From Fibrobacterota bacterium (GTDB lineage: Bacteria; Fibrobacterota; Fibrobacteria; UBA11236): a stretch of 64,000 bases of DNA. The stretch's first letter is position 1. The number at the start of each line of letters is the position of its first letter. Below, in pieces: positions 1-64,000 of the stretch. The notes beneath the pieces are model-generated. The model saw only the letters and a program-made list of their open reading frames with translations. It was not told the origin of the DNA and did not search any database. Made by a program: the position numbers and the translations under genes. Location: contig JAQBPO010000039.1 of NCBI GenBank assembly GCA_028287465.1, positions 1 to 64,000 of the forward strand, read 5' to 3'.

Positions 1-1164
1 GGCGTCATCATCAGCCCGTCCGGTTACATTCTCACCAACAACCACGTGATCGAAGGCGCCGATCTCATCAAGGTGCAGCTCTACGATGAGACCGAATACG
101 TCGGGACCGTGGTCGGCACCGACAAGCCTTCGGACATGGCCGTCATCAAGATCAAGGCCAGCATCCCCAGGCTGCCCACCCTTCCCCTGGGCAATTCGGA
201 GCGGCTGCGCATCGGCGAGTGGGTGATCGCGGTGGGAAATCCCTATGGCCTCTCGCACACGGTGACAACCGGTATCATTTCCGCGAAGGGGCGCAAGAAC
301 ACGGGCATCAACAGCTACGAGAACTTCATCCAGACGGATGCGGCCATCAATCCGGGGAATTCGGGCGGCGCCCTGATGAACCTTTCCGGCGAGCTCATCG
401 GCATCAATACGGCCATCTTCTCCCGAAGCGGCGGCTACCAGGGCATAGGCTTCGCCATCCCCATCGACATGGCCAAGAAGATCACCCAGGACCTGATCCG
501 GGACGGGGAGGTCACCCGGGGCTGGCTGGGCGTATCCATCCAGCCCATCGATCCGGACCAGGTGGCGAAGCTGAAGCCCCGCGACCAGGCGGACGGCAAG
601 ACCCTGAAGGGCGCCATGGTCGGCGGCGTCGTTCCCGGCAGCCCGGCGGACAAGGCCGGGATCAAGCGCGGGGACGTGATCACCAAGGTCGGGGACTTGG
701 AGATCAAGGACGCGAACGACCTCCTCAACCGCATCGCCCTGCTGGTGCCCAAGCAATGGGTGGAGATCTGGGTGCTGCGCGAAGGCATCACCCTCAACTT
801 CAAGACCCGCATCGCCCGCCGCGACGAGAAGCGCCTCGCGACCGCCTCCGGAGGCGGGGACGAGGAATCCGAAGCGGCTTCGACCGCGGCCGTGGGCCTC
901 ACGGTGGCCGCCTTGGACAAGGAGGCCCGTTCGAAATTCGCCCTGGACAAGGCCCTGGACCACGGCGTGGTGGTCACCCGCGTGGAACCGGACGGGCGGG
1001 CCGCGGGCGCCCAGGTCAGGGAAGGGGACGTCATCCTTGAGATTAACCGCATCGCCATCCGCAACGTCGAATCCTTCCGCGCCGCTCTCGGCCAGGCCAG
1101 CAAAGGCAATAAAATCCTCGTTCTGGTGAACCGCAATGGCGCCGCCTTTTTCCTGACCCTCTAG
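1..1164 (+). CDS. degP: HtrA/DegP-family periplasmic serine protease, 5'-truncated
   Basis: The reading frame is open from the first base, so the N-terminus (signal peptide and start of the protease domain) lies outside the window. Counting from base 1, the trypsin-like triad is His15 (TNNHVIEG), Asp45 (SDMAVIK) and Ser121 (NPGNSGGAL). Two PDZ domains follow, roughly residues 165-260 and 295-385. This is the DegP/DegQ/MucD layout: an envelope protease-chaperone that degrades or refolds damaged exported proteins, with PDZ domains gating activity. The family and triad are directly visible; the exact paralogue (DegP, DegQ or DegS) cannot be set without the N-terminus. It precedes the flagellin operon without obvious functional linkage. 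Confidence 0.95.
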   Translation, partial: GVIISPSGYILTNNHVIEGADLIKVQLYDETEYVGTVVGTDKPSDMAVIKIKASIPRLPTLPLGNSERLRIGEWVIAVGNPYGLSHTVTTGIISAKGRKNTGINSYENFIQTDAAINPGNSGGALMNLSGELIGINTAIFSRSGGYQGIGFAIPIDMAKKITQDLIRDGEVTRGWLGVSIQPIDPDQVAKLKPRDQADGKTLKGAMVGGVVPGSPADKAGIKRGDVITKVGDLEIKDANDLLNRIALLVPKQWVEIWVLREGITLNFKTRIARRDEKRLATASGGGDEESEAASTAAVGLTVAALDKEARSKFALDKALDHGVVVTRVEPDGRAAGAQVREGDVILEINRIAIRNVESFRAALGQASKGNKILVLVNRNGAAFFLTL

Positions 1165-1259
1165 ACCCGCCTCGGCAGAAACTGCCTTCGGTCCCGAGTC
1201 CATCCCCCTCGAGCTTTCGTTATTGGCTTGATTTGCGCCCTTTAGGATGCTTGGCCTTT

Positions 1260-1275
1260 TGGCACTTCCTTTGCT
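1260..1275 (+). promoter_or_regulatory. sigma-54 promoter of the flagellin operon
   Basis: TGGCAC (1260-1265), five bases, then TTGCT (1271-1275) is an exact -24/-12 sigma-54 (RpoN) promoter. It lies about 90 bp before the flagellin start, so transcription should begin near 1287. Sigma-54 control of flagellin is known in several phyla. The long leader also carries GGA triplets near 1326 and in the Shine-Dalgarno region (about 1352), plausible CsrA contacts; that part is inference. Confidence 0.75.
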
Positions 1276-1362
1276 TTTTGACTGTGGGTTCCCCGGGTTG
1301 TTTCCGGGGCCGGAACGGGCAGCCAGGGATTGGCCGCCTTCTTTTCGCCCAGGGAGGGTCGC

Positions 1363-2232
1363 ATGTCCAGAATCAACCATAACATCACCGCGATGATCAC
1401 TTCCGGATCGCTCCGGAAGAACGACAAGGGCCTGGCCGCCTCGCTGGAACGGCTGTCCACCGGCCTCCGCATCAACCGCGCCTCGGACGACGTGGCCGGC
1501 CTGTCGGTTTCGGAGAAGATCCGGACCCAGGTGCGCGGCACGAGCATCGCCATCCGCAATGCCGGCGACGGCATCGCCCTGATGAACATCGCGGAAGGGG
1601 CGTGCAACGAAGTCTCCGCCATCCTGCAGCGCATGCGCGAACTCTCCATCCAATCGGACAACGATACTTTCTCCACCACGGAACGCTCCTACCTGGATCA
1701 GGAATTCCAATCCCTGATGTCGGAAATCCAGCGCATCTCCCTGAGCACCCAGTATAACGGCATGACCTTGCTGGACGGGGCTCCGGGCTCATTCGGCGCG
1801 GTCGGCGGCAACAACTCCATCCTCCATATCGGAGCCAATTTCAACGGCGGCAATATCCTGGGGACCATCGATACCCTGCCCGTGAACATCTCGCCCATCA
1901 CCCTGGGCGCCCTGGGCATGACCCAGACCACCACTTCCATCACCTCGCGGAACGGCGCCTTCGCCGCCATCGCCCTGGTGGATCAGGCCATCAAATCGGT
2001 GAGCACGGTGCGCTCCAACCTGGGCGCGGTCATCAATCGCCTCGATCACGCGGTCAAGAACCTGGAAATCCAGGAAACCAACATGACCTCGGCGGAATCC
2101 GCCATCCGCGACGTGGACTTCGCCATGGAGATGACGGAGTTCACCCGGAACCAGATTCTCTCCCAAAGCGCGACGTCCATGCTGGCGCAGGCCAATCAGG
2201 CTCCCCAGCACGTTCTCGAGCTCTTGAAATAA
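1363..2232 (+). CDS. fliC: Flagellin
   Basis: Encodes 289 residues. The ATG at 1363 (MSRINHN) is chosen because it follows a GGGAGGG ribosome-binding site and starts the conserved flagellin N-terminus; an in-frame ATG at 1330 would add an atypical 11-residue extension. The conserved D0/D1 N-terminal part (LERLSTGLRINRASDD, about residues 30-45) and C-terminal part (MTEFTRNQILSQSATSMLAQAN, read in two halves near the end) are intact, with only a short central segment. This is a minimal flagellin without large D2/D3 surface domains. It builds the flagellar filament after export through the flagellar type III system. It heads an operon with fliW and csrA, which encode its homeostatic regulators. 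Confidence 0.95.
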   Translation: MSRINHNITAMITSGSLRKNDKGLAASLERLSTGLRINRASDDVAGLSVSEKIRTQVRGTSIAIRNAGDGIALMNIAEGACNEVSAILQRMRELSIQSDNDTFSTTERSYLDQEFQSLMSEIQRISLSTQYNGMTLLDGAPGSFGAVGGNNSILHIGANFNGGNILGTIDTLPVNISPITLGALGMTQTTTSITSRNGAFAAIALVDQAIKSVSTVRSNLGAVINRLDHAVKNLEIQETNMTSAESAIRDVDFAMEMTEFTRNQILSQSATSMLAQANQAPQHVLELLK

Positions 2233-2250
2233 CGGACCCAGGAAAGGATA

Positions 2251-2709
2251 ATGGACCTTGCGGAAGGAACCCTGATCGGAATGAAAGAAACCCCGAATAT
2301 CACGTCCAGCGGCGTGCCTTGGACCGAGGATCAGGTCATCCGTTTCCCCGGGGGCCTCCCCGGATTCGAAAACGCGCGCAAGTTCATCATCATGTCGGTG
2401 CCCGAGCATCAGCCTTTCCATTGGATGGAATGCGTCGACGAAGGCAATACGATCCGGTTCGCCGTTATCAACCCTTTGTCCTTCCGCCCCGACTACCAGC
2501 CCAAGATCAAGAAGGAAGAGCTCGCGTCCCTGGAAATCCAGGACCCCAAGGAGCTCCTCCTCTACGTGATCGTGACCTTGCGGACGCCGTTGATGGAATC
2601 GACCGCCAACCTGATGGGCCCCTTGTTCATCAACATCCGCGAAAAGGTCGGCAAGCAGATCATCATCGAGAATGACGCGTATTCCCTGCGGGAACGGATC
2701 ATACCCTGA
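2251..2709 (+). CDS. fliW: Flagellar assembly factor FliW
   Basis: Encodes 152 residues and matches the FliW family along its length (FPGGLPGFENARKF near the start, FAVINPLSF in the middle). The start at 2251 has a good AGGAAAGG site; an alternative ATG is at 2281. FliW binds free flagellin or, when flagellin is exported, binds and inactivates CsrA, thereby matching flagellin translation to export. The gene follows flagellin by 18 bp, and its stop overlaps the csrA start (TGATG), so the three genes should be translationally linked. Confidence 0.95.
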   Translation: MDLAEGTLIGMKETPNITSSGVPWTEDQVIRFPGGLPGFENARKFIIMSVPEHQPFHWMECVDEGNTIRFAVINPLSFRPDYQPKIKKEELASLEIQDPKELLLYVIVTLRTPLMESTANLMGPLFINIREKVGKQIIIENDAYSLRERIIP

Positions 2710-2939
2710 TGCTCATCCTAACGCGCAAGGTCGGCGAATCCATCCGTATCAACGAGAACATCTGCATCACCATCGTGGACATGGACGGGAAGAACATCAA
2801 GATCGGCATCGAAGCGCCGAAGGACATCTCCATCCATCGCGAAGAGGTTTTCAAACGCATCAAGGAAGAGAACCAGAAGGCCGCGGGCGGCGGCGGCGGG
2901 GATCTGGGAGCGTTGTCGGATTTGTTCAAGAAGAAATAG
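2709..2939 (+). CDS. csrA: Carbon storage regulator CsrA
   Basis: Encodes 76 residues. The N-terminal MLILTRKVGESIRI and the IGIEAPKDISIHREEVF segment are the hallmark of this RNA-binding translational regulator. It acts as a homodimer that binds GGA motifs in mRNA leaders and blocks ribosome access. A glycine-rich, lysine-ending tail (GGGGGDLGALSDLFKKK) extends beyond the usual core of about 55-60 residues; C-terminal extensions are common in csrA genes paired with fliW and can form the FliW contact. The start overlaps the fliW stop. Confidence 0.96.
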   Translation: MLILTRKVGESIRINENICITIVDMDGKNIKIGIEAPKDISIHREEVFKRIKEENQKAAGGGGGDLGALSDLFKKK

Positions 2940-3014
2940 GCGACGGAGCGATCCGTCAGGACTCCGGACTCAAGACCCCGGACCTTCCCATTCAATCGGA
3001 CATGAAACGAAAAA

Positions 3015-3036
3015 GCAGGCGCAAGGCCTGCCTTAT
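3015..3036 (+). terminator. Probable terminator after csrA
   Basis: A 6-bp stem GCAGGC (3015-3020) / GCCTGC (3026-3031) with a 5-base loop is preceded by an A-run and followed by CTTATTCT. It lies 75 bp after the csrA stop and before the convergent gene at 3058. The T-tract is weak, so this is a moderate call. Confidence 0.45.
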
Positions 3037-3057
3037 TCTCCAGAATGGACCGGCGGC

Positions 3058-3519
3058 CTATTTGCCGGTATAGACCAGCTTCTTGGTCAGTTCGCCCTGC
3101 GCGGTGCGGATGGTCAGGTAGATGAAACCGGTGGTGATGCCCTGAAGGGGCACGGCTTCGGCCGGGCTTTGGGAATCCAGGTGGTAGACCTGTTGGCCGC
3201 GGGAATTGTAGACGAAAACGGCGGCGGGACGGTTCAGGAAGACGCGCAGGACGTTCTGGGCGATGAAGGCGTCGGCCAGGGCGGGCTTGAGGGCGCCTTC
3301 CGGCTCGGGGGACGCCGTACCTTGCAGGTTACCGACGGCAGGAAGATTGCCCGAGGCGGACGCGGCCGGATCGGATGCCTTCGGTTTGGATTTGGCGGAG
3401 GCCGCGATCGGGGATTTCAATGGAGCCACGGGCGCCTGATTCGCGGAGCCGGCCCATGTCAGGGAGGCGGCGCATAGGGCGAGCGTTCCCAAGGTCCATT
3501 CCATCTTTCGCATCGCCAT
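3058..3519 (-). CDS. Small secreted protein with FlgD-like/T9SS-like C-terminal tail
   Basis: Encodes 153 residues. An N-terminal signal peptide (hydrophobic stretch ending near SLTWA) is followed by an Ala/Pro/Ser/Lys-rich linker. The last 70 residues (VLRVFLNRPAAVFVYNSRG ... FIYLTIRTAQGELTKKLVY) are a short beta-sandwich tail of the type seen at the ends of sorted secreted proteins. There is no other recognisable domain, so the protein is little more than signal, linker and tail. The start could be 3519 or 3513. Function is unknown; it is likely periplasmic or surface-exposed. It converges on csrA. Confidence 0.7.
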   Translation of the reverse strand: MAMRKMEWTLGTLALCAASLTWAGSANQAPVAPLKSPIAASAKSKPKASDPAASASGNLPAVGNLQGTASPEPEGALKPALADAFIAQNVLRVFLNRPAAVFVYNSRGQQVYHLDSQSPAEAVPLQGITTGFIYLTIRTAQGELTKKLVYTGK

Positions 3520-3551
3520 AGCCCCAGTATGCCTTTTTCCTTACCCTAATG

Positions 3552-4475
3552 CTAGTTTTTACCAGGGGAACTTTGTACGCCTTGCGGCGCTCCCGTTCCG
3601 ACCTTGGCCGGATGCCCGGCTTTTCCCGTCGAAAACAGGGATTTCAACAAATCCGACGCATTCGCCGCATAATAGGAGAAGTCGTGTTCGCCCTCGGGGA
3701 AGTAATGGAAACGGGAGTTGGCGTAGGTCTTTTCCCATTGCCGCAGGTACGGGACAACCTGATCGGGGGGGAATAGGCGGTCCCGGCCGCCCTGGAGGAA
3801 ATCCCAGGACCCCTGGGCGAAACGCGGTCGGCCCGGGAGGGATTCCAGGGGCAGGACCAGTTGCGGCGCGCTCGAAATCAGGATGCGGCGATTGATATCG
3901 CGTTTTCCCGCGAGGGAATAGGCGATTACCCCCAGGCATCCGTCCGAAACCCCTACCAGGTTGATGTCCTTGGGGTCGATGGGATAATGGGCCACCATGT
4001 AATCGATAAGGGAATCGATATGGGAAATGCCCCGGGGCCCGGTCCACTCCTGGCCCGCGAAGGCCGAGGGGCTGCAAAGGAAATAGCCCGTCGGCGGGAC
4101 GAAAAGGGTGAGGGCGCGATGGGCCTCGAATCCCTTTTCCGTATTCTGGCTGCGCATGCCGCCATGAAGCCACACGATCAGGGGCCGTTTGCGCCCGCCC
4201 TTGCCCACCACGGCCTTTCCGGCCGGGAACCTTCCGGCGGGATTCCATCCCGCGGGAACCGTGATGCCGCAGGCATTGCTGTCAGGACCGATGCGGACAT
4301 GGAGTGCGGGCGGGAAATCGCGAGCGGGATCCGTTGATGCGGGAGCGGTCGCGGCCACCGGTGGGGGAGTTCCGGATTCCGGGGATGCATTCAGGGCCGC
4401 GAAGGAGGAAAGGGTCAGGAAAGCGGCCAAAAGGAAAACGCGGTGGAAGCTGAAATATCGGGCGGCCGGGGTCAT
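3552..4475 (-). CDS. Secreted alpha/beta-hydrolase (esterase, feruloyl-esterase/PHB-depolymerase-like)
   Basis: Encodes about 307 residues from the ATG at 4475, chosen because it opens with a signal peptide (HRVFLLAAFLTLSSFAALNA). Longer in-frame starts (up to 4622) would run into the preceding gene. The hydrolase core shows the oxyanion HGG (near residue 104), the nucleophile elbow GVSDG with Ser near 177, an acid candidate in GGRDRLFP and the final histidine in GEHDFSYY. The 'LIVWLHGG...' layout resembles LpqC/feruloyl-esterase-like carboxylesterases that remove acyl groups from plant polymers or hydrolyse polyesters; the substrate cannot be deduced. It sits downstream of the ECF operon but has its own 80-bp leader. 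Confidence 0.75.
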   Translation of the reverse strand: MTPAARYFSFHRVFLLAAFLTLSSFAALNASPESGTPPPVAATAPASTDPARDFPPALHVRIGPDSNACGITVPAGWNPAGRFPAGKAVVGKGGRKRPLIVWLHGGMRSQNTEKGFEAHRALTLFVPPTGYFLCSPSAFAGQEWTGPRGISHIDSLIDYMVAHYPIDPKDINLVGVSDGCLGVIAYSLAGKRDINRRILISSAPQLVLPLESLPGRPRFAQGSWDFLQGGRDRLFPPDQVVPYLRQWEKTYANSRFHYFPEGEHDFSYYAANASDLLKSLFSTGKAGHPAKVGTGAPQGVQSSPGKN

Positions 4476-4554
4476 TGCCAAAAGATAGCCTAAACCCATC
4501 CCGGGACCGCGCCGATGCGAGGGCGCGGCGGGCTTTCGCCGCCGCGCGACCGGA

Positions 4555-5151
4555 CTAATCGTCGTTCCTGCCTTCTCCGCCTTTGCCATCCTTGTCATCC
4601 TTGTGATCCTTGCGCATCTCATCCTTCCAGGCCTTGCGCTTTTCCATCCATTCGTCCTGGATGACCATCAGTTTGGCGTGCTGGTCGGCGGTCAGCCCGG
4701 AAAGCAACTGGACCATGGACTCCACCCTGAGCGTCAGCATCTTCTTGTCGACCTCGGCGATCTTGTCCGCCACCTTCAGGGCTTCGCTCTTGTTGACCGG
4801 ATAGGTGGACAGCAGGTTCTTGAGATCGAGTTCCAGGATGGCCTTATCGCTATGCAGCTGGATCTTCTTCTTCTGCGCCGCCAGGCGGCCGTCCTTGAGC
4901 TTCTTCTCCTGATCGGGAGACAGATGGAGCTCGCGCAACATGCTCGGATTGAACTCCATGCCCATTCCGCCTCCGGGACCGCCGTGGCCGCCGGGGCCGC
5001 CGTGCCCGGGAGGACCATCCCGGAATTCCCCGGGCTGCGCCTGCGCGCCCATCGCCAGGGCCAGCACCAGGGCGATGCCCGCGCCCGCCCGGCCCAACCT
5101 GCGCATTCCCCTGGAAGCGCATCCGATCCCGTTGCGTATCTCCGTATTCAT
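4555..5151 (-). CDS. Spy/CpxP-like periplasmic protein
   Basis: Encodes 198 residues with a signal peptide (AGAGIALVLALAMGAQA), a Gly/Pro/His-rich stretch (GGPGGHGGPGG) and a helical domain with two LTxxQ-like motifs (LHLSPDQEKKL and LSGLTADQHAKL). This is the fold of Spy, CpxP and the metal sensors CnrX/ZraP: periplasmic chaperones or stress/metal sensors. The C-terminus is very Asp/Lys-rich. Its start overlaps the stop of the upstream membrane gene (ATGA), which in turn overlaps an ECF sigma gene, so it is probably the periplasmic sensor arm of that sigma system. The His/Gly stretch could bind metal; that is inference. Confidence 0.75.
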   Translation of the reverse strand: MNTEIRNGIGCASRGMRRLGRAGAGIALVLALAMGAQAQPGEFRDGPPGHGGPGGHGGPGGGMGMEFNPSMLRELHLSPDQEKKLKDGRLAAQKKKIQLHSDKAILELDLKNLLSTYPVNKSEALKVADKIAEVDKKMLTLRVESMVQLLSGLTADQHAKLMVIQDEWMEKRKAWKDEMRKDHKDDKDGKGGEGRNDD

Positions 5152-5516
5152 AAAACCTCCCCGGCCTCATCGGCCGCATCAGACTCTTCTTCCACTTCAC
5201 CCAAATCCGCATGCCATCCCAGCAGTTCCGGATCGACCAGCTCCGTTCCGGTTTCCTCCGCGGCCTGGACCGCGGGCAAGGAGGAGACCGCAACCTCCAC
5301 CTGATCGGGCCGTTGCCTCAGCATCAGGCCCAATCCCAACAGGCCCACCGCGAGGACCACGGCGGCCGCCGCGCGCAAGGCCGGCGAACCAAGAAAACCC
5401 GCGCCCTCCGGCCCCGCGCCGGAACGCATCCCGACCTGGGATTCGATCCGCCGCCAAAGGCCCGGCGGCGGCTTGAGGCGCTCGGCCTCTTCGAACAACC
5501 GCTTATAATCGTTCAA
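5148..5516 (-). CDS. Putative membrane anti-sigma factor
   Basis: Encodes 122 residues: a short N-terminal cytoplasmic part (MNDYKRLFEEAERLKPPPGLWRR), one transmembrane helix (about residues 48-66, AAAAVVLAVGLLGLGLML) and a periplasmic acidic tail. The layout and position, overlapping the 3' end of the sigma gene by 14 bp and the next gene by ATGA, fit a membrane anti-sigma factor. It lacks the HxxxCxxC zinc motif of the ZAS class, so it would be a non-zinc type. Assignment rests on topology and context, not on strong sequence identity. Confidence 0.6.
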   Translation of the reverse strand: MNDYKRLFEEAERLKPPPGLWRRIESQVGMRSGAGPEGAGFLGSPALRAAAAVVLAVGLLGLGLMLRQRPDQVEVAVSSLPAVQAAEETGTELVDPELLGWHADLGEVEEESDAADEAGEVL

Positions 5517-6054
5517 CCCTGGCCTCCTTTTCCAGATACTCCCTGACCTTGTCCCGCGCCCGCGAGAGCCGGGACTTGAGGGTCCCTTCGGGCAGGCGGA
5601 AGATATCCGAAAGCTCCTTCAGCGGCACGCCTTCGCCTTCCTTCAGCCACAGCATCGATCGCGTTTCCGCGTCCAGGACCGCGAGCGCCTTTCCCAAAAG
5701 GTCCCGGGTCTCGATGGAGGCCCCTTGGGACCGGGGCGCGAGCTCCTCCGCGTTCTCCCATTCCAGCTTGTTCCGGTTCTTCGCCTGTTGCAACCGGTTG
5801 AGGCACATATTGTGCGCCACCCGGTACAACCAGGTCCCCAGGGAACTCTCGCCGCGGAACTCGGCGATGATTTCCGGCAGCTTGACGAAGAGATCCTGGA
5901 CCACGTCCTCCGCCTGCTCCTTCGAAAGCAGGATCCGGAAGCATTGGTTCAGGATCCTTTGCGAGTACGTTCCGTAAATCCAATGCAATCCCTCCAGCCC
6001 GCCTTCGCGCAGCTGCTCGATGCTTTTCTTCTCGGGGCCGAACCAGCTCACCAT
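5503..6054 (-). CDS. ECF-type RNA polymerase sigma factor
   Basis: Encodes 183 residues. Region 2 (about residues 25-95, with EQAEDVVQDLFVKL and the -10-binding TWLYRVAHNMCLNRL) and region 4 (about 125-180, with LPEGTLKSRLSRARDKVREYL as the -35-binding helix-turn-helix) are both complete. It directs RNA polymerase to a stress regulon and should be held inactive by the anti-sigma encoded immediately downstream. The three-gene set (sigma, anti-sigma, Spy-like) is tightly overlapping. No clear autoregulatory promoter was found upstream. Confidence 0.93.
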   Translation of the reverse strand: MVSWFGPEKKSIEQLREGGLEGLHWIYGTYSQRILNQCFRILLSKEQAEDVVQDLFVKLPEIIAEFRGESSLGTWLYRVAHNMCLNRLQQAKNRNKLEWENAEELAPRSQGASIETRDLLGKALAVLDAETRSMLWLKEGEGVPLKELSDIFRLPEGTLKSRLSRARDKVREYLEKEARVERL

Positions 6055-6431
6055 GCCGGACCGGTCCCGGTCGATATCGCCGCCCGTTCCCCGGGCGCCT
6101 TCGCGTATTGGATCGTCACGCTGGCAAATCTACTCTCCCGGACCGGACCTTCCCCGGAATCCGGGGCCGCATCCATCCGCTCTCCATGGATTTAGACCCG
6201 CCGCCTCCCCGGCCGGTTCCCGGAATCCCGCGTTATCGGAAAAAGGCCCGCTCGGACCGTTTGCAGGGATGCGTCTTCCGGACGCCTCCGCGGATCCGGG
6301 CGTCCAGGGCGGAAACCGGAGGGGGATCGGTCGGCAAGGGGTGTTATCGGGCGGATAAATCCCATGGCGGATACCCGGCGGGTCGAGTACAATAGCGTCG
6401 GGTTCCCGACCAGGAACCAAGGGGAGGACAT
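6055..6431. other. Intergenic region between the ECF operon and the DUF1800 gene
   Basis: A 377-bp divergent spacer. No credible gene, tRNA or repeat is seen. It should contain the promoters for both flanking operons, but no confident -35/-10 pair was found. A clear Shine-Dalgarno (AGGGGAGGA region, about 6418-6427) serves the DUF1800 gene. Confidence 0.6.
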
Positions 6432-8126
6432 ATGGACCGACGGATCACTCTGGCCAAGGCATCCGGTTCCGCGGCCTTGGCGCGCGACCCGGCCTTCGCC
6501 AGGTACGCCAATGCGGTCCTGCCCAAGCGCGGGGCCGTGGCGGCGGGGCTCGAGCCTTTCGCGGGAGCATGGGACAAGCGGCATGCCTCGCACCTCCTGC
6601 GCAGGACCCTGTTCGGCTTCTCCAAGGCGGATCTGGACAAGGCCCTCTCGCTGAACTCGTCCAATTGCGTGGACGCCCTGTTGACGGTTCCCGACGAGAC
6701 CCCGGCGCCGCCCATCTCCACCGACGTCAATGATCCCACGCCCGCTGGGACCACATGGACCGTTTCCGCCTACGACGGCAACTATAACGGAACCCGCCAG
6801 CGCTCGCTGCAGAACTGGTGGATGGCCCTGGCGATGCGCGGGGAGTTCTCCATACGGGAGAAGATGATCCTGTTCTGGCACAATCACCTGGCGACGGAAC
6901 TCGACGTGGTGGGCGATCCGCGCTACGCCTGGCTGCATCACTCCCTCCTCCGGAAATCCGCCATGGGCAACTTCAAGGAACTCGTCAGGCAGATCACCGT
7001 CGACCCGGCCATGCTGCAATACCTGAATGGCGACAGCAACACCAATACCAGCCCTAACGAGAATTACGGGCGCGAGCTGCAAGAGCTGTTCACCGTGGGC
7101 AAGGGGCCGGAGGTCAGCGCAGGCAATTACACCAACTATACCGAGGAGGACGTGAAGGCCGCCGCGCGCGTGCTCACCGGCTGGCGGGACGTGCGCGATA
7201 CGCCCACCGCGGAATTCCAGGACAAGCGGCACGACGTCAAGGACAAGGTCTTCTCGTCCGCGTACGGCAATACCGTCATCGCGGGCCGGACCGGCCCGGA
7301 CGCCGGGACCCTGGAGCTCGACGATCTCATCGCCATGATCTTCGCCCAGGCGGAAACGGCCCGGTACTTCTGCCGGAAGCTTTACCGGTTCTTCGTGTAC
7401 TACGAGATCGATGCGACGGTGGAGGCCAACATCATCGTCCCCTTGGCGGATCAACTGGTGAAGGCCGGATTCGCGGTCAAGCCCGTGCTGGCGACCCTGT
7501 TCAAGAGCGCGCATTTCCACGACGCCCACAACCAGGGGTGCCAGATCAAGACGCCCATGGACATCGTGGCCGGCGCGGTCCGCCAGTTGGGCATCCCCTT
7601 GCCGGACGGAAGCGATCCCGCCAGGCAATACGCGCTGATGGCCAACCTGGTGGGCGAGGCCGGGCGCATGCAGTTGGAGATCGGCAACCCCCCCAACGTG
7701 GCCGGATGGTCCGCCTATTACCAGAGCCCGGTCTTCTACGAGGTCTGGATCAATTCGGACACCCTCCCCCGGCGCGTCCAGTTCACGGACAAGCTGGCAT
7801 CGGCCAAGGGATTGGGTTTCTACACGGACAAGTCCTTCCTCTCCGTGGACGTGCTGGCCCTGGCCAAGGCCACCTCGGCGCCCGGGTTGGTGAATACCCT
7901 GGTCTCCGAGCTCGCGCAGATCTTCTATCCCATCACCCTGACGGACGTGCAGTTGAAATACCTGAAGGATGTCATGCTGAACGGGCTTCCGGATTATGAA
8001 TGGGGGGTGGAATGGGACGACTACGTGGCCGCGCCCGCGGATCCGCTCAAGATCAAGCCGGTGGAGACCCTGCTGAGATCCCTGATCACGGAAATGATGC
8101 AGATGGCGGAGTACCAGCTATGCTGA
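6432..8126 (+). CDS. DUF1800 domain-containing protein
   Basis: Encodes 564 residues. The family shows clearly in the conserved start HASHLLRRTLFGFSKADLDKAL (about residues 50-70, split here only for reference), the REKMILFWHNHLAT segment, NENYGRELQELFTVG and the C-terminal NVAGWSAY. DUF1800 proteins are widespread in Planctomycetes, Bacteroidetes and related phyla and are nearly always paired with a DUF1501 protein; their biochemical role is unknown. No clear signal peptide is visible. It is followed within 14 bp by the DUF1501 gene, confirming the usual pair. A strong ribosome-binding site precedes the ATG. Confidence 0.92.
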   Translation: MDRRITLAKASGSAALARDPAFARYANAVLPKRGAVAAGLEPFAGAWDKRHASHLLRRTLFGFSKADLDKALSLNSSNCVDALLTVPDETPAPPISTDVNDPTPAGTTWTVSAYDGNYNGTRQRSLQNWWMALAMRGEFSIREKMILFWHNHLATELDVVGDPRYAWLHHSLLRKSAMGNFKELVRQITVDPAMLQYLNGDSNTNTSPNENYGRELQELFTVGKGPEVSAGNYTNYTEEDVKAAARVLTGWRDVRDTPTAEFQDKRHDVKDKVFSSAYGNTVIAGRTGPDAGTLELDDLIAMIFAQAETARYFCRKLYRFFVYYEIDATVEANIIVPLADQLVKAGFAVKPVLATLFKSAHFHDAHNQGCQIKTPMDIVAGAVRQLGIPLPDGSDPARQYALMANLVGEAGRMQLEIGNPPNVAGWSAYYQSPVFYEVWINSDTLPRRVQFTDKLASAKGLGFYTDKSFLSVDVLALAKATSAPGLVNTLVSELAQIFYPITLTDVQLKYLKDVMLNGLPDYEWGVEWDDYVAAPADPLKIKPVETLLRSLITEMMQMAEYQLC

Positions 8127-8140
8127 ACGGAAGGAATGGC

Positions 8141-9706
8141 ATGGACCGTAGACGCTTCCTCAAGATCGGCGCCTCCGCCGCCGCCGTGCCGCTGGCGGGG
8201 GGGTCCATGGCGGCCCAGGCCTTCGGCATGTCGCCTCTTGATGCTTTGGCCGCCTCGGCCGCCAACGATCGCGTCCTGGTGGTGGTGCGGCTGGACGGCG
8301 GCAATGACGGTCTCAATACCGTGCTGCCTCTCGATCAATACGCCAACCTGGCCAAGGCCCGGGCCAACATCCTCATACCCGAGGCCAAGGCCGTCAAGCT
8401 CACCGCCGCCACCGGCCTCCACCCCGCCCTGGGCGGATTCGCCAAGCTCTACGCGGACGGCAAGCTGCAGATCATCCAATCGGTCGGATATCCCAGCCAC
8501 AACCAGAGCCATTTCCGCTCCACGGACATCTGGTTCTCGGCATCGGAATACAACCAGATCCTCTCCACGGGGTGGCTCGGGCGTTACCTCGAGACCGTGT
8601 ATCCGGGCTATCCGGACGGATTCCCGAGCAAGGATTTCCCGGACCCGCCCGCCATCCAGATCGGCTCCTCCCTGTACACCTTGCTGCAGGGGGAGAACGT
8701 GCCGATGGGGATGGCCGTGGCCAATGCGACCTCCATCTATTCCCTGGTCCCCGCCGGATTCGACACCGCCCCGAAAACGCCCGCCGGCCACGAGCTCACC
8801 TTCATCCGCCAGATGTTCACGGAAACCCAGAAGTACGGCGAGTCCATCAAGAAGGCCCTGGCGGCGGCGGCCAACAAATCGGCCTTGTATCCCGCCACCG
8901 GAAACACCCTCTCCGATCAGCTCAAGGGCGTGGCCCGGCTCATCGCGGGCGGGATGCAGACCAAGATATACGTGGTCACCTTGCGCGGCTTCGACACCCA
9001 TGCCAACCAGGTGCTCGCCGCCGATGTGGCCACGGGAGCGCATGCCCTCCTGCTCACCAAGCTCAACGACGCCATCGTGGCCTTCCAGGACGATTTGCGC
9101 CTGCTCGGGCTGGAGAACCGCGTCATCGGCATGACCATGTCGGAATTCGGGCGCCGCATCCTGTCCAACGCCTCGCTCGGAACCGATCACGGCACCTCGG
9201 CGCCGCTCTTCGTATGGGGCGATCCGGTCGCGGGCGGCATCCTGGGGACCAATCCGGTCATCCCCGCCACGGTGACGGTCAAGGACAATGTCCCCATGCA
9301 ATACGACTACCGGTCGGTCTATTCCAGCATCCTGAAGGACTGGCTGGGCGTCACCGGCGCCGACCTGACCAAGGTCCTGCTCAAGGATTTCCCGGCCTTG
9401 CCCATCGTGGGCACGCCGATACTCCAGCGCGCCTCGAATCCGTCCGGCGCGGACCTGGAGCAGAACTTCCCCAATCCCTTCCGGGAGGCCACGACCCTGC
9501 GCTACCGCGTGGATGCGGGCGAACGGGTTCGCCTCAGGGTTTTCGATTCGCGGGGAGGCCTGGTGCGCGTGGTGGTCGACGGCTTCCATGCCGCCGGATC
9601 CTATGCGCGCACGCTCGAGGCGGGCGCCTTGCGTCCTGGGATCTACTTCTGCCGTTTGGAGATCGGCGGCAGGACATGGCAGCGCCCCATGGAAGTCATG
9701 CGCTGA
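8141..9706 (+). CDS. DUF1501 domain-containing Tat-exported protein with C-terminal sorting tail
   Basis: Encodes 521 residues. The ATG at 8141 is chosen because GGAAGGA lies just upstream and translation opens with a twin-arginine signal (MDRRRFLKIGASAAAVPLAGG). The DUF1501 domain (alkaline-phosphatase-like fold) spans about residues 45-430, with VVVRLDGGNDGLNT, HNQSHFRSTDIW, SEFGRR and DHGTSAPLFVWG. The last 80 residues (LEQNFPNPFREATTLRYRV ... GIYFCRLEIGG) form a typical FlgD-like/T9SS type A tail. So the protein appears to cross the inner membrane folded via Tat and then carries an outer-membrane sorting signal. It is paired with the DUF1800 gene. Enzymatic activity is unknown. Confidence 0.93.
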   Translation: MDRRRFLKIGASAAAVPLAGGSMAAQAFGMSPLDALAASAANDRVLVVVRLDGGNDGLNTVLPLDQYANLAKARANILIPEAKAVKLTAATGLHPALGGFAKLYADGKLQIIQSVGYPSHNQSHFRSTDIWFSASEYNQILSTGWLGRYLETVYPGYPDGFPSKDFPDPPAIQIGSSLYTLLQGENVPMGMAVANATSIYSLVPAGFDTAPKTPAGHELTFIRQMFTETQKYGESIKKALAAAANKSALYPATGNTLSDQLKGVARLIAGGMQTKIYVVTLRGFDTHANQVLAADVATGAHALLLTKLNDAIVAFQDDLRLLGLENRVIGMTMSEFGRRILSNASLGTDHGTSAPLFVWGDPVAGGILGTNPVIPATVTVKDNVPMQYDYRSVYSSILKDWLGVTGADLTKVLLKDFPALPIVGTPILQRASNPSGADLEQNFPNPFREATTLRYRVDAGERVRLRVFDSRGGLVRVVVDGFHAAGSYARTLEAGALRPGIYFCRLEIGGRTWQRPMEVMR

Positions 9707-9740
9707 TCCGGGCGACGTAGCGGAGAAACGGAGGAAAGGG

Positions 9741-10430
9741 TCAGGGCACCGGGGCGGCGGTCTTGACGGCGGCCGGTTGGGCCTTGTGGATGACCCGGTT
9801 GATGATGACCGCCGCGACCACGGTGGTGCCCAAGGCTCCGCCCAGGATCAGGTAATTCCAGATCGTGAGCCCGGCGGGATTCTCGAGCCAGCCCTTCCCC
9901 ACCTGGCCGATATACAGGTAGAACATGATGTCCGGGGTCATCCCCAGGAATGAGCTCACCAGGTACTTGCGGAAATCCAGCTTGGGGATGGTGAACAGGT
10001 AATTGAGCAGGGAAAAAGGCAGCAGGGGATTGAGGCGGATGAGGAAGACCAGGATGGGCCCATGCCTGGAGATGGCTTCATAGATGGATTCGAAGCGGGG
10101 ATGGTCCCGGCGCAAGGCCTCGACGCGGGAGCGCCAGAGTTTCCTGCCGACCGCATAGGTCACCGCGACGGCGATGAGGCCCGAGGCCGCCGCGAGGAGG
10201 TAACCCATCCAGAACCCGTAGAGGGTGCCGGCCACCAGCAACATGCCCGAAATGGGGATGAAGAAGACCGACGCGGCCACGAACACGATCATGTAGGGTA
10301 GGACCGCCCAGGGGCCGAGCGCCCGGAACCATTCCACCGCCTCCTGCAGATGATCCTTGAATGGGAAGAACACGTTGAAGGCCACGATTCCGGCCACCAG
10401 GAGGGCTATGAGGAGGATTTTCGATTTCAT
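9741..10430 (-). CDS. TVP38/TMEM64 (DedA-like, SNARE-associated) membrane protein
   Basis: Encodes 229 residues from the ATG at 10430 (MKSKILLIALLV); a start at 10466 would add 12 unlikely residues. Five to six transmembrane helices, the reentrant-loop signature region VFFIPISGMLLVAGTLYGFWMGYLLAAASGLI and the later FLIRLNPLLPFSLLNYLFTIPKLDF are typical of the VTT domain. Family members are linked to lipid scrambling or transport and membrane homeostasis; the substrate here is unknown. It is followed by no operon partner; upstream lies the terminator of the redox fusion gene. Confidence 0.9.
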   Translation of the reverse strand: MKSKILLIALLVAGIVAFNVFFPFKDHLQEAVEWFRALGPWAVLPYMIVFVAASVFFIPISGMLLVAGTLYGFWMGYLLAAASGLIAVAVTYAVGRKLWRSRVEALRRDHPRFESIYEAISRHGPILVFLIRLNPLLPFSLLNYLFTIPKLDFRKYLVSSFLGMTPDIMFYLYIGQVGKGWLENPAGLTIWNYLILGGALGTTVVAAVIINRVIHKAQPAAVKTAAPVP

Positions 10431-10495
10431 GGCGCCAAGGGTCCCGTTCCGCCGGCTAGGATACACCTTCCTTCCCGCGGGATCCTGAATCTAGC

Positions 10496-10523
10496 AAAAA
10501 CCGCCGAAAACCAGCGGTTTCGG
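10496..10523 (-). terminator. Rho-independent terminator of the flavin/ferredoxin gene
   Basis: On the minus strand a near-perfect stem CCGAAACC/GGTTTTCGG with loop GCT is followed by GCGG and a five-T run, 9 bp after the stop codon at 10532. Confidence 0.75.
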
Positions 10524-10531
10524 CCCGATTA

Positions 10532-12946
10532 CTAGCGGATACCCGCCTTCCAGTCGTCCTTGGGAAAGGCGGGGACTTCCTGGCGGGTGCGATTGTCCGT
10601 ATCGGACATGTCCTTGATCTTGCCGAAGGCCAGCACCTCGGTCGGGCAGGCCTCCACGCAGGCCGAACAGCGCACGCACTGCACGTCGTTCATGGGGACG
10701 CCCTTGTTGGCGTAGTTCATCACGTCGATCCCCATATGGCAGACCTTGGTGCAGATATTGCATGAGATGCATTTCTTCTTCTCGGCGAAGATGCGGTACC
10801 GGGAGAATCGGCTGTAGACGTGCATGAGCGCCGCCAGCGGGCAGCCGTAGCGGCACCAGATGCGCCCCGACAGGAAGAAGTACACGCCCAGGCCCAGCAC
10901 CCCCGCGAAGAAGACGTCGATGGACAGCTTGTACATCCCGCGCAGGGTGTCCACCCAGGCGGGATGCGCGCCCATGCCCTTGGTGAAATAACCGAAGGCG
11001 GTCACGAGCACGGCCGCCGCCAGCACGAACTGCCCGATATTGTCCAGGCCCTTGGCCTTCTTTCCGTGGGGGGCCTTGACCCGGTACTCGTCCCCCAGGG
11101 TTTCCGCCATGCCGCCGCAGCTGCAGATCCAGCCGCAGTACGCTCCCTTGCCCCATTGCTGCACGATCAGGAACAGGATGCCGAAGGTCTGCACGAAGGG
11201 GAACCAGGTCCAGAAGGAACTGGTGCCGAAGTCGTTCATGTCCAGGGGCCAGAAGAGCACCAGGCCGAAGCTCGACCACTTGCCGGATGGGAAGATCTCC
11301 TTCATGACGTAGGAATCCGGGGAGAAGTTGGCCTTGATGAGGGGTTCGTAAAGGTGGAAGGGCAGGAGGAACAGGAAGAAGACCTGGAAGACGATCAGGG
11401 ACAGCACCTGCCAGCGGATATAGCGGGTCTTCTTCACCATCATGCGGCGCACCCCGAATAGCACGATGGTGACGCTGTAAAGGAGGCTGTAGTAATAGGT
11501 GGGTTCCTCCACCCATCCGGCCGTGCGGCCCAGGAGGAAATGGAAGTAGACCCAGGTGAAGAACAGGGAGGCGGCTATGAAATACCCGTATTTGACGCGG
11601 TTCCAGGCGGTCCCGAAATACGTGCGCCGTCTCGCGATCATGATGGCCAGGGAGGCCGTGCCGCTCGCCAGGAAGATCAGGGATCCGGCCCAGCCCAGGT
11701 AGAAGTTGAGGGACGAATACCAGGCATAATGGTTCAGGGACCAGGACAGCTTGCCGGTGACCGCATCGGAAAAGGGTCCGGTGAGATAGGCGGCAAGGAA
11801 GTCCGAGGGCGAATGCGCGCCTTGGAATAGGTCCCGGGCCACGCCCGCCTTCCCGAAGTACAGCATGGAGAAGAAGCTCAGCATGGCCGCCAGGTAGACG
11901 TACCAGGCCCGATCCTTCTGTCCCGCGATCTTGAGGCCCGACCGCTTGAAGAACGCCGTCGGCAATTCCCGGCCGATCAGGACGAAGATCTCGTCCGCCT
12001 TGAATGTCTTCTCGCCGTCCCGGGTCTTGATCACGGCCTCGCCGCCGCGGATGGCCTTGGGCTGGCTCTGGAACAAGGCTTCGATGCTGCCGTCCCTCCG
12101 CAGGGCCTCGAAACGCTCCAGGTTTTCCGGCTTGGGGCGATCCAACGCCTCCTTGCGATAGGAAAGCCTGACCCGGTTGCCCGCTTCCGCCAAGGCCGCG
12201 GCGGCTTCCACGGCGGAATCCCCGCCGCCCACCACCAGGATGTCCTCTCCTTGGAATTCCCCGGGATCGAACAAGCGGTTGAAGACGTTCGGCTGATCCT
12301 CCCCGGGAATCCCCAGGCGGCGGGCATCGCCGGTCTTGCCGATGGCGACCACGACCCGGGCGGCCTTCAGCGGTCCCTGGTCCGTCACCAGGGTGAGCAT
12401 GCCGTCCTTGCCCTTGGGCTTGATGGCCTCTACGCGCACGCCCAACCGGGTGCGCAGGGTCTTGCCCGCGATCTGCGCGCGCAAGTCCTCGAGCAAGGTC
12501 TCCTTGTAGCCGTCCTTGATGGAAAGGGGGGACTCCTCCTTGTACCCGTCCGGCTTGGCCAGGATGGGTTTGCGCTTGGGGAAGTTCTCGATGGTGCTGA
12601 AGAGCTGGGAAGACTCCAGGATCTCATAGTCCAGGCCTTGCCTGCCGCAGGCCAGGGCGCAAGCCACGCCCGCCGGCCCTCCGCCTATGATGAGCACGTC
12701 CCGGATATCGCCCCCCGTGCCCTTGCCCGCCGCGAAGTCCTTGTCCGCCATGATATGCTTGACGACCTTGGCGCCGCTTTCGGAAGCGAGCTTCAGCAGG
12801 GGGATGCCCGTCAGATCCCCGACGATGTATACCCCCGGGATCGAGGATTGGTATTTGGAATCGATTTCCGGATAGCGCTCGACCTCCCCGACGGGGTTCC
12901 CCTTTTGGAGCCAGCGCAGATAGGGACTGATCAGGGGAAAATGCAA
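10532..12946 (-). CDS. Fused FAD/NAD(P) oxidoreductase and membrane polyferredoxin (NapH/RdxA-like)
   Basis: Encodes 804 residues. Residues 1-80 resemble the C-terminal FAD segment of pyridine-nucleotide reductases (IPGVYIVGDLTGIPLLKLA). Residues 85-340 form a thioredoxin-reductase-like domain with an FAD motif (IIGGGPAG, 87-93) and a NAD(P) motif (VVGGGDSA, 239-245). Residues 345-700 hold about six transmembrane helices with CGWICSCGG (604-612) and CRYGCP (698-703), the NapH/RdxA/CcoG signatures. Two [4Fe-4S] motifs follow (CISCNICTKVC, 726-736; CVRCSACVEACP, 757-768). The implied role is electron transfer between a pyridine nucleotide and a membrane or periplasmic acceptor. No CxxC redox disulfide is visible in the reductase domain. 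The partner is unknown; no neighbour suggests one. Confidence 0.88.
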   Translation of the reverse strand: MHFPLISPYLRWLQKGNPVGEVERYPEIDSKYQSSIPGVYIVGDLTGIPLLKLASESGAKVVKHIMADKDFAAGKGTGGDIRDVLIIGGGPAGVACALACGRQGLDYEILESSQLFSTIENFPKRKPILAKPDGYKEESPLSIKDGYKETLLEDLRAQIAGKTLRTRLGVRVEAIKPKGKDGMLTLVTDQGPLKAARVVVAIGKTGDARRLGIPGEDQPNVFNRLFDPGEFQGEDILVVGGGDSAVEAAAALAEAGNRVRLSYRKEALDRPKPENLERFEALRRDGSIEALFQSQPKAIRGGEAVIKTRDGEKTFKADEIFVLIGRELPTAFFKRSGLKIAGQKDRAWYVYLAAMLSFFSMLYFGKAGVARDLFQGAHSPSDFLAAYLTGPFSDAVTGKLSWSLNHYAWYSSLNFYLGWAGSLIFLASGTASLAIMIARRRTYFGTAWNRVKYGYFIAASLFFTWVYFHFLLGRTAGWVEEPTYYYSLLYSVTIVLFGVRRMMVKKTRYIRWQVLSLIVFQVFFLFLLPFHLYEPLIKANFSPDSYVMKEIFPSGKWSSFGLVLFWPLDMNDFGTSSFWTWFPFVQTFGILFLIVQQWGKGAYCGWICSCGGMAETLGDEYRVKAPHGKKAKGLDNIGQFVLAAAVLVTAFGYFTKGMGAHPAWVDTLRGMYKLSIDVFFAGVLGLGVYFFLSGRIWCRYGCPLAALMHVYSRFSRYRIFAEKKKCISCNICTKVCHMGIDVMNYANKGVPMNDVQCVRCSACVEACPTEVLAFGKIKDMSDTDNRTRQEVPAFPKDDWKAGIR

Positions 12947-13047
12947 AGCGGCCTCGTTTCTCCAAAATACCTATTTACGGATGATTAGTCCCCGCCGGAT
13001 GGGGTCCGTTTCCGGAAATCGCTCCGGTCCGGACGATTTTCTACACT

Positions 13048-13899
13048 ATGGCCATGGATATCCACCTGGTTCAAATGGCCATCGCCCGCGGCAAGCCCGA
13101 CTTCAACCGCGCCAAGGCCACGGCCCTGACCGCGAACATCAAGCCTGCCAAGCCCGCCCTCATCGTCCTCCCGGAGCTGTTCAGCACCGGATTCCTGGAC
13201 GAGTCCGCCCTGCAATCGGACGGAGCGGACTTGAACCCGACCGCAAGCGAAACCGCGACCGTCCTGGCGGGAGTGGCCCGGGAGGATCGCGCCTTCCTCT
13301 CCGCCCTGGCCCGCAAGCATGGCTGTTGGGTGGCGGGTACGACCGTCGAGGCCGGTCCTCCCGGCGCGGACGGGAATGCCGGCTACCGCAATATGAGCGT
13401 CCTGTTCGCTCCGGACGGTTCGGAAAGCGCCGTGTACCGGAAGGTACACCCCTTCAGCTACGGCGGAGAGGACCGGCTCTTCTCCAAGGGTAACGAAGTC
13501 GTTACCGTGGATTTCGAAGGCTGGACGGTCCAGCCCACCATCTGCTACGACCTCCGGTTCCCGGAACTGTACCGGGCCGGCTCCCAGCGCGGCGCGCACC
13601 TCATCCTGGTCCAGGCCAACTGGCCCCAGGCCCGCCAGGCCCATTGGGAGACCCTGTTGCGGGCGCGCGCCATCGAGAACCAGGCCTTCGTAGCCGGCGT
13701 CAATTGCACCGGGACCCAGGACTCCCTGGCCTTCGCGGGCGGGTCCGTGATCCACAACCCCAAGGGCGAGACCGTCGCCCAGGGTGACGCCTCGGAGGGC
13801 GTGGTGCACGGCCGGATCGAACTGGAGGCCTGCAAACAATGGCGCAAACAGTTCCCGGCCCTGCGCGATCGGATGCCGTTCGATTTCTACCGTATCTAG
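13048..13899 (+). CDS. Carbon-nitrogen hydrolase (nitrilase superfamily, omega-amidase-like)
   Basis: Encodes 283 residues. The Glu-Lys-Cys triad is Glu43 (LPELFSTGF), Lys132 (YRKVHPF) and Cys166 (CYDLRFPEL). The sequence around these residues resembles omega-amidase/NIT2-type amidases (YafV group), which hydrolyse alpha-keto acid omega-amides such as 2-oxoglutaramate or 2-oxosuccinamate. An equally possible start lies two codons downstream. It is divergent from the redox fusion across a 101-bp spacer. A candidate partner, a PLP aminotransferase of the kynurenine/glutamine-transaminase type, is at 37633 in the same window. Confidence 0.9.
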   Translation: MAMDIHLVQMAIARGKPDFNRAKATALTANIKPAKPALIVLPELFSTGFLDESALQSDGADLNPTASETATVLAGVAREDRAFLSALARKHGCWVAGTTVEAGPPGADGNAGYRNMSVLFAPDGSESAVYRKVHPFSYGGEDRLFSKGNEVVTVDFEGWTVQPTICYDLRFPELYRAGSQRGAHLILVQANWPQARQAHWETLLRARAIENQAFVAGVNCTGTQDSLAFAGGSVIHNPKGETVAQGDASEGVVHGRIELEACKQWRKQFPALRDRMPFDFYRI

Positions 13900-13981
13900 G
13901 CTCGTCGCTCCGGAGTTTGCAGGGCAAACTCCACGCTTCCTCGCTTTCCAAGGAACTTCCAGGCTCGTCGCTCCGGAGTTT
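13898..13981. repeat. Pair of 21-bp direct repeats with an embedded hairpin
   Basis: The same 21 bp (AGGCTCGTCGCTCCGG plus AGTTT) occur at 13898-13918 and 13961-13981, 63 bp apart. The first copy runs into a perfect 9-bp inverted repeat (13912-13920 / 13924-13932, loop of 3). It starts inside the stop codon of the amidase gene and ends 89 bp before the SRPBCC start. No T-run follows, so a classical terminator is not supported; a REP-like extragenic element is possible. Confidence 0.7.
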
Positions 13982-14070
13982 ACCCGCTCCAGACTTCCGT
14001 TACAAAAAGCATTCCCGGGAATGCGATTCCCTATGCAATCCGCGGCCATTTTGTTTAGATTTTCGAGAGC

Positions 14071-14520
14071 ATGAAGATCGCTACGGAAGTCGCCGTCCTG
14101 GCCTCACCGGACAGGATCTGGAATTGCCTCATCGATTTCGCGGCCTATCCCGAGTGGAACCGCTTCCTGAAGTCGGTCACCGGCCAGGCCGCCCCCGATG
14201 CGGCCCTGAACGTGGATCTCCAGTACTACGGCAAGCCGGTGGAGAAGAAGACCGGGCAGGTAACCGGATTCATACCCCCCAAGTATTTCAGCTGGGCCTG
14301 GAAGCATAAGTTCGGCGCCTGGTTCCTCGCGGCCGAGCACGTCTTCCGCATCAAGGAGACGGAGAGCGGCAAGGTCATCCTCTTCCAGGAAATGTATTAC
14401 ACCGGATTGGGCCTTAAATTCCGCCGCCGGGAAGTCGAGCATATGGTGAAGCTGTCCCTGGAGAAATTGAACGACGACTTGAGGCACCGGCTGGAAGCCC
14501 CCGTGGATGCCCCGAAATAG
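14071..14520 (+). CDS. SRPBCC-family (START/Bet v1-like) protein
   Basis: Encodes 149 residues. The start is typical of the SRPBCC/polyketide-cyclase-like fold (ATEVAVLASPDRIWNCLIDFAAYPEWNRFLKSV), with one long C-terminal helix (EVEHMVKLSLEKLNDDLRHRLEA). Such proteins form a hydrophobic cavity that binds lipids or polyketides; the ligand here is unknown. It is cytoplasmic with no signal peptide. A second SRPBCC protein is at 49719. No firm operon link: 112 bp to the downstream response regulator. Confidence 0.85.
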   Translation: MKIATEVAVLASPDRIWNCLIDFAAYPEWNRFLKSVTGQAAPDAALNVDLQYYGKPVEKKTGQVTGFIPPKYFSWAWKHKFGAWFLAAEHVFRIKETESGKVILFQEMYYTGLGLKFRRREVEHMVKLSLEKLNDDLRHRLEAPVDAPK

Positions 14521-14571
14521 GGCGGGAGCGCGGGTTCCGGAAAGCTATTTGGGATTTTTGACCTTCGCCAA

Positions 14572-14585
14572 CCGGCACGTGCCGG
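14572..14585. promoter_or_regulatory. 14-bp perfect palindrome before a response-regulator gene
   Basis: CCGGCACGTGCCGG is fully self-complementary and stands 48 bp upstream of the start at 14633, 52 bp after the previous stop. It could be an operator for the regulator gene or the stem of a factor-independent terminator (AAAAA follows but no T-run). Confidence 0.4.
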
Positions 14586-14632
14586 AAAAAGACAGATTGT
14601 AAATGGCATTAATAGGGGCCGAGGGGGGCGCG

Positions 14633-15040
14633 ATGCAGGATATGATTCGCACGGTTTTGGTGGTGGAGGATGAGGACGGGGTCCGCAACCTTCTCCGCAC
14701 CTTGTTCCGGTTGGCCGGCTTCGAAGTCCTATCCTGCCAGGACGGGATGGAGGCCCTGGACCTGATGCACGCCCGCGGCGGGAACGTCCACCTCCTCGTC
14801 ACGGATATCAACCTGGGCCCGGCCATGGACGGCATCGAACTGGCGGAAAGCCTCCGCGCCATCCATCCTTGCTTGAAGACCCTTTACATCTCCGGCGAGG
14901 ATGAACAGGATCGCCTGGTCCGCGAAATCGCCACCGGCCAATCGCAATTCCTGATGAAGCCGTTCAGGACCCGGGACCTCACGGACAAGGCCCTGGAGAT
15001 CCTGGCTCCCGCGATCGCCGCCGTTACCGTTTCCCGCTGA
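14633..15040 (+). CDS. Single-domain response regulator (CheY-like receiver)
   Basis: Encodes 135 residues from the ATG at 14633, which follows a GAGGGGGG ribosome-binding site; an upstream ATG at 14603 lacks one. The receiver domain is complete: acid pocket Glu12/Asp13, phospho-acceptor Asp58 (LLVTDINLG), Ser87 and Lys109 (FLMKPF). No output domain follows. The sequence resembles C-terminal receivers of hybrid kinases such as the one at 61706. No kinase is adjacent, so the partner is unknown. It overlaps the convergent adenosyltransferase gene by 17 bp at its 3' end. Confidence 0.9.
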   Translation: MQDMIRTVLVVEDEDGVRNLLRTLFRLAGFEVLSCQDGMEALDLMHARGGNVHLLVTDINLGPAMDGIELAESLRAIHPCLKTLYISGEDEQDRLVREIATGQSQFLMKPFRTRDLTDKALEILAPAIAAVTVSR

Positions 15041-15809
15041 CCTTCTTCACCAGGGCTTTAAGCTTCCCGGCCGGGGTTCCCGCCGGCTCCCGCTTTACCG
15101 GCTTTCCCTTCACCGGACTCCCCGCCCCCGATGCGACGACGCGCTTGCTTTCCGTGCGCCCTTCGAGCGTGGCGGGTTTGGCGGGTTTGGTAGAGGCGGC
15201 CTTGGCCGAGGCGCCCAAACCGTACTCCCACAGGTACTCCTTGACCCCGGCTTTACGGGAAGCGTAGCGGGACATCACGAAGAAGAAATCGCTCAGGCGG
15301 TTGATGTACTTGATGAGGCGTTTGTCCACCGGCTCTTCCCGGGACAGGCGCATGATTTCCCGCTCCGCCCGGCGGCAGACCGCCCGGCATTCATGCAGGG
15401 CCGCGTTCGCCAGGGTCCCGCCCGGCAGGACGAAGGAGTTGAGCGGCTCCAGGGACTTCTGCATCCGATCCATCTCCTTTTCGAGGTCGGACGCGTCCCC
15501 GTCCGAGATTTCCGGCATGCCGGCATAGGATTGCCCGGCCGGGGTGGCCAGGATGCTTCCCATGTCGAAAAGGCGGTTCTGGACCCGGCGCAGGCTGGTC
15601 TCCATTTCGGCGCGGACGGGCTTGGGAAGCCCCTTGGGCGCGTCGCCGGCGATGACGGTGCGGGCCGTGCCCACCAGGCAGATCAATTCGTCGACCGTCC
15701 CGTAACTTTCGAGTTTCCTGCAGTCCTTGTCGACGCGGGCGCCCCCTACCAGGGAGGTCTGTCCGGTGTCCCCGCCGCGGGTGTAGACGCGGGTGATATG
15801 TATGGCCAT
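15024..15809 (-). CDS. pduO: Cob(I)alamin adenosyltransferase, PduO type, with basic C-terminal tail
   Basis: Encodes 261 residues. The N-terminal TRGGDTGQTSLVGG (ATP-binding), the YGTVDELICLVG helix and the RLSDFFFVMSRYAS motif identify the PduO/MMAB/CobO-B type ATP:corrinoid adenosyltransferase, which makes adenosylcobalamin. The enzyme core ends near residue 195. The last 65 residues are a Lys/Ala/Pro-rich low-complexity tail (AKAASTKPAKPATLEG ... VKKVSGKR) not needed for the family. The tail overlaps the convergent response-regulator gene by 17 bp. Similar tails occur on the aminotransferase (37633) and the RluE protein (53508), so they may be a lineage habit. Confidence 0.92.
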   Translation of the reverse strand: MAIHITRVYTRGGDTGQTSLVGGARVDKDCRKLESYGTVDELICLVGTARTVIAGDAPKGLPKPVRAEMETSLRRVQNRLFDMGSILATPAGQSYAGMPEISDGDASDLEKEMDRMQKSLEPLNSFVLPGGTLANAALHECRAVCRRAEREIMRLSREEPVDKRLIKYINRLSDFFFVMSRYASRKAGVKEYLWEYGLGASAKAASTKPAKPATLEGRTESKRVVASGAGSPVKGKPVKREPAGTPAGKLKALVKKVSGKR

Positions 15810-16024
15810 GTGGTTCTTTCCCTAAGTCATATGAGCACGAATTTAGCCCATCGATTTCCTAATGAAGATAGATCCCCGGTAATGAGAACAAAAGGTAAGG
15901 CTAATTTTTATCGAATTTATTTTGGCCAAAACTTACCCTTTTGACATTTAAAAACAAAAAGATTTTAGCAAAGGCCTGTAAAATTATAATTGATAGGCAT
16001 TTCGTGAACATGGTAGAGACGGTT

Positions 16025-18889
16025 TCAATTACTCTCCTTGTTGGAAACATCTACTGGAACCTTATTTCCATCCGCGTCGGTTATTGAACTGGGATTACCA
16101 GTCAATCCTTGAATTGAACAATTTTTCAGGGAATAAGGGTAAATCGAAAATGACACGGCAATATGACGCAAACTCATAACCTGTGCATCGCCTACCCAAG
16201 TCGAAATGAAGTTATTCCTAAATATTGAATTCTGAATAAGGACATTACCCGACAAAACTTGGATTGCTCCAGCGTTAAAAGATGCGTTGTCCTGAAAGAG
16301 ACAATTATTGAAGGTTACCGATTGGCTTTTGTTGTCAATCGAAATCGGTCTTAGAGATTTATTGCCAGTAAAAGAGCAATTTTGGAATTCGACTGAAGAT
16401 GAATCAATCGCCACAATCACAAAACTGTTCGGTGCGTTCTTAAAATTACAATTTTTAAATATCACATTTGAAGCTCCGGGGATCATCACACCATTACCAT
16501 CCGTGGACATAAAATCCAACCTATCAAAGGTTATATTCGAGGCATTTTTTAATTGTCCAAGATCTTGATCGTTTTCAGCTACGGTCAGGAGCTCCGAAAC
16601 CGAAGTTGGCTGAGGGGTATAGAAAAAGCTTCTACCATCACTAGAATCTCTTGCAAGCAAGGTGGATTGTGGCCTTGATTTTGAAAATCCTCCTATTATT
16701 GACAGATCAGATTTCATGTGTAGAGAGTAAGAAGTTGAGCGTGGATAATTTCCAGCAGTTACCCATATTTGGGTTCCACTTAAATATTTTGATAGATAAG
16801 CGGAATTCAATGCTATGTCCAAATCAGGAAGAGCGTTATCCCAAGATGTACCGGACCCGGTCGCACCTTCTCTTACAAAAACGATTTTGGACAATTTTGT
16901 TATTGTAATCGATATGGTCGAATCCCTGCCTGCCGAATCCATTGCAACAATCGAGACCTTGGTAGCCCCTTCAGAAAACTTTTGCCCTTCAAGACTCCAT
17001 TTACCGTTAATCAAGGAGAGAGGCTTCGCAGAACTGTCTTGCAGAGAATAAGTGAATGATTTGAGCCCAAAATTGTCCGAAGCCGTTCCCGAAATAATTG
17101 GGTCGATGGATGTGGTTCTCCCCATTTCAGAAGGCGTTAAGAGCGCAACACTTGGATTGGATAAGTCGATAAGGACTCTATAATTCGCTTCCGCTCCCAC
17201 ATTTCCGGCCCGGTCCTTTGCCTTGACGTAAAATTGATGTTCTCCATTTGATAGTGTGAATGCGCCAATTCCACTTGGAGGGAATGCCAAACTGGTTGTC
17301 GAACCTTCGGAAACCGGGGTCTGGTTTCCAGTCCGGATTAACCGGTACTCGTAACTAATCCCAGGTTCGACTTGATTCCAAGAAAAAGTCGGCATGCCCT
17401 TTGAATAGGGAGATCCGGACAATACCGGCATTCCAGGCGACTCAGTATCTCTATAGATTGTAATGGAAGCAGACCCAGCGTTTCCTTCACCATCGTTAAA
17501 GGTTCTCACAATAGTATTGCTACCCTCTATTTTCAGCGAATCAATTGTTGATGGCTGGGCGGACCCATTAACAGTCCATTTGATTTCAACAACTTTTTGG
17601 TTCGTTATGAAATCCGCCACTGGAGATGTAATCTTTACTTGTATTTTTTTGGGAACATCTAATACGGTTATTCGTACCGTGGACTTTACTTCGACCAATC
17701 CATCACTGGAGAAAACCGAAACCAGGTAAGGTTCGGATCTGCTTTGATTGCCCTGGATTTTCCAAATCAGTTTCGCACTTCCGGCGGGAAGGCCGGCAGT
17801 GAGGAACTTGGCCGAATCCGGAAGTCCAGTTGCACGAATTGTAATGTCGTTGCCTTCGGGATCAACAGCGAGAAGAGCCAAGTTCAAGGAATCATATTCT
17901 CTTACCGTCGTGTCCAACGCGCCAACAATTTCGGGTGGACGATTGACCGCGCCGACGCTCAGAATAACTGACTGGGAGTCCGAAAGAGAGCCGTCTGAGG
18001 CTCTGAACATAAGGAAATGATTGCCAACAAACTCAGTTCCAGGCCTCCAGGAAAAGTGACTCTTTGAAAAGTTCGCATTCTTTGGAAGAGAATCAAGACT
18101 TATGACAACCGAATCTCCATCGGGGTCTGAAGCTTCTATGAAAAATTCTATCACTTCATTTTCATTTTTCGCAATATTCGGAATCCGGTTCATTTTTGGT
18201 GAACGATTTACGTTATGAACTGTCACGTAAAATGACTTTTCAAACTTTTTAGAGGTAGTACCGTATTCGATGGATACGGAATAGGGTTCGGTTCGTCCTT
18301 GAGTGAAACTCGGTTTCCATGCAAACGTTCCTGATCCTGTAGAAGCGCCGATCGTGTCTAAATTTGAACCAATTGGTCCGCTCTTTAAAACCAAAAACGC
18401 ACCAATGGCTATTGGATTACGGATGAGTATCGGCAATCTTAAGGAGTCGCCCTCCGATATTACAGTGTCCTTTGTAACCACTATTTCCGGCAATAACGGG
18501 GTAATATTGCCTTCCGGTTTTATTGGTACATCCTTGGATTGGAAATTGTTTTGCCCAAGGATATTCACCTCCTTCTGTACCCCAACCTTATCTCCCTTAT
18601 AACCGATAATGCTGACGTTGAACTCATTCCCTACCCGCTCATCCAAGGGTAAACCCAAGACCTGTTTTGGATCAGTCAGTTTGCCATGGAAAACTTCCTG
18701 CGAAAAAGAACTGTCCTTGCTATAAACCTTGATTATCAGCGAGTCAAAATGCAAGAGGCTGTCATTATCATTGTCGATTCGCATGTTCAGAACGTGGAGG
18801 CTATCATCCGATGAATTGCACGAAATTATCGAAAACAATGTGAAGGACATTAGAGAAATGACAAGAAGTACAATCGCCTTATATTTCAT
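16025..18889 (-). CDS. Large surface lipoprotein with Ig/cadherin-like repeats and a beta-helix domain
   Basis: Encodes 954 residues. A lipoprotein signal (hydrophobic helix ending SIISC, lipid-modified Cys24) is followed by beta-sandwich repeats: an N-terminal region (25-140), cadherin-like modules (about 150-420, with ASDPDGDSV and AVDPEGND calcium-site-like motifs), an Ig-like module (about 430-670, with KAKDRAGNVG) and a right-handed beta-helix (about 690-930, starting FVREGATGSGTSWDNAL). The last part resembles DUF1565/polymorphic-outer-membrane-type helices that bind or cleave polysaccharide; no catalytic motif was recognised. It is likely an outer-surface adhesin or glycan-binding protein. 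Its DNA is strikingly AT-rich compared with all neighbours, suggesting transfer. It lies 9 bp after its partner gene at 18899. Confidence 0.8.
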   Translation of the reverse strand: MKYKAIVLLVISLMSFTLFSIISCNSSDDSLHVLNMRIDNDNDSLLHFDSLIIKVYSKDSSFSQEVFHGKLTDPKQVLGLPLDERVGNEFNVSIIGYKGDKVGVQKEVNILGQNNFQSKDVPIKPEGNITPLLPEIVVTKDTVISEGDSLRLPILIRNPIAIGAFLVLKSGPIGSNLDTIGASTGSGTFAWKPSFTQGRTEPYSVSIEYGTTSKKFEKSFYVTVHNVNRSPKMNRIPNIAKNENEVIEFFIEASDPDGDSVVISLDSLPKNANFSKSHFSWRPGTEFVGNHFLMFRASDGSLSDSQSVILSVGAVNRPPEIVGALDTTVREYDSLNLALLAVDPEGNDITIRATGLPDSAKFLTAGLPAGSAKLIWKIQGNQSRSEPYLVSVFSSDGLVEVKSTVRITVLDVPKKIQVKITSPVADFITNQKVVEIKWTVNGSAQPSTIDSLKIEGSNTIVRTFNDGEGNAGSASITIYRDTESPGMPVLSGSPYSKGMPTFSWNQVEPGISYEYRLIRTGNQTPVSEGSTTSLAFPPSGIGAFTLSNGEHQFYVKAKDRAGNVGAEANYRVLIDLSNPSVALLTPSEMGRTTSIDPIISGTASDNFGLKSFTYSLQDSSAKPLSLINGKWSLEGQKFSEGATKVSIVAMDSAGRDSTISITITKLSKIVFVREGATGSGTSWDNALPDLDIALNSAYLSKYLSGTQIWVTAGNYPRSTSYSLHMKSDLSIIGGFSKSRPQSTLLARDSSDGRSFFYTPQPTSVSELLTVAENDQDLGQLKNASNITFDRLDFMSTDGNGVMIPGASNVIFKNCNFKNAPNSFVIVAIDSSSVEFQNCSFTGNKSLRPISIDNKSQSVTFNNCLFQDNASFNAGAIQVLSGNVLIQNSIFRNNFISTWVGDAQVMSLRHIAVSFSIYPYSLKNCSIQGLTGNPSSITDADGNKVPVDVSNKESN

Positions 18890-18898
18890 TCCATCGCC

Positions 18899-19501
18899 TT
18901 ACGGTTTGAAATCCGATGATGTTTGCGATCCGGCGCCATCTTTTTCGATTACAAAAAATACCGTCGTTGCTATCGCGACCGTTCCAACACCTCCCACGGT
19001 CCACCAAATCCATTTACTGGAATGATGATTTCGGGTGGGTATTTCATCCGGTCTTTTTGAATTTCCAAGGAGATCATGTTCTCTTATGTATTTTTGCTGC
19101 TCCAGATATTTTTGCTTAACGTCTTTGAAAATGGAGGCGATATTGTCGGAGATATACAAGTCAATTAACTCAATTGTAGGCTTCATCTTGAGAAGTTGAA
19201 CCATGCAACTCTCGCCCTTATTTCGGGTAGAGGGGTCAGCCGCATAAATGACGCTCAGGTATTTGTAGACGAAGATAGAGTCCTCTTTCGTCGCATATGA
19301 CGGAAAAGATTCCCGGTATGTTTCCAGAGGTAGCAGTACCTGCGAAAATTCCCCTTCGAAATAGGAGTGGCTGATCGCCTCCTTATCCAAGGTTCCGTCC
19401 AATTTAAAACCGAAGGCGGCATCGGCTGAGGGCACAAACGAAACCATAAACATCGGGAAAACCGCATTGCTTATCAGCTTTTTTAAAACCGAAAAAATCA
19501 T
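18899..19501 (-). CDS. Small exported TPR-like protein with C-terminal membrane anchor
   Basis: Encodes 200 residues from the ATG at 19501, chosen for its signal peptide (LLISNAVFPMF-type hydrophobic stretch ending PSADA) and an upstream GGAAAG. The middle (YFEGEFSQVLLPLETYRES, then VYKYLSVIYAADPSTRNKGE and MVQLLKMKPTIELIDLYIS) looks like a short tetratricopeptide unit found in exported proteins of Fibrobacterota and Deltaproteobacteria. One transmembrane helix (WIWWTVGGVGTVAIATTVFFVI, split in reading) lies near the C-terminus. It is the first gene of the AT-rich pair and probably an envelope partner of the lipoprotein. Function is not known. Confidence 0.7.
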   Translation of the reverse strand: MIFSVLKKLISNAVFPMFMVSFVPSADAAFGFKLDGTLDKEAISHSYFEGEFSQVLLPLETYRESFPSYATKEDSIFVYKYLSVIYAADPSTRNKGESCMVQLLKMKPTIELIDLYISDNIASIFKDVKQKYLEQQKYIREHDLLGNSKRPDEIPTRNHHSSKWIWWTVGGVGTVAIATTVFFVIEKDGAGSQTSSDFKP

Positions 19502-19796
19502 CCCTTTTTCTTTCCGCCAAGAAACTGAACCATTCCCATTAACTTCAAATCCATTTTGACTGGACGAGCCTAGGGTCATTTGACCAATTCGTTCCAAAGT
19601 GGCAAAGGTAGGAAAATCGAATATGAGGGGATTGTGATGAGCAACACAAATGGCCGTCTCACATCTAAGGACCAGGGGTGAAGAAGCCTGTTTGGGACCA
19701 AACAGGCAACAAAATTGTGTGATTTCAAGCTTGACCAAGAACCCAAATCGAAAAATCCGATCCGGGAATTACAGCTGACTCAGTTAGGCTTTTTTA
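19502..19796. other. AT-rich leader of the lipoprotein operon with a GGTCATTTGACC palindrome
   Basis: About 295 bp with no gene of its own; the downstream frame stays open to 19738 but the added residues look non-coding. A perfect palindrome GGTCA-TT-TGACC lies at 19574-19585, about 73 bp before the start at 19501, where an operator would be expected. Confidence 0.45.
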
Positions 19797-20690
19797 CTAG
19801 GGTCTTGCCTGGTCTAAGGGCTGGTACCGTAGCACGGTCCTGCCGGTTGCATCGGAAGTCAGAACGTCGAGATTTCTTGAAGAGAGGTCAAAAAAGACCC
19901 CGGCGGCCTTCTGGAAATGGAAACCACTTCGATCGACCCGAATCGGATTATTCGACGCCTTTTTGAAGCTGATAACCGTCGGAATCGAAAGATCCATGAC
20001 CTGCCAATTGCGCCATTGCACGTGGGAGCCTTCGATCTGAAGACCCATCTTACCCTTGGTCATGGGAACATTGTCACCCATGGTGAGCTTCGAGACCCTC
20101 ATGACCACGGTTCCGTTGACCTTGGTTTCCATGCTATCGCCTTTGACGAACATCTCCCACGTGTTCCAATCGCCCACTTTCTCTTTATTCTCGGAGCGGA
20201 TAAAATGCTTCCGGGTGGTGCAACCGTAAGCGCCGAAACCGGAGATCGCCCCCCCGGTCGAGTTGAAGGTTTCGCCAGTACCGGTAGAATTGAATTTGGC
20301 ATCCGTGGTATAGATACTGCCGACGTCCCCCTGATACATCTGCATTTCCAGCCCTGATGGCCAATCGCATGCGTTTTTTGCCAGGTTGATGTGGTAGAGA
20401 TAGCCGCTATTGGCACCCCCCAGGTTCTTCCATTCAACCCTTACCCGATAATGGGTATAATCCTTGTCGGTATGAAGGTACCCGTTCCCGCCGTCCACGT
20501 CGATGACCCCATCGACCACCTTGACGGTCCCGTTCCCGTGCTTGGTCAGGCCCGTCAGGTCCTTCCCGTTGAAGAGATCGGTCCAGGTCCCCTCCTGCGC
20601 CGCACAGGGCAGGATGGCCAGGGACAGGAGCGGGAAGGCCGCGAAGGCGGAAAAACGGAAGATGCGTAAGCCTGCTTGAATGGGCGACAT
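19797..20690 (-). CDS. DUF1080 (3-keto-glycoside hydrolase-like) secreted protein
   Basis: Encodes 297 residues with a signal peptide (FSAFAAFPLLSLAILPCAAQ). The DUF1080/'3-keto-disaccharide hydrolase' fold, a concanavalin-like beta-sandwich, spans about residues 35-235: WTDLFNGKDLTGLTKHG, YTHYRVRVEWKN, ANSGYLYHI, SGLEMQMYQGDVG and VQWRNWQVMDL. Some family members cleave 3-keto-glycosides made by C3 dehydrogenases, others bind sugars. A tail of about 50 residues could be a degenerate sorting domain. It is the first gene of the polysaccharide region and the only DUF1080 gene here without the shared 21-bp operator upstream. Confidence 0.88.
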   Translation of the reverse strand: MSPIQAGLRIFRFSAFAAFPLLSLAILPCAAQEGTWTDLFNGKDLTGLTKHGNGTVKVVDGVIDVDGGNGYLHTDKDYTHYRVRVEWKNLGGANSGYLYHINLAKNACDWPSGLEMQMYQGDVGSIYTTDAKFNSTGTGETFNSTGGAISGFGAYGCTTRKHFIRSENKEKVGDWNTWEMFVKGDSMETKVNGTVVMRVSKLTMGDNVPMTKGKMGLQIEGSHVQWRNWQVMDLSIPTVISFKKASNNPIRVDRSGFHFQKAAGVFFDLSSRNLDVLTSDATGRTVLRYQPLDQARP

Positions 20691-20767
20691 GCCTTGGTAC
20701 TCCTTTTTCCCCCGTGTGGTGTGCTAAGATAATAGCAGCAATGACCGGTTTTCCCCTGCCATTTACG

Positions 20768-21190
20768 TCAAAACAGGTTTACCCGCGTGATTTGGCGGCC
20801 CTCCGCGCCGCGCAGATCCAGGTAATAGACTCCGCACTCCAGGTTCCGGAACTCCAGTTCCCGCGACCCCGGTCCGGGCTGGGCTTCGGCGATGGTCTTT
20901 CCCGCATCATCGGTCAGGACGACCCAGGCCGGCACCTCCGTCTCGGCCGCGGTCACGGTCACGCTCGAGGTTTCCGTGCCCGTGCCTTCGGCGTTACGAT
21001 CGGCGTGGATGGCGATCGATTCCAGGCGGATGGTGAAGGGATCCCGGACGGATGCGGTGGCGCAAGCGAAGGCCGCGGCCAGGGTGGATACCGCGATGGC
21101 GATGGGGATCCGGGCGGGGAACCGGGTTGCGGGTACGAAGGGACGAGGGCGCGCCGTGTTACGGGCCGCGCGGGCGTGGGAGAGAAGCAT
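20768..21190 (-). CDS. Small secreted protein with sorting-tail-like C-terminus
   Basis: Encodes 140 residues: an arginine-rich N-terminus, a hydrophobic export segment (IPIAIAVSTLAAAFACA, possibly a lipobox at the Cys) and an 80-residue beta-rich tail ending GVYYLDLRGAEGRQITRVNLF, which resembles the FlgD-like tails of other secreted proteins here. There is no separate catalytic domain. It lies 77 bp upstream of the DUF1080 gene on the same strand, so may be cotranscribed. A longer frame on the opposite strand covers it but has no gene-like features. Confidence 0.6.
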   Translation of the reverse strand: MLLSHARAARNTARPRPFVPATRFPARIPIAIAVSTLAAAFACATASVRDPFTIRLESIAIHADRNAEGTGTETSSVTVTAAETEVPAWVVLTDDAGKTIAEAQPGPGSRELEFRNLECGVYYLDLRGAEGRQITRVNLF

Positions 21191-21528
21191 GATCGGATCC
21201 TCCGAAGCCCGCAGCGGATTGCCGCCGCATGCGGGATGGTGTGGGATCCGGCCGTGGACTCCCCCGTCGCATCGGAGCCGGATTCACGCTCCAAGATAGC
21301 GGATGCATCGGCCGCGAAGGGCGGCGCGGCGGCACAAAGCGTTCTCAATCCGAAAACCCGGGCGGGCCTGTTCCCGTTATGTTTTGGGCATTTGCGGAGT
21401 CGCGGATCCTATCGTCCCGTTGCATTTGGAAACGCCCGGCGACGGGCCCGCCTTACGATTATGTTAGCTTTGCGGATCCGGGTGGGACCGCGGAACCTGT
21501 TCCAGAAACCAACCTCCAGAAATAAATC
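21191..21528. other. Divergent regulatory spacer before the TIGR02147 gene, with GGAAC-CT-GTTCC palindrome
   Basis: 338 bp without a credible gene. A perfect palindrome GGAAC-CT-GTTCC lies at 21492-21503, 25 bp before the TIGR02147 start, a position suited to autoregulation. No confident -35/-10 pair was found and the shared 21-bp operator is absent. Confidence 0.45.
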
Positions 21529-22350
21529 ATGATCGATGTATACCAGTATCTGGATTACCGGAAGCTCCTGAAGGAGTTGTACCAGGAGAGGAAGGCGCTC
21601 AACTCCAACTTCTCCTACCGGTATATCAGCCTCAAGACCGGGATCCGCTCCTCCGGCTACTTCGCCAACATCCTCTCGGGCAAGAGCAACATCTCCCTGA
21701 AGCTGGTGCTGAAGCTGAGCCATCTGTTCGGCCTGAAGCGCCCGGAGGCCGAGTACTTCGAATTGCTGGTCCTGTTCAACCAGTCCAAGACCCATGACGA
21801 GAAGAACCATCTCTTCGATCGCATCCTCAAGCTGAAGAAATCCAAGGTGAAGACCCTGCTGCCGGAGTACTACGAGTACTTCAACAACTGGTATTACGTG
21901 GTCATCCGGGAGATGCTCGACTTCCACCCCTGCAACGGCGACTTCGAAGAGGTGGCCAAGCGGATCTCCCCTCCCATCACCGCCAAGGAGGCGGAGCGGG
22001 CCTTCTCCGTTCTGGAGTCCCTCGGCCTCATCCAGAAGAACCCCAAGGGTTATTACGAACGCGCGGACGCCCTCATCACAACGGGCGAGGAAGTGTCCTC
22101 GACCGCCATCGTCAATTTCCAGAAGCAGACCCTGGACCTGGCGAAGCGCTCCATCGACCTGCATCCCAAGGAAACGCGGGACATCTCCACCTTGACCATC
22201 AGCATCTCGCAGAAGAACCTCCAGCGCATCAAGGAGCGCATCCGCAACGTGCGGCGCGAGATCCTGGAGCTGGCCAAGGCCGACCCCTTCACCGATACCG
22301 TATACCAGCTCGAGTTCATCGCCTTCCCGGTCACCAAGCCGAAGGAATAG
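21529..22350 (+). CDS. TIGR02147-family regulator (Fibrobacter paralogous family)
   Basis: Encodes 273 residues and matches TIGR02147 from end to end: MIDVYQYLDYRKLLKELY at the start, then a helix-turn-helix-like region (YRYISLKTGIRSSGYFANILSGKSNISLK, about residues 30-60), the LFNQSKTHDEKNHLF segment, EYFNNWYYVVIREML and a winged-helix-like part (about 140-190). The family is expanded in Fibrobacterota and is thought to be regulatory; a phosphorylation- or ligand-sensing mechanism is not established. It is divergent from the DUF1080 genes and 149 bp upstream of the first operator-bearing gene, making it the natural candidate to bind the 21-bp element. Confidence 0.92.
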   Translation: MIDVYQYLDYRKLLKELYQERKALNSNFSYRYISLKTGIRSSGYFANILSGKSNISLKLVLKLSHLFGLKRPEAEYFELLVLFNQSKTHDEKNHLFDRILKLKKSKVKTLLPEYYEYFNNWYYVVIREMLDFHPCNGDFEEVAKRISPPITAKEAERAFSVLESLGLIQKNPKGYYERADALITTGEEVSSTAIVNFQKQTLDLAKRSIDLHPKETRDISTLTISISQKNLQRIKERIRNVRREILELAKADPFTDTVYQLEFIAFPVTKPKE

Positions 22351-22395
22351 CCGGCGGTAGACGCGGAAAGGCCGGAATGATCCATTCACGAATCG

Positions 22396-22429
22396 CCGAC
22401 GCTATGCGGAATTCCCCCGACGCTATGCG
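22396..22429. repeat. 13-bp direct repeat, 21-bp period
   Basis: CCGACGCTATGCG occurs at 22396-22408 and again at 22417-22429. The 21-bp period equals two DNA turns, so a bound protein would lie on one face. The second copy overlaps the 21-bp operator at 22425. Confidence 0.6.
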
Positions 22430-22445
22430 CTTTCGGAACGAAACC
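22425..22445 (-). promoter_or_regulatory. Shared CAZyme operator, site A
   Basis: Minus-strand reading: GGTTTC, five bases, GAAAGC then GCAT. Compared with the consensus GGTTTC-N5-GAAAGCGGAA it keeps both inner half-sites perfectly. It lies 55 bp before the DUF1080 gene at 22500, in opposite orientation to the other sites relative to its gene. Confidence 0.6.
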
Positions 22446-22499
22446 GCTTTGTCCGCGGATGGCGGCCGCTTTCCGATCCGGCCAGGTTATGTTAAGGCC

Positions 22500-23792
22500 A
22501 TGATACGTTCCGCCCCCGCTTGCATGGGACTCCTGGCCGGAGTAACCGCAATGTTACTCGGGGCGGGGCCGGTCGCGGCCCAGGGCACCCTGATCCAGGG
22601 AAGGGTCCTGGAGAGGGCAGCCCTCAAGCCCGTGCCGGGCGCCTCCGTGCGCCTGACGGGCAGACCGGGCTTTACGGCCGTGACCGATGCGAAAGGCGTC
22701 TTCAAGATCGCCTCGCCTGCGTCCGCCGTCCGGGTACCCGGCCCACTCCGGGAATTCCCCACACTTCCCGGGCGGCGGACCTTCATTCCCGAAGGCGATG
22801 GGGGATATCGCTGGTTCGATCCCTCGGGCATGCGCGATGCGTCCGGACGCAGTCTATCCGGCCACTTCGTTCCGCCCCTGGCTGCCGGACTTTCCCCTAC
22901 CCCGTCCCCCGCCCCAGCCTATGCGTCGGCCCGGGCCCCAGCCGCCGGCAAAACCTCCTCGGCCGTTCCGGGTCCTTTGGAAGTCGCTTGCGCCGGCCTC
23001 GTGACCAGACAGGTGCCGGTGGATGCCGATACCGTCGACCTGGGGGATATCGTCCTCGAATATCCGCCCCGGAAATTCGATATCGGCGTCAAGCCCATCT
23101 ACGGCGCCATCCCCCTGTTCGACGGCTCGCGCGCGTCCATGGATTCCGAATGGGAGCATTGGATGGGGACCTATCGCCTCAAGAACGCCCTGGGACCGGT
23201 GCCCATCGTCTGGGAGTTCCTCGAGGATCCGGTGGATTCCGGCATGACCATGCGCACCTGCTGCCGCATCCAATGGGGCGACGAGGATCTGGTGACCAAG
23301 CGCAAGTTCCGGGATTTCCAGTTGCATGTGGAGTTCAATCCGGTGAGCGCGCCGCGCACGGGAGCGGGGGCGGGCCCGGCCAATAGCGGCGTCTACCTGC
23401 AGAGCCTCTACGAAATCCAGATCAAGGACGATCTCGGGTTGGTTCCCTTGGGCAACCACGATGCCGGCGGGATCCTGAACGAATTCGCGGCGCCGGAAAA
23501 CCTCTGCCGTCCGCGGGGCCAGTGGCAGGCCTACGATATCACCTTCCGCGCCGCGCGGTTCAAGAACGGGGCCCGCTCCGAGAAGGCCCGCCTGACGATG
23601 TATTGGAACGGCAAGCTCGTCCATAAGGACAAGGAAACGGCCAATGAGCATAATACCGGCGTCAGTTCAGACTCCCTGGTCGATGAACCCAAGGGGCTCA
23701 AACTGCAGAGCGAAGGCCACGATGTGCGGTTCCGGAACGTGTGGATCAAGGAGTTGGATCTCACCGCGCCGAATACCGACCTGGGTTTTTGA
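22500..23792 (+). CDS. Secreted carboxypeptidase-regulatory-like + DUF1080 protein
   Basis: Encodes 430 residues from the ATG at 22500, chosen because a signal peptide follows (LLAGVTAMLLGAGPVAAQ). Residues 25-80 form a CarboxypepD-regulatory-like domain (IQGRVLERAALKPVPGASV), followed by a Pro/Ala-rich linker (120-165). Residues 190-430 are DUF1080 (IYGAIPLFDG, NSGVYLQSLYEIQI, GQWQAYDITF, GLKLQSEGHDVRFRNVWIKEL). It is a clear paralogue of the protein at 30081: identical domain order, DLGDIVL.YPPRK junction and C-terminal motif. A role in cleaving or binding oxidised (3-keto) glycosides outside the cell is inferred. Confidence 0.88.
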   Translation: MIRSAPACMGLLAGVTAMLLGAGPVAAQGTLIQGRVLERAALKPVPGASVRLTGRPGFTAVTDAKGVFKIASPASAVRVPGPLREFPTLPGRRTFIPEGDGGYRWFDPSGMRDASGRSLSGHFVPPLAAGLSPTPSPAPAYASARAPAAGKTSSAVPGPLEVACAGLVTRQVPVDADTVDLGDIVLEYPPRKFDIGVKPIYGAIPLFDGSRASMDSEWEHWMGTYRLKNALGPVPIVWEFLEDPVDSGMTMRTCCRIQWGDEDLVTKRKFRDFQLHVEFNPVSAPRTGAGAGPANSGVYLQSLYEIQIKDDLGLVPLGNHDAGGILNEFAAPENLCRPRGQWQAYDITFRAARFKNGARSEKARLTMYWNGKLVHKDKETANEHNTGVSSDSLVDEPKGLKLQSEGHDVRFRNVWIKELDLTAPNTDLGF

Positions 23793-23849
23793 TCGCCTCG
23801 CATCCAGAACCCGTTTTCCGGGACGCGGCCTTCCATGGGCCCGCCCTTT

Positions 23850-23870
23850 GTTTTCGGCGTGAAAGCGGAT
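23850..23870 (+). promoter_or_regulatory. Shared CAZyme operator, site B
   Basis: GTTTTC, five bases, GAAAGCGGAT: one mismatch in the left half-site and one at the right end of the consensus. It sits 82 bp before the glycoside hydrolase gene at 23952. Confidence 0.55.
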
Positions 23871-23951
23871 TCGCCGGCCTCGGCGGGTAACCCGGTCCCC
23901 ATCCCTCCCATCCTCCTTACCTTGGGAAAGCCGTCACGGCAAGGGGGTTCC

Positions 23952-25538
23952 ATGTCCAGTTCCATCCCGGGAGGCCTCCGCGCCTTCGTCTCCGCCCTAT
24001 CGCTCCTGGGCGCATCGGCCTATGGGCCGGTCCACGCCGACGTCGCGTTCGATATGGCCTCGGTGACCGGGCGGACGGGCGGCTTCGGTTGCTTCGCCTG
24101 GGCGGGCATGAAGGCCGGATACGCCGAATTCGACGCCCTGGCCATCCGGTACGTCCGGCTCAGCCGCGACAATGATTCCTGGGCGGACCTGCAGGCCTTC
24201 CGGGCCTTCTGCGATCAGCGCAAGATCAAATGGGTGTATACCCTGTGGCAGGCGCCTGCCCAGTACAAGGATGGAAGCAACATGCTCACCGATCCCGACG
24301 GGTTCGCGCGCCATTGGAAGGATGTTGTGGCGGACCTGGACGCGCACCATTGCCGCCCCGAATCCATAGACCTGATGAACGAACCGGACAGCAAGGGGGT
24401 CTGGAGCACCGGCATCGCCCCGGAGACCATGAACCTCTTGATCCACGCGGTTCGCCGGGAACTCGACCTCGCGGGCTATTCCGACGTGGGGATCGCCGGG
24501 CCCAATCTCACGAGCATGTCGGACTGGTCCGGGCCCAAGGCCTATTTCAACGCCATGGACGCGGAGTCGGTCGGGTCCATGACCGCATTCGCCACCCATC
24601 CCTGGGGCGACGACGTGGCCCGCCAGGATTGCCGCGGCGGCGGCGATTGCCTGGAAAAGACCTGGTCCGGATTCGGCGCCTCGGCCAAGGCCAAGGATCC
24701 CTCCAAGCCCCTTTGGATCCTGGAGTACGCCACGCGCCAATACGTTTACGACGGCATCTCCTATCCCGATCCGGACAAGGTCGGCCAATACAACGCGTCA
24801 TTCACCATGCCTTATGCGGTGCGCACCTTCGAAAACACCCTGGCCTTCCTGAACCTGGGGGCCACCGTGCCTTTCTATTGGGACGCCGAGGACTCCCCCG
24901 GCTCCACCAAGCAATGGGGCTACATCGATGAGCATGGCGCGAAGAAACCCATCTACCATGCCCTGAAGGCCTTGTATCCGCATATTCCCGCGGGCTCCTC
25001 CGTCATCAAGGCGGGGGCCCAGGACAGCCTCCTCTATGCCGGCGCCTATCTCAACGATACCGGCGTCACCCTAGCGATCGCCAATGATTCCAAGGGCGCG
25101 CGGGACATGACGGTGCGTTTCAGCCATGCGGGCGGGACCCTGGCTTTCGATCGGGCCATCGCCGTGGAAACCGCTTCCAGGCCGGATCCCTCCCTCAAAC
25201 AGGCGGACCAATGCGCGGTTTCCCCCAAGGCTCTCGTGATCGCCGGGGAAGGCGAGGAGGGGTACTCCCTTCGGGTATCGCTCGCCGGCTATAGCACCCT
25301 GACCGTCCTGTTGCGCAGGACCCCGTTCACCATCGGCATATTGCGCGCCATGGGCGGGCATGCGGCATCGCCGGGGATTGCCGCGGGAGGGGTCGAACCG
25401 TACGCGGGAACCGGCGCGTTACGGTACGATGCGGCGGGCCGGATCCGGAGAGCGGGCGCGGGCGTGCGGGCCCCGGAAGGGGCGGCCTACCGGGAAAACG
25501 GGAGACTTGGTACCGGGGCCGCCGTTTTGATCCCATAA
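23952..25538 (+). CDS. Secreted clan GH-A glycoside hydrolase (GH39/GH30-like)
   Basis: Encodes 528 residues from the ATG at 23952, which follows AAGGGGG and opens with a signal peptide (FVSALSLLGASAYGPVHA). The TIM-barrel covers about residues 35-360. Likely catalytic residues are the acid/base Glu144 in IDLMNEPD and the nucleophile Glu258 in LWILEYATRQ. The last 150 residues are a beta-sandwich (about 370-450) followed by a Gly/Ala-rich C-terminus without a clear sorting tail. Clan A retaining hydrolases of this layout attack xylan, mannan or beta-glucans; the family (GH30, GH39 or an unclassified group) cannot be fixed by eye. It carries operator site B in its leader. Confidence 0.78.
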   Translation: MSSSIPGGLRAFVSALSLLGASAYGPVHADVAFDMASVTGRTGGFGCFAWAGMKAGYAEFDALAIRYVRLSRDNDSWADLQAFRAFCDQRKIKWVYTLWQAPAQYKDGSNMLTDPDGFARHWKDVVADLDAHHCRPESIDLMNEPDSKGVWSTGIAPETMNLLIHAVRRELDLAGYSDVGIAGPNLTSMSDWSGPKAYFNAMDAESVGSMTAFATHPWGDDVARQDCRGGGDCLEKTWSGFGASAKAKDPSKPLWILEYATRQYVYDGISYPDPDKVGQYNASFTMPYAVRTFENTLAFLNLGATVPFYWDAEDSPGSTKQWGYIDEHGAKKPIYHALKALYPHIPAGSSVIKAGAQDSLLYAGAYLNDTGVTLAIANDSKGARDMTVRFSHAGGTLAFDRAIAVETASRPDPSLKQADQCAVSPKALVIAGEGEEGYSLRVSLAGYSTLTVLLRRTPFTIGILRAMGGHAASPGIAAGGVEPYAGTGALRYDAAGRIRRAGAGVRAPEGAAYRENGRLGTGAAVLIP

Positions 25539-25584
25539 GCGGCTTCCATCGAAGGGTTCCGCGCCAGCCCGCTTCCGTGAAAGC

Positions 25585-25605
25585 GGTTTTCACCAGAAAG
25601 CGGAA
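25585..25605 (+). promoter_or_regulatory. Shared CAZyme operator, site C
   Basis: GGTTTT, five bases, GAAAGCGGAA: one mismatch to the consensus. It lies 108 bp upstream of the PQQ-dehydrogenase gene. A partial extra copy of the right half (GAAAGCGG) precedes it at 25579-25586. Confidence 0.6.
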
Positions 25606-25712
25606 TCCCATCCGGCATCCGCAATGGGAGCGCCCAGGTTGATGGATCGCCCTACCTTAGGGAACGGTTCGAGGGGGAACCAGGACATCAACCGAATCCG
25701 GAGGCTTAAGCC

Positions 25713-27116
25713 ATGCCCGTTCCCCTTCCTTCTCCGCTTTACCGCGCCGCGCTTTCCGCCCTCGCCCTTCTGGCGATCACCGCCTTGTCGGCGCGGGCCC
25801 AGGTCGGCTTCAAGAACGCCTTTCCCGGCCTCACCTTCAAGCTGCCGGTCTACTTCGGCGAACTGCCCGGCGTGCCGGAAAAGACCTATGTGGTCCTGGA
25901 ACAACACGAGGGCGCCGTCACCCTGGTGACCCAGAAGAACGGGGCATGGACCAAATCCACCTTCCTCAAGATGGACGTGCACCAGGGCGGCGAGATGGGC
26001 CTGCTCGGCATCGCCTTCCATCCGGATTTCAGGAACAACCGCAAGTACTACATCAATTACGATCCCCCCGGGAACCTCGCCAACATCATCGCCGAACGCC
26101 AGGCGGACGCGACCTTGCTCAAGGACGCCGGCACCATGCGCGAACTGATCCGCGTGGGCGACAAATACGACAACCATAACGGCGGGACCCTGGCCTTCGG
26201 GCCCAAGGACGGATTCCTCTACGCGGGGATGGGCGATGGCGGTTCCGGCTATGATCCGGACGGCAACGGCCAGAACAAGAACTCCCTGCTCGCCAAGATG
26301 CTGCGCATCGACGTCGACAAGAAGGATGCCGGAAGGGAATATGCCATCCCGACCGACAATCCCTTCGCTTCGGGAGGCGGGCGCGGGGAAATCTTCGCGT
26401 ACGGCCTCCGCAATCCCTGGAAATGGAGCTTCGACCCCGTGAACGGCGATCTCTGGGTCGGGGACGTGGGGCAGGACACCCAGGAGGAAGTGGATATCGT
26501 CACCAAGGGATCCAACCAGGGCTGGAGCACCATGGAAGGCACGGGGGGGGACAATAACGGAAGCATGAACGTGCCCGTATTCACCTATGACCACAATACC
26601 GGCAAATGCATCATCGGCGGGGTGGTCTATCGCGGGAACCCGGCCTCGAAATATTACGGCACGTATTTCGTGACGGATATAGACAGCAAGACCCTCTGGA
26701 CCTTGAAGAAGAACCCGGCCGGGGGCAAGGCCGTTTCCGAAAAGGCGGGGACGGCCCCCGCGAACATCTCTTCCTTCGGCACGGACGCGGAAGGGCGAGT
26801 CTACGCTACCGGTATCTACAACGGAACGGTGTACATGCTCGACAGCCCGGACCTGGGGCCCGCCCCCACGGCCGTTCCCGGATCGCCCGCCTGGAAGGAC
26901 GCTTCCCGTCGCATCCTGACCGCGGCTCCGGGCTCCCGCCTCGATCCTTCCGCCTTCGGAACGGCCGCGGTCCTGGGGATCCACGGCCTGGATGGCCGCC
27001 TGCTCGCCACGGTGGCCAGGGAAACCCCTGGGTTACCCATCGGGCTCAAGCCCGGGATCTATTTCGCCTCGCCGGAGGGAAGCGCGTCCCAGGCCATGGT
27101 CCTGATGGTGCGTTAG
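25713..27116 (+). CDS. Secreted PQQ-dependent sugar dehydrogenase (sorbosone/glucose dehydrogenase-like)
   Basis: Encodes 467 residues: signal peptide (LALLAITALSARAQ), then a six-bladed propeller of the soluble glucose/sorbosone dehydrogenase family (GSDH). Signatures include GEMGLLGIAFHPDFRNN, NHNGGTLAFGPKDGFLYAGMGDGG, AYGLRNPWKWSFDP and WVGDVGQDTQEEVD. The enzyme oxidises aldoses at the periplasmic side and passes electrons to cytochromes or quinones. The last 85 residues resemble a degenerate sorting tail (VLGIHGLDGRLLATVA ... GIYFASPEG). It is followed 117 bp downstream by the mannanase and preceded by operator C. No PQQ-synthesis gene is in the window. Confidence 0.88.
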   Translation: MPVPLPSPLYRAALSALALLAITALSARAQVGFKNAFPGLTFKLPVYFGELPGVPEKTYVVLEQHEGAVTLVTQKNGAWTKSTFLKMDVHQGGEMGLLGIAFHPDFRNNRKYYINYDPPGNLANIIAERQADATLLKDAGTMRELIRVGDKYDNHNGGTLAFGPKDGFLYAGMGDGGSGYDPDGNGQNKNSLLAKMLRIDVDKKDAGREYAIPTDNPFASGGGRGEIFAYGLRNPWKWSFDPVNGDLWVGDVGQDTQEEVDIVTKGSNQGWSTMEGTGGDNNGSMNVPVFTYDHNTGKCIIGGVVYRGNPASKYYGTYFVTDIDSKTLWTLKKNPAGGKAVSEKAGTAPANISSFGTDAEGRVYATGIYNGTVYMLDSPDLGPAPTAVPGSPAWKDASRRILTAAPGSRLDPSAFGTAAVLGIHGLDGRLLATVARETPGLPIGLKPGIYFASPEGSASQAMVLMVR

Positions 27117-27233
27117 CCCGGAATCACGTAAAACCGGGCGATTGCCCTTTTTCCCGCCCCCCCCCCGGTTCCTGCGCCAATTCCCGCCAGCGACCCCGGG
27201 ATTCCCGGCCTATATTCCGGGCAGGGGGATTCC

Positions 27234-28370
27234 ATGATGAAACCATTTTCCGTCCTCGCGGCGGTGCTGGCCTGCGCCCAATGGTGCCAGGCGCTCGCGC
27301 CCGCCAATCCGAATACCACGGCCAAGGGAAAGGCCATCCTCGATTACCTCGCCGCCTTGCCCGCCCATGCCGACAAGCGCGTCGTCTCCGGCCAATTCAC
27401 GGACTTCGGGGGCAATTCGAACCTGGCCATCCTGGACGAGACCAAACGGGTTGGAGGGCATTATCCCGGGCTGATGGGCGGGGATTACGCCGACTTCGGC
27501 AGGAACTTCGTGACCAGCAACGGCGTGAACAAGACCGCGATAGCGTACTGGAAAGCGGGAGGCCTGGTGACCTTGAGCGCGCATGTGCCCCATCCCCTGG
27601 GGGGCGGTTTCCGCGATCGGGACGTGGACCTGGCGCAGCTGCTGGTACCGGGAACCGAGGCCAACAAGAATTGGACGCGGGTGCTGGATTCGATGGCGGC
27701 CGGCCTGCAGGCCTTGCGGGACGCCGGGGTGGTGGTCCTTTGGCGCCCGTTCCACGAGATGAACGGGGAATGGTTCTGGTGGAACGGCAAGGACTCGGCC
27801 GCTTTCGTCGGCCTCTGGAGGCACATGTTCGAGTACTACTCCAAGGACAAGGGCCTGAACAACCTGCTCTGGGTCTACGGCCCCAATATGGGCGCGCGGG
27901 TAACCAAGTATTATCCCGGGGACAAATACGCGGACATCACCGGCCTGGACGGCTATACGGACAATGTCGATTCCAATACCATCAAGGGATACGGGGAGTT
28001 GATCAAGCTGGGCAAGCCCTTCGGCTTCACGGAATTCGGTCCGCATGGGCCCGAGAATCCCCCCGGGGATTTCGATTACCGCAAGCTCATCGACGGCATC
28101 CGCAAGGACTTCCCCCGCACCTGTTTTTTCATGAGCTGGAACGCCAAGTGGAGCCTGCCCCAGAACCGGTTCGCCAAGGAGCTGCTTGAGGATCCCTGGA
28201 TCGTGAACCGGGAGGACCTGGATTTCTCCGCCGGAATCGCGATACGGTCCGGGCCGCGGGCGCGCGCCAAGGCGGCCGGGAGCGGATTGGGATTGGGAAT
28301 GGCCAGGTGGTTCGCGGCGGGGACGGATTATGCCGATGCCATGGGCCGTTCGATCCCGATGGAACGGTAG
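27234..28370 (+). CDS. Secreted GH26 endo-beta-mannanase
   Basis: Encodes 378 residues with a short signal peptide (FSVLAAVLACAQWCQA). The GH26 barrel is clear: acid/base Glu175 in LWRPFHEMNGEWFWW, nucleophile Glu267 in GFTEFGPHG, and the conserved VSGQFTDFGG start. The family hydrolyses beta-1,4-mannan, galactomannan or mixed-linkage glucan. The C-terminal 45 residues after LSRAN-like ends are low complexity and overlap the convergent DUF5060 gene by 43 bp. It is probably cotranscribed with the PQQ dehydrogenase since no operator lies in the 117-bp gap. Confidence 0.92.
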   Translation: MMKPFSVLAAVLACAQWCQALAPANPNTTAKGKAILDYLAALPAHADKRVVSGQFTDFGGNSNLAILDETKRVGGHYPGLMGGDYADFGRNFVTSNGVNKTAIAYWKAGGLVTLSAHVPHPLGGGFRDRDVDLAQLLVPGTEANKNWTRVLDSMAAGLQALRDAGVVVLWRPFHEMNGEWFWWNGKDSAAFVGLWRHMFEYYSKDKGLNNLLWVYGPNMGARVTKYYPGDKYADITGLDGYTDNVDSNTIKGYGELIKLGKPFGFTEFGPHGPENPPGDFDYRKLIDGIRKDFPRTCFFMSWNAKWSLPQNRFAKELLEDPWIVNREDLDFSAGIAIRSGPRARAKAAGSGLGLGMARWFAAGTDYADAMGRSIPMER

Positions 28371-30040
28371 ATGCGGAAGGCCCGATCCTGATCCGGGGCC
28401 AGGCCGTCGACGCGTAACGCCAAGGACGGGCCCGGCGAATCGATCAAGGCCGCTCCCGCGAACCGCTCCCACTCCCCTGAGCGCGGTTCGAATGAGGCCA
28501 CGGTCCATCCGCCCGCTCCCGGCCCGCCCGATCCGGTTCCCGCATCCAGGTCCGCAATCCGGATCGATTGTCCTTGCAGGATGCGCCGCCCCCGGTTGCG
28601 CACCCACAGGAAGACTTCCCTGCCATTGCCCGCGGCCAGGGCCTCCGCATCCTTCCCTCCATCCGCCGCCGCCGCGGCCAAAGGAAGCCCGTCCGCCATC
28701 ATGATCGCCAGGAAACGGGCCGCCGCGGCCAGATGGGTCCCGTGGCCATGGCGGAAATGGAATTCCCACCACCAGGACATGGGGAGCACCGGCATCGCCG
28801 AGAACAGCCCGCGCCATAGCCCCAGATGGAGCTCCCTTTCATAGGCCGCCACCGGTTCCTTGTCGGTCCCCTGCCACCGGAGGGAATACTCCCCGAGGAC
28901 GAACGGCTTGGCGTAACTCCGGTGATACGTATCCGCCAGATCGCGGAATCCTTCGGTCCCGCCGTAGTGATGGCGCTGGGTGAAATCCAGGTCCCGCAGG
29001 GACCATAGCTCCGGGTATTCGTGATGGGACAGGCTGGTGGAGACCAGGCGCCCGTAAGGATCCAGGCCCTTGAGACAGGCGCTCATCTCCCCGTGCCAGG
29101 CGATCACGGAGGCTTTGGGGACGCCGGCGCTTTCGACCAGGTGATCCACCTCGTTCCAAAGCTCCCAGGCGGCGAGATTAGGGCTGTAGCCCCAGCGCGC
29201 TACGGAATAGCGCAGCCTGTTTTTCAGGCAGGCGCGGGCTTCCGGAAGGATGAAGTAGTCGGCCGGGCGGGCGCACATCCCGCCCTTGGCGAGGCAATAG
29301 GGATTGTCCTGCCAGGCCGGCGGGTTGAAATAATCCGCCTTGGTCAGGAACCGATTGTGGGTATCCAAGGCGGACAGGATGAAGATGCCCTCGCGATCCG
29401 CCGCCTCCAGGAGCGCGTCCACCTTGGCCGCCACGGCCTCGTCGTACCGGCCCGGGCCCATGGGGCCGCGTTCCAGGTCCGCGCGGCCCGGCCCTTCCCA
29501 GGTGCGGAGGAAATCGCATCCCAGGGATTTCAGGTAGGGCAGCCTTTCCGCGAAGGTGCCGCCGGGCTCTCCCGGGGTTTCCCAACCGAAGTTCTCCCCG
29601 AGGCCGCGGAAAAGCCGGCCCGAGTCGAAACGGAAATGCCATCCATGGCTCCTTCCCGAAGCGTCCGCGTCCTTACCCAGGAATCCGTCGCCTTCCGCGT
29701 CGACGCAGATCATGCGCGATTGCGCGGTCCGCGCAGATCCCGCAGGGGTATGGACGGCGACGTGGAAGCCATGCTCACCGGCCATGCGCGGCGTGAAGCG
29801 CGCTTCCCATCGGGAGGAACCCGGATCCCCCGTTCGGAAAAAGCAGGGCTGGATCAGGCGGGCGCCGGTCGGGGACTCGAACACGGCATCGACGCGGATA
29901 TCCGCCTGGTCATGGGGATTCCGGAAGGGGGCCGACAAGGTGATGGACAGGCGGAAGGGCCGGTAGCGCGCCACCGTCGCGGGTCCGGGCCCGATGGCCG
30001 GGACCATGTCGATGCGGAGGGCGTCGGCCATGCCCCTCAA
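28328..30040 (-). CDS. DUF5060-containing glycoside hydrolase (GH5-like barrel), no signal peptide
   Basis: Encodes 570 residues (start 30040, or MADALRID at 30031). Residues 15-110 form a DUF5060 beta-sandwich (RPFRLSITLSAPFRNP). Residues 140-460 form a TIM barrel with likely acid/base Glu297 (AAWELWNEVDHL) and nucleophile Glu384 (FVLGEYSL). The remaining 100 residues are a beta-sandwich. This layout belongs to bacterial beta-mannosidase/mannanase or cellulase-like enzymes related to GH5. Unlike its neighbours it has no visible signal peptide or tail, which suggests cytoplasmic action on imported oligosaccharides. It follows the DUF1080 gene by 40 bp on the same strand. Confidence 0.82.
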   Translation of the reverse strand: MRGMADALRIDMVPAIGPGPATVARYRPFRLSITLSAPFRNPHDQADIRVDAVFESPTGARLIQPCFFRTGDPGSSRWEARFTPRMAGEHGFHVAVHTPAGSARTAQSRMICVDAEGDGFLGKDADASGRSHGWHFRFDSGRLFRGLGENFGWETPGEPGGTFAERLPYLKSLGCDFLRTWEGPGRADLERGPMGPGRYDEAVAAKVDALLEAADREGIFILSALDTHNRFLTKADYFNPPAWQDNPYCLAKGGMCARPADYFILPEARACLKNRLRYSVARWGYSPNLAAWELWNEVDHLVESAGVPKASVIAWHGEMSACLKGLDPYGRLVSTSLSHHEYPELWSLRDLDFTQRHHYGGTEGFRDLADTYHRSYAKPFVLGEYSLRWQGTDKEPVAAYERELHLGLWRGLFSAMPVLPMSWWWEFHFRHGHGTHLAAAARFLAIMMADGLPLAAAAADGGKDAEALAAGNGREVFLWVRNRGRRILQGQSIRIADLDAGTGSGGPGAGGWTVASFEPRSGEWERFAGAALIDSPGPSLALRVDGLAPDQDRAFRIYRSIGIERPMASA

Positions 30041-30080
30041 AGTACATCCTGGAAGCGCCCGGACAAGGCGCCCGGGAGTC

Positions 30081-31532
30081 TCAATAACCGAAGTTGGTCT
30101 GCGCGTCCTGGATGGAAAGGTCCTTGATCCAGATATTGCGGAACCGCACGTCGCGGCCTTCGCTCTGCAGCTTCAACCCGTACAAGGTCGGGTTCAACTC
30201 CTCCCCGCTATGCTTGCTGGGATCGATGCCCGTTGCCGGCGCCTTGGCGTCCCGGTTGTTATGCACCTGGACGCCGTTCCACCACATGGAAACGCGCGCG
30301 TTCTCCAGCTTCTTGCCGGCGCCGTCGTACCGCGCGGTGCGGAAGGTGATGTCATAAGCCTGCCATTGGCCGTTGGGCCGGTTCACGTTTGCCGAAGCGG
30401 AGTAATCGTCGACCAGGGCGGCTTGATCGTGGCTGCCGGGCAGGACGTTCTTGTCCTGGGAGAAGGCCCGGATCTGGACTTCATAACGGCTCTGCAGGTA
30501 GACGCCGCTATTGTAATAGCCGGGCTTGACCGGGTTCTCGTCGATGGCGTCCCCGGCATTGGTCTTCTCCGTGGCATCGTACTCGCCCATGCCGTTGAAC
30601 TCCACGTGGATCTGGGCGTCCCCGTGCACGGAAAGGGCCTGGATATCGTCATAGCCCCATTGGGTATTGCAGCAGGACTGGAGGGTGACCTTGTTGGTGT
30701 CGTCCGGGAACTGGGGATCCTTGGCGATCTTGAACATGATCTCCGAAGGCGAGAACCGGGGCCAGTCCTTCCACTTGGCCTTCAACTCGGCCTGGGCCGC
30801 CGCCTTGCCCTTGGATCCGTCGAAGAGGGTGACGGCGCCGTAGATCGGGGGGGCGCCCACGTCCAGCTTGCGGGGAGGGTAGTCGAGGACGATGTCCCCC
30901 AGGTCGGCATTGTCCGAAGCGAAGCGTACGCTCTTCTTGACGAGCCGATCCGCGGATACGTCCAGGGAACCCGCGGCCGCGGCCTTGGCCATGGCCCGCG
31001 CGCTCTTGGATGAAACAGTGGCGGGAGCGGCGTCGCCGGCCCATTGCAGGGCCGAAGGCGCATCCAGATGCAGGACGCGTTTGACCCACGACTCCCCGCC
31101 CGCGGTGATGCGCGCGAAGCCGAAGAAGTCCCGGCCCTGGCGGGGCAGGACCTGGAGCCGGTTCCAACCCGCGTCCGTAAGGGGATATTCAGCCGTGGAA
31201 ATCGCCTCCCCGGCCAATCCGAAAAGCTCCACCTTGGCCGACCGGACCGATTTGCCGGCCTCGACGAAAAGGATACCGTCGCGGAAGTACGGGGCGGCGA
31301 AGGCGGCGTCCGGTAGCCCGGATAACCCGGTGGCTCCCTGCAGGGTGAACCGGCCCGCGGAATCCGTCGTCGCCTTGAGGCTTCCTCCGTTGATTTCCAC
31401 GATGGCCCCGGCCACGGGCTTCATGCCGACCTTGTCGAGCACGCGGCCTTTGAGATTATAGGTCTGTCCCAGGGCGGCCGTTCCGCAGAGAAGGGAAACG
31501 GAAATCGCGCTGAACAAAGTCTTCGACTGCAT
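30081..31532 (-). CDS. Secreted carboxypeptidase-regulatory-like + DUF1080 protein
   Basis: Encodes 483 residues from the ATG at 31532 (signal peptide LFSAISVSLLCGTAALGQ, GTGGGG ribosome-binding region). Residues 22-80 form a carboxypeptidase-regulatory-like domain (LKGRVLDKVGMKPVAGAIVE), 80-170 a FlgD-like module placed internally, and about 225-483 the DUF1080 domain (IYGAVTLFDG, NSGVYLQSRYEVQI, GQWQAYDITF). It is a paralogue of the 22500 gene product. Its operon includes the DUF5060 hydrolase, and operator D lies 119 bp upstream. Confidence 0.88.
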   Translation of the reverse strand: MQSKTLFSAISVSLLCGTAALGQTYNLKGRVLDKVGMKPVAGAIVEINGGSLKATTDSAGRFTLQGATGLSGLPDAAFAAPYFRDGILFVEAGKSVRSAKVELFGLAGEAISTAEYPLTDAGWNRLQVLPRQGRDFFGFARITAGGESWVKRVLHLDAPSALQWAGDAAPATVSSKSARAMAKAAAAGSLDVSADRLVKKSVRFASDNADLGDIVLDYPPRKLDVGAPPIYGAVTLFDGSKGKAAAQAELKAKWKDWPRFSPSEIMFKIAKDPQFPDDTNKVTLQSCCNTQWGYDDIQALSVHGDAQIHVEFNGMGEYDATEKTNAGDAIDENPVKPGYYNSGVYLQSRYEVQIRAFSQDKNVLPGSHDQAALVDDYSASANVNRPNGQWQAYDITFRTARYDGAGKKLENARVSMWWNGVQVHNNRDAKAPATGIDPSKHSGEELNPTLYGLKLQSEGRDVRFRNIWIKDLSIQDAQTNFGY

Positions 31533-31650
31533 AATACCCCACGCTTGGTTGATTCCGGCCGGCGCGCATCCCCATGCCGCGATCCGCCCACGGAAAAAAA
31601 TATCTCCCCGCCCCGCCCGGCAGGCCGCCTTTCGGGACGAGCGGGCCGCT

Positions 31651-31671
31651 TCCGCTTTCCAATTGAAACCG
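31651..31671 (-). promoter_or_regulatory. Shared CAZyme operator, site D
   Basis: Perfect consensus on the minus strand: GGTTTC, five bases (AATTG), GAAAGCGGAA. It lies 119 bp before the DUF1080 gene start at 31532. Confidence 0.65.
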
Positions 31672-31737
31672 CGGCGGGAACCACCCGGGATCCCATCGCC
31701 CTGCGGCGCCACGGCCCTGTTTAGAAAGTACGGTTTT

Positions 31738-32724
31738 TCAGGGATGGGATGAGGCTGCCGGAACCGCGCAGCCGGACCCGGCGCAAAGCACTCTGGAGGC
31801 CGGCGCGGCGGGCCTTCCGGACCACCATCTGCCGTCCGCCAGGAAGCCCGGAAGGGCCGCTGAGGTCGCTCCCTGCGCCCTTACGGGGGCTGCGGAAAGC
31901 CGGACCGGGGCCGGTCCCAGCCGCGCGTAGATGCGCGCATAGTCGATCTCATAGACTCCGGGCCAAGGGGTGGTCCCGTCCGGGATCCCGATCCAGGAGT
32001 CGCCGCCGACCATCAGCTCCAGGGCCCAGCACATTTCCATCCGGCACAAGGATGCCAGGGTCTTATCGCGCGCCTTCACCACGCCGTCCACGTAGAAGAT
32101 CAACTCGTCCGCGTTCCATTCCGTGCCCAGGGTATGGTATTCCGAGACCAGGTTGGTCCCGTTCCAGCCCGCTCCGGCCTCCTTGCCGCCGGCATGGATG
32201 TACCAATAAGGATGGTCGGGTTCCTCGCCGCGGGTCTCTATTATGTCCAGCCAGGGCGGATAGCCGCCGTCCGCCTTGGTGCCCGTCATCTTGGCCGAGA
32301 AGCCCTTGCCCTTCGGCATCTTGATGCGCGCTTCCATATAACCGTACATCTGCTTGAACTTGCCCCGGTTGGTGATGGCCGCCCCGGCATAGGTCTTGCC
32401 CTGTCCGGCTTTCTTCTCGCCGAACAACTTCAGGCTGCCGTCCGAGATGCGGACATTGGCGGGATCGGGCCAGCTGCCGGGACCGGTCGCACCGAGCGCG
32501 TAGCCATTGCTCCATTTGGAGGCGTCCAGGGTCGTGCCTTCGAATTCGTCCGAAAAGGTCAGCTTCCAGGTGGAGTGCGCAGGGGGCTCGGCCTGGACGG
32601 ATCCGGCGAGGCACAGGCCAAGGCCAAGGGCCGCTCTTGTCAAGCCAAGGGCCGCACCCGTCAGGCGGAAGGCCGTGCCGCCCAGGCCGGGGCCCGTTGC
32701 GGGGGATGGATGTGAGGTTCTCAT
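31738..32724 (-). CDS. Secreted GH16-like protein lacking the catalytic nucleophile
   Basis: Encodes 328 residues with a long signal region (LTGAALGLTRAALGLGLCLAGSVQA). The laminarinase-type GH16 fold is recognisable from LTFSDEFEGTTLDASKWSNGY, GYMEARIKMPKGKG and the late GVYEIDYARIY. The catalytic ExDxxE motif is replaced by PPWLDIIETRG: the first Glu (nucleophile) is Trp, while Asp and the acid/base Glu remain. This was confirmed from the codons at about 32245-32265. The protein may therefore be a binding protein rather than an enzyme. The C-terminal 60 residues are Ala/Pro-rich. It is the last gene of the LVIVD/cytochrome operon (28 bp gap). Confidence 0.8.
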   Translation of the reverse strand: MRTSHPSPATGPGLGGTAFRLTGAALGLTRAALGLGLCLAGSVQAEPPAHSTWKLTFSDEFEGTTLDASKWSNGYALGATGPGSWPDPANVRISDGSLKLFGEKKAGQGKTYAGAAITNRGKFKQMYGYMEARIKMPKGKGFSAKMTGTKADGGYPPWLDIIETRGEEPDHPYWYIHAGGKEAGAGWNGTNLVSEYHTLGTEWNADELIFYVDGVVKARDKTLASLCRMEMCWALELMVGGDSWIGIPDGTTPWPGVYEIDYARIYARLGPAPVRLSAAPVRAQGATSAALPGFLADGRWWSGRPAAPASRVLCAGSGCAVPAASSHP

Positions 32725-32751
32725 GCGTACGTCCCTATGTTACGGGGTATC

Positions 32752-35346
32752 TCAGGGGATCCAGGGCAGGGCGACCGTGGCCGTGCGTATCCCATCCTGG
32801 GCCAGGATCCGGTATATGCCCGCCGGCAAACGGTTCCCGCCCGCGTCCCGGCCGTTCCAGAAGCGCTGATTCGCGCCAGGCCCGCCCATGCCCGAAGCGG
32901 AAGCCCACAAGGTGCGCCCGCGCGAGTCCAGCAGACTCAGTCTCGTATCCGGAGCGAAACCGGACAAGTCGATGCGGACCAGATTTCCGGAGCGTACCAG
33001 GCGTAACTTCCCGGTTTCCCCAGGCCCATTCGCCGTCGCGATCCCGACATGGGCCGCCGGTCCATCGTCCAATTGGCGGAGGAAGGCCACCAACTGATCC
33101 TTCTGGAGGGCGGTCAGGTGGGAGGTCTTGCCGTGCCTGTCCCCGGCATTGGCCGCGCCGATCACGTCCGCCAGGGTGGGCGCGGATCCATCGTGCAGAT
33201 ACGGCGGGGTCTCCCAGACGCCCTTGAGCGTGGGGGTATCGATGCCCAGCAGGGTATCCGCCAGCCGGTGCCCGGCGGAGGGCTTGAGGGTGCCCACGTC
33301 GTGGACCAGGAAGCCTTGGGGCGTGAGGAAATCTCCGGGAGGCAGGAAGCTTCCCGCCGCCTGCTTGGCGATGGGGCCGGAAAGGGGACTGTCCGTATAA
33401 AGCGGAGGGATATGGCAACGGGCGCAACCGGCTTCGGCGCTGTTGAATATGGCCTCTCCCGCGGCCGCATCCGCCCCCTGGGTACCATCCGCGTTACGGA
33501 AGGGGCTGGCGTCCACCTGGACCAGGCTGCTCACGTAAGCCGCCAAGGCGTCCAGCTCCGGGGACAATCCGGCCTTCCTGTCGCCGAGGGTCTTGTTGCG
33601 CGTACCGGCCCGGAAGTCCGCGTCCGCCATGAATCCCTTGCCGCCGAAAGGCCCGCGGATATCGTTCTCGAAATCCTGGATCTCGTCGAAGTTGGCGCTC
33701 CAATGCACCGGACCATGGCCCATCCCCGCCCGGCCCAGCAGGCTGGTGGTGCGGCGCATGCCTTCGCCGCGATCGGTGAAGTCCCAGACGCGGCCGTCCG
33801 TGCCCCCGTCCAGGTGGCAGACCGCGCAACTGATATACCCGTTGAAGCTCATCAGGGAATCCGCCGCATTGTAGAAGATGCGTTTGCCCTTCAGGACCTG
33901 GGGGGCCAGGGCGTCATGGGTCAGGGTGGGGATCTCTCCCAGGGGGCGCGATTGGACCGAGTCCTTGTCGATGGCGCTGGGATCATTGTACGGGGACACG
34001 TCCCAGATGGAGACCTTGCGTCCCAGGAAGGCGTGCACGTACAGGGTCTTGGTCCGCGCGTCCAGGGCCAGGCCGATGGGGGCCGCGCCGGCCGCCTTGT
34101 TGCGTTCCAAGACGGCCCCGTTATTGTACGGGTCCCGCGTATGCACGGAGTTCGATCCCTCGAGGCCCGTGAACACCAGATCCCCCATCCGGCTGTAGAC
34201 GCTCGCGGAAGGCAGGGATGAATTGTCGAAGTCGTTCCGCTGGACGGGGTTTTCCGTATTGGCCGCCAGATCGAGATAGGCCAGGGACGACCGCACGGTA
34301 TTCTCCGCGATCAGATCGATGCCGCTCACGAACCTGCCCCGCCCGGTATTGGCCTTGGCCGCCGAGATTACTGCCCGGGTCCCGTCCGGCGAAATGACGA
34401 CGGAGGCCAGGTAGTTGAGCACGCCGCCGCCCCCGGTTTCGGTATCCGGCGTGGCATCCAGGCCCAGGATGAAGGTGCGCGACTTGGCGAACGCGGCCGC
34501 ATCCACTTCGTAGACCTCCGCGTGGCCGGCGGGGGAAATGAAGCGCGTCGCCAGGATGCGGGCTCCGTCCCCGCTGACCGCCAGGGCGCGCGGGGTGGGA
34601 CCCAGGGCCGCCTCGGACACCAAGCGTCGGCCGATCGGATCCAGCTTCGCGATTTTCCCGGACCCTTCCAGGGTCACGTAGGCCGCCGTGCCCGCGGGAT
34701 TGAACGCGATGCCATGGGGCCGGGAACCGTATGCCAAAGCGATCGTGGCCAGGACATGGCCGTCCAGTCCCGACAGGATGGACAGGGTGGCGGACCCGCG
34801 GTTGGCGACCCAGATGGATCCGTCAGGCGCCTGGGCCAGGGTCTGGGGCGAGACCCCCGTGGGGATCTCGAAGAGCAGGGTCTTGGCCTTGGCGTCCAAG
34901 GCGGAGACGGATCCATTGTCCGGGTTCACGCACCAGACGCGTCCGCGCAAGGTGTCCAGGATGATGGAAGAGGAATGGGTGGGCGGGACGGCGGTGGGCC
35001 GGGTATAAACGGTGACGGGAACGAACCGGTTCACGAACTCGCCGTCCGCGTTCCTTACGTAGATGCTGGCGCGGTAATGGCCGGGCGCGCCATAGGTGTA
35101 GTCCGCGTCCCGGGCGGGGCCGTAGGCGGCGGCCGTGCTGCTGTCGCCGAAGCGCCAGCGGTAGCTCAGGGCGAGGCCTTGATCCTCCGTCGCCTCCACG
35201 GAGAAATGCACCGGTTCCCCGACGAATGCTTCCGCCGGGGACACCGTGGGGCCGGCCGTGATCACCGGAGAAGCGGAGGCGGCCTGTACGAAGGCGGCCA
35301 TGGCCGCGCCGGCGATCCAGGAAAGGCTTCCGCGGAAAGGGATCAA
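32752..35346 (-). CDS. PKD + beta-propeller + dihaem cytochrome c peroxidase-like protein with sorting tail
   Basis: Encodes 864 residues if translation begins at the TTG at 35346, which overlaps the upstream stop (TTGA) and gives a good signal peptide (LSWIAGAAMAAFVQAASA); the ATG at 35301 is the alternative. Domains in order: PKD-like (about 30-115, RWRFGDSSTAA), YncE-like seven-bladed propeller (120-480, VANRGSATLSIL), then a MauG/cytochrome-c-peroxidase-like dihaem part with CAVCH and CARCH haem sites (about 530-770). The last 75 residues are a FlgD-like sorting tail (RLSLLDSRGRTLW ... GIYRILAQDG). It should be an extracytoplasmic electron-transfer or peroxidase protein. It is translationally coupled to the LVIVD gene. 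Confidence 0.85.
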   Translation of the reverse strand: MIPFRGSLSWIAGAAMAAFVQAASASPVITAGPTVSPAEAFVGEPVHFSVEATEDQGLALSYRWRFGDSSTAAAYGPARDADYTYGAPGHYRASIYVRNADGEFVNRFVPVTVYTRPTAVPPTHSSSIILDTLRGRVWCVNPDNGSVSALDAKAKTLLFEIPTGVSPQTLAQAPDGSIWVANRGSATLSILSGLDGHVLATIALAYGSRPHGIAFNPAGTAAYVTLEGSGKIAKLDPIGRRLVSEAALGPTPRALAVSGDGARILATRFISPAGHAEVYEVDAAAFAKSRTFILGLDATPDTETGGGGVLNYLASVVISPDGTRAVISAAKANTGRGRFVSGIDLIAENTVRSSLAYLDLAANTENPVQRNDFDNSSLPSASVYSRMGDLVFTGLEGSNSVHTRDPYNNGAVLERNKAAGAAPIGLALDARTKTLYVHAFLGRKVSIWDVSPYNDPSAIDKDSVQSRPLGEIPTLTHDALAPQVLKGKRIFYNAADSLMSFNGYISCAVCHLDGGTDGRVWDFTDRGEGMRRTTSLLGRAGMGHGPVHWSANFDEIQDFENDIRGPFGGKGFMADADFRAGTRNKTLGDRKAGLSPELDALAAYVSSLVQVDASPFRNADGTQGADAAAGEAIFNSAEAGCARCHIPPLYTDSPLSGPIAKQAAGSFLPPGDFLTPQGFLVHDVGTLKPSAGHRLADTLLGIDTPTLKGVWETPPYLHDGSAPTLADVIGAANAGDRHGKTSHLTALQKDQLVAFLRQLDDGPAAHVGIATANGPGETGKLRLVRSGNLVRIDLSGFAPDTRLSLLDSRGRTLWASASGMGGPGANQRFWNGRDAGGNRLPAGIYRILAQDGIRTATVALPWIP

Positions 35347-37067
35347 TGGCTTTGACCCACGAAGAGGGCGCAGGATAGGTTCACGGCCCCGGCCTCCAGG
35401 CGGGCGCGGTAGAAGCCCTTGCCCAGGCCGGCGGTCCGTCCCAGGTCGAGCGCGAAGCCCTGCGACAGCGCGTCCGTTTCCACGGGCACGGTAAGCCGCA
35501 CCCGGCCCATCATATCGGCCACGATGATCCGGCCCGTGCGCGCCATGCCATGGGGCGCATCCCCTTGCAACCGGAAGACCAGGCCGCTCGATCCGGTTTC
35601 GCCCGTCAGGCGCGCCTGGGGCCGCCATATCCGGGTCCGGGAAGTGCCGACGGAATTGATCCAGGCCCCGCCCTCGACCGAGGTCCCGGTGGAAAAGCGG
35701 AAGCCGAATTCGTCCTGGATGCCGTTGCCGGTCCAGTCCTTGACCGCGCCGGCCCTCACCACCACTTCATAGGTCGTATTCGCCTGAAGGGGCTGGTCGG
35801 GAGTGAAGTTCACCACGCCCATGGTATGCCCGAAGACGCCGGGGATGGGTACGGAACTCCCCTTGGCGCGCACGGAGATGTTCTCCGTGGTCAGGGTGCG
35901 GTTGTCGATCTCCTCATCGAAGGCGATGCCGATGCGCGAGGTCACCGGCTGGCGCGGCTGGCCGTTGGCCGGGCTGACGAACTTCACGCTGGGCGGGATG
36001 CTGTCCGGTCGGGCCTGGTGCACGAAAAGGTCCGACAGGTTGTTGGTCCCGTTCATCCCGTCCCGGCCCGCGTCCCCGATCCACAGCATGTTCCCCAGGG
36101 GATAGCAATACCGCGAGCTCGTCTTGCCTGGTATGGTGCCATGCAGGACCACCTTGCGGGCCTTGATGTCGTATTTCACGAACTCGCCGTTGTTGATCTT
36201 GCCGCCGAACATGAACCCGTTCTGGAAGCCGGCGTAATCGCCCATTCCCGGGATCACCTCGCTCCAATCCATATGGATGGCCGTCGGATCCGTGATATCG
36301 TAGAAGCCGACTTCGCCCATGTTCTGCGGGCCGCTGCTCACCAGGAAGTTGCCGTACATCTGCGAGGTGTACATGCCCGGCCCGGTCTTGATCGCGTCCA
36401 GGAGCTTGGGGTTCTCCGGATCGCCGAGGTCCCAGGTGGAGACGCCGGAGAACTGATCCCCGCTGGTGACGACAAGGACATTGCCGATCACCTGGGTGCT
36501 GCCGGTGGTGAATCCCAGGATCCCCTGCACGCCCACCTGCTTCACGATCTTGCCCTTGCCCAGGGCCGAATAGTCCACGATGTACATGGGCGTGCTGCGG
36601 GCCTCGGCGTCGTCATAGCTCCGGGTGCTGTAGTAGTACGGCCATTGGAAGGCCGGCCAGACGCTGCCGTAGAAGCCGGGGTTGGTTCCCACCACCTTGG
36701 GATTGGCGGGCGACGCGAAATCCAGGAGGGTCCCGCCGTCCATGACCATGGTGCCTGCGGTGGGGGTGGTATGATCGTCGCCTTGACCGCTGAAGGTGAA
36801 GGTCTTGAGGGTCACCGGCGCCTTGGGGTTGGCGATATCGAAAACGTCCGCGCGGTTGCATCGGTTGCTGAAGATGAGCAGGTATCCCTGGAACATCATG
36901 GCCTTGGGGACGCGCTCGGTGAGGCCCTTGAACTGCCAGATGCGCTTGCCCACTTCCTCGGGAGCGAAGGTGACCTTGGGAATCCCGCCCCCGGTCTGGG
37001 CGCCGGCCGCGGAAAGGGCCACGGCGGCGATGGAAACCATGTTCCGGATCCGAGTGAAAGCTGACAT
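35343..37067 (-). CDS. Secreted LVIVD-repeat / Ig-like protein with sorting tail
   Basis: Encodes 574 residues from the ATG at 37067, which has AGGGGG upstream and a signal peptide (MVSIAAVALSAAGAQ). Residues 40-330 form a beta-propeller of LVIVD-type repeats (YLLIFSNRCNRADVFDIANPKAPV, MYIVDYSALGKGKIVKQVG, VGFYDITDP). Residues 355-455 form a SbsA/Big_5-type Ig-like domain (PPSVKFVSPANGQPRQPV ... ANTTYEVVVRAGAVKDWTGNG). The last 85 residues are a sorting-type tail. It is the first gene of a three-gene operon with the cytochrome and GH16-like genes, preceded by operator E. Probably surface-located; substrate unknown. Confidence 0.82.
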   Translation of the reverse strand: MSAFTRIRNMVSIAAVALSAAGAQTGGGIPKVTFAPEEVGKRIWQFKGLTERVPKAMMFQGYLLIFSNRCNRADVFDIANPKAPVTLKTFTFSGQGDDHTTPTAGTMVMDGGTLLDFASPANPKVVGTNPGFYGSVWPAFQWPYYYSTRSYDDAEARSTPMYIVDYSALGKGKIVKQVGVQGILGFTTGSTQVIGNVLVVTSGDQFSGVSTWDLGDPENPKLLDAIKTGPGMYTSQMYGNFLVSSGPQNMGEVGFYDITDPTAIHMDWSEVIPGMGDYAGFQNGFMFGGKINNGEFVKYDIKARKVVLHGTIPGKTSSRYCYPLGNMLWIGDAGRDGMNGTNNLSDLFVHQARPDSIPPSVKFVSPANGQPRQPVTSRIGIAFDEEIDNRTLTTENISVRAKGSSVPIPGVFGHTMGVVNFTPDQPLQANTTYEVVVRAGAVKDWTGNGIQDEFGFRFSTGTSVEGGAWINSVGTSRTRIWRPQARLTGETGSSGLVFRLQGDAPHGMARTGRIIVADMMGRVRLTVPVETDALSQGFALDLGRTAGLGKGFYRARLEAGAVNLSCALFVGQSH

Positions 37068-37632
37068 GGGGACCCCCTGGATGGAAGGCATGGACCGGCC
37101 CTTACGGCCGCTTCCGGAGCGCCTTCGTTAATTACACTTCCTGGTGAATGCGTGAGTCCAGAGCTTCCCCATTCCGGACCGACCGTCGAGGCGTAATCGC
37201 GCCGCCTTGACGGTTTTAACATAGGCGCCCGGTTCCGGAAATACCCCGCGATTGGGAAGTCCCGCTTCCTTTCCGCTTTCGATTGGAAACCAACCGGATC
37301 GATCCCGCCGGGACGCGCCGGCGCCCCTCCAATTCCGGGAAAACGGGCGATTCCGGTCTGGGAAAAGTCAATTTGGGGCCGGATTGGCGGAGTCGCGGAG
37401 AGATCCGCCGCATGTAGCACCGAAGTTACCCGGACCGCCGCGATGCGGATCGGAACGATCGGTGCCGGCGCCCGGACGGTAGCCCGGCCGATCGGAAATA
37501 CCGAGGGAAATCCCGTCGGATCGGGTCCGGAAACCGCTCTCCGCCCAGGTGGTTCCGCGGCGGTGGTTCCAATCAGGTTGGGGATTTTGGGGAGGGGGTG
37601 GAGGAACGGGGAGGGGGACCGTGCGCCGGGCC
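37068..37632. other. 565-bp intergenic region upstream of the LVIVD operon
   Basis: No credible gene on either strand: the open frames are short, low-complexity and lack ribosome-binding sites. It contains operator E (37270-37290). The rest holds no repeat or RNA gene that I can recognise; promoter elements for the minus-strand operon are expected but not clear. Confidence 0.6.
37270..37290 (-). promoter_or_regulatory. Shared CAZyme operator, site E
   Basis: Perfect consensus on the minus strand: GGTTTC, five bases (CAATC), GAAAGCGGAA. It lies 203 bp before the LVIVD gene start. Confidence 0.65.
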
Positions 37633-38931
37633 CTACAGCTTGCGCCGGAATTCCCGCAATCGTTCCACGGCCAGGGCCAGGGTCTCCTCCTTTTTGCAGA
37701 AGCAGAAACGCAGCTTATGGGTCGCGCCCGCTTTCACCGCGGCCGCGCCGCGCCCGGATGCCATGGTCTTGACCTTGTAGAAGGAGCTGCCCGGGACGGC
37801 GGCCACCTTCACTTCGGATACCAGGTAACGCGCCAGTTCCGCATCGTTCCGGTAGGTTCTGGATCCCTTGATCAGATCCGCCACGTCCGCCATCACGTAG
37901 TAGGCGCCCCGGGGCACGTGGCACCGGAAGCCCGCGTCCTCCAGCCCCTTCACCAGGTAATCCCTGCGCCGGAGGTAATGCGAGGAAAGGTCCGCGTAGA
38001 ATTCCGGTCCCAGCCCCAAGGCGCCGCGCACGGCCTCCTGCAACGGCGTGGCCGCGCAAACGGTCATGAAGTCATGCACCTGCCGGAGCCCGTTGGTGAT
38101 CTTCTCGTGGGCCACGGCCCAGCCCACGCGCCAACCCGTGATGCCGTAGGTCTTGGAAGCGCTGCCGATGGTGACCGTGCGGTCCTCCAGGCCCGGGATG
38201 GAGGCGGGGCTCACGTGGGTCGCCCCATCGTAAAGGATATGCTCGTAAATCTCGTCCGAGAACACCAGCACGCCCCATTTCTGGCAGAGCCGGGAGATGA
38301 GTCCGAGCTCTTCGCGCGTGAACACCTTGCCGGTGGGATTGTGCGGGGTGTTGATGACGATTGCGGCGGTCTTGGCGTTGAAGGCCCGGGCAAGCTCCCT
38401 TGCGTCGATGGACCAGTCGGGTTCCCGCAGGGTCACGTATACCGGCTTTGCGCCGCAGAGGTACGCATCCGGGTGGTAATTCTCGTAGAAGGGCTGGAAG
38501 AGGATGACCTCCTTGCCCGGATCCAGGTTGGACATGAAAGCGCAGATCATGGCTTCGGTCGCGCCGCAGGTGACCGTCACGTTACGGTCGGGATCGGCCT
38601 GGATGCCGTTGTATTCCCCGACCTTCCGGGCGATGGCCTGGCGCAGGGCCGGCATGCCCCAGGTCACGGAGTACTGGTTATAATCCGCGTCGACGGCGCG
38701 GCGGGCCAGATCCTTGAGGACGTCCTCGCAAGGGAAGTCGGGGAATCCCTGGGCCAGGTTCACGCTGCCGTGGACGTGCGCCAGGCGCGTCTGCTCGCGG
38801 ATGACGGATTCGGTGAAGTCGCGCAGGCGCAGGGCCGGGGCGATGGGTTTCACCTTGGGAGCGGTGGTCTTGGGAGCAGCGGTCCTTGGAACGGTCGGCT
38901 TGGAAGCGGTTCGCTTGGCGGCTTTCGGCAT
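37633..38931 (-). CDS. PLP-dependent class I/II aminotransferase (KAT/glutamine-transaminase-like)
   Basis: Encodes 432 residues. PLP Lys260 sits in SASKTYGITGWRVGW; other marks are VNLAQGFPDFPCED, the NTPHNPTGKVF substrate/PLP loop and FSDEIYEHILYDG. It resembles the kynurenine/glutamine-transaminase K or methionine aminotransferase group, which accept glutamine or aromatic amino acids. The first 30 residues are a Lys/Ala/Thr/Pro tail absent from the family. If it is a glutamine transaminase, its omega-amidic product would suit the amidase at 13048. It lies 23 bp after the NUDIX gene on the same strand. Confidence 0.9.
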   Translation of the reverse strand: MPKAAKRTASKPTVPRTAAPKTTAPKVKPIAPALRLRDFTESVIREQTRLAHVHGSVNLAQGFPDFPCEDVLKDLARRAVDADYNQYSVTWGMPALRQAIARKVGEYNGIQADPDRNVTVTCGATEAMICAFMSNLDPGKEVILFQPFYENYHPDAYLCGAKPVYVTLREPDWSIDARELARAFNAKTAAIVINTPHNPTGKVFTREELGLISRLCQKWGVLVFSDEIYEHILYDGATHVSPASIPGLEDRTVTIGSASKTYGITGWRVGWAVAHEKITNGLRQVHDFMTVCAATPLQEAVRGALGLGPEFYADLSSHYLRRRDYLVKGLEDAGFRCHVPRGAYYVMADVADLIKGSRTYRNDAELARYLVSEVKVAAVPGSSFYKVKTMASGRGAAAVKAGATHKLRFCFCKKEETLALAVERLREFRRKL

Positions 38932-38954
38932 GCCCGGAATCTAGCTAATCGGCG

Positions 38955-39659
38955 TCAGGCCCGTTTGGCCGCGACCCGGCGCTGATGCTCGAACCACAGG
39001 CTGAACCCCAGCCAGACCTGGATGCTGTCGACCTCGGGCAGGGCCTTCTCGTACTCCCACAATCCCAGGCGGATATACTCGTTCTCATCCGACTTGCCCT
39101 TCTCGCCGCCTTCCAGGGCGTGGAATTCGTCCGACGGGAGATCCAGGGAGCATCCGAAATAGAAGATGGCTTCGTCGTCGAGCCCGGCGGAACTGTAGAG
39201 GGGCCGTTCCAGGAGCGGGACCATCTGGTCGCGCCTGGCGTCCAGGCCGGTCTCTTCCTTGAGCTCCTTCAATGCCACTCCCAGGGGATCGGCCACGTCC
39301 TCGTCCAGCATCCCGGCCGGGAATTCCAGGGCGTCCCCGCCATGGCCGATGCGGCGCTGGCGCAGCATCAGGAACTTCTTCTCGCCGGTTTCCCGGTTCA
39401 CCACTTCCGTGACGATGAGCGCGGCATGGCCGCGGATGAGGGCGTAGGCCGGGAGCGGCCGGCCCTGGGGGTCCTCCACGCGCGTGCGCAGAAGGGCGAA
39501 CAGGAGCGATCCGTCGCCCTTGTTCAAATCCTGGAGCAGCTCCACCTTCTTGATGACGCAGCCGTTCTTCTCAACCGACTTCCTCCAGGCCCGGTATTTC
39601 GGGGCCTGGCGAAGCCGTTCCGGTTCATCCCCTAGGGGGGTTTTGGAGTCCATCGTCAT
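38955..39659 (-). CDS. NUDIX hydrolase (ADP-ribose pyrophosphatase-like)
   Basis: Encodes 234 residues (ATG 39659; a second ATG at 39653). The Nudix box is ALEFPAGMLDEDVADPLG then VALKELKEETGL. Compared with GX5EX7REUXEEXGU it has one extra residue, the Glu after the first spacer is missing, and Arg is replaced by Lys, while the metal-binding EExG core is intact. The preceding KKFLMLRQRRIGHGGDALEFPAG is typical of ADP-ribose/nucleotide-sugar pyrophosphatases. An unusual 10-bp repeat array forms its leader. It is followed by the aminotransferase. Confidence 0.85.
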   Translation of the reverse strand: MTMDSKTPLGDEPERLRQAPKYRAWRKSVEKNGCVIKKVELLQDLNKGDGSLLFALLRTRVEDPQGRPLPAYALIRGHAALIVTEVVNRETGEKKFLMLRQRRIGHGGDALEFPAGMLDEDVADPLGVALKELKEETGLDARRDQMVPLLERPLYSSAGLDDEAIFYFGCSLDLPSDEFHALEGGEKGKSDENEYIRLGLWEYEKALPEVDSIQVWLGFSLWFEHQRRVAAKRA

Positions 39660-39660
39660 T

Positions 39661-39690
39661 ACCTGCCTTTACCTGCCTTTACCTGCCTTT
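39661..39690. repeat. Three-unit 10-bp tandem repeat carrying the ribosome-binding site
   Basis: ACCTGCCTTT is repeated exactly three times immediately upstream of the NUDIX start codon (39659). On the coding strand each unit reads AAAGGCAGGT, so every copy brings a Shine-Dalgarno-like AAAGG/AGG. Copy number changes would shift leader length without changing the protein. Confidence 0.8.
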
Positions 39691-39736
39691 ACGGGAATTG
39701 CAAGCATTGCCAGAGCTCGCCCGCTCCGGCCGGGCT

Positions 39737-40231
39737 TCAGCGCCCTGGGCCGAACTCCACTCCGAAACCGATGCGGATCAGGGACTGCGAATCCTTGCCT
39801 ATCATGAAGGATGGGATGAAGGCCGCGTAAAAGGACATTCCCGGGGTGGCCCGGAATACCGCCATCACGTCGCCGCCCAGATCCAGGAAGTTGTCGTGGA
39901 TCTTGGAATATCCGATATGGGGCCCGATGCGCAGGTTGAATCCCTGATCCAGGGCGGGCCGGTAATACGCCGCCAGGTAGCCTCCGAATTCGTTCTCGTC
40001 GGTCCAGGTATCGGTCTTGTGATTGAAGCGGGTGTAGTTCAGGTGCAGCCCCATGTCCCAGAGCGGCGCGGCGGCGACCACGGCGCCGACCTCGCCTCCC
40101 AATCCCAGCTTGTAATTCTCGTCATAGATGGAAGCACGAACCCCCAGATCCAGATCCATGGGGGCCGCCCACGCGGCAGCGGTGACGCACAAAAAGGACG
40201 ACAGGGCCGCCAGGCTACGGGCATTGATCAT
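39737..40231 (-). CDS. Outer-membrane beta-barrel-like protein
   Basis: Encodes 164 residues from the ATG at 40231, preceded by a strong AAAGGAGA site. A signal peptide (LAALSSFLCVTAAAWAA) is followed by alternating amphipathic strands with aromatic ends (LDLGVRASIYDENYKLG, MGLHLNYTRFNHKT, FGGYLAAYYRPAL, IRIGFGVEFGPG), as in small eight-stranded barrels (OmpW/opacity-like). No family name can be given. It stands alone, 187 bp upstream (in its direction) of nothing cotranscribed. Confidence 0.72.
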   Translation of the reverse strand: MINARSLAALSSFLCVTAAAWAAPMDLDLGVRASIYDENYKLGLGGEVGAVVAAAPLWDMGLHLNYTRFNHKTDTWTDENEFGGYLAAYYRPALDQGFNLRIGPHIGYSKIHDNFLDLGGDVMAVFRATPGMSFYAAFIPSFMIGKDSQSLIRIGFGVEFGPGR

Positions 40232-40417
40232 GGGATTCTCCTTTAGGGTCCAGACGATAGGAACGGTCGCAGATTGGTCGCATCCGGGCGGACATGGAGG
40301 CCCGGCCCGGCTATTATCAAATATAGTGTCGTACCGGATCGACAGCAACCGGAGACGAGGGAAGGTTCCGTTACCGGGTCCCCCGGACGGGCATGCGGAT
40401 GGTCGCCTTGGGCGGGA

Positions 40418-41305
40418 TCAAGACGGCCCGGCCCAGTCGCGCGGCTTGAGGAAGTAGTCGGTAAGCCTTTCTTCGGGGCTTCCCGGTTCCGCCTGGAAAC
40501 CGTACGCCCATTTCGCCAAGGGCGGCATGGACATCAAGATGGATTCGGTGCGGCCGCCGGATTGCAGGCCGAAGAGGGTGCCGCGATCCCAAAGGAGGTT
40601 GAACTCCACGTAACGCGACCTCCGGTAGAGCTGGAAGTCGCGCTGCTTTTCCGTGAAGGGCTCATCACGGCCCGCCAGGAAGGGACGGTACAGGTCCGGA
40701 AAGGCGTTTCCCAGGGCTTCCGCGAAGGCGAAATCCTTCCCCCCATCCGCGCGGAGATGGTCGAAGAAGATGCCGCCTATGCCCCGGGCCTCCCCGCGGT
40801 GCTTCAGGTAGAAATAGTCGTCGCAGGCCTTTTTGTAGGCGGGATAGTCCTTGCCATGGCCGCCGCACAGGTCACGGAGGGCGCGATGGAACCCGACCAC
40901 CTGCTCCTCCCTCGGATAATAGGGGGTCACGTCCATCCCGCCGCCGAACCACCAGACGTCCCCGGCCTCGAAGTAACGGACGTTCAGGTGCACGGTGGGA
41001 ACATGCGGGTTACGGGGATGCATCACCAGGCTTACGCCGGTGGCGTAGAACGGGGTGCCGGGAGCGATCTTGAACTGGGTGGCGGCCGAGGGAGGCAGGG
41101 AGGTGCCCTCGATGGCGGAGAATCCCACTCCGCCCTTTTCGAGCAGGGGCCCATCCTCCCAAACCCGGGTGATGCCCCCGCCGGTGCCGGAAGCGTAGGT
41201 CCAGGCATCCTCGCGATAGGGCTTATCCTCCGCTGCCAGGAAGGCGCAAATGCCGTCCTGCACGGCTCGAAAAGCGGTCGTCACGGTTTCCCTGGATGGC
41301 TGCAT
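40418..41305 (-). CDS. hemF: Oxygen-dependent coproporphyrinogen III oxidase
   Basis: Encodes 295 residues. HemF signatures are plain: WTYASGTGGGITRVWEDG, GTPFYATGVSLVMHPRNPHVPTVHLNVRYFE, WWFGGGMDVTPYY, FFDHL and RRSRYVEFNLLWDRGT. The enzyme converts coproporphyrinogen III to protoporphyrinogen IX with O2 in haem synthesis, in the cytosol. Its presence implies aerobic or microaerobic life. It is divergent from lgt with 62 bp between the starts. Confidence 0.96.
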   Translation of the reverse strand: MQPSRETVTTAFRAVQDGICAFLAAEDKPYREDAWTYASGTGGGITRVWEDGPLLEKGGVGFSAIEGTSLPPSAATQFKIAPGTPFYATGVSLVMHPRNPHVPTVHLNVRYFEAGDVWWFGGGMDVTPYYPREEQVVGFHRALRDLCGGHGKDYPAYKKACDDYFYLKHRGEARGIGGIFFDHLRADGGKDFAFAEALGNAFPDLYRPFLAGRDEPFTEKQRDFQLYRRSRYVEFNLLWDRGTLFGLQSGGRTESILMSMPPLAKWAYGFQAEPGSPEERLTDYFLKPRDWAGPS

Positions 41306-41367
41306 ACGGGGTCCAATCTAGGAATTTTTCTATTTTCCAGCGCGTTCCCGAACGGAAGGCGGAAGGC

Positions 41368-42252
41368 ATGGGCGGTTTTCTCTATTGGTGGCAGCATTTG
41401 CCGGAGAGCATGAATCCCGTCCTGTTCACCCTGGGCCCATTGCGGGTCCAATGGTACGGCCTCATGTACATCATCGCCTTCACCGTGACCTATATCCTGG
41501 CGCGCCGCCGCTGCCGCAAGGAAGATCGCTTCCGGCAATATGACGAGGAATTCCTCAAGAACCTGCTGACCTACGGCTTCGTCGGAGTCCTGATCGGCGG
41601 CCGCCTCGGTTACGTGCTTTTCTACAACCTGGGGTATTACCTGGCCCATCCCCTGGAAATCATCATGCCCTTCAGTTTCAACGGGGGATTCCATTTCACC
41701 GGCATCTCGGGAATGTCCTACCATGGAGGCGCCACCGGCGCCGCGGTGGGGAGCCTGCTTTTCTGCAAGCGTTACAAGCAGGACTTCTGGAACCTCAGCG
41801 ACCTGTTCTTCCCGGTGATCCCCCTGGGCTACACCTTCGGCCGACTCGGCAACTTCATCAACGGGGAACTCTGGGGCCGCGTCACCACCTCCCCCATCGG
41901 CATGTTTTTCCCGCTCTCCCCGGAAGGCGACGTCCTTCGCCATCCGTCCCAACTCTATGAAGCGACCTTCGAAGGCCTTTTCCTGTACGCGGCATTCCTG
42001 TTGGTGCGGCGCCTGACCCTGCCCAAGGGATCCGCATCGGCCATCTACCTCTTCGGATACGGTTTCGTACGGTTCTTCATCGAATTCTTCCGGGAGCCGG
42101 ACCGCCAGCTCGGCCTCGTTTTCATGAACCGCTTCTCCCGCGGCCAGGAGCTATGCGCGCTGATGATGTTCCTGGGCGTGCTGTTGTTCGCCTGGCTGAA
42201 ATGGCGCCAGCCCCCGGTGGCTCCCGTACCGGCCAAGTCGCCGGCGCGATGA
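41368..42252 (+). CDS. lgt: Prolipoprotein diacylglyceryl transferase
   Basis: Encodes 294 residues from the ATG at 41368 (GGAAGGC upstream). Seven transmembrane helices, the HGG site in MSYHGGATG and the family signature GRLGNFINGELWGR are all present, with the C-terminal FFIEFFREPDRQLG. Lgt attaches diacylglycerol to the lipobox cysteine of prolipoproteins in the inner membrane. The last residues (PPVAPVPAKSPAR) are low complexity. Its stop overlaps the start of a lipoprotein gene (ATGA). Confidence 0.96.
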   Translation: MGGFLYWWQHLPESMNPVLFTLGPLRVQWYGLMYIIAFTVTYILARRRCRKEDRFRQYDEEFLKNLLTYGFVGVLIGGRLGYVLFYNLGYYLAHPLEIIMPFSFNGGFHFTGISGMSYHGGATGAAVGSLLFCKRYKQDFWNLSDLFFPVIPLGYTFGRLGNFINGELWGRVTTSPIGMFFPLSPEGDVLRHPSQLYEATFEGLFLYAAFLLVRRLTLPKGSASAIYLFGYGFVRFFIEFFREPDRQLGLVFMNRFSRGQELCALMMFLGVLLFAWLKWRQPPVAPVPAKSPAR

Positions 42253-43169
42253 CGCCGCTCGCGCGGCGCTTGGCCCCCTGTTGCGCGGCCCTGCTCGCCA
42301 CGGCCTGCACGGCGCCCCGCTCCATCCTGTATTCACCCGAAGCGCTCCCCAAAGGGGGATATGAGGCGGGCCTGAATTACGACGGGAACATCCCCACCCA
42401 GACCTCGGAAGCCCTGTACGGGGGCCTGGGCGATGGCATCGACGCCCTCTATGACAAGGCGTCGGGGAACGATACGGCCGCGGTCAAGGCCTCGGACCTG
42501 AACGGGTACACCAAGGCGCTGATCGCGTATTCATTGGATCCCCTGCAAATGCAGGCCGGGCTGTTCTTCCGGTACGGCTTCTGGCCTCGCTTCGACGGCG
42601 GCTACCACCGCAATGGCGGCGTCAACGCCTACGATCTGCGCTGGCAGTTCCTGGGCCCCGCGGCAGGGGATACCTCCGGCGGCGCTTCGCGGCCGGGCGC
42701 GTGGAGCGGCAGCATCGGCGTCCAATACAGTTCGCAAAGCTTCGAACTCCCATCGGTGGCGGGGCTGGACAAGCTGCAATCCCTTCTCCAATACAGCTTC
42801 GATCGCAAGGACCTGCTCTTCCCGCTCGTGTTGGGAGGGCCATTCGGCGACAAGGGCCGCTTCGGCGGTTTCGGCCTGGGACTGGCCTACAACCTGGCTT
42901 TCATCGAATACGATTCGGACATCCGCAAATTGGCCGAGCAGCTCGAAGACGGAAGCACCCGACCCTTCGAAGCCCTGCACGGGGAGAAGACCGTCTCCGC
43001 GTACGGGGGCTTCGCCAATGCGAGGCTTGGGTACCGTTGGGTGTACCTCATCGCTTCATTATCGTGCTATTGGCAGGATTACGGGACCTTCACCCTGTTC
43101 GGAGGCAGGCGGGAAAGCCTGCAGGGACTTACCCTGCTCCCTTCCCTGGCCCTGGAATTACGCTGGTGA
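42249..43169 (+). CDS. Outer-membrane lipoprotein with beta-barrel-like domain
   Basis: Encodes 306 residues; the ATG overlaps the lgt stop. A lipoprotein signal (APCCAALLATAC, lipid-modified Cys near residue 20) precedes a beta-strand-rich domain with Gly/aromatic alternation (AGLFFRYGFWPRFDGGYHR, FGGFGLGLAYNLAFIEYDSD, TFTLFGGRRE). It is probably an outer-membrane protein; the family was not recognised. Cotranslation with lgt, its own modifying enzyme, is a neat context but may be chance. Confidence 0.75.
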   Translation: MTPLARRLAPCCAALLATACTAPRSILYSPEALPKGGYEAGLNYDGNIPTQTSEALYGGLGDGIDALYDKASGNDTAAVKASDLNGYTKALIAYSLDPLQMQAGLFFRYGFWPRFDGGYHRNGGVNAYDLRWQFLGPAAGDTSGGASRPGAWSGSIGVQYSSQSFELPSVAGLDKLQSLLQYSFDRKDLLFPLVLGGPFGDKGRFGGFGLGLAYNLAFIEYDSDIRKLAEQLEDGSTRPFEALHGEKTVSAYGGFANARLGYRWVYLIASLSCYWQDYGTFTLFGGRRESLQGLTLLPSLALELRW

Positions 43170-43182
43170 GGCTTGTCCGACC

Positions 43183-43203
43183 GTCCCTCTGACGGGAGGG
43201 GAC
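43183..43203. terminator. Hairpin between convergent genes
   Basis: GTCCCTC / GAGGGGAC stem (one bulged G) in the 41-bp space between the lipoprotein gene and rlmN, a position suited to bidirectional termination. There is no T-run. Confidence 0.4.
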
Positions 43204-43210
43204 GCGAGAA

Positions 43211-44314
43211 TCAGGCCAGGGCCTTCGGCTTCCGCTTGAGTTCCCGGTTGCCCAACTGGCCGCAGGCGGCCATGGCGTCCTTGCCCTTGGTGCCGCGGAT
43301 GCGGCAATACTGCCCCGCCTCCATCAGCCAATGGTAGAAGGCGGCCACGCCTTCCTTCTCCGGTCGGCCCAAGGTGGCGTCCAATCCCGGATTGTACGGG
43401 ATAAGGTTGACGCAGGCCTTGAGATCGCGGAGGTATTCCGCCACTTCCAGGGCATGTTCCCGCGCATCGTTCACGCCGGCGATGAGCACGTATTCCATGA
43501 ACAGGAAATCGCCTTTTCGCGCGAGCGGGAAGTCCAGCAAGGCCTTTTTGAGTTCCGCGAGCGGCCATTGCCGGTTGATGGGCATCATGCGCGAGCGGAT
43601 GGCATCGTTGGGCGCGTTCAGGGAGACGGCCAGGCGCAGGCGCGTGAAGCCGGAACCGTGGCTGTCGTCGGCCGGGGGCTCGGAGACGGCCCTTGCCAGG
43701 CGCCGGATGCCGTCCACATGGCCCACGGTGGAGATGGTGATGGCGGACTGGGCGATGTTGAGCCCGCGTTGATCGGACAGGATGCGCACGGCCTGCAGGA
43801 CATTATCGAGATTGTCCATCGGCTCGCCCATGCCCATGAATACGATATTCTCGATCGGTTCCTTGAGGGCGTGTCGCGCGTACATCACCTGGGCCACGAT
43901 CTCGGAAGCGTCCAGGCTGCGCAGGTAGCCCATCTTGGCGGTCTCGCAGAAGGTGCAGCCCATCTTGCAGCCCACCTGGGAGGAGACGCAGAGGGACTTG
44001 TATTGCCGCATGGGGATGACCACGGATTCGCTTTCCAGGCCGCCCCGGAGCTTGAGCAGGAACTTGTAGGTTACCCCGTCCCCGGCGCGGCCGGACTGTT
44101 CCGGAAGCCGGTAGCCGAAGGCGCCGCGCACGGCTTCCGCCAGGGAGGGATTCGCGGCGAACTCGGGGAGCTTGCCGGGATCCGGTTCGCCATGGCGGTA
44201 GAGGGAGCGGAACAGGGCCCCGGCATGGTATTCCCCCTTGCCGAAACGGCGGCCGAATTCGGCGACCAGGCCGTCGTAGTCGTATCGGAGGATATCATCG
44301 GGGCCCGAGAGCAT
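43211..44314 (-). CDS. rlmN: 23S rRNA (adenine-2503-C2)-methyltransferase RlmN
   Basis: Encodes 367 residues. The radical-SAM motif CKMGCTFCETAKMG (CxxxCxxC), VSSQVGCKMG, the ENIVFMGMGEPMDNLDNV segment, ITISTVGHVDGI and the final catalytic-type Cys in AMAACGQLG identify RlmN, which methylates A2503 of 23S rRNA and A37 of some tRNAs. It is cytosolic and housekeeping. The gene is on the opposite strand to lgt and follows the transporter gene at 44400 by 85 bp. Confidence 0.95.
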   Translation of the reverse strand: MLSGPDDILRYDYDGLVAEFGRRFGKGEYHAGALFRSLYRHGEPDPGKLPEFAANPSLAEAVRGAFGYRLPEQSGRAGDGVTYKFLLKLRGGLESESVVIPMRQYKSLCVSSQVGCKMGCTFCETAKMGYLRSLDASEIVAQVMYARHALKEPIENIVFMGMGEPMDNLDNVLQAVRILSDQRGLNIAQSAITISTVGHVDGIRRLARAVSEPPADDSHGSGFTRLRLAVSLNAPNDAIRSRMMPINRQWPLAELKKALLDFPLARKGDFLFMEYVLIAGVNDAREHALEVAEYLRDLKACVNLIPYNPGLDATLGRPEKEGVAAFYHWLMEAGQYCRIRGTKGKDAMAACGQLGNRELKRKPKALA

Positions 44315-44399
44315 CCCACCTATATAAGAAAATCCGGTGGGAACTTACAGAACCCGCCCAGGGCTTTGGGTTTTTGCGGAAGCCCGCCGGGCCGGGGCC

Positions 44400-45107
44400 T
44401 CAGGTCTCGAGGGAGAAGGGCGTGAAGCGGGTATCCTTGTCGTAATAATCCTCGTTCTCCGCCTTCTTCAGGAAGCCCACGATACGATAGGTCACCGGAG
44501 TCATCACGATCTCCCATCCCGTCTTGAGCAGGTACTGGACCATGGCCACCTTCAGCACGTCCCCTGGGGCCCAGATGCCGCCGAAGGCGATGACGTAGAA
44601 GAGGGAGGAATCCACCGCCTCGCCCACCAGGGTCGAACCGATGGTGCGGAGCCAGAGGAAGCGGCCTCCGGTGCGGATCTTGAGCTTGGCGAGGGCGAAG
44701 CTGTTGGCGAAGCTGCCGGCCCAGAAGGCGATCATGGATCCCGCCGCGATGCGCCAGGCATTGCCGAAAACGCCTTCCAGGTGGCCCTGGTAGGAGTGCA
44801 TCCATGCGCTGTCCGCCGCGGGCAGGTTGACCATCACCCAGGCCATGAAGGACGCGAAGGCGAGGGCGCCGAATCCGGCCCATACCACGCGCCGATCCCG
44901 CGCATAGCCGTAGACCTCGGTCAGGATGTCCCCGAAGATGTAGGAGATGGGGAAGAACAGGACGCCGGCCCCGAAGGTCACCTTGCCGATGAGCGGCAGA
45001 TCGATCGTGGCCTGTTTCGCCGCGCCGATGAAATTCGAGCACAACAGCACGGTCACGAAGGCCGCCATCACCAGGTCATAGTACTTGTACTGCCGCTTCT
45101 GCATCAT
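44400..45107 (-). CDS. yhhQ: VUT-family queuosine-precursor transporter
   Basis: Encodes 235 residues from the tandem ATGs at 45107/45104, which follow GAAAGGCG. Six to seven transmembrane helices and the family marks FPISYIFGDILTEVYGYARDRRVVW, FWAGSFANSFALAKLKI and VGEAVDSSLFYVIAF identify the YhhQ/VUT group that imports queuine precursors (preQ0/preQ1). The transport role is established for several members; no queuosine gene is nearby. Confidence 0.92.
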   Translation of the reverse strand: MMQKRQYKYYDLVMAAFVTVLLCSNFIGAAKQATIDLPLIGKVTFGAGVLFFPISYIFGDILTEVYGYARDRRVVWAGFGALAFASFMAWVMVNLPAADSAWMHSYQGHLEGVFGNAWRIAAGSMIAFWAGSFANSFALAKLKIRTGGRFLWLRTIGSTLVGEAVDSSLFYVIAFGGIWAPGDVLKVAMVQYLLKTGWEIVMTPVTYRIVGFLKKAENEDYYDKDTRFTPFSLET

Positions 45108-45220
45108 CGCCTTTCGGTACGGGCCTGCAAACATAACCTGGGGGCCGGGTTTAGGCTAGGCGGATGGGGACTGGACCGCACGGGACCGGGCGGCGTTGGG
45201 CGGGATCGGAACGCCGCGCC

Positions 45221-45919
45221 CTAGTCCCACTTGACGCGGGTGACTCCGGGAAAGGCCGTGAGGCTTTCGGCCACCTGCCGGGAAAGGTTGAAGACATCGT
45301 TGCGCCTGAGCTTGACGTCCAGGAGCAGGGTGCGGCTGGCCGCGGTCATGTCGTAATCGAAATAGACCCGTTGCACGCGCACGCCCAGGTCCTCCAGGCG
45401 CTTGCGGATCTCGTCATCGCGGATCCCATCCAGTCCCAGGGTCACCGTGACCGTCGCGTAGAAATCCTTCTTCACATGCTGTTCCATGTGCGGCAAGGCG
45501 AACAAAGCGAAGATGGCGATGCACGTTCCCATGACGCCGAGGGAGATATGGCCGCTGCCGAAGGCGAGCCCCAGGATGGTGATGAACCAGAGCACGGCCG
45601 CCGTGGTCACGCCCCGCACCAGGTTCCCCTGCCGGATGATGGCGCCGGCGCCCAGGAACCCGATTCCCGTCAGGATTCCCGCCGCCAGGCGGGCCCGGTC
45701 CGGACGCATCATCCCGGCGGCCTGGTTGAAGCTCTCGCGGTAGAAATCCTCGGACAGGATCATGGCCAGGCAGGAGGCCACGCAGGCCAGGATGGTGGTT
45801 TTCAGCCCCGCCGCGCGGCCATGGCTTTCCCGTTCCAGGCCCAGGATGAGGCCCGCCACCATGGCGAAGCCCACTCGAATCATCACTTCTTTCCAATCCA
45901 GCGGTAACACAGGGTTCAA
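45221..45919 (-). CDS. MgtC/SapB-family membrane protein
   Basis: Encodes 232 residues from a TTG at 45919, chosen because GGAAAGGA lies 7 bp upstream; GTG at 45910 or ATG at 45883 are alternatives. The MgtC core is clear: AMVAGLILGLERESHGRAAGLKT, ARLAAGILTGIGFLGAGAII, VRGVTTAAVLWFITILGLAFG (five transmembrane helices), followed by a cytosolic ACT-like domain (about 150-230). MgtC relatives affect magnesium homeostasis or F-type ATPase activity; the role of this one is unknown. Confidence 0.87.
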   Translation of the reverse strand: MNPVLPLDWKEVMIRVGFAMVAGLILGLERESHGRAAGLKTTILACVASCLAMILSEDFYRESFNQAAGMMRPDRARLAAGILTGIGFLGAGAIIRQGNLVRGVTTAAVLWFITILGLAFGSGHISLGVMGTCIAIFALFALPHMEQHVKKDFYATVTVTLGLDGIRDDEIRKRLEDLGVRVQRVYFDYDMTAASRTLLLDVKLRRNDVFNLSRQVAESLTAFPGVTRVKWD

Positions 45920-46071
45920 AAAGCCATCCTTTCCACAGGTAACTTTGATTTTAAGCCTCTGGGCCGGGGAAAGCAACCCGCCTCGGGCCGCCCGGGAAAG
46001 GGTCAACGGACAATAAAAAAAAGTGAAATCAAGGTTGCCATGCAAAAATGGAGTTATGGTACAATGGTGGC

Positions 46072-46086
46072 GGAGGAGAAACTCCT
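46072..46086 (+). promoter_or_regulatory. Hairpin masking the ribosome-binding site of the HTH gene
   Basis: GGAGGAG is the only Shine-Dalgarno before the ATG at 46088. Bases 46074-46078 (AGGAG) pair perfectly with 46082-46086 (CTCCT) over a 3-base AAA loop, ending two bases before the start codon, so ribosome access would require opening the stem. Confidence 0.5.
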
Positions 46087-46087
46087 T

Positions 46088-46624
46088 ATGAAGATGCCGG
46101 CTCACATTTCCCCGTGGTTGACTGATGACGAACTCGCCGCCTGGGTGCGCGAGGCTCCCACCCTGGACGCCTATAAAAAGAGGGAGGCCATCTGGCTGAC
46201 CCGCCGCGGACCATTCCACGCCCACAAGGTTTCGGAACTCCTGCAGGTTTCCAAGCAGGCGGTCTGGCTCTGGATCAAGCAGTATAACCAGGGCGGCCCG
46301 GACAGCCTCGACCGCAAAGGCCGGGGCGGCAGGCGCCGCGCCTACCTCTCGCTCGAACAGGAGAGGGCCTTGGTTGAACGCCTCCAGTCCCAGGTGGCCA
46401 AGGGCCAGGGCCGGAAGGCCAAGGAACTGCTCCCGGAAGTGCTCGAAGCGGTGGGGCAGAACGTCTCGGTCGCCTACGTGTACCGCCTGATGCAGCGCCA
46501 CGAGCGCCGGCGCGGTCCCGCGGCCGGAAAGGCCGTACGCAAGCTGGATGGCGAAGACGAGATGTCCGTCATGCCGGCGCCCCTGACCGGCGGACTGCCG
46601 GCCCAGAACCAAGCCCTCGGTTAA
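46088..46624 (+). CDS. Helix-turn-helix protein related to IS630-type transposase N-termini
   Basis: Encodes 178 residues from the ATG at 46088; upstream in-frame ATGs (46040, 46064) lack a ribosome-binding site. Two DNA-binding units are seen: HAHKVSELLQVSKQAVWLWIKQYNQGGPDSL (about 45-75) and a second winged-helix-like part (VAYVYRLMQRH, about 135-150), typical of HTH_29/HTH_32 of IS630/Tc1-like transposases. No DDE catalytic domain follows, and no inverted repeats flank it. It may be a domesticated DNA-binding protein. Function unknown. Confidence 0.75.
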   Translation: MKMPAHISPWLTDDELAAWVREAPTLDAYKKREAIWLTRRGPFHAHKVSELLQVSKQAVWLWIKQYNQGGPDSLDRKGRGGRRRAYLSLEQERALVERLQSQVAKGQGRKAKELLPEVLEAVGQNVSVAYVYRLMQRHERRRGPAAGKAVRKLDGEDEMSVMPAPLTGGLPAQNQALG

Positions 46625-46870
46625 CTCCCCGGTAACCGCCTTACCCCGGTTTCCCCCGGCCCGCGAGCTTAGGCCCGCGGGCCTTGGCGCTTTCCCGCTT
46701 TACCATTGTTTGCTCCATCACGGAAGTAACCGCCAGGCTTCCGCAACGCGGCAACGCTTTGATGTCGTTGAAATTACCCTGCATCCCGGAATGGGGTTTA
46801 TATATATTGCCCCAAAGAACGCGGGGCATTCGGCCGCTTCGCGGACACATCCAAAGTGAGGGTAACCCGC

Positions 46871-47755
46871 ATGTATAGGATCAGAGCGCGCATCAGGGAA
46901 ATGAAGCCGGCCTTCCCTCTCTTCTACCTCTCCTTCATGGGATTCCTTTGCCTCTACTCGGTGCAAAGGTACCTGGGACTCGGCTTCGAGCCCCTCAATT
47001 GCATGACCTTCATGGGCATCATCTTCGGCGTCTACACGCTCAACCGCTTTACGGACACGGCGGAAGATTTCACCAACGACATCGGCCGGCTCCTTTTCTT
47101 CCAGGGCAAGCGGATCTTCCTCTTCCTGGCCGGAACGTCCCTCGCGGGCAGCATCGGCGTCCTCCTGTACCTGGAGAGGCTGAACTGGATGCACGTGCTC
47201 CTGCTCACCATGGGATTCGGGTATTCCTTCCGTCTGGTTCCCTGGTATTCCAGGGCCTCGGGCCTGCGGTTCCTGCGCATCAAGGAAATGACCTTCGTGA
47301 AGAACCTCTCCGTATCCTTCCTCTGGGGCGCGTCCGTCTTCATGGTACCCATCCTCTCCTCGGAGCCGATGGCGTTCGACGGCGGGATGATCCTTTTGCT
47401 CGCGGCGGGGCTGTTCGTCAGCACGTTCAACAATACCCTTTTCGACGATATCATGGATGAGGCGGGCGACCGGGTCGCAGGCATCAGGACCTTGCCTACC
47501 GTCTGGGGCGGATTCAAATCGCAAATGTTGCTGATGGCCATGGATACCGCATGGGTGGCGATGGTGGCGGCCTTGTGGCTGGAGGGCAGGATCGGCGGCG
47601 GACATGCGTCCTTCCTCGCCTTCCTCGGGCTGTACCCGTTCCTGTACATGGCCTTGCATCTGCGCGGCAAGACGGAAAAGTCCTGGGTCGACCTTTTATC
47701 GGAATCGGATCTGCTTTTCTTCGCGCTGGGGATGCTGCTTCTGGGCACGCGTTAG
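46871..47755 (+). CDS. UbiA-family prenyltransferase-like membrane protein
   Basis: Encodes 294 residues from the ATG at 46871 (GAGGGT upstream). About eight transmembrane helices. The two Asp-rich motifs of UbiA appear as NRFTDTAED (near residue 60, degenerate N/DxxD) and DDIMDEAGDRVAGIRTLP (near 198), the latter the classic DxxxD region for Mg-diphosphate binding. Family members attach prenyl chains to aromatic acceptors (menaquinone, haem O, chlorophyll, phenolic lipids). The 246-bp upstream region holds an AT-rich TTTATATATATT tract (46797-46808). Substrate unknown; a type III polyketide synthase cluster 10 kb away could supply an aromatic acceptor (speculative). Confidence 0.85.
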   Translation: MYRIRARIREMKPAFPLFYLSFMGFLCLYSVQRYLGLGFEPLNCMTFMGIIFGVYTLNRFTDTAEDFTNDIGRLLFFQGKRIFLFLAGTSLAGSIGVLLYLERLNWMHVLLLTMGFGYSFRLVPWYSRASGLRFLRIKEMTFVKNLSVSFLWGASVFMVPILSSEPMAFDGGMILLLAAGLFVSTFNNTLFDDIMDEAGDRVAGIRTLPTVWGGFKSQMLLMAMDTAWVAMVAALWLEGRIGGGHASFLAFLGLYPFLYMALHLRGKTEKSWVDLLSESDLLFFALGMLLLGTR

Positions 47756-47811
47756 GCCCGGCGGGGACGAATCCCGGCGCGCGGCGATCTGCCCGGACGG
47801 GCGGCGGAAGC

Positions 47812-49599
47812 TCAGCCGACCAGGTGGTGCTGGCGTTCCTTCAGGCGGACGCGGGGCATCTGACGCCGCAACATCCTGGAAACCACGTACTCTTCCGAAA
47901 AGACCTCCGGCCGATTGCCGCGCCCATGATCCAGGACGTACTGGTTGCGCTCATGGTTCGAAACGAGGCAAAGCTGGGGATAGGCGGCGAGCTTGGTGAA
48001 ATGCGACGCCATGGCCTTGGCGCTGACCAGCAAGGTAACGGTCTCGGGAGGATATTCCGCCTCGTCGAGTTCGTCCACGCTGGACACGATGGCCGGAGTG
48101 ACGCGAAGGTTCCGGAAAACGCGGATGAGGTCGGCCAGGTTGTCCAAGCCGTCCTTCACCACTACGATGGGATGCTTGCGCTCCGACACCTCCGCCATCT
48201 TTTCCGCGTAGATGGGGAAGGTCATGATCAGCTTCAGGCCGTGCTCGCCCCTTTTGGCCAGGTTCTTCGAATAGGCGCTGATGCGCCCCCCATGGCTCTC
48301 CACGATGGTGCGCGTGATGGACATCCCCAGGCCGGTGCCCCCCTGCAGCTTCTTGGTCGTATAGAACGCCTTGAAAAGGTTCTCCAGCTGGCTTTCATCG
48401 CAGCCGACGCCGTTATCCTCGATGCCGACCAATAACAGGGTGTCGGTGGCGGTGAGCTTGATCTTCACATCGACCGGATCTCCGTTGCCCGCCTCGATGC
48501 TGTTGTTGAAGATATTCACGAACACCTGTTCCAGTTTGCCCCAATCGCCGAACATGAACCGGTCCCGCTCGAGGCCGGTCATGGTGAACGAAGCCCGCAT
48601 GTCCGGGAAGTGCTTCTCGATGGAACCCTTTATGATTTCGGGAAGGTTCACGGGATGCTTTTCCCGGATGACCTCGGTCCGGGACAGCTTCAGGATATCG
48701 TCGCTGAAATCCGTGAGCCTTTCCACCGAGGACACGATGTTCTTCACGATATCCTTGCCCTTCGCGGATAGGGACTCCATCTCCTGGAGGATTTGCGCGT
48801 TCCCGGAGATCATGAACATGTAGTTCTTGATCTCATGGTTGATGATGGCGGTCGATTCGCCCAATTGTTTCAGGGCCGTCACCTGCTCCAGATCCCGGTA
48901 GGCCGATTCCAGCTTGTCGAAGGTGGTCTGCCGATCGAGGAGGATCATCAGGAAGCGTTCCGCGAAGATCAGGGACGCCATGATGCCGAATGCGAGCACG
49001 CCCAGCACCGTAAAGCTCGTCAAGACCTGCTTTACCACGCCCATCAGGATGCCGATGTCCAACAGACCTCCCACGATGAGCACGGCGAATCCGGCAAGGT
49101 GGAACCGAAGGATGCGCTTTTCCGGGGCCGCGCACTTGTTGATACGCTTGAGGATCACGTAATGCGCGGTCACCACGTAGAAAACGACATAGGGCAGGAA
49201 GACGAGGTTATAGCCCAAGGTGGTGTGGACCTGGCCGCCGCGCGCGATGATCATCAGGCCGCCCAGGAACGCCGCCGCCATCAGGGAGCTTACCATGATC
49301 AAGGTGGGTATGAGCCTGAGGATGGGCGAATTGGTCAGGATGCAGAGGTACCAGAGGGAAAAGGGGATGAAGATGCAGGCGATCCCATGATAGGCCCGTT
49401 GCCAGAAAAGGGTGCCGGAAAGGGTGGCGGCATTGGGGATCAGCCAGATATCGATTGCGGTCATGGCGCACAGCAGGATCAGGGATACGCCAAAGAATCG
49501 GAAACTCCGGTCGAACCGGGTGCGGATATCAAGCAGTATGAAAAGGAGACCAACGGCAAACAGAAAGGAGCAGATGACTTGGAGGATGATATTCGCCAT
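47812..49599 (-). CDS. Membrane sensor histidine kinase with degenerate receiver-like C-terminus
   Basis: Encodes 595 residues. Seven or so transmembrane helices fill residues 5-220 (7TM-type sensor), then a HisKA-like helix pair with the phospho-acceptor His255 (AIINHEIKNYMFM), and a HATPase domain (about 345-470, IFNNSIEAGNGDP N-box, IEDNGVGCDESQ G1, GGTGLGMSITRTIVESHGG G2). Residues 475-575 look like a receiver (HPIVVVKDGLDNLADLIRVF) but lack an Asp at the phosphorylation position (ETVTLLVSAK). It follows the SRPBCC/JmjC pair on the same strand; a LuxR-type regulator is divergent at 51104 and is the likely partner. Confidence 0.9.
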   Translation of the reverse strand: MANIILQVICSFLFAVGLLFILLDIRTRFDRSFRFFGVSLILLCAMTAIDIWLIPNAATLSGTLFWQRAYHGIACIFIPFSLWYLCILTNSPILRLIPTLIMVSSLMAAAFLGGLMIIARGGQVHTTLGYNLVFLPYVVFYVVTAHYVILKRINKCAAPEKRILRFHLAGFAVLIVGGLLDIGILMGVVKQVLTSFTVLGVLAFGIMASLIFAERFLMILLDRQTTFDKLESAYRDLEQVTALKQLGESTAIINHEIKNYMFMISGNAQILQEMESLSAKGKDIVKNIVSSVERLTDFSDDILKLSRTEVIREKHPVNLPEIIKGSIEKHFPDMRASFTMTGLERDRFMFGDWGKLEQVFVNIFNNSIEAGNGDPVDVKIKLTATDTLLLVGIEDNGVGCDESQLENLFKAFYTTKKLQGGTGLGMSITRTIVESHGGRISAYSKNLAKRGEHGLKLIMTFPIYAEKMAEVSERKHPIVVVKDGLDNLADLIRVFRNLRVTPAIVSSVDELDEAEYPPETVTLLVSAKAMASHFTKLAAYPQLCLVSNHERNQYVLDHGRGNRPEVFSEEYVVSRMLRRQMPRVRLKERQHHLVG

Positions 49600-49647
49600 G
49601 TGACCTTTTATCCGAAGCGGGATAATAGCCTGTTGATAACTTTGCGA

Positions 49648-49677
49648 ATACTACTATCCAGGCTGTTGATATGTCAA
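49648..49677 (-). promoter_or_regulatory. Sigma-70-type promoter of the histidine kinase
   Basis: On the minus strand TTGACA (49677-49672), an 18-bp spacer and TAGTAT (49653-49648) lie about 50 bp before the kinase start. Three 9-mers resembling DnaA boxes surround it (49631-49639, 49664-49672, 49706-49714). Confidence 0.6.
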
Positions 49678-49718
49678 GGAACATCATGTTGACAAGCATT
49701 GACAAGTATCCACAAGAA

Positions 49719-50195
49719 TCAAATAGCCCCAGCATCTGCAACTAGTGGAGAGGATACCGGGGAATACTCCATGAGTACTTTCAAACGCTCGAAGCTTCGC
49801 CGCATTTGAGATCGGAAGTTCCAGGCGGAAAGGGTTTTCATATAGGAAAACACCCCGCCCGGTTCGATATCGGCTCGATAGATCAAACGCATCCCTTCCC
49901 CTTCGGAAGCCAACAGGAATTCCTCCCGGTACGAGGTCTTTCCGACCCGCCCCTGGTTGGAGATCCTGCGATTGGCATCGACCGCGACGATTTCGGAAAG
50001 ATCAATGAGATTGTTCCAGAAGAGGAAGCTGTGGATCGTTTTGAATCGCGTGCCCGCCCGCCAGGGACCGGGGTCGATCTGTTCCACGCTCACGATGCCT
50101 TCCTGCCATTTCTTGAAGTTGCTGAGTTCGGTCAGGAAGGAAAAAACATCCTCGGCTGAACGCCGGATCCCCACCTCAAGCCTTACTTCGATCAT
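49719..50195 (-). CDS. SRPBCC-family (polyketide cyclase/START-like) protein
   Basis: Encodes 158 residues. The fold is shown by EVRLEVGIRRSAEDVFSFLTELSNFKKWQEGI at the start and the basic C-terminal helix (NFRSQMRRSFERLKVLME). Such proteins bind hydrophobic ligands. Its ATG overlaps the stop of the JmjC gene (ATGA), so the two are translationally coupled and may act on the same ligand. No signal peptide. Confidence 0.85.
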   Translation of the reverse strand: MIEVRLEVGIRRSAEDVFSFLTELSNFKKWQEGIVSVEQIDPGPWRAGTRFKTIHSFLFWNNLIDLSEIVAVDANRRISNQGRVGKTSYREEFLLASEGEGMRLIYRADIEPGGVFSYMKTLSAWNFRSQMRRSFERLKVLMEYSPVSSPLVADAGAI

Positions 50196-51037
50196 CGCTC
50201 CGCTCCTTTTTGCATATGACACGCGCAGTTCCCTTTCCGATACAAGCCCATCCCATGCAAACCGTGCAGGAAGGCGCCCGGAAGACCGCGGGTCAAAGTG
50301 TCCTTGATCCCGAATCCGAAGCAACTCACTGAAATGGACGTTTCCAGGCCCAAGACCTGGTGCCACCAGCCGGCCGGCGTGAAAAGCATCTGCCCGGCCT
50401 CCACCACCGTCTTGACGCCTCGCGCCTTCCCGAAAAGCGGAAACCGTACCGGGTCGGGACGCCGGGAATCCACCTCGCTCAAAACGGATCCGATATCGTA
50501 TTTCCGGCCCGGGTAGAGGTACCGGGATTGCCCGGGAGGGTAGAAGGTGAATTCCTTCGATCCGTGGAATTGGGCGAACAGGTTCGGCGCGATATCGTAA
50601 TGCAGGCCCGTGAAGGATCCCGACGGCCCGATCCAGCCGATCGGAATGCGGATGCGGCCCTTCCAGTAGGAGAAGTCCACGTCCTTCCTCAGCTCCGGGA
50701 AATACTTGAAGAGGTCGAAATAAGCCAGGTACGGCGCGGGTTCCCCGGGCGAAACCGTGCGCCCGCGGATATGGCGCAGGTAAGGCCCGAGTTCCCATTC
50801 CGAAAACCGCGGGGTATCCTGCAGGACATTGCCGTACTCGATCCGGACCCGCTTGCCTTCGCCTTCGCGTTCGAAGAATTCCGGCGTCCATTTCCCCATC
50901 GCCGGCCAGTCGTCCAGAAGCCCGGTAAGGAGGACCGGTTCGTCCGCCCCGACGCAGTCCCGGAGGAACTCCCGCCGACCGGGCCGATGGATACGCCGGA
51001 TTTCCTCCACGAGATGCCCCCAAGCCAATCGACCCAA
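50192..51037 (-). CDS. JmjC/cupin_8-type Fe(II)/2-oxoglutarate dioxygenase
   Basis: Encodes 281 residues. A JmjC-like cupin core is clear: metal ligands His and Asp in FTGLHYDIAPNLFAQFHG and the distal His in FTPAGWWHQV, with the typical KEFTFYPPGQSRYLYPG. Residues 1-110 are the usual N-terminal cap (EPVLLTGLLDDWPAMGKW). Family members hydroxylate proteins, tRNA or small molecules with O2 and 2-oxoglutarate. It is coupled to the SRPBCC gene downstream and divergent from the LuxR-type regulator (66 bp). Substrate unknown. Confidence 0.88.
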   Translation of the reverse strand: MGRLAWGHLVEEIRRIHRPGRREFLRDCVGADEPVLLTGLLDDWPAMGKWTPEFFEREGEGKRVRIEYGNVLQDTPRFSEWELGPYLRHIRGRTVSPGEPAPYLAYFDLFKYFPELRKDVDFSYWKGRIRIPIGWIGPSGSFTGLHYDIAPNLFAQFHGSKEFTFYPPGQSRYLYPGRKYDIGSVLSEVDSRRPDPVRFPLFGKARGVKTVVEAGQMLFTPAGWWHQVLGLETSISVSCFGFGIKDTLTRGLPGAFLHGLHGMGLYRKGNCACHMQKGAER

Positions 51038-51103
51038 AAAGTAATTCCAGGACCTGGGATCGTCCCTAATGTGGAGGGGAATGATTTTTTACCTTACCTT
51101 GAC

Positions 51104-51754
51104 ATGACCTATTCCGCCCCATTGTCCATAGTTATCGTGGAGGACAACCTCGACCTAGCCCAGACCGTCCAGGCCTTCCTCTCCTTGGAGCCGGGCCTTA
51201 GCGTCCAGGGGGTGGCCCATGAAGTCCGGGGGTTCCAGGACCTTGTCCGCCAGCATCTGCCGGATTTGGCCCTGATTGATATCGGTCTGGACACCCCCAG
51301 GTCCGGCTTGGACCTGCTCGTCTGGCTGCGGAAGGAATTCCCCATCGTCAAGCCGGTCATCATGACGGTGAACCAAGGCGATGTGCTGGAAGCCTATAAC
51401 CTGGGGGCGCGGGGATACGTGCTTAAAACCGGCCTGGAAATCCTGGCGCCCACCCTGCTGGAAGTCAGCCGCGGAAAGCTCATCATTCCCCCGGAAGTAG
51501 GGGAGCTTTTCCTCACCCAGGTCGCCGCTTCCGACGCGCTTTGGAAGAAATCCGTGGAATTGGAACGGTTTTCCGAGCGGGAGAAGGAGATTTTGCGGCA
51601 CTTGCGCGCCGGATTAAGGCGTGAGGATATCGGAGACCGGTTGGGAATCTCCTTTTTCACGGTCCGCCGGCATATCCAGAATATGCTCGAAAAAACAGGA
51701 GAACCGTCCCTGCGATCCATCCTGGACAAGTTCGGAGAGGTACTGGGCGCCTAG
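51104..51754 (+). CDS. NarL/LuxR-type response regulator
   Basis: Encodes 216 residues from the ATG at 51104 (a GTG at 51071 would add 11 residues). The receiver is complete (VIVEDNLDL acid pocket, phospho-Asp in LALIDIGLD, Lys in GYVLKTG) and the C-terminal GerE/LuxR helix-turn-helix is SEREKEILRHLRAGLRREDIGDRLGISFFTVRRHIQNMLEK (about 150-190). It is divergent from the JmjC-SRPBCC-kinase genes, the expected place for the cognate regulator. Ribosome-binding site is weak. Confidence 0.9.
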   Translation: MTYSAPLSIVIVEDNLDLAQTVQAFLSLEPGLSVQGVAHEVRGFQDLVRQHLPDLALIDIGLDTPRSGLDLLVWLRKEFPIVKPVIMTVNQGDVLEAYNLGARGYVLKTGLEILAPTLLEVSRGKLIIPPEVGELFLTQVAASDALWKKSVELERFSEREKEILRHLRAGLRREDIGDRLGISFFTVRRHIQNMLEKTGEPSLRSILDKFGEVLGA

Positions 51755-52009
51755 CATTCCCTTTCGCGGGTAATTGGCCCCTCTTCGGAAATACTTTGGC
51801 CGTCCTTGAGGGACCCAAAGGGAATCTCTTCGCTTTTCCCTCTCCTGATTGAAACCTAACGCGGAAAACCGCCGGGGTAAACACCATTCGGCGTGGTGCT
51901 TGCCTGGATATTTGGATTTCAGGCCGATTTCAATTAATGTATTGGGTCGCCGGAGCCCCGTGCGCCGGAACCCGGGGATTTCAGAATCAACCCATCGAGG
52001 GAATTCCAA

Positions 52010-52318
52010 ATGGTCGTGAACGTCGTGACCGTCCATGTGAAGCCGGACCATATCGCTGAATTCCTGACCGCCACCGTGGACAACCATAAGGGTTCCCGTA
52101 CCGAACCCGGCAACAGGCGCTTCGATGTTTTGCAGGCCGCGGACGACCCGGGCCGTTTCCTCCTCTATGAGGCCTTCGATTCCCAGGAAGCCGTGGAAGC
52201 CCACCGCAAGACCGATCATTACCTGGCCTGGCGCGCCAAGGTCGAACCCTGGATGGCCAGGCCCCGGGTAGGCCTCTCCCACGTACCCATCGTGCCCGCG
52301 GATCCGGCCGCATGGTGA
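52010..52318 (+). CDS. Antibiotic biosynthesis monooxygenase (ABM, LsrG-like) protein
   Basis: Encodes 102 residues with a GAGGG site upstream. The ABM/LsrG dimeric ferredoxin-like fold is shown by VVNVVTVHVKPDHIAEFLTATVDNHKGSRTEPGNRRFDVLQ and LYEAFDSQEAVEAHRKTDHYLAW. LsrG isomerises phospho-AI-2; other members are quinol or heme monooxygenases. The close match to LsrG's N-terminal and EPGNxxF motifs is suggestive only. It overlaps the alcohol dehydrogenase gene (ATG inside its last codons), so the two form an operon with RluE. Confidence 0.83.
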   Translation: MVVNVVTVHVKPDHIAEFLTATVDNHKGSRTEPGNRRFDVLQAADDPGRFLLYEAFDSQEAVEAHRKTDHYLAWRAKVEPWMARPRVGLSHVPIVPADPAAW

Positions 52319-53511
52319 ATACCGGCTTCACCTTCTCCCGGATCCCTCCGGTCCATTTCGGTGCGGGCAAGCTCGCCGTATTGCCCAAGGTGGCATCCTC
52401 CTTCGGCACCGAGGCCCTGCTGATCACCGGCGCCACCTCGCTCAAGGCCGCGGGCCGCATGGCCCACGTCGAGGAGGGATTGCGGCAGGCCGGCATCCGC
52501 TTCCATTCCCTGGTCATCGACGCGGAACCTTCCACGGACTTCATCGATGGGACCTGCGCCCGGCTCAGGGACCGCGGCTTCCAAGTGGTCATCGGCATCG
52601 GCGGCGGCAGCGTCATCGACGGGGCCAAGGCCATCAGCGCCATGCTCCCCCATTCCAACTCCGTGCTAGATCACCTGGAGGACGTAGGCCGCAACGTGGC
52701 CCACAGCGGCGTGAAGATCCCTTACATAGCCGTGCCCACCACCTCCGGCACCGGCGGCGAAATGACCAAGAACGCGGTCATGAGCATGGTGGGCCCCGAA
52801 GGCTACAAGAAATCCCTGCGCCACGACAATCTGATCCCGGACGCCGTGATCGTGGACCCGGAGCTCATGGTATCCTGCCCGCCGCATATCACCGCGGCCT
52901 GCGGCATGGACGCGTTCACGCAGTTGCTGGAACCGTACCTCTCCCCCATCGCCTCCCCCCTGACCGATGCCCTCGCGTTCAGCGGTCTGGAACGGATCCG
53001 CGACAACCTGGTTCCGGCCTGTACGGATCGCGGAGGCGATCTGGAAGTCCGCGCGGGCATGGCCTACGCCTCCATGCTCTCCGGGGTCGCGCTCGCCAAT
53101 GCGGGCCTTGGCATCGTGCATGGGTTGGCTTCCCCCATCGGCGGCTTCTTCCCCATCCCCCACGGGGTGGTCTGCGGAACCCTCGTGGCCTCGGCGACGG
53201 AAAGCAATATCGCGGCCTTGCGGAAGCGGGGCGGCGATATCCAGGCGGGGGGGAATCCCGGGGCGCTCGCCAAGTACGCCAAGGTCGGCATCCTGTTCGG
53301 CGGCGCGGCGGGAAAAGGCGAGGCCTGGAATTGCGATTACCTGGTCGAGACCTTGCGCGCCTGGACCGCCATCCTCGAGCTGCCGCGCCTGGGCGCCTAC
53401 GGCATCCGGGCTTCGGATCTGGATCGCATCGTCGAGGGGGCCAGCAACCGCCATAATCCGGTCAAGCTGGATCGCCGGGAGCTCGGCGAACTCCTATCAA
53501 GGCGCCTGTGA
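52312..53511 (+). CDS. Iron-containing alcohol dehydrogenase
   Basis: Encodes 399 residues. Family III Fe-ADH: N-terminal IPPVHFGAGKLAVLPKV, NAD loop GIGGGSVIDGAKAIS, VPTTSGTGGEMTKNAV, and metal ligands in ACGMDAFTQLLEPYLS and the two His of GIVHGLASPIGGFFPIPHG. It reduces or oxidises alcohols/aldehydes such as lactaldehyde, 1,3-propanediol or butanol with NAD(P). It starts inside the LsrG-like gene and overlaps rluE at its end, so it is the middle of a three-gene unit; substrate unknown. Confidence 0.93.
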   Translation: MVNTGFTFSRIPPVHFGAGKLAVLPKVASSFGTEALLITGATSLKAAGRMAHVEEGLRQAGIRFHSLVIDAEPSTDFIDGTCARLRDRGFQVVIGIGGGSVIDGAKAISAMLPHSNSVLDHLEDVGRNVAHSGVKIPYIAVPTTSGTGGEMTKNAVMSMVGPEGYKKSLRHDNLIPDAVIVDPELMVSCPPHITAACGMDAFTQLLEPYLSPIASPLTDALAFSGLERIRDNLVPACTDRGGDLEVRAGMAYASMLSGVALANAGLGIVHGLASPIGGFFPIPHGVVCGTLVASATESNIAALRKRGGDIQAGGNPGALAKYAKVGILFGGAAGKGEAWNCDYLVETLRAWTAILELPRLGAYGIRASDLDRIVEGASNRHNPVKLDRRELGELLSRRL

Positions 53512-54200
53512 AAAAACGTCCCCATACCGGTTCCAACGCCAAACGCCCGCCGCCGAAGCCGCACTTCGCCAAGCCCAGGCCGAAGAAACCGCCGGAACGC
53601 CCGCCCGCTCCGGTCCGGCTCCGCTATCTCCTGTTCCATAAGCCCTACGAGGTGCTCTGCCAGTTCACGCCCGAAGGCGGCAAGGCCTGCCTGAAGGACT
53701 TCGTGAACGTTCCCGGCATCTATCCCTGCGGCCGCCTGGATTGGGACAGCGAAGGCCTGGTTCTCCTGACGAACGACGGCCCCCTCATCGAGAGCCTGCT
53801 GGCTCCCCGATCCAAGCTGGCCAAGGTCTATTGGGCCCAGGTGGAGGGCGTGCCCGACGAAAAGGCCCTGGCGGCCCTCCGCAATGGCGTGGTCATCGAA
53901 GGCAAGGCCACCCTGCCCGCAAGGGTCGAACGTTTCCCGAAAGGCGACTCCTTGCCTCCCCGCAGCGTTCCCATCCGCTTCCGCAAGAACGCCCCCACCT
54001 CCTGGCTCAAGCTTTCCATCGTGGAGGGACGTAACCGGCAAGTGCGCAAGATGACGGCGGCCGTGGGACACCCCACCTTGCGCCTCATCCGCCATTCCAT
54101 CGGACCGTTCACCCTGGACGGCCTGGAACCGGGCAAGTGGCGCGAACTGGACGCCCACGAAGTGCGTCTCAAATTGTCTACCTTTCCCGCCCGTCCCTAA
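53508..54200 (+). CDS. rluE: Pseudouridine synthase RluE-like (RsuA family)
   Basis: Encodes 230 residues from a GTG at 53508 overlapping the previous stop (GTGA). After a Lys/Pro-rich N-terminal tail (1-36) the RsuA/RluE catalytic domain follows, with YLLFHKPYEVLCQFTPEGG, the catalytic Asp in CGRLDWDSEGLVLLTNDG and the C-terminal VEGRNRQVRKMTAAVGHPTLRLIR. RluE modifies U2457 of 23S rRNA; lack of the S4 domain fits RluE rather than RsuA/RluB. The coupling with an alcohol dehydrogenase is likely positional only. Confidence 0.92.
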   Translation: MKKRPHTGSNAKRPPPKPHFAKPRPKKPPERPPAPVRLRYLLFHKPYEVLCQFTPEGGKACLKDFVNVPGIYPCGRLDWDSEGLVLLTNDGPLIESLLAPRSKLAKVYWAQVEGVPDEKALAALRNGVVIEGKATLPARVERFPKGDSLPPRSVPIRFRKNAPTSWLKLSIVEGRNRQVRKMTAAVGHPTLRLIRHSIGPFTLDGLEPGKWRELDAHEVRLKLSTFPARP

Positions 54201-54221
54201 CACTTTCGAGGAGGTTTCCCG

Positions 54222-55568
54222 ATGCGGATGTCCCTGTCCACTCTGACCTTGCTTTGCACCCTCCTCTCGGCCTCGGTCCATGGCGCGGCTCCCGCCACCG
54301 CTCCCGCGCTTGCCGCGGTTCCGGCACCCGCCTCCCCGCAAAAGGAAGTGATCGATACGACCGATGCCGCCGCCGCGGCCCCTGCACCGTCTCCCGCCCA
54401 CGCGCCCGCGCCCGCGGTCGCCGATCCCGCTTCCGACTCCATGGTCGCCGCCGCGGTCGCCGCCGCCGATTCCGCCGCCCGGACGCAACCGCCCCAGCCG
54501 GAACCGCTCGTCATCCGCAACGCCTATCTCGCGCGCTTGGACCTCTCAGGTACCGTCCAACTCAAGAGCCTATACCACGGCATTACGGAAGATCGCGACG
54601 CGGACAAGCGCCTCAGCCTCCAGTTGCGCCGGTTCAAGCTCGAACTGGAAGGCGGCTTCGATGCCCATTCCGGATTCCGGGGCGAGTTCCGCATGGAAGG
54701 CAACAACCGCAATTTCGGGGTCGACAATGCCTATCTCTTCTATACCTTGAATGAGTTCGTAGGCTTCAAGGGCGGCAAACTGAAACGGCCCTTCTCGCAG
54801 GAAGCCCTGCAATCCTCCAAGTCCCTGTTCACCATCGAACGCGGCGAGGTCTACCATGACTTCCTCGCCAATACCACCGGCTACGCCTATTTCGACCTGG
54901 GCCTGGTGGCCTACGGCGGTTTCAACGAGGACGGGGCATCCCTCACCTATGAACTCGGCGTGTTCAACGGCAAGCAGAACGACGATGCCGGCGGGAACTA
55001 CGGCGGACAGCAGGACGAGAATCTCGACAAGGGATTCAAGGCCAAGGACGTCGTATTCCGCTTGGCCGCCTCGCCCGGCAAGGCCCTCAAGCTGGAAGCC
55101 GCGGTCTCGACCAAGGCCGCCGAGGATGTCAGCGACCCGGGCGATTTCAGGTATGCGGTCAATACGGCCTATGAAGTGGGCGCCGACCTTTCCCTTTTCA
55201 ACCACCTCCGTCTTTTGAGCGAAGTGTCCTGGGGCGACAACCACAAAAGGCGGGACGCCAATATCGTCAACGGCAACGTCGATTTCTTCGCCTTCTACGG
55301 AACGGGCGTGTGGCGCGAGGAATACACGCGCGGCCGCGCCAGCGAGCTGGTGCTCAAGCTGGAAGGCCTGGATCCGGATTTCGCCCCCGGAAAGGGCGAA
55401 GGGGCCCCGAACGATGGGCTGCTGCGCTATACCCTGGGCATGAACTACTTCTTCTCGCGCAGCGTCAGCGTACTCGCGAATTACGGGATCCTGCAGCCGG
55501 TCACCAAGGTGGCGGGCGAAGGGGATCTGGTCCAGGATATCGATCTTCTCTGGCGGATGAGCTTCTAA
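54222..55568 (+). CDS. Phosphate-selective porin O/P-like outer-membrane protein
   Basis: Encodes 448 residues with a GAGGAGG site and a signal peptide (LSTLTLLCTLLSASVHGA). Residues 20-90 are a long Ala/Pro-rich periplasmic linker. The barrel (about 95-448) follows the OprO/OprP pattern: LRRFKLELEGGFDAHSGFRGEFRMEG, FVGFKGGKLKRPFSQEAL, a late GMNYFFSRSVSVLANYG and a C-terminal aromatic residue (WRMSF). Such porins let anions or phosphate through the outer membrane. It is cotranscribed perhaps with rluE (21 bp gap). Confidence 0.85.
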   Translation: MRMSLSTLTLLCTLLSASVHGAAPATAPALAAVPAPASPQKEVIDTTDAAAAAPAPSPAHAPAPAVADPASDSMVAAAVAAADSAARTQPPQPEPLVIRNAYLARLDLSGTVQLKSLYHGITEDRDADKRLSLQLRRFKLELEGGFDAHSGFRGEFRMEGNNRNFGVDNAYLFYTLNEFVGFKGGKLKRPFSQEALQSSKSLFTIERGEVYHDFLANTTGYAYFDLGLVAYGGFNEDGASLTYELGVFNGKQNDDAGGNYGGQQDENLDKGFKAKDVVFRLAASPGKALKLEAAVSTKAAEDVSDPGDFRYAVNTAYEVGADLSLFNHLRLLSEVSWGDNHKRRDANIVNGNVDFFAFYGTGVWREEYTRGRASELVLKLEGLDPDFAPGKGEGAPNDGLLRYTLGMNYFFSRSVSVLANYGILQPVTKVAGEGDLVQDIDLLWRMSF

Positions 55569-56055
55569 GTCCTTCCGTACTCCATGCTCCGGCGGGCGCC
55601 CGTGGGGGCGGGGGTCGGGGCTGGTGCAGGCTTGGTGATTGCTCTGGGGCTTCCGCGGACCCCCTCGCCGGGTTTTGGACACGGAATTGGAATCGTCCCC
55701 CCGTGGTTTGCCATGAGCCGTGTCCTCCTATACTGCGGGGCGCTTAACCCGCCGAGGGAATCCGCCCCAGCCTGATTCGCCCCGACCCCCGCCCCCACGG
55801 GCACCCTCCACATTATCGAGCAAGGGCAGGGCTCATCGGCCTTTCGTCGGGTGGACTTCCGGGCGCTAAGAGTGGGGTCGAGGGGGTTTTTCCCTCCCAA
55901 CAGGTTTGGTTTGTCGATGTGAGTTGCGGCCTGGTGGGGTTCCGCGCCTGGGAGAGCGCGGGGTTGGGCGTTGGGGTTTAGGAAGAATTTGGAGTGGGTT
56001 GTCCGGGTTTTGCGCCCGCGGGCAAAGGGTAGCTTGCAGGGTACCTGCGGAGCGA
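55569..56055. other. 487-bp non-coding region between the porin and the methyltransferase
   Basis: No gene is credible on either strand; the longest frame (minus strand, 55565-56296) overlaps the methyltransferase in the wrong frame and is His/Pro/Arg-rich low complexity. The region is unusually G/C-skewed and holds the long inverted repeat 55590-55811. Confidence 0.6.
55598..55802. repeat. Long inverted repeat with perfect 23-bp arms
   Basis: Arm 55598-55620 (begins GCCCGTGGGGGCGG) is the exact reverse complement of arm 55780-55802. Pairing continues outward with a few mismatches to about 55590/55811 and imperfectly inward (CAGGCT / AGCCTG). The arms enclose 159 bp without coding potential. 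It could be a small mobile element (MITE-like), a structured RNA or a protein-binding site. Confidence 0.65.
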
Positions 56056-56844
56056 TCAGGTTTTTTTGGCGTAGCCGAGGTATGAGATGCCGAGGCTGGG
56101 GGTGAAGCGGAACCTGAAATCTCCGGGGACACGGCGGGTGGCGAGCATTTTCCAGAAGGCGGATCCGATCACGGGGCGCATGCCGGTCATCTCCGCCGGG
56201 GCCATCCCGCTCCGGCGGCAATAGGTTTCCAATTCCTTCGGCTTGATGAAGAGGGGCAGGACGTGCATCCGTTCGGGGGTGTTGCGGACGAACCATTCCA
56301 GGCCTTTGATGACGATGAGCCAGGCCAGGGGGTTGCGGTTGAAGGTGTGGAAGAAGAAGAGGCCGCCGGGGCGCAGGACGCGGGCGGCTTCCGCTATGAC
56401 TCGATCCGGAGCGGTCACGTGTTCGAGGAAGTCGAGGGCGGTGACGGAATCGAAGGTCCCGTCGCGGTAAGGGAGCCGGTAGGCGTCGGCGACGCGGTAG
56501 GCCGGGAGCTTCGAGCGGCTGCGCGCTATCCTGAGGCTGCCGCGGGACATGTCGATTCCCGAGACCCTGTGCCCTTCCGCGGCCAGGGCATTGGCCAGGA
56601 AGCCGGCCCCGCAGCCGATGTCCAGGATGCGGCCGGGTCGGCCGTCCAGATGGGAACGGATGCGTTGGGCCACCCAGGGATTCTTGAGTTCGCCTTCGGC
56701 GCGCAGGAGCGCGACGGGATCGTCGTAGGCATCGTACCAGCGGTCGCCCAGGGAATCGTAAAAGGCGTTGTTGACCGCGGCAAGATCCGCTGCGGCGGTC
56801 GCGGGAGCCGTCGCTAAGGCGTCGCGGGCAGGGCCGGTTTCCAT
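56056..56844 (-). CDS. Class I SAM-dependent methyltransferase (UbiG-like)
   Basis: Encodes 262 residues from the ATG at 56844. SAM motif I is ILDIGCGAGFLANALAAEG, motif II GTFDSVTALDFLEHV, and the core resembles UbiG/3-demethylubiquinone methyltransferases (NNAFYDSLGDRWYDAYDDPVALLR start). O-methylation of a phenolic ring is the usual chemistry. It overlaps the preceding membrane gene by 31 bp; with the type III polyketide synthase it forms a three-gene cluster, so the acceptor is probably the polyketide product. Confidence 0.87.
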   Translation of the reverse strand: METGPARDALATAPATAAADLAAVNNAFYDSLGDRWYDAYDDPVALLRAEGELKNPWVAQRIRSHLDGRPGRILDIGCGAGFLANALAAEGHRVSGIDMSRGSLRIARSRSKLPAYRVADAYRLPYRDGTFDSVTALDFLEHVTAPDRVIAEAARVLRPGGLFFFHTFNRNPLAWLIVIKGLEWFVRNTPERMHVLPLFIKPKELETYCRRSGMAPAEMTGMRPVIGSAFWKMLATRRVPGDFRFRFTPSLGISYLGYAKKT

Positions 56845-57320
56845 GGTCCGTTCCAGTAGAGGAGTTGATAGCACAGGAAGGCTCCGACCAGGGCCGTCTG
56901 GCCCATCAGGAAAGTCCCGAAGAAAGCGTGGGCCGGGTCCGGAGCCTGGGCCGCTTCGGGTAGCGCGCCGATGACGGGAGCGAATCTCCAAGCCCCCGCG
57001 AGCCCCAACAGAAGGGGATGCATGACGAACAGGAACGCGTGCAACCACATTTCCCCGCCGGTGCAATGGCGCGCATGGACCCATTCATCCTTGGTGATGA
57101 AAACGCAGGAGAAGGCCGAGGCTGCCAGGTAGGCGATAAGGCCGCTCCGGGTGGCGGGCAGGGCCAGGGCCATCCAATAGCAGGCGAGGACGGTGAGGGT
57201 ATCGAGCGGGTGGCCCAGGCGCTCCCAGATCGGGAGGCCGCGACGGCGGTGGAACCAGGCCTCATCGGCGACCATGCCCAGGCCATGCAGCAGGAAGGGG
57301 AGAGGGGCCAGGAGCCACAT
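56814..57320 (-). CDS. Small multi-pass membrane protein of the polyketide cluster
   Basis: Encodes 168 residues with about five transmembrane helices (MWLLAPLPFLLHGLGMVADEAWF, LTVLACYWMALALPA, LIAYLAASAFSCVFI, MWLHAFLFVMHPLLLGLAG, FLMGQTALVGAFLCYQLLYW). Conserved-looking charged motifs TKDEWVHARHC and HRRRGLPIWERLGHPLD lie between them. No family was recognised. It stands 9 bp after the polyketide synthase and overlaps the methyltransferase, so it should handle the same lipid product (export or membrane-embedded modification). Confidence 0.75.
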   Translation of the reverse strand: MWLLAPLPFLLHGLGMVADEAWFHRRRGLPIWERLGHPLDTLTVLACYWMALALPATRSGLIAYLAASAFSCVFITKDEWVHARHCTGGEMWLHAFLFVMHPLLLGLAGAWRFAPVIGALPEAAQAPDPAHAFFGTFLMGQTALVGAFLCYQLLYWNGPWKPALPATP

Positions 57321-57329
57321 GGGGAGCGA

Positions 57330-58502
57330 TCAGGCCTTGCGCAGCATGGCGCCGTATACGGTGAGGCCGGGACCGAAGGCCAAGCTGGTGATCAGGGCGC
57401 CGGAGGGTACGGCATCATCCTTCAGCATGGAAGCCCAGACATGCGGCAGGGTGGCCGACGACATGTTGCCGTAGGCCTTGAGGACCGCGCGGCTCGCCGC
57501 CACCTGGCCCGGGTCCAGCTCCAGGAGTTCCACGACCTTGTCGATGATGCGCGGGCCGCCGGGATGCACGGCGAACAATCCCTTGCCCAAGGCTTCCGCC
57601 GGATCCGTGCCGGTGCGCTCGAAAAGGCGCCGCAGGAAATCCTTCAGGGCGCCGGCGATCGACTCGGGCACATCGCGGGCCAAGAGCATCTTCATGCCGT
57701 TGTCGCCCAGGTTCCATCCCATGGCGCCCAGGGACCCGGCGATGATCTCCTCATGGACGCCAAGGAACCGCAGGCCCTCGCCGCCGTCGTCGGCGCGCAT
57801 GCTGTAGCGGATATGGCCGTCGGAAAAGAGGCTTTGCACGACCAACTGTTCTGGACCATGCTGGCTGGGATCCAGATGCAGGGTGCACAATTCCGAATGC
57901 ACGATATCCACGCGGCCGGCATCCCCGCCGGAACGGTCCGCGGCCGGGCGGACGCGCGGGGAGGCCACGAAGGCCGAGCCCATCCGGATGGCGGGCATGG
58001 CCGCATAGCATCCCATATGGTAGGCATGCATGACGCCGACGCGGGCCTGCCAACCGCGGTGCGATACCAGCTTCTGGGCCGCGCTGGGCGCCACGTACCC
58101 GGTGCAGGTCACGTGGATGAGCTCGCGCGGGGGCTCCTCCGCGGCCGGATAGAAATCCTCCAGGGCCTTTTCGGTGACCTCGGCGAAGAATTCCATGCGC
58201 GCGGCCATGCCGGCCCCGCGGGGATCCTTGTCCAGGTTGAAGATGCGCATCCGCTCCCAATCCTGGTGGAGGAAATCCTCCAGATCATGGCCACGGCTGG
58301 CGAGACTTTCCGGTCCGCATCCGAAGCGCCGGACATGCCGGTCCATGGAATGGCCGAAGGCCTCGGCGTCGAACCCCTCCCCCCGCAAGGTTGCTTCCGA
58401 TTTGGCATGGGCCGCGGAAAGCCATCGCACCGAGTCCGCATGGTCCACCGAATACCGGGGGCGCAAGATGCGGAAATCCCCGATCAGGCAATTTTCGTCC
58501 AT
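57330..58502 (-). CDS. Type III polyketide synthase (chalcone/stilbene-synthase fold)
   Basis: Encodes 390 residues. The Cys-His-Asn triad is Cys165 (HMGCYAAMPAIR), His313 (AVHPGGPRIIDKV) and Asn346 (YGNMSSATLPHVW); the family-diagnostic AFGPGLTVYG (376-385, GFGPG loop) closes the protein. It is unusually long at the N-terminus and reads like bacterial alkylresorcinol/alkylpyrone synthases, which extend fatty acyl starters with malonyl-CoA. It leads the operon with the membrane protein and a UbiG-like methyltransferase. Confidence 0.9.
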   Translation of the reverse strand: MDENCLIGDFRILRPRYSVDHADSVRWLSAAHAKSEATLRGEGFDAEAFGHSMDRHVRRFGCGPESLASRGHDLEDFLHQDWERMRIFNLDKDPRGAGMAARMEFFAEVTEKALEDFYPAAEEPPRELIHVTCTGYVAPSAAQKLVSHRGWQARVGVMHAYHMGCYAAMPAIRMGSAFVASPRVRPAADRSGGDAGRVDIVHSELCTLHLDPSQHGPEQLVVQSLFSDGHIRYSMRADDGGEGLRFLGVHEEIIAGSLGAMGWNLGDNGMKMLLARDVPESIAGALKDFLRRLFERTGTDPAEALGKGLFAVHPGGPRIIDKVVELLELDPGQVAASRAVLKAYGNMSSATLPHVWASMLKDDAVPSGALITSLAFGPGLTVYGAMLRKA

Positions 58503-58526
58503 GGTTTACCGCCTGGAAAAACCAGA

Positions 58527-58552
58527 AGATAAATGAAAAGCCCCGGAGGGGC
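58527..58552 (-). terminator. Rho-independent terminator of the secreted tail-protein gene
   Basis: On the minus strand GCCCC-TCC-GGGGC (58552-58540) is followed by TTTTCATTTATCT. It separates the gene ending at 58621 from the polyketide operon starting at 58502. Confidence 0.65.
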
Positions 58553-58620
58553 CAGCATATTAAAGGATTTGGGAGGCGGGCGCAGGAAGGGTCGCGTTTG
58601 CGACCCGATAGGCCGTTCGG

Positions 58621-59595
58621 TTATCTAGTGAAGAAGAATTTACCCAGGATCCGGTTGCCCGATTGGACGAAGTAAACCCCGGTGGGAGCATCCGCTCCTC
58701 CCGCGGTCTTCCCGTTCCACTGGTACATGTAACCGGTGGGATGCAGGGTGGCGATCTTGCTTCCCATCATCCCGTAAAGGCTGAGCGGCTCGCCCGAGGA
58801 GAACTTTGTGTCTCCGGGCCGGATTAGGACCAGGTTGCCCGTTTGGTTGGCCTGGAAGCCGTTCCTTCCGATCCTGGCCTTCGATTCCCGGGCTCCCGAG
58901 ATGGGTGTCGCGATGGAATCGTAGGTAAGCTTGATGAGTTGGACGGTGAACTCCACCTTTTGGGTATCGCTGTTAGCGAAGTCCTTCCAGGTATTCAGGA
59001 GCACCGCGGCCAAGGCCGCGGAATCCGGGTGGCTGGTCAACTCGGGATAGAAGTGGGTGAAGGAGCCTTTCGACGCGCCGGTGCTGCTGTAAATCGTACG
59101 CTTCATGGTGGCGTTGCCGTACCAGAGATTCAACTTGGACTGGTTCTTGAATTTGCCGATCGCATCGTACAGGGCCACCGTATCGCCGTTTACCTTGGAG
59201 GCGAAACCGAACCAGTATTCATCCCAGCCCGGCTTCTTGAAGGTGAAGGAGCCGTCGTTGATCTTGACCGAGTAGCCCATGGAGTTCTCGACGGAGAATT
59301 TCTTCTCGGCCTTCTTGCGCAGGGCGAAATCGACTTCGCGCTTCACCCAGGTGTCGCAGGAACCCTTCCCGTCCCAATCCGTGATCATCCGATACTCGGT
59401 GGAATCATGGAGCAGGGTCGCCAGGTTCATGCCTTTGTCGAGCTTGGTGCCGGATCCCTGCACTTGCAGGGTAGCGGCGGAATTGCCCAATAGGATGTAC
59501 TGATAGGCGTCTTGCAGATGGTAGGCCTGCTCGCAAACCTTGGCGCCCGCCCAGGCTGCCAGTATGAGACCGGTGAGGACTGTTAGTTTTTTCAT
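58621..59595 (-). CDS. Secreted protein with C-terminal sorting tail
   Basis: Encodes 324 residues with a signal peptide (MKKLTVLTGLILAAWAGAKV). Residues 20-245 are a beta-rich domain with no recognised family (DSTEYRMITDWDGKGSCDTWVKREVDF; WYGNATMKRTIYSSTGAS). The last 75 residues are a FlgD-like/T9SS-like tail (LSLYGMMGSKIATL ... PTGVYFVQSGNRILGKFFFTR). It is likely exported and surface-anchored; role unknown. It is divergent from the GT4 gene. Confidence 0.78.
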   Translation of the reverse strand: MKKLTVLTGLILAAWAGAKVCEQAYHLQDAYQYILLGNSAATLQVQGSGTKLDKGMNLATLLHDSTEYRMITDWDGKGSCDTWVKREVDFALRKKAEKKFSVENSMGYSVKINDGSFTFKKPGWDEYWFGFASKVNGDTVALYDAIGKFKNQSKLNLWYGNATMKRTIYSSTGASKGSFTHFYPELTSHPDSAALAAVLLNTWKDFANSDTQKVEFTVQLIKLTYDSIATPISGARESKARIGRNGFQANQTGNLVLIRPGDTKFSSGEPLSLYGMMGSKIATLHPTGYMYQWNGKTAGGADAPTGVYFVQSGNRILGKFFFTR

Positions 59596-59609
59596 GATGG
59601 GTATCCATT

Positions 59610-59638
59610 AATGTAGGCGAAACGACCGTAAATGCAAA
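59610..59638 (-). promoter_or_regulatory. Sigma-70-type promoter of the secreted tail protein
   Basis: Minus strand: TTTGCA (59638-59633), 17 bp, TACATT (59615-59610), about 15 bp before the start codon at 59595, giving a very short leader. Confidence 0.45.
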
Positions 59639-59816
59639 CCCATTTCCTTTATTTCTAGCTTTTCCCCATGCCTAAACCAGGGAGTCCCCGTCCCGCGATA
59701 TCCCTGAAAATCGCCGGATTTCCCCACCCGGAAAACCCCATCCGGGTCCCTCTGGAAGCGGATTTTGGACCCTTTTCGACCCTGCCCCCGGATTCCCAAT
59801 TTGACCGGGCGCCCGC

Positions 59817-61049
59817 ATGACCTCCTCCCTGCGCAAACCCTGCCGCGTCCTCTACATCTCGTCCACCTACAGCCGCGACGAAAAGGACAACCAGAACCCG
59901 TGGATGATCGACACCATCCGCCACCTCAAGGCCAAGGGCTACGACATCGAGGTGCTGGCCCCCTCCTTCAAGGGACTTCGCACCCATACGGTGGGCGGGG
60001 TGTTGGTCCACCGCTTCCGCTATTTCTTCGCGTCGCGGGAGACCCTGACCCATGACCAGGGCGCGCCCAACAAGATCCGCGGCAGCATGCTGGTCAAGCT
60101 GCTGTTCTTCCCTTACCTGTTTTTCGGCATGCTGGCGGCCATGCGCGTCGCGCGCCGCGGCGAGTACGACTTCATCCATTGCCATTGGCCCTTTCCGCAC
60201 GGCATGATGGGCTGGGCCGCTTGCCTGGCCGCGCGCAACCGGCCCAAGCTCATCCTGCATTTCCACGGCGCCTGCCTGCTTCTGGCCGCCAAGTTCAAGC
60301 CCATCGCCCCGTTCCTGCGGTTCTGCCTCCGCCGCGCCCATGGGGTGGTCTCCAATTCCAGCTTCACCGCCGGCCTGGTTTCCTCCCTGATGCCCGTGGA
60401 ACAGCGCGTGATCGCCTTCGGTTCCCCGCTCGCCGGCGACCCCTTGCCTCCGGCCGTCAACAAGACCAAGGTCATCCTCACCGTGGGCCGCGTGGTGGAA
60501 CGCAAGGGCATCGCCTATCTCCTGCGCGCCCTTCCCATCATCGCCAAGTCCATGGACGCCAAGGTCGCCATCGTGGGCAAGGGCGATCCCAAGGTTGAAG
60601 CGGACCTGCGCGCCATAGCCGATGAGCTGGCCCTGGGCGACAGGGTGGTTTTCGCGGGCAAGGTTCCGGAGGCCGAATTGATCGGCTGGTACCAATCGTG
60701 CGACGTCTTCTGCCTTCCCGCCATCGTGGACTCGCAGGGAGAGACCGAGGGTTTGGGCGTGGTGCTGTTGGAAGCGCTCAATTACGCGCGCCCGGTGGTG
60801 GCTTCGGACGTGGGCGGAATCCCCGACATCATCAAGGACGGCCGTACGGGCCTGCTATGCCCGGAAAAGGATCCCGAGGCGCTGGCCGGGACCCTCCTGC
60901 GATTGCTTGCCGATCCGGGTTTGGGCGAGCGTTTGGGCCGCCAAGGCCATGAGTTCGTACGCAAGGAGTTCTCGTGGGAGAACATCGTGGGATTGTGGGA
61001 GGATTTCTACGCGAAGGCGGCCCTGGCCGGTTCCGTAACGCGCCCGTAA
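59817..61049 (+). CDS. GT4-family glycosyltransferase
   Basis: Encodes 410 residues. The N-terminal acceptor domain (VLYISSTYSRDEKDNQNPWMIDTIRHLKAKGYDIEVL) and the C-terminal donor domain (TVGRVVERKGIAYLLRALPIIA, EGLGVVLLEALNYARPVVASDVGGIPDIIKDGRTGLL with the E-x7-E motif) are typical of GT-B retaining GT4 enzymes. They transfer sugars from nucleotide-sugars to glycolipids or polysaccharides at the cytoplasmic membrane side. No ribosome-binding site of note. It stands alone. Confidence 0.92.
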   Translation: MTSSLRKPCRVLYISSTYSRDEKDNQNPWMIDTIRHLKAKGYDIEVLAPSFKGLRTHTVGGVLVHRFRYFFASRETLTHDQGAPNKIRGSMLVKLLFFPYLFFGMLAAMRVARRGEYDFIHCHWPFPHGMMGWAACLAARNRPKLILHFHGACLLLAAKFKPIAPFLRFCLRRAHGVVSNSSFTAGLVSSLMPVEQRVIAFGSPLAGDPLPPAVNKTKVILTVGRVVERKGIAYLLRALPIIAKSMDAKVAIVGKGDPKVEADLRAIADELALGDRVVFAGKVPEAELIGWYQSCDVFCLPAIVDSQGETEGLGVVLLEALNYARPVVASDVGGIPDIIKDGRTGLLCPEKDPEALAGTLLRLLADPGLGERLGRQGHEFVRKEFSWENIVGLWEDFYAKAALAGSVTRP

Positions 61050-61062
61050 CCCCCGTCCCGGG

Positions 61063-61635
61063 CTATTTCAACGGATGCAACCCGTTGGCCGAACGGATCC
61101 CGCGGGCCTTGGCCCATGCCCCCTTATCGGATTTGAAAAAGCGCGTCAACGCCGAGGCGGTGCAGTCCAAGGCTTCCGCCGCCGGCGCGAGCTGGCCATG
61201 GTGCCAGGCCAGCCGATGCAAAGCCATGAGCAGGAAGCGCGGATAATCCGCATGGCCGGGATTGGCTCCTGCCCGGAACGCAGGCTGGGGGACTTCGGCC
61301 GCGCATAGGGCGGGATCCCGATCCAGGAAGGACGCCGACAGGGCCAGGGACATCCGCAGGCGGCCCAGGGCCGAATGAAGGTTGCGCAAGGAGGCGCGGG
61401 AATCGACCGATTCGGCGGTGAGGCCCGATTCAGGATGCGAGACGCGGACGCCGCTGTAGACCCGGTTGCGCTTTTGGCCGCCGGGGCCGGAGCCCTGGAA
61501 GCGCGCCTGGCGGCATTGCCGGAGCAGGTCGTCCGGTTCCAAGGCCAACCAGCGATAGGCCGCGAGCGAGGGAATCGCGTGGTCCGCGTCCCCTTCGGTA
61601 TCGGACCGTGAATCGATGTCGTCGGATGCGCCCAT
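61063..61635 (-). CDS. Peptide-chain-release-factor-like protein with GGQ motif
   Basis: Encodes 190 residues. The central GGQ motif RFQGSGPGGQKRNRVYSGVRVSHPESGL (about residues 45-70) is the peptidyl-tRNA hydrolysis motif of class I release factors. There is no PxT/SPF codon-recognition domain. The rest is an unrelated helical domain with ADYPRFLLMALHRLAWHHGQLAPAAEALDC. It resembles the PF00472 'release factor-like' group found in Planctomycetes and others, perhaps a ribosome-rescue factor; unlike ArfB it lacks the basic C-terminal tail. The start could be 61635. It converges on the GT4 gene. Confidence 0.82.
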   Translation of the reverse strand: MGASDDIDSRSDTEGDADHAIPSLAAYRWLALEPDDLLRQCRQARFQGSGPGGQKRNRVYSGVRVSHPESGLTAESVDSRASLRNLHSALGRLRMSLALSASFLDRDPALCAAEVPQPAFRAGANPGHADYPRFLLMALHRLAWHHGQLAPAAEALDCTASALTRFFKSDKGAWAKARGIRSANGLHPLK

Positions 61636-61705
61636 GCCCGGCGGGAATATAGCAATGCCCTGGACGGGGCCGTTCCGGCCGGGACGGAACGGCGCGGGCC
61701 GCGCC

Positions 61706-64000
61706 TCAGACCGCCGAGGCCTGGGCGGCTTCGGTTTCCGTGCCGTCGATGACTTCGCGCAGTTTGCGGATCAGGATGCCGGGACTGAAGGGCTTGCCCA
61801 GGAACGCGGCGCTGTTCTGGAAGACGCCGTGGCGCAGGATGGCATCGTCCGTATACCCGGACATGTATAGGACCTTGAGGCCGGGACGCTGGACCAACAG
61901 CCGCTCGGAAAGCTCCCGTCCGCTCATGCCCGACATCACCACATCGGTGAGGAGCAGGTCGATGGACCCGGGATGCCGTTCCACCACTTCCAGGGCCGCG
62001 GGACCGGATCCGGCCTCCAGCACGTTATACCCGTGCGACAGGAGCACCTGGCTGATGAGCCTGCGGACCATGTCCTCGTCTTCCACCAGCAGGATGGTTT
62101 CCTTACCGGCCTTGACCGGGGCCTTGCCCGATGGCTTGGCGGAATCCTCTTCCTCCTTGCCGTCCTTGGCCTGGACCGCCACGGGCAGGTAGACGTCGAA
62201 GCGGGTTCCCGCCCCGGGTCCGCTGGTAACGGAAATGTTACCCCCCACGGTCTTCAGGATCCCGTACACGGTGGACAGCCCCAGTCCGGTCCCCTGCCCC
62301 GGGGGCTTGGTCGTGAAGAAGGGTTCGAACAAGTGCGCCTTGACGTCCTCGCTCATGCCGATGCCGGTATCGGAAACCGTGAGCCGCACGTACCGGCCCG
62401 GTTCGATGGCGAAGAAAGCGCCGGAGTCGCCCTTTTCCAGCCGGACATGGGCGGTTTCGATTGAGAGCCGGCCTCCGGTCGGCATGGCATCGCGGGCGTT
62501 GAGGGCCAGATTGAGGATGACCTGCTCCATCTGGCCGGGATCGGTGTTGATCTTCGGCAGGGTGGGCTCCGCGACCGTGACGAGTTGGATGTCCTCTCCG
62601 ATCAGACGGCCCAGCATCTGCCGGATTTCCCCCACCACCACGTTCAGATCGAGCAGCCTGCTGGCGAGCACCTGCCGGCGGCTGAAGGTGAGAAGCTGGC
62701 GCGTGAGCGAGGCCGCCCGTTCGCCGGCCCGGCGGATTTCCCCGACCGTCGATTGCAAGGGGTCGTTCTCGCGAAGGGATTTGGTCAGCAGTTCGCTGTA
62801 GCCGTTGATGGCGGTCAGCAGGTTGTTGAAGTCGTGGGCCACCCCGCCGGCCAGGCGCCCCACCGCTTCCATCTTCTGGGATTGCCGCAACTGCTCTTCG
62901 CTGCGGTGCAAAGCCTCTTCGGCCAGCTTCCGTTCGGTGAAATCGTAGGCGGAGGCGATCAGCAGGTTCACGCGGCCTTCACCGTCACGGACGGCGGCGG
63001 TATTGGCCACCAGCCAGCGTTCGCCGTCGCCGATCCTGGGCTTCAGGCGCAGGACGCGCCCGGAGGCCGATCCCGGATCGGAGGCGTTCGCGGATTGCAA
63101 GGAGGGCCAGACCACCGGAACGCCCGCTTCGTCGCAGGCGGAAAGCCCGCCCGCGAGATCCTCCAGGGAGATGTCGAGCAGGGCCTGGGCGGAGGCCAGG
63201 CCGAGCAACCGCGCGGCGGCATCGTTCGCGTACACCACGCGCCCGCCGGAATCGGCGACCACGACCGAGTCCGAAATCGCGCGCAGGATCGCTTCCAATT
63301 GCTCCTTGGAGCGGCGCAGGGATTCCTCGAAGCGTTTGGACTCGGTGATGTCCCGGCAGACCGCGAGCAGACGCTCCGGCTCCCAGGAGGGATTGAGGAT
63401 GGGGGTGATGATCACGTCCCACCATTTGGGCTTCCCCGTTACGCTCGGGCAATAGCCCTGGAATTTGCCGACCCCCGTGCGCGCCGCGGCGCGCATGGCG
63501 TTCTCGGCCTTGCCCCGATCCTCGCCGCGCCAGAAGTCCAGCCAGGAGCGGCTGATGAACACTTCCGGGTCCTCGATTTCCATGAGCTTTCGCCCGCTGT
63601 AGCTGATGGAAAGCAGGTTCCCCTCCGAGTTCAGCACCATGATGCTGTCCCGGCTGCTTTCGATGATGCGCCGGCTGAAAGCCTCGCTCTTGGAGAGTTC
63701 CTCTTCCGCCCGCTTCCGTTCCGTGATGTCCACCCCGAAGCCGATGGCGCCGCCGTCGACGGGATTGGGCATGAACCAGATTTCCAGCACGCGCTTGCGA
63801 TCGGCCTGCCCGAATTCGTATTCGAAATGGACGGATTCGCCTTTGAGGACCTTCTCCATGAGGGACCGGCTGTTGGGCCACCCTTCGAGGATGCTCTCCC
63901 CCACCGTCTCGTTTTCATCCTGGCCCATGCCGCGCAAGGCGGCCCCGCGGTATTCCCTGATGATGCCGTTTGCGTCCAGGCGGCAGGCCATCACGGGAAG
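61706..64000 (-). CDS. Hybrid PAS-domain sensor histidine kinase with C-terminal receiver, 5'-truncated
   Basis: The frame is open to the right edge, so the N-terminus is missing; about 763 residues are seen. At least three PAS domains come first ([23 protein letters not shown], then SFLDF-like and [19 protein letters not shown] linkers). The HisKA motif is [20 protein letters not shown], the HATPase has [10 protein letters not shown] (N-box), [12 protein letters not shown] (G1) and [16 protein letters not shown] (G2), and the receiver carries the phospho-Asp in [13 protein letters not shown] and Lys in FLGKPFSPG. It is soluble in the visible part. The receiver resembles the single-domain regulator at 14633. 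Confidence 0.93.

Follow-up and report, generated by a model that had tools for sequence, protein, structure and literature searches.

A palindrome at a fixed distance from -10-like elements in a Fibrobacterota glycan-degradation cluster, a probable operator of a TIGR02147/DUF4423 protein

In the window analyzed here (a stretch of 64,000 nucleotides from a Fibrobacterota bacterium, genome G000), a short inverted repeat recurs upstream of genes for glycan hydrolases and sugar-oxidizing proteins. This raises the question of which protein acts at the repeat and in what way. The initial annotation had described five copies of a 21-bp operator in front of five transcription units. All five sites are real, although two of the starts given (31651 and 37270) are each one base off.

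The palindrome and its promoters

The features of the cluster are listed below. The -10 elements are consensus matches throughout, and start positions are predicted from them.

21339..21359, +, degenerate operator GCGTTCTCAATCCGAAAACCC upstream of the regulator gene, weak in the window
21529..22350, +, proposed regulator, TIGR02147/DUF4423 protein of 273 aa (TIGR02147, 5.6e-83; DUF4423, 8.5e-38)
22428..22446, +, operator site 1, exact palindrome CGCTTTCGGAACGAAACCG, centre 51 bp before TATGTT (original 21-bp pattern: 22425-22445, -, 2 mismatches)
22488..22493, +, -10-like TATGTT of the site 1 promoter
22500..23792, +, DUF1080 (3-keto-disaccharide hydrolase) gene, start codon uncertain (PF06439, 1.5e-27)
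23850..23870, +, operator site 2, composite match with 0 mismatches (21-bp pattern: 23850-23870, +, 2 mismatches)
23918..23923, +, -10-like TACCTT of the site 2 promoter
23952..25538, +, 528-aa secreted clan-A-like hydrolase (from translation; clan as assigned in the initial annotation)
25585..25605, +, operator site 3, pattern match (21-bp pattern: 25585-25605, +, 1 mismatch)
25653..25658, +, -10-like TACCTT of the site 3 promoter
25713..27116, +, GSDH, glucose/sorbosone dehydrogenase (PF07995, 9e-35)
27234..28370, +, GH26 mannanase-type hydrolase (PF02156, 1.7e-53)
28328..30040, -, DUF5060 protein (PF16586, 5.4e-08)
30081..31532, -, DUF1080 gene (PF06439, 8.9e-19)
31597..31602, -, -10-like TATTTT of the site 4 promoter
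31650..31671, -, operator site 4, exact palindrome at 31653-31671, right half and spacing conserved in relatives G002 and G005 (21-bp pattern: 31650-31670, -, 0 mismatches)
31738..32724, -, GH16 gene (PF00722, 1.5e-11)
32752..35628, -, PKD, beta-propeller, RoxA/MauG-like cytochrome protein (profile matches)
35343..37091, -, LVIVD-type protein with a Big_5 domain, first gene of the operon (Big_5 match; LVIVD as read in the initial annotation)
37218..37223, -, -10-like TATGTT of the site 5 promoter
37271..37292, -, operator site 5, palindrome at 37274-37292, right half and spacing conserved in G002 (21-bp pattern: 37271-37291, -, 0 mismatches)

Comparison of the sites confirmed the repeat, but indicated that a 19-bp palindrome, CGSTTTC-N5-GAAASCG, describes it better than the 21-bp unit. 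The "conserved right flank" noted previously corresponds to the promoter-side half of this palindrome plus GGAA, which is kept on that side. The palindrome is exact at sites 1 and 4, and its left half-site is less conserved than the right one. A search of the window with the 21-bp pattern (≤3 mismatches) yielded eight matches, compared with 0.6 expected, and none of 100 shuffles reached this number. The three extra matches are located at 35682 (internal), 40481 (hemF) and 44457; that in hemF was rejected as an operator and put down to chance, since it sits within the gene.

After correction of over-long ORF starts, each of the five sites stands before a separate transcription unit, and the GH26 gene does follow the GSDH gene, as in the PQQ-dehydrogenase/mannanase pair proposed earlier. 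The DUF5060 gene is probably co-transcribed with the preceding DUF1080 gene (30081..31532), given the short gap between them. A Pfam scan of the 528-aa hydrolase gave no match. The protein encoded at 32752-35628 (-) combines PKD, beta-propeller and MauG/RoxA-like di-haem cytochrome domains and a FlgD_ig tail in one chain.

At sites 2-5, the palindrome centre and the first base of the downstream -10-like TANNTT are exactly 60 bp apart, the order being GAAAGCGGA, then 48 bases, then TANNTT. Site 1 is placed 9 bp closer, with 51 bp from centre to -10. Taking into account only how often TANNTT occurs in the window, the probability that four sites share an offset by chance is about 2e-11.

This arrangement is conserved in related genomes. 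Among six genomes of the genus, a regulator ortholog, the cluster and strong composite sites co-occur in G000, G002 and G005, of which the two relatives match MAGs RYN_348 and nzgw217. Both relatives keep the LVIVD-cytochrome-GH16 operon and the DUF1080 gene in synteny, each preceded by the same composite promoter; orthologs of the LVIVD-type protein (81% identity in G002, 74% in G005) were found in these two relatives only. Eight promoters from the three species contain TTT-N6-GAAAGCGGAA and TANNTT at one fixed distance. The right half-site GAAAGCGGAA is conserved across all eight, with GAAAGCGGAT in one variant, and one promoter (G005:C10:56249) has a weaker -10, TAGTAT. Outside the composite, the upstream DNA has drifted between the three genomes. 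The G005 counterpart of site 1 reads TTTC-N5-GAAA, with the same 48-bp gap between GAAA and the -10 as at site 1. The other three genomes of the genus (G001, G003 and G004) contain neither the regulator ortholog nor the LVIVD ortholog nor the cluster, and the composite scan gave no strong site within a cluster in them. The inverted repeat, kept at several promoters and in relatives, has the character of a palindromic operator such as a dimeric regulator would bind.

Genome-wide, the palindrome occurs at 25 places with ≤1 mismatch (8 of them exact), compared with two for the reversed pattern. By crude gene calls, upstream regions hold 14 of the 25 (p about 1e-8), against a baseline of roughly 10% non-coding sequence and with two window sites shifted by hand out of over-long ORFs. 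It could be argued that the repeats arose by chance or are copies of promoter DNA that was duplicated together with paralogous genes: two of the downstream genes are DUF1080 paralogs, the genome has a high GC content, and coding DNA holds half of the weak matches outside the window. Such an origin is, however, most improbable, since the downstream genes belong to different families, other species keep the exact spacing, and the reversed-pattern controls are far lower.

The candidate regulator and its mode of action

The gene located just before site 1 encodes a protein that matches TIGR02147 (Fsuc_second)/DUF4423 over its full length (278.5 bits over residues 1-270, compared with a curated cut-off of 50). 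Its orthologs in G002 and G005 (92% and 88% identity) were the only ones among the relatives searched, the best matches in the other genomes of the genus showing 44-47% identity, and the HTH region is nearly identical among the three. In the AlphaFold2 model (mean pLDDT 65), residues 10-85 form helices at a pLDDT of about 84. With moderate confidence, the model suggests a five-helix XRE-like HTH at the N-terminus and a winged helix. Foldseek placed 1y7y_B at a probability of 0.99, with no E below 0.09, and the HigA and DdrO rows had Z of about 8. Weak matches and the model concur on a putative XRE-like HTH, with no Pfam HTH match and no E-value below 0.04, and a direct sequence search of solved structures produced nothing significant.

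The initial annotation had named this protein together with LacI/GntR candidates; it is the one that is supported, and no LacI/GntR-type gene was present among the window proteins scanned. The five operators are very probably worked by the adjoining TIGR02147 regulator. We are fairly confident in the fuller reading that the motif is the operator of the protein encoded at 21529-22350, that this protein is a class I activator, and that other members of the family have a like arrangement.

CRP-type class I activators have sites near -61.5 and -71.5. With the start of the -10 element set at -12, the palindrome centres would be near -72 (sites 2-5) and -63 (site 1), positions typical, by analogy, of such activators. 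The distance is fixed and appears helically phased (51 and 60 bp here), and paralog loci add distances of 48-53 and 60-62 bp before the -10. A -35 box was sought at the eight composite promoters and no good one was found (best, 3/6). In the proposed model, whose binding, dimer, activation, transcription-start and inducer components we infer, a dimer of this one-component regulator would bind CGSTTTC-N5-GAAASCG about 60 bp before the -10 (near -72; at site 1 near -63) and would recruit RNA polymerase to promoters lacking a -35 box. This recruitment would switch on a regulon for glycan breakdown and sugar oxidation comprising the cluster and a few genes elsewhere. Other family members would follow this scheme, each paralog with its own palindrome, and often at the regulator's own promoter. 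An ECF-type sigma factor encoded in the window (5503-6054, -), beside a heavy-metal-resistance-type protein (4555-5151), was rejected as the cause, as it would recognise -35/-10 elements and not a site near -72.

The same protein at the same operator might instead be a repressor, acting by looping or steric block as long as an inducer sugar is absent. Repressors are common among XRE-fold proteins, and the presence of the site at the own promoter of many paralogs is also compatible with negative autoregulation. Repression is nevertheless unlikely: the sites are placed far upstream of the core promoter, their two distances differing by roughly one turn of the helix, and core promoters without a -35 fit recruitment better than blocking. 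Activation is preferred on account of this position and the missing -35.

The reading of all these units as one regulon, covering glycan-hydrolase, DUF1080, GSDH and cytochrome/LVIVD genes, is supported. The scan proposed in the initial annotation, in which matches should concentrate before carbohydrate genes, was for the most part borne out. Ten of the 20 palindromes outside the window (≤1 mismatch) are intergenic, and six of these precede carbohydrate-type genes (GH5/DUF5060, SASA esterase, DUF1080, GSDH, ThuA and a putative esterase). The other four precede unrelated genes (sortilin-type, HD-domain, IMPDH and sensor-kinase/CheB), and half of the outside matches, as well as about half of all 25 in the genome, fall in coding DNA. 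A -10 element is found at 60, 60 and 61 bp at the sites before the GH5-like, esterase and ThuA genes. The regulon therefore seems to reach beyond the cluster, with some noise, and the idea of a strictly cluster-local signal was discarded, because the 60-61 bp spacing was also seen at sites in C12, C95 and C97. A weak composite site (L144, G000:C10:268-339; 3 mismatches, same spacing) was also observed near a contig end, where the downstream gene is cut off.

The TIGR02147 family in Fibrobacterota

Genome G000 contains 53 TIGR02147 genes. Most Fibrobacterota searched contain 13-84 copies, one small genome has three, and none was found in 14 well-known control genomes. In the same 5.8-Mb genome, at least 40 GSDH-type dehydrogenase matches were observed.

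About 100 loci around TIGR02147 genes, fetched from seven genomes, were scanned for promoters of one locus sharing a palindrome at an equal distance from a -10-like box. Palindrome pairs scoring ≥280 were 11-fold commoner within one locus than across loci. Among the best pairs, the promoter of the TIGR02147 gene itself is over-represented (p about 9e-4), and eight own-promoter matches scored ≥40, compared with 0.2 expected. Perfect palindromes 48-53.5 bp before the -10 were found in 8 of 63 protein clusters (maximum of three in other 6-bp bins); these 63 groups result from clustering at 60% identity, and some other tallies count orthologous loci more than once. Operator-to--10 distances in the family gather in two ranges, 48-53 and 60-62 bp. 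For the majority of the 119 TIGR02147 genes considered, no confident operator emerged. The scan suggests that many paralogs have a characteristic palindrome that recurs at neighbouring promoters, of the following types:

CGTTTACN4GTAAACG: L188, L194, L227, L210
CGTTGTC/GACAACG types: L219, L261, L241 (the last from a different family of the same class, its second site preceding a pectate-lyase-like gene)
GGTTCTCN6GAGAACC: L195, three promoters
TGGTGAAN6TTCATCA: L196, L229
TGTTTAG type: L174
CGATCAAN4TTGATCG: L257
CGCTCTCN5GAGAGCG: L177, L203, L266

At a further locus (L191, G000:C79), divergent promoters next to a TIGR02147 gene have exact AATCTGCGTACGCAGATT-type palindromes in common; their spacing, 55.5 bp, falls outside both distance modes.

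For 12 proteins, HTH identity correlated with half-site identity (Mantel r 0.52, p 3e-4) and identity of the C-terminal part more weakly (r 0.27, p 0.01); the operators were picked by eye from the best pairs, so the correlation is supportive, not blind. As a forward test, exact CGTTTACN4GTAAACG was then searched in 11 genomes. All 15 copies found are intergenic, with a -10 at 48.5-50.5 bp in 12 (control, 0) and at 60.5 in one. Five precede TIGR02147 genes, and all five encoded proteins carry AGINS[AS]P[FY]FK recognition helices. These five loci and two neighbour sites were already part of the earlier scan; of the remaining, new places, most precede DUF1080, GSDH, ThuA, esterase or GH5 cellulase genes. 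The GH5 cellulase site (L271, G013:C10:169131) is from a class-level relative and is the one with the -10 at 60.5 bp.

The family-wide pattern also bears on whether the operator belongs to another regulator elsewhere (of LacI, GntR, AraC or CRP type), with the TIGR02147 gene a bystander. The regulator's own promoter in the window has a degenerate site only, which counts against the explanation preferred here, and clear CGSTTTC copies are missing near the closest paralogs (L160, L161 and L171; 70-72% identical, with a very similar HTH), so that the prediction of a common operator for them was not clearly borne out. Against a bystander role, the regulator orthologs co-occur with the cluster, other TIGR02147 loci have shared palindromes that vary with the HTH sequence, and the proteins scanned in the window offer no LacI/GntR-type rival; we consider it distinctly improbable. 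In G002 (C119, 21629-21648), a perfect palindrome lies between the regulator gene and a divergent DUF1080 gene.

The palindromic unit, the fixed -10 distance, the conservation in two genomes and the family-wide rule are new relative to the initial annotation.

Relation to known systems

The predicted arrangement resembles that of CRP-type class I activators in the position of the palindrome (about -61 to -64 or -72), the one-turn spacing and the lack of a good -35. It differs in that the window protein is not recognised as CRP/FNR, the operator varies with the paralog and the polymerase contact is putative. XRE-family HTH regulators (C.AhdI, HigA and DdrO) may share the N-terminal five-helix HTH that the model predicts, with weak E-values. 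Unlike these, the window protein adds an ArsR/MarR-like winged helix and a DUF4423 C-terminus, and its family is amplified to the above copy number in G000, beside secreted carbohydrate genes. Polysaccharide utilisation loci use cluster-situated sugar regulators of LacI and AraC type. The window regulator gene likewise lies inside the cluster that it would control, but it encodes another protein family with no recognised sugar-binding domain.

In the literature searched, there was no function for the TIGR02147 family and no prior description of TIGR02147 or Fibrobacter regulons, and DUF4423 was mentioned solely as an upregulated Bdellovibrio protein. The genome paper on Fibrobacter succinogenes S85 reported a paucity of regulators near cellulase genes and described their transcriptional control as an unanswered question (PMC3079729). 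The TIGR02147 family, whose members are not named as regulators in annotation, could fill this gap. We put it at somewhat better than even that its many members in Fibrobacterota are one-component class I activators, each paralog with its own palindrome readable from the recognition helix, and that they supply the control layer still missing for the cellulose and hemicellulose genes of Fibrobacter-type bacteria. The cellulase-control question thereby becomes testable, with operators and targets readable from sequence, and the paralogs are a natural set from which the DNA specificity of an HTH could be learned.

Elsewhere in the window, a type III polyketide (chalcone/stilbene) synthase is encoded at 57330-58502 (-), with an adjoining methyltransferase gene; a UbiA-type prenyltransferase is located apart from it.
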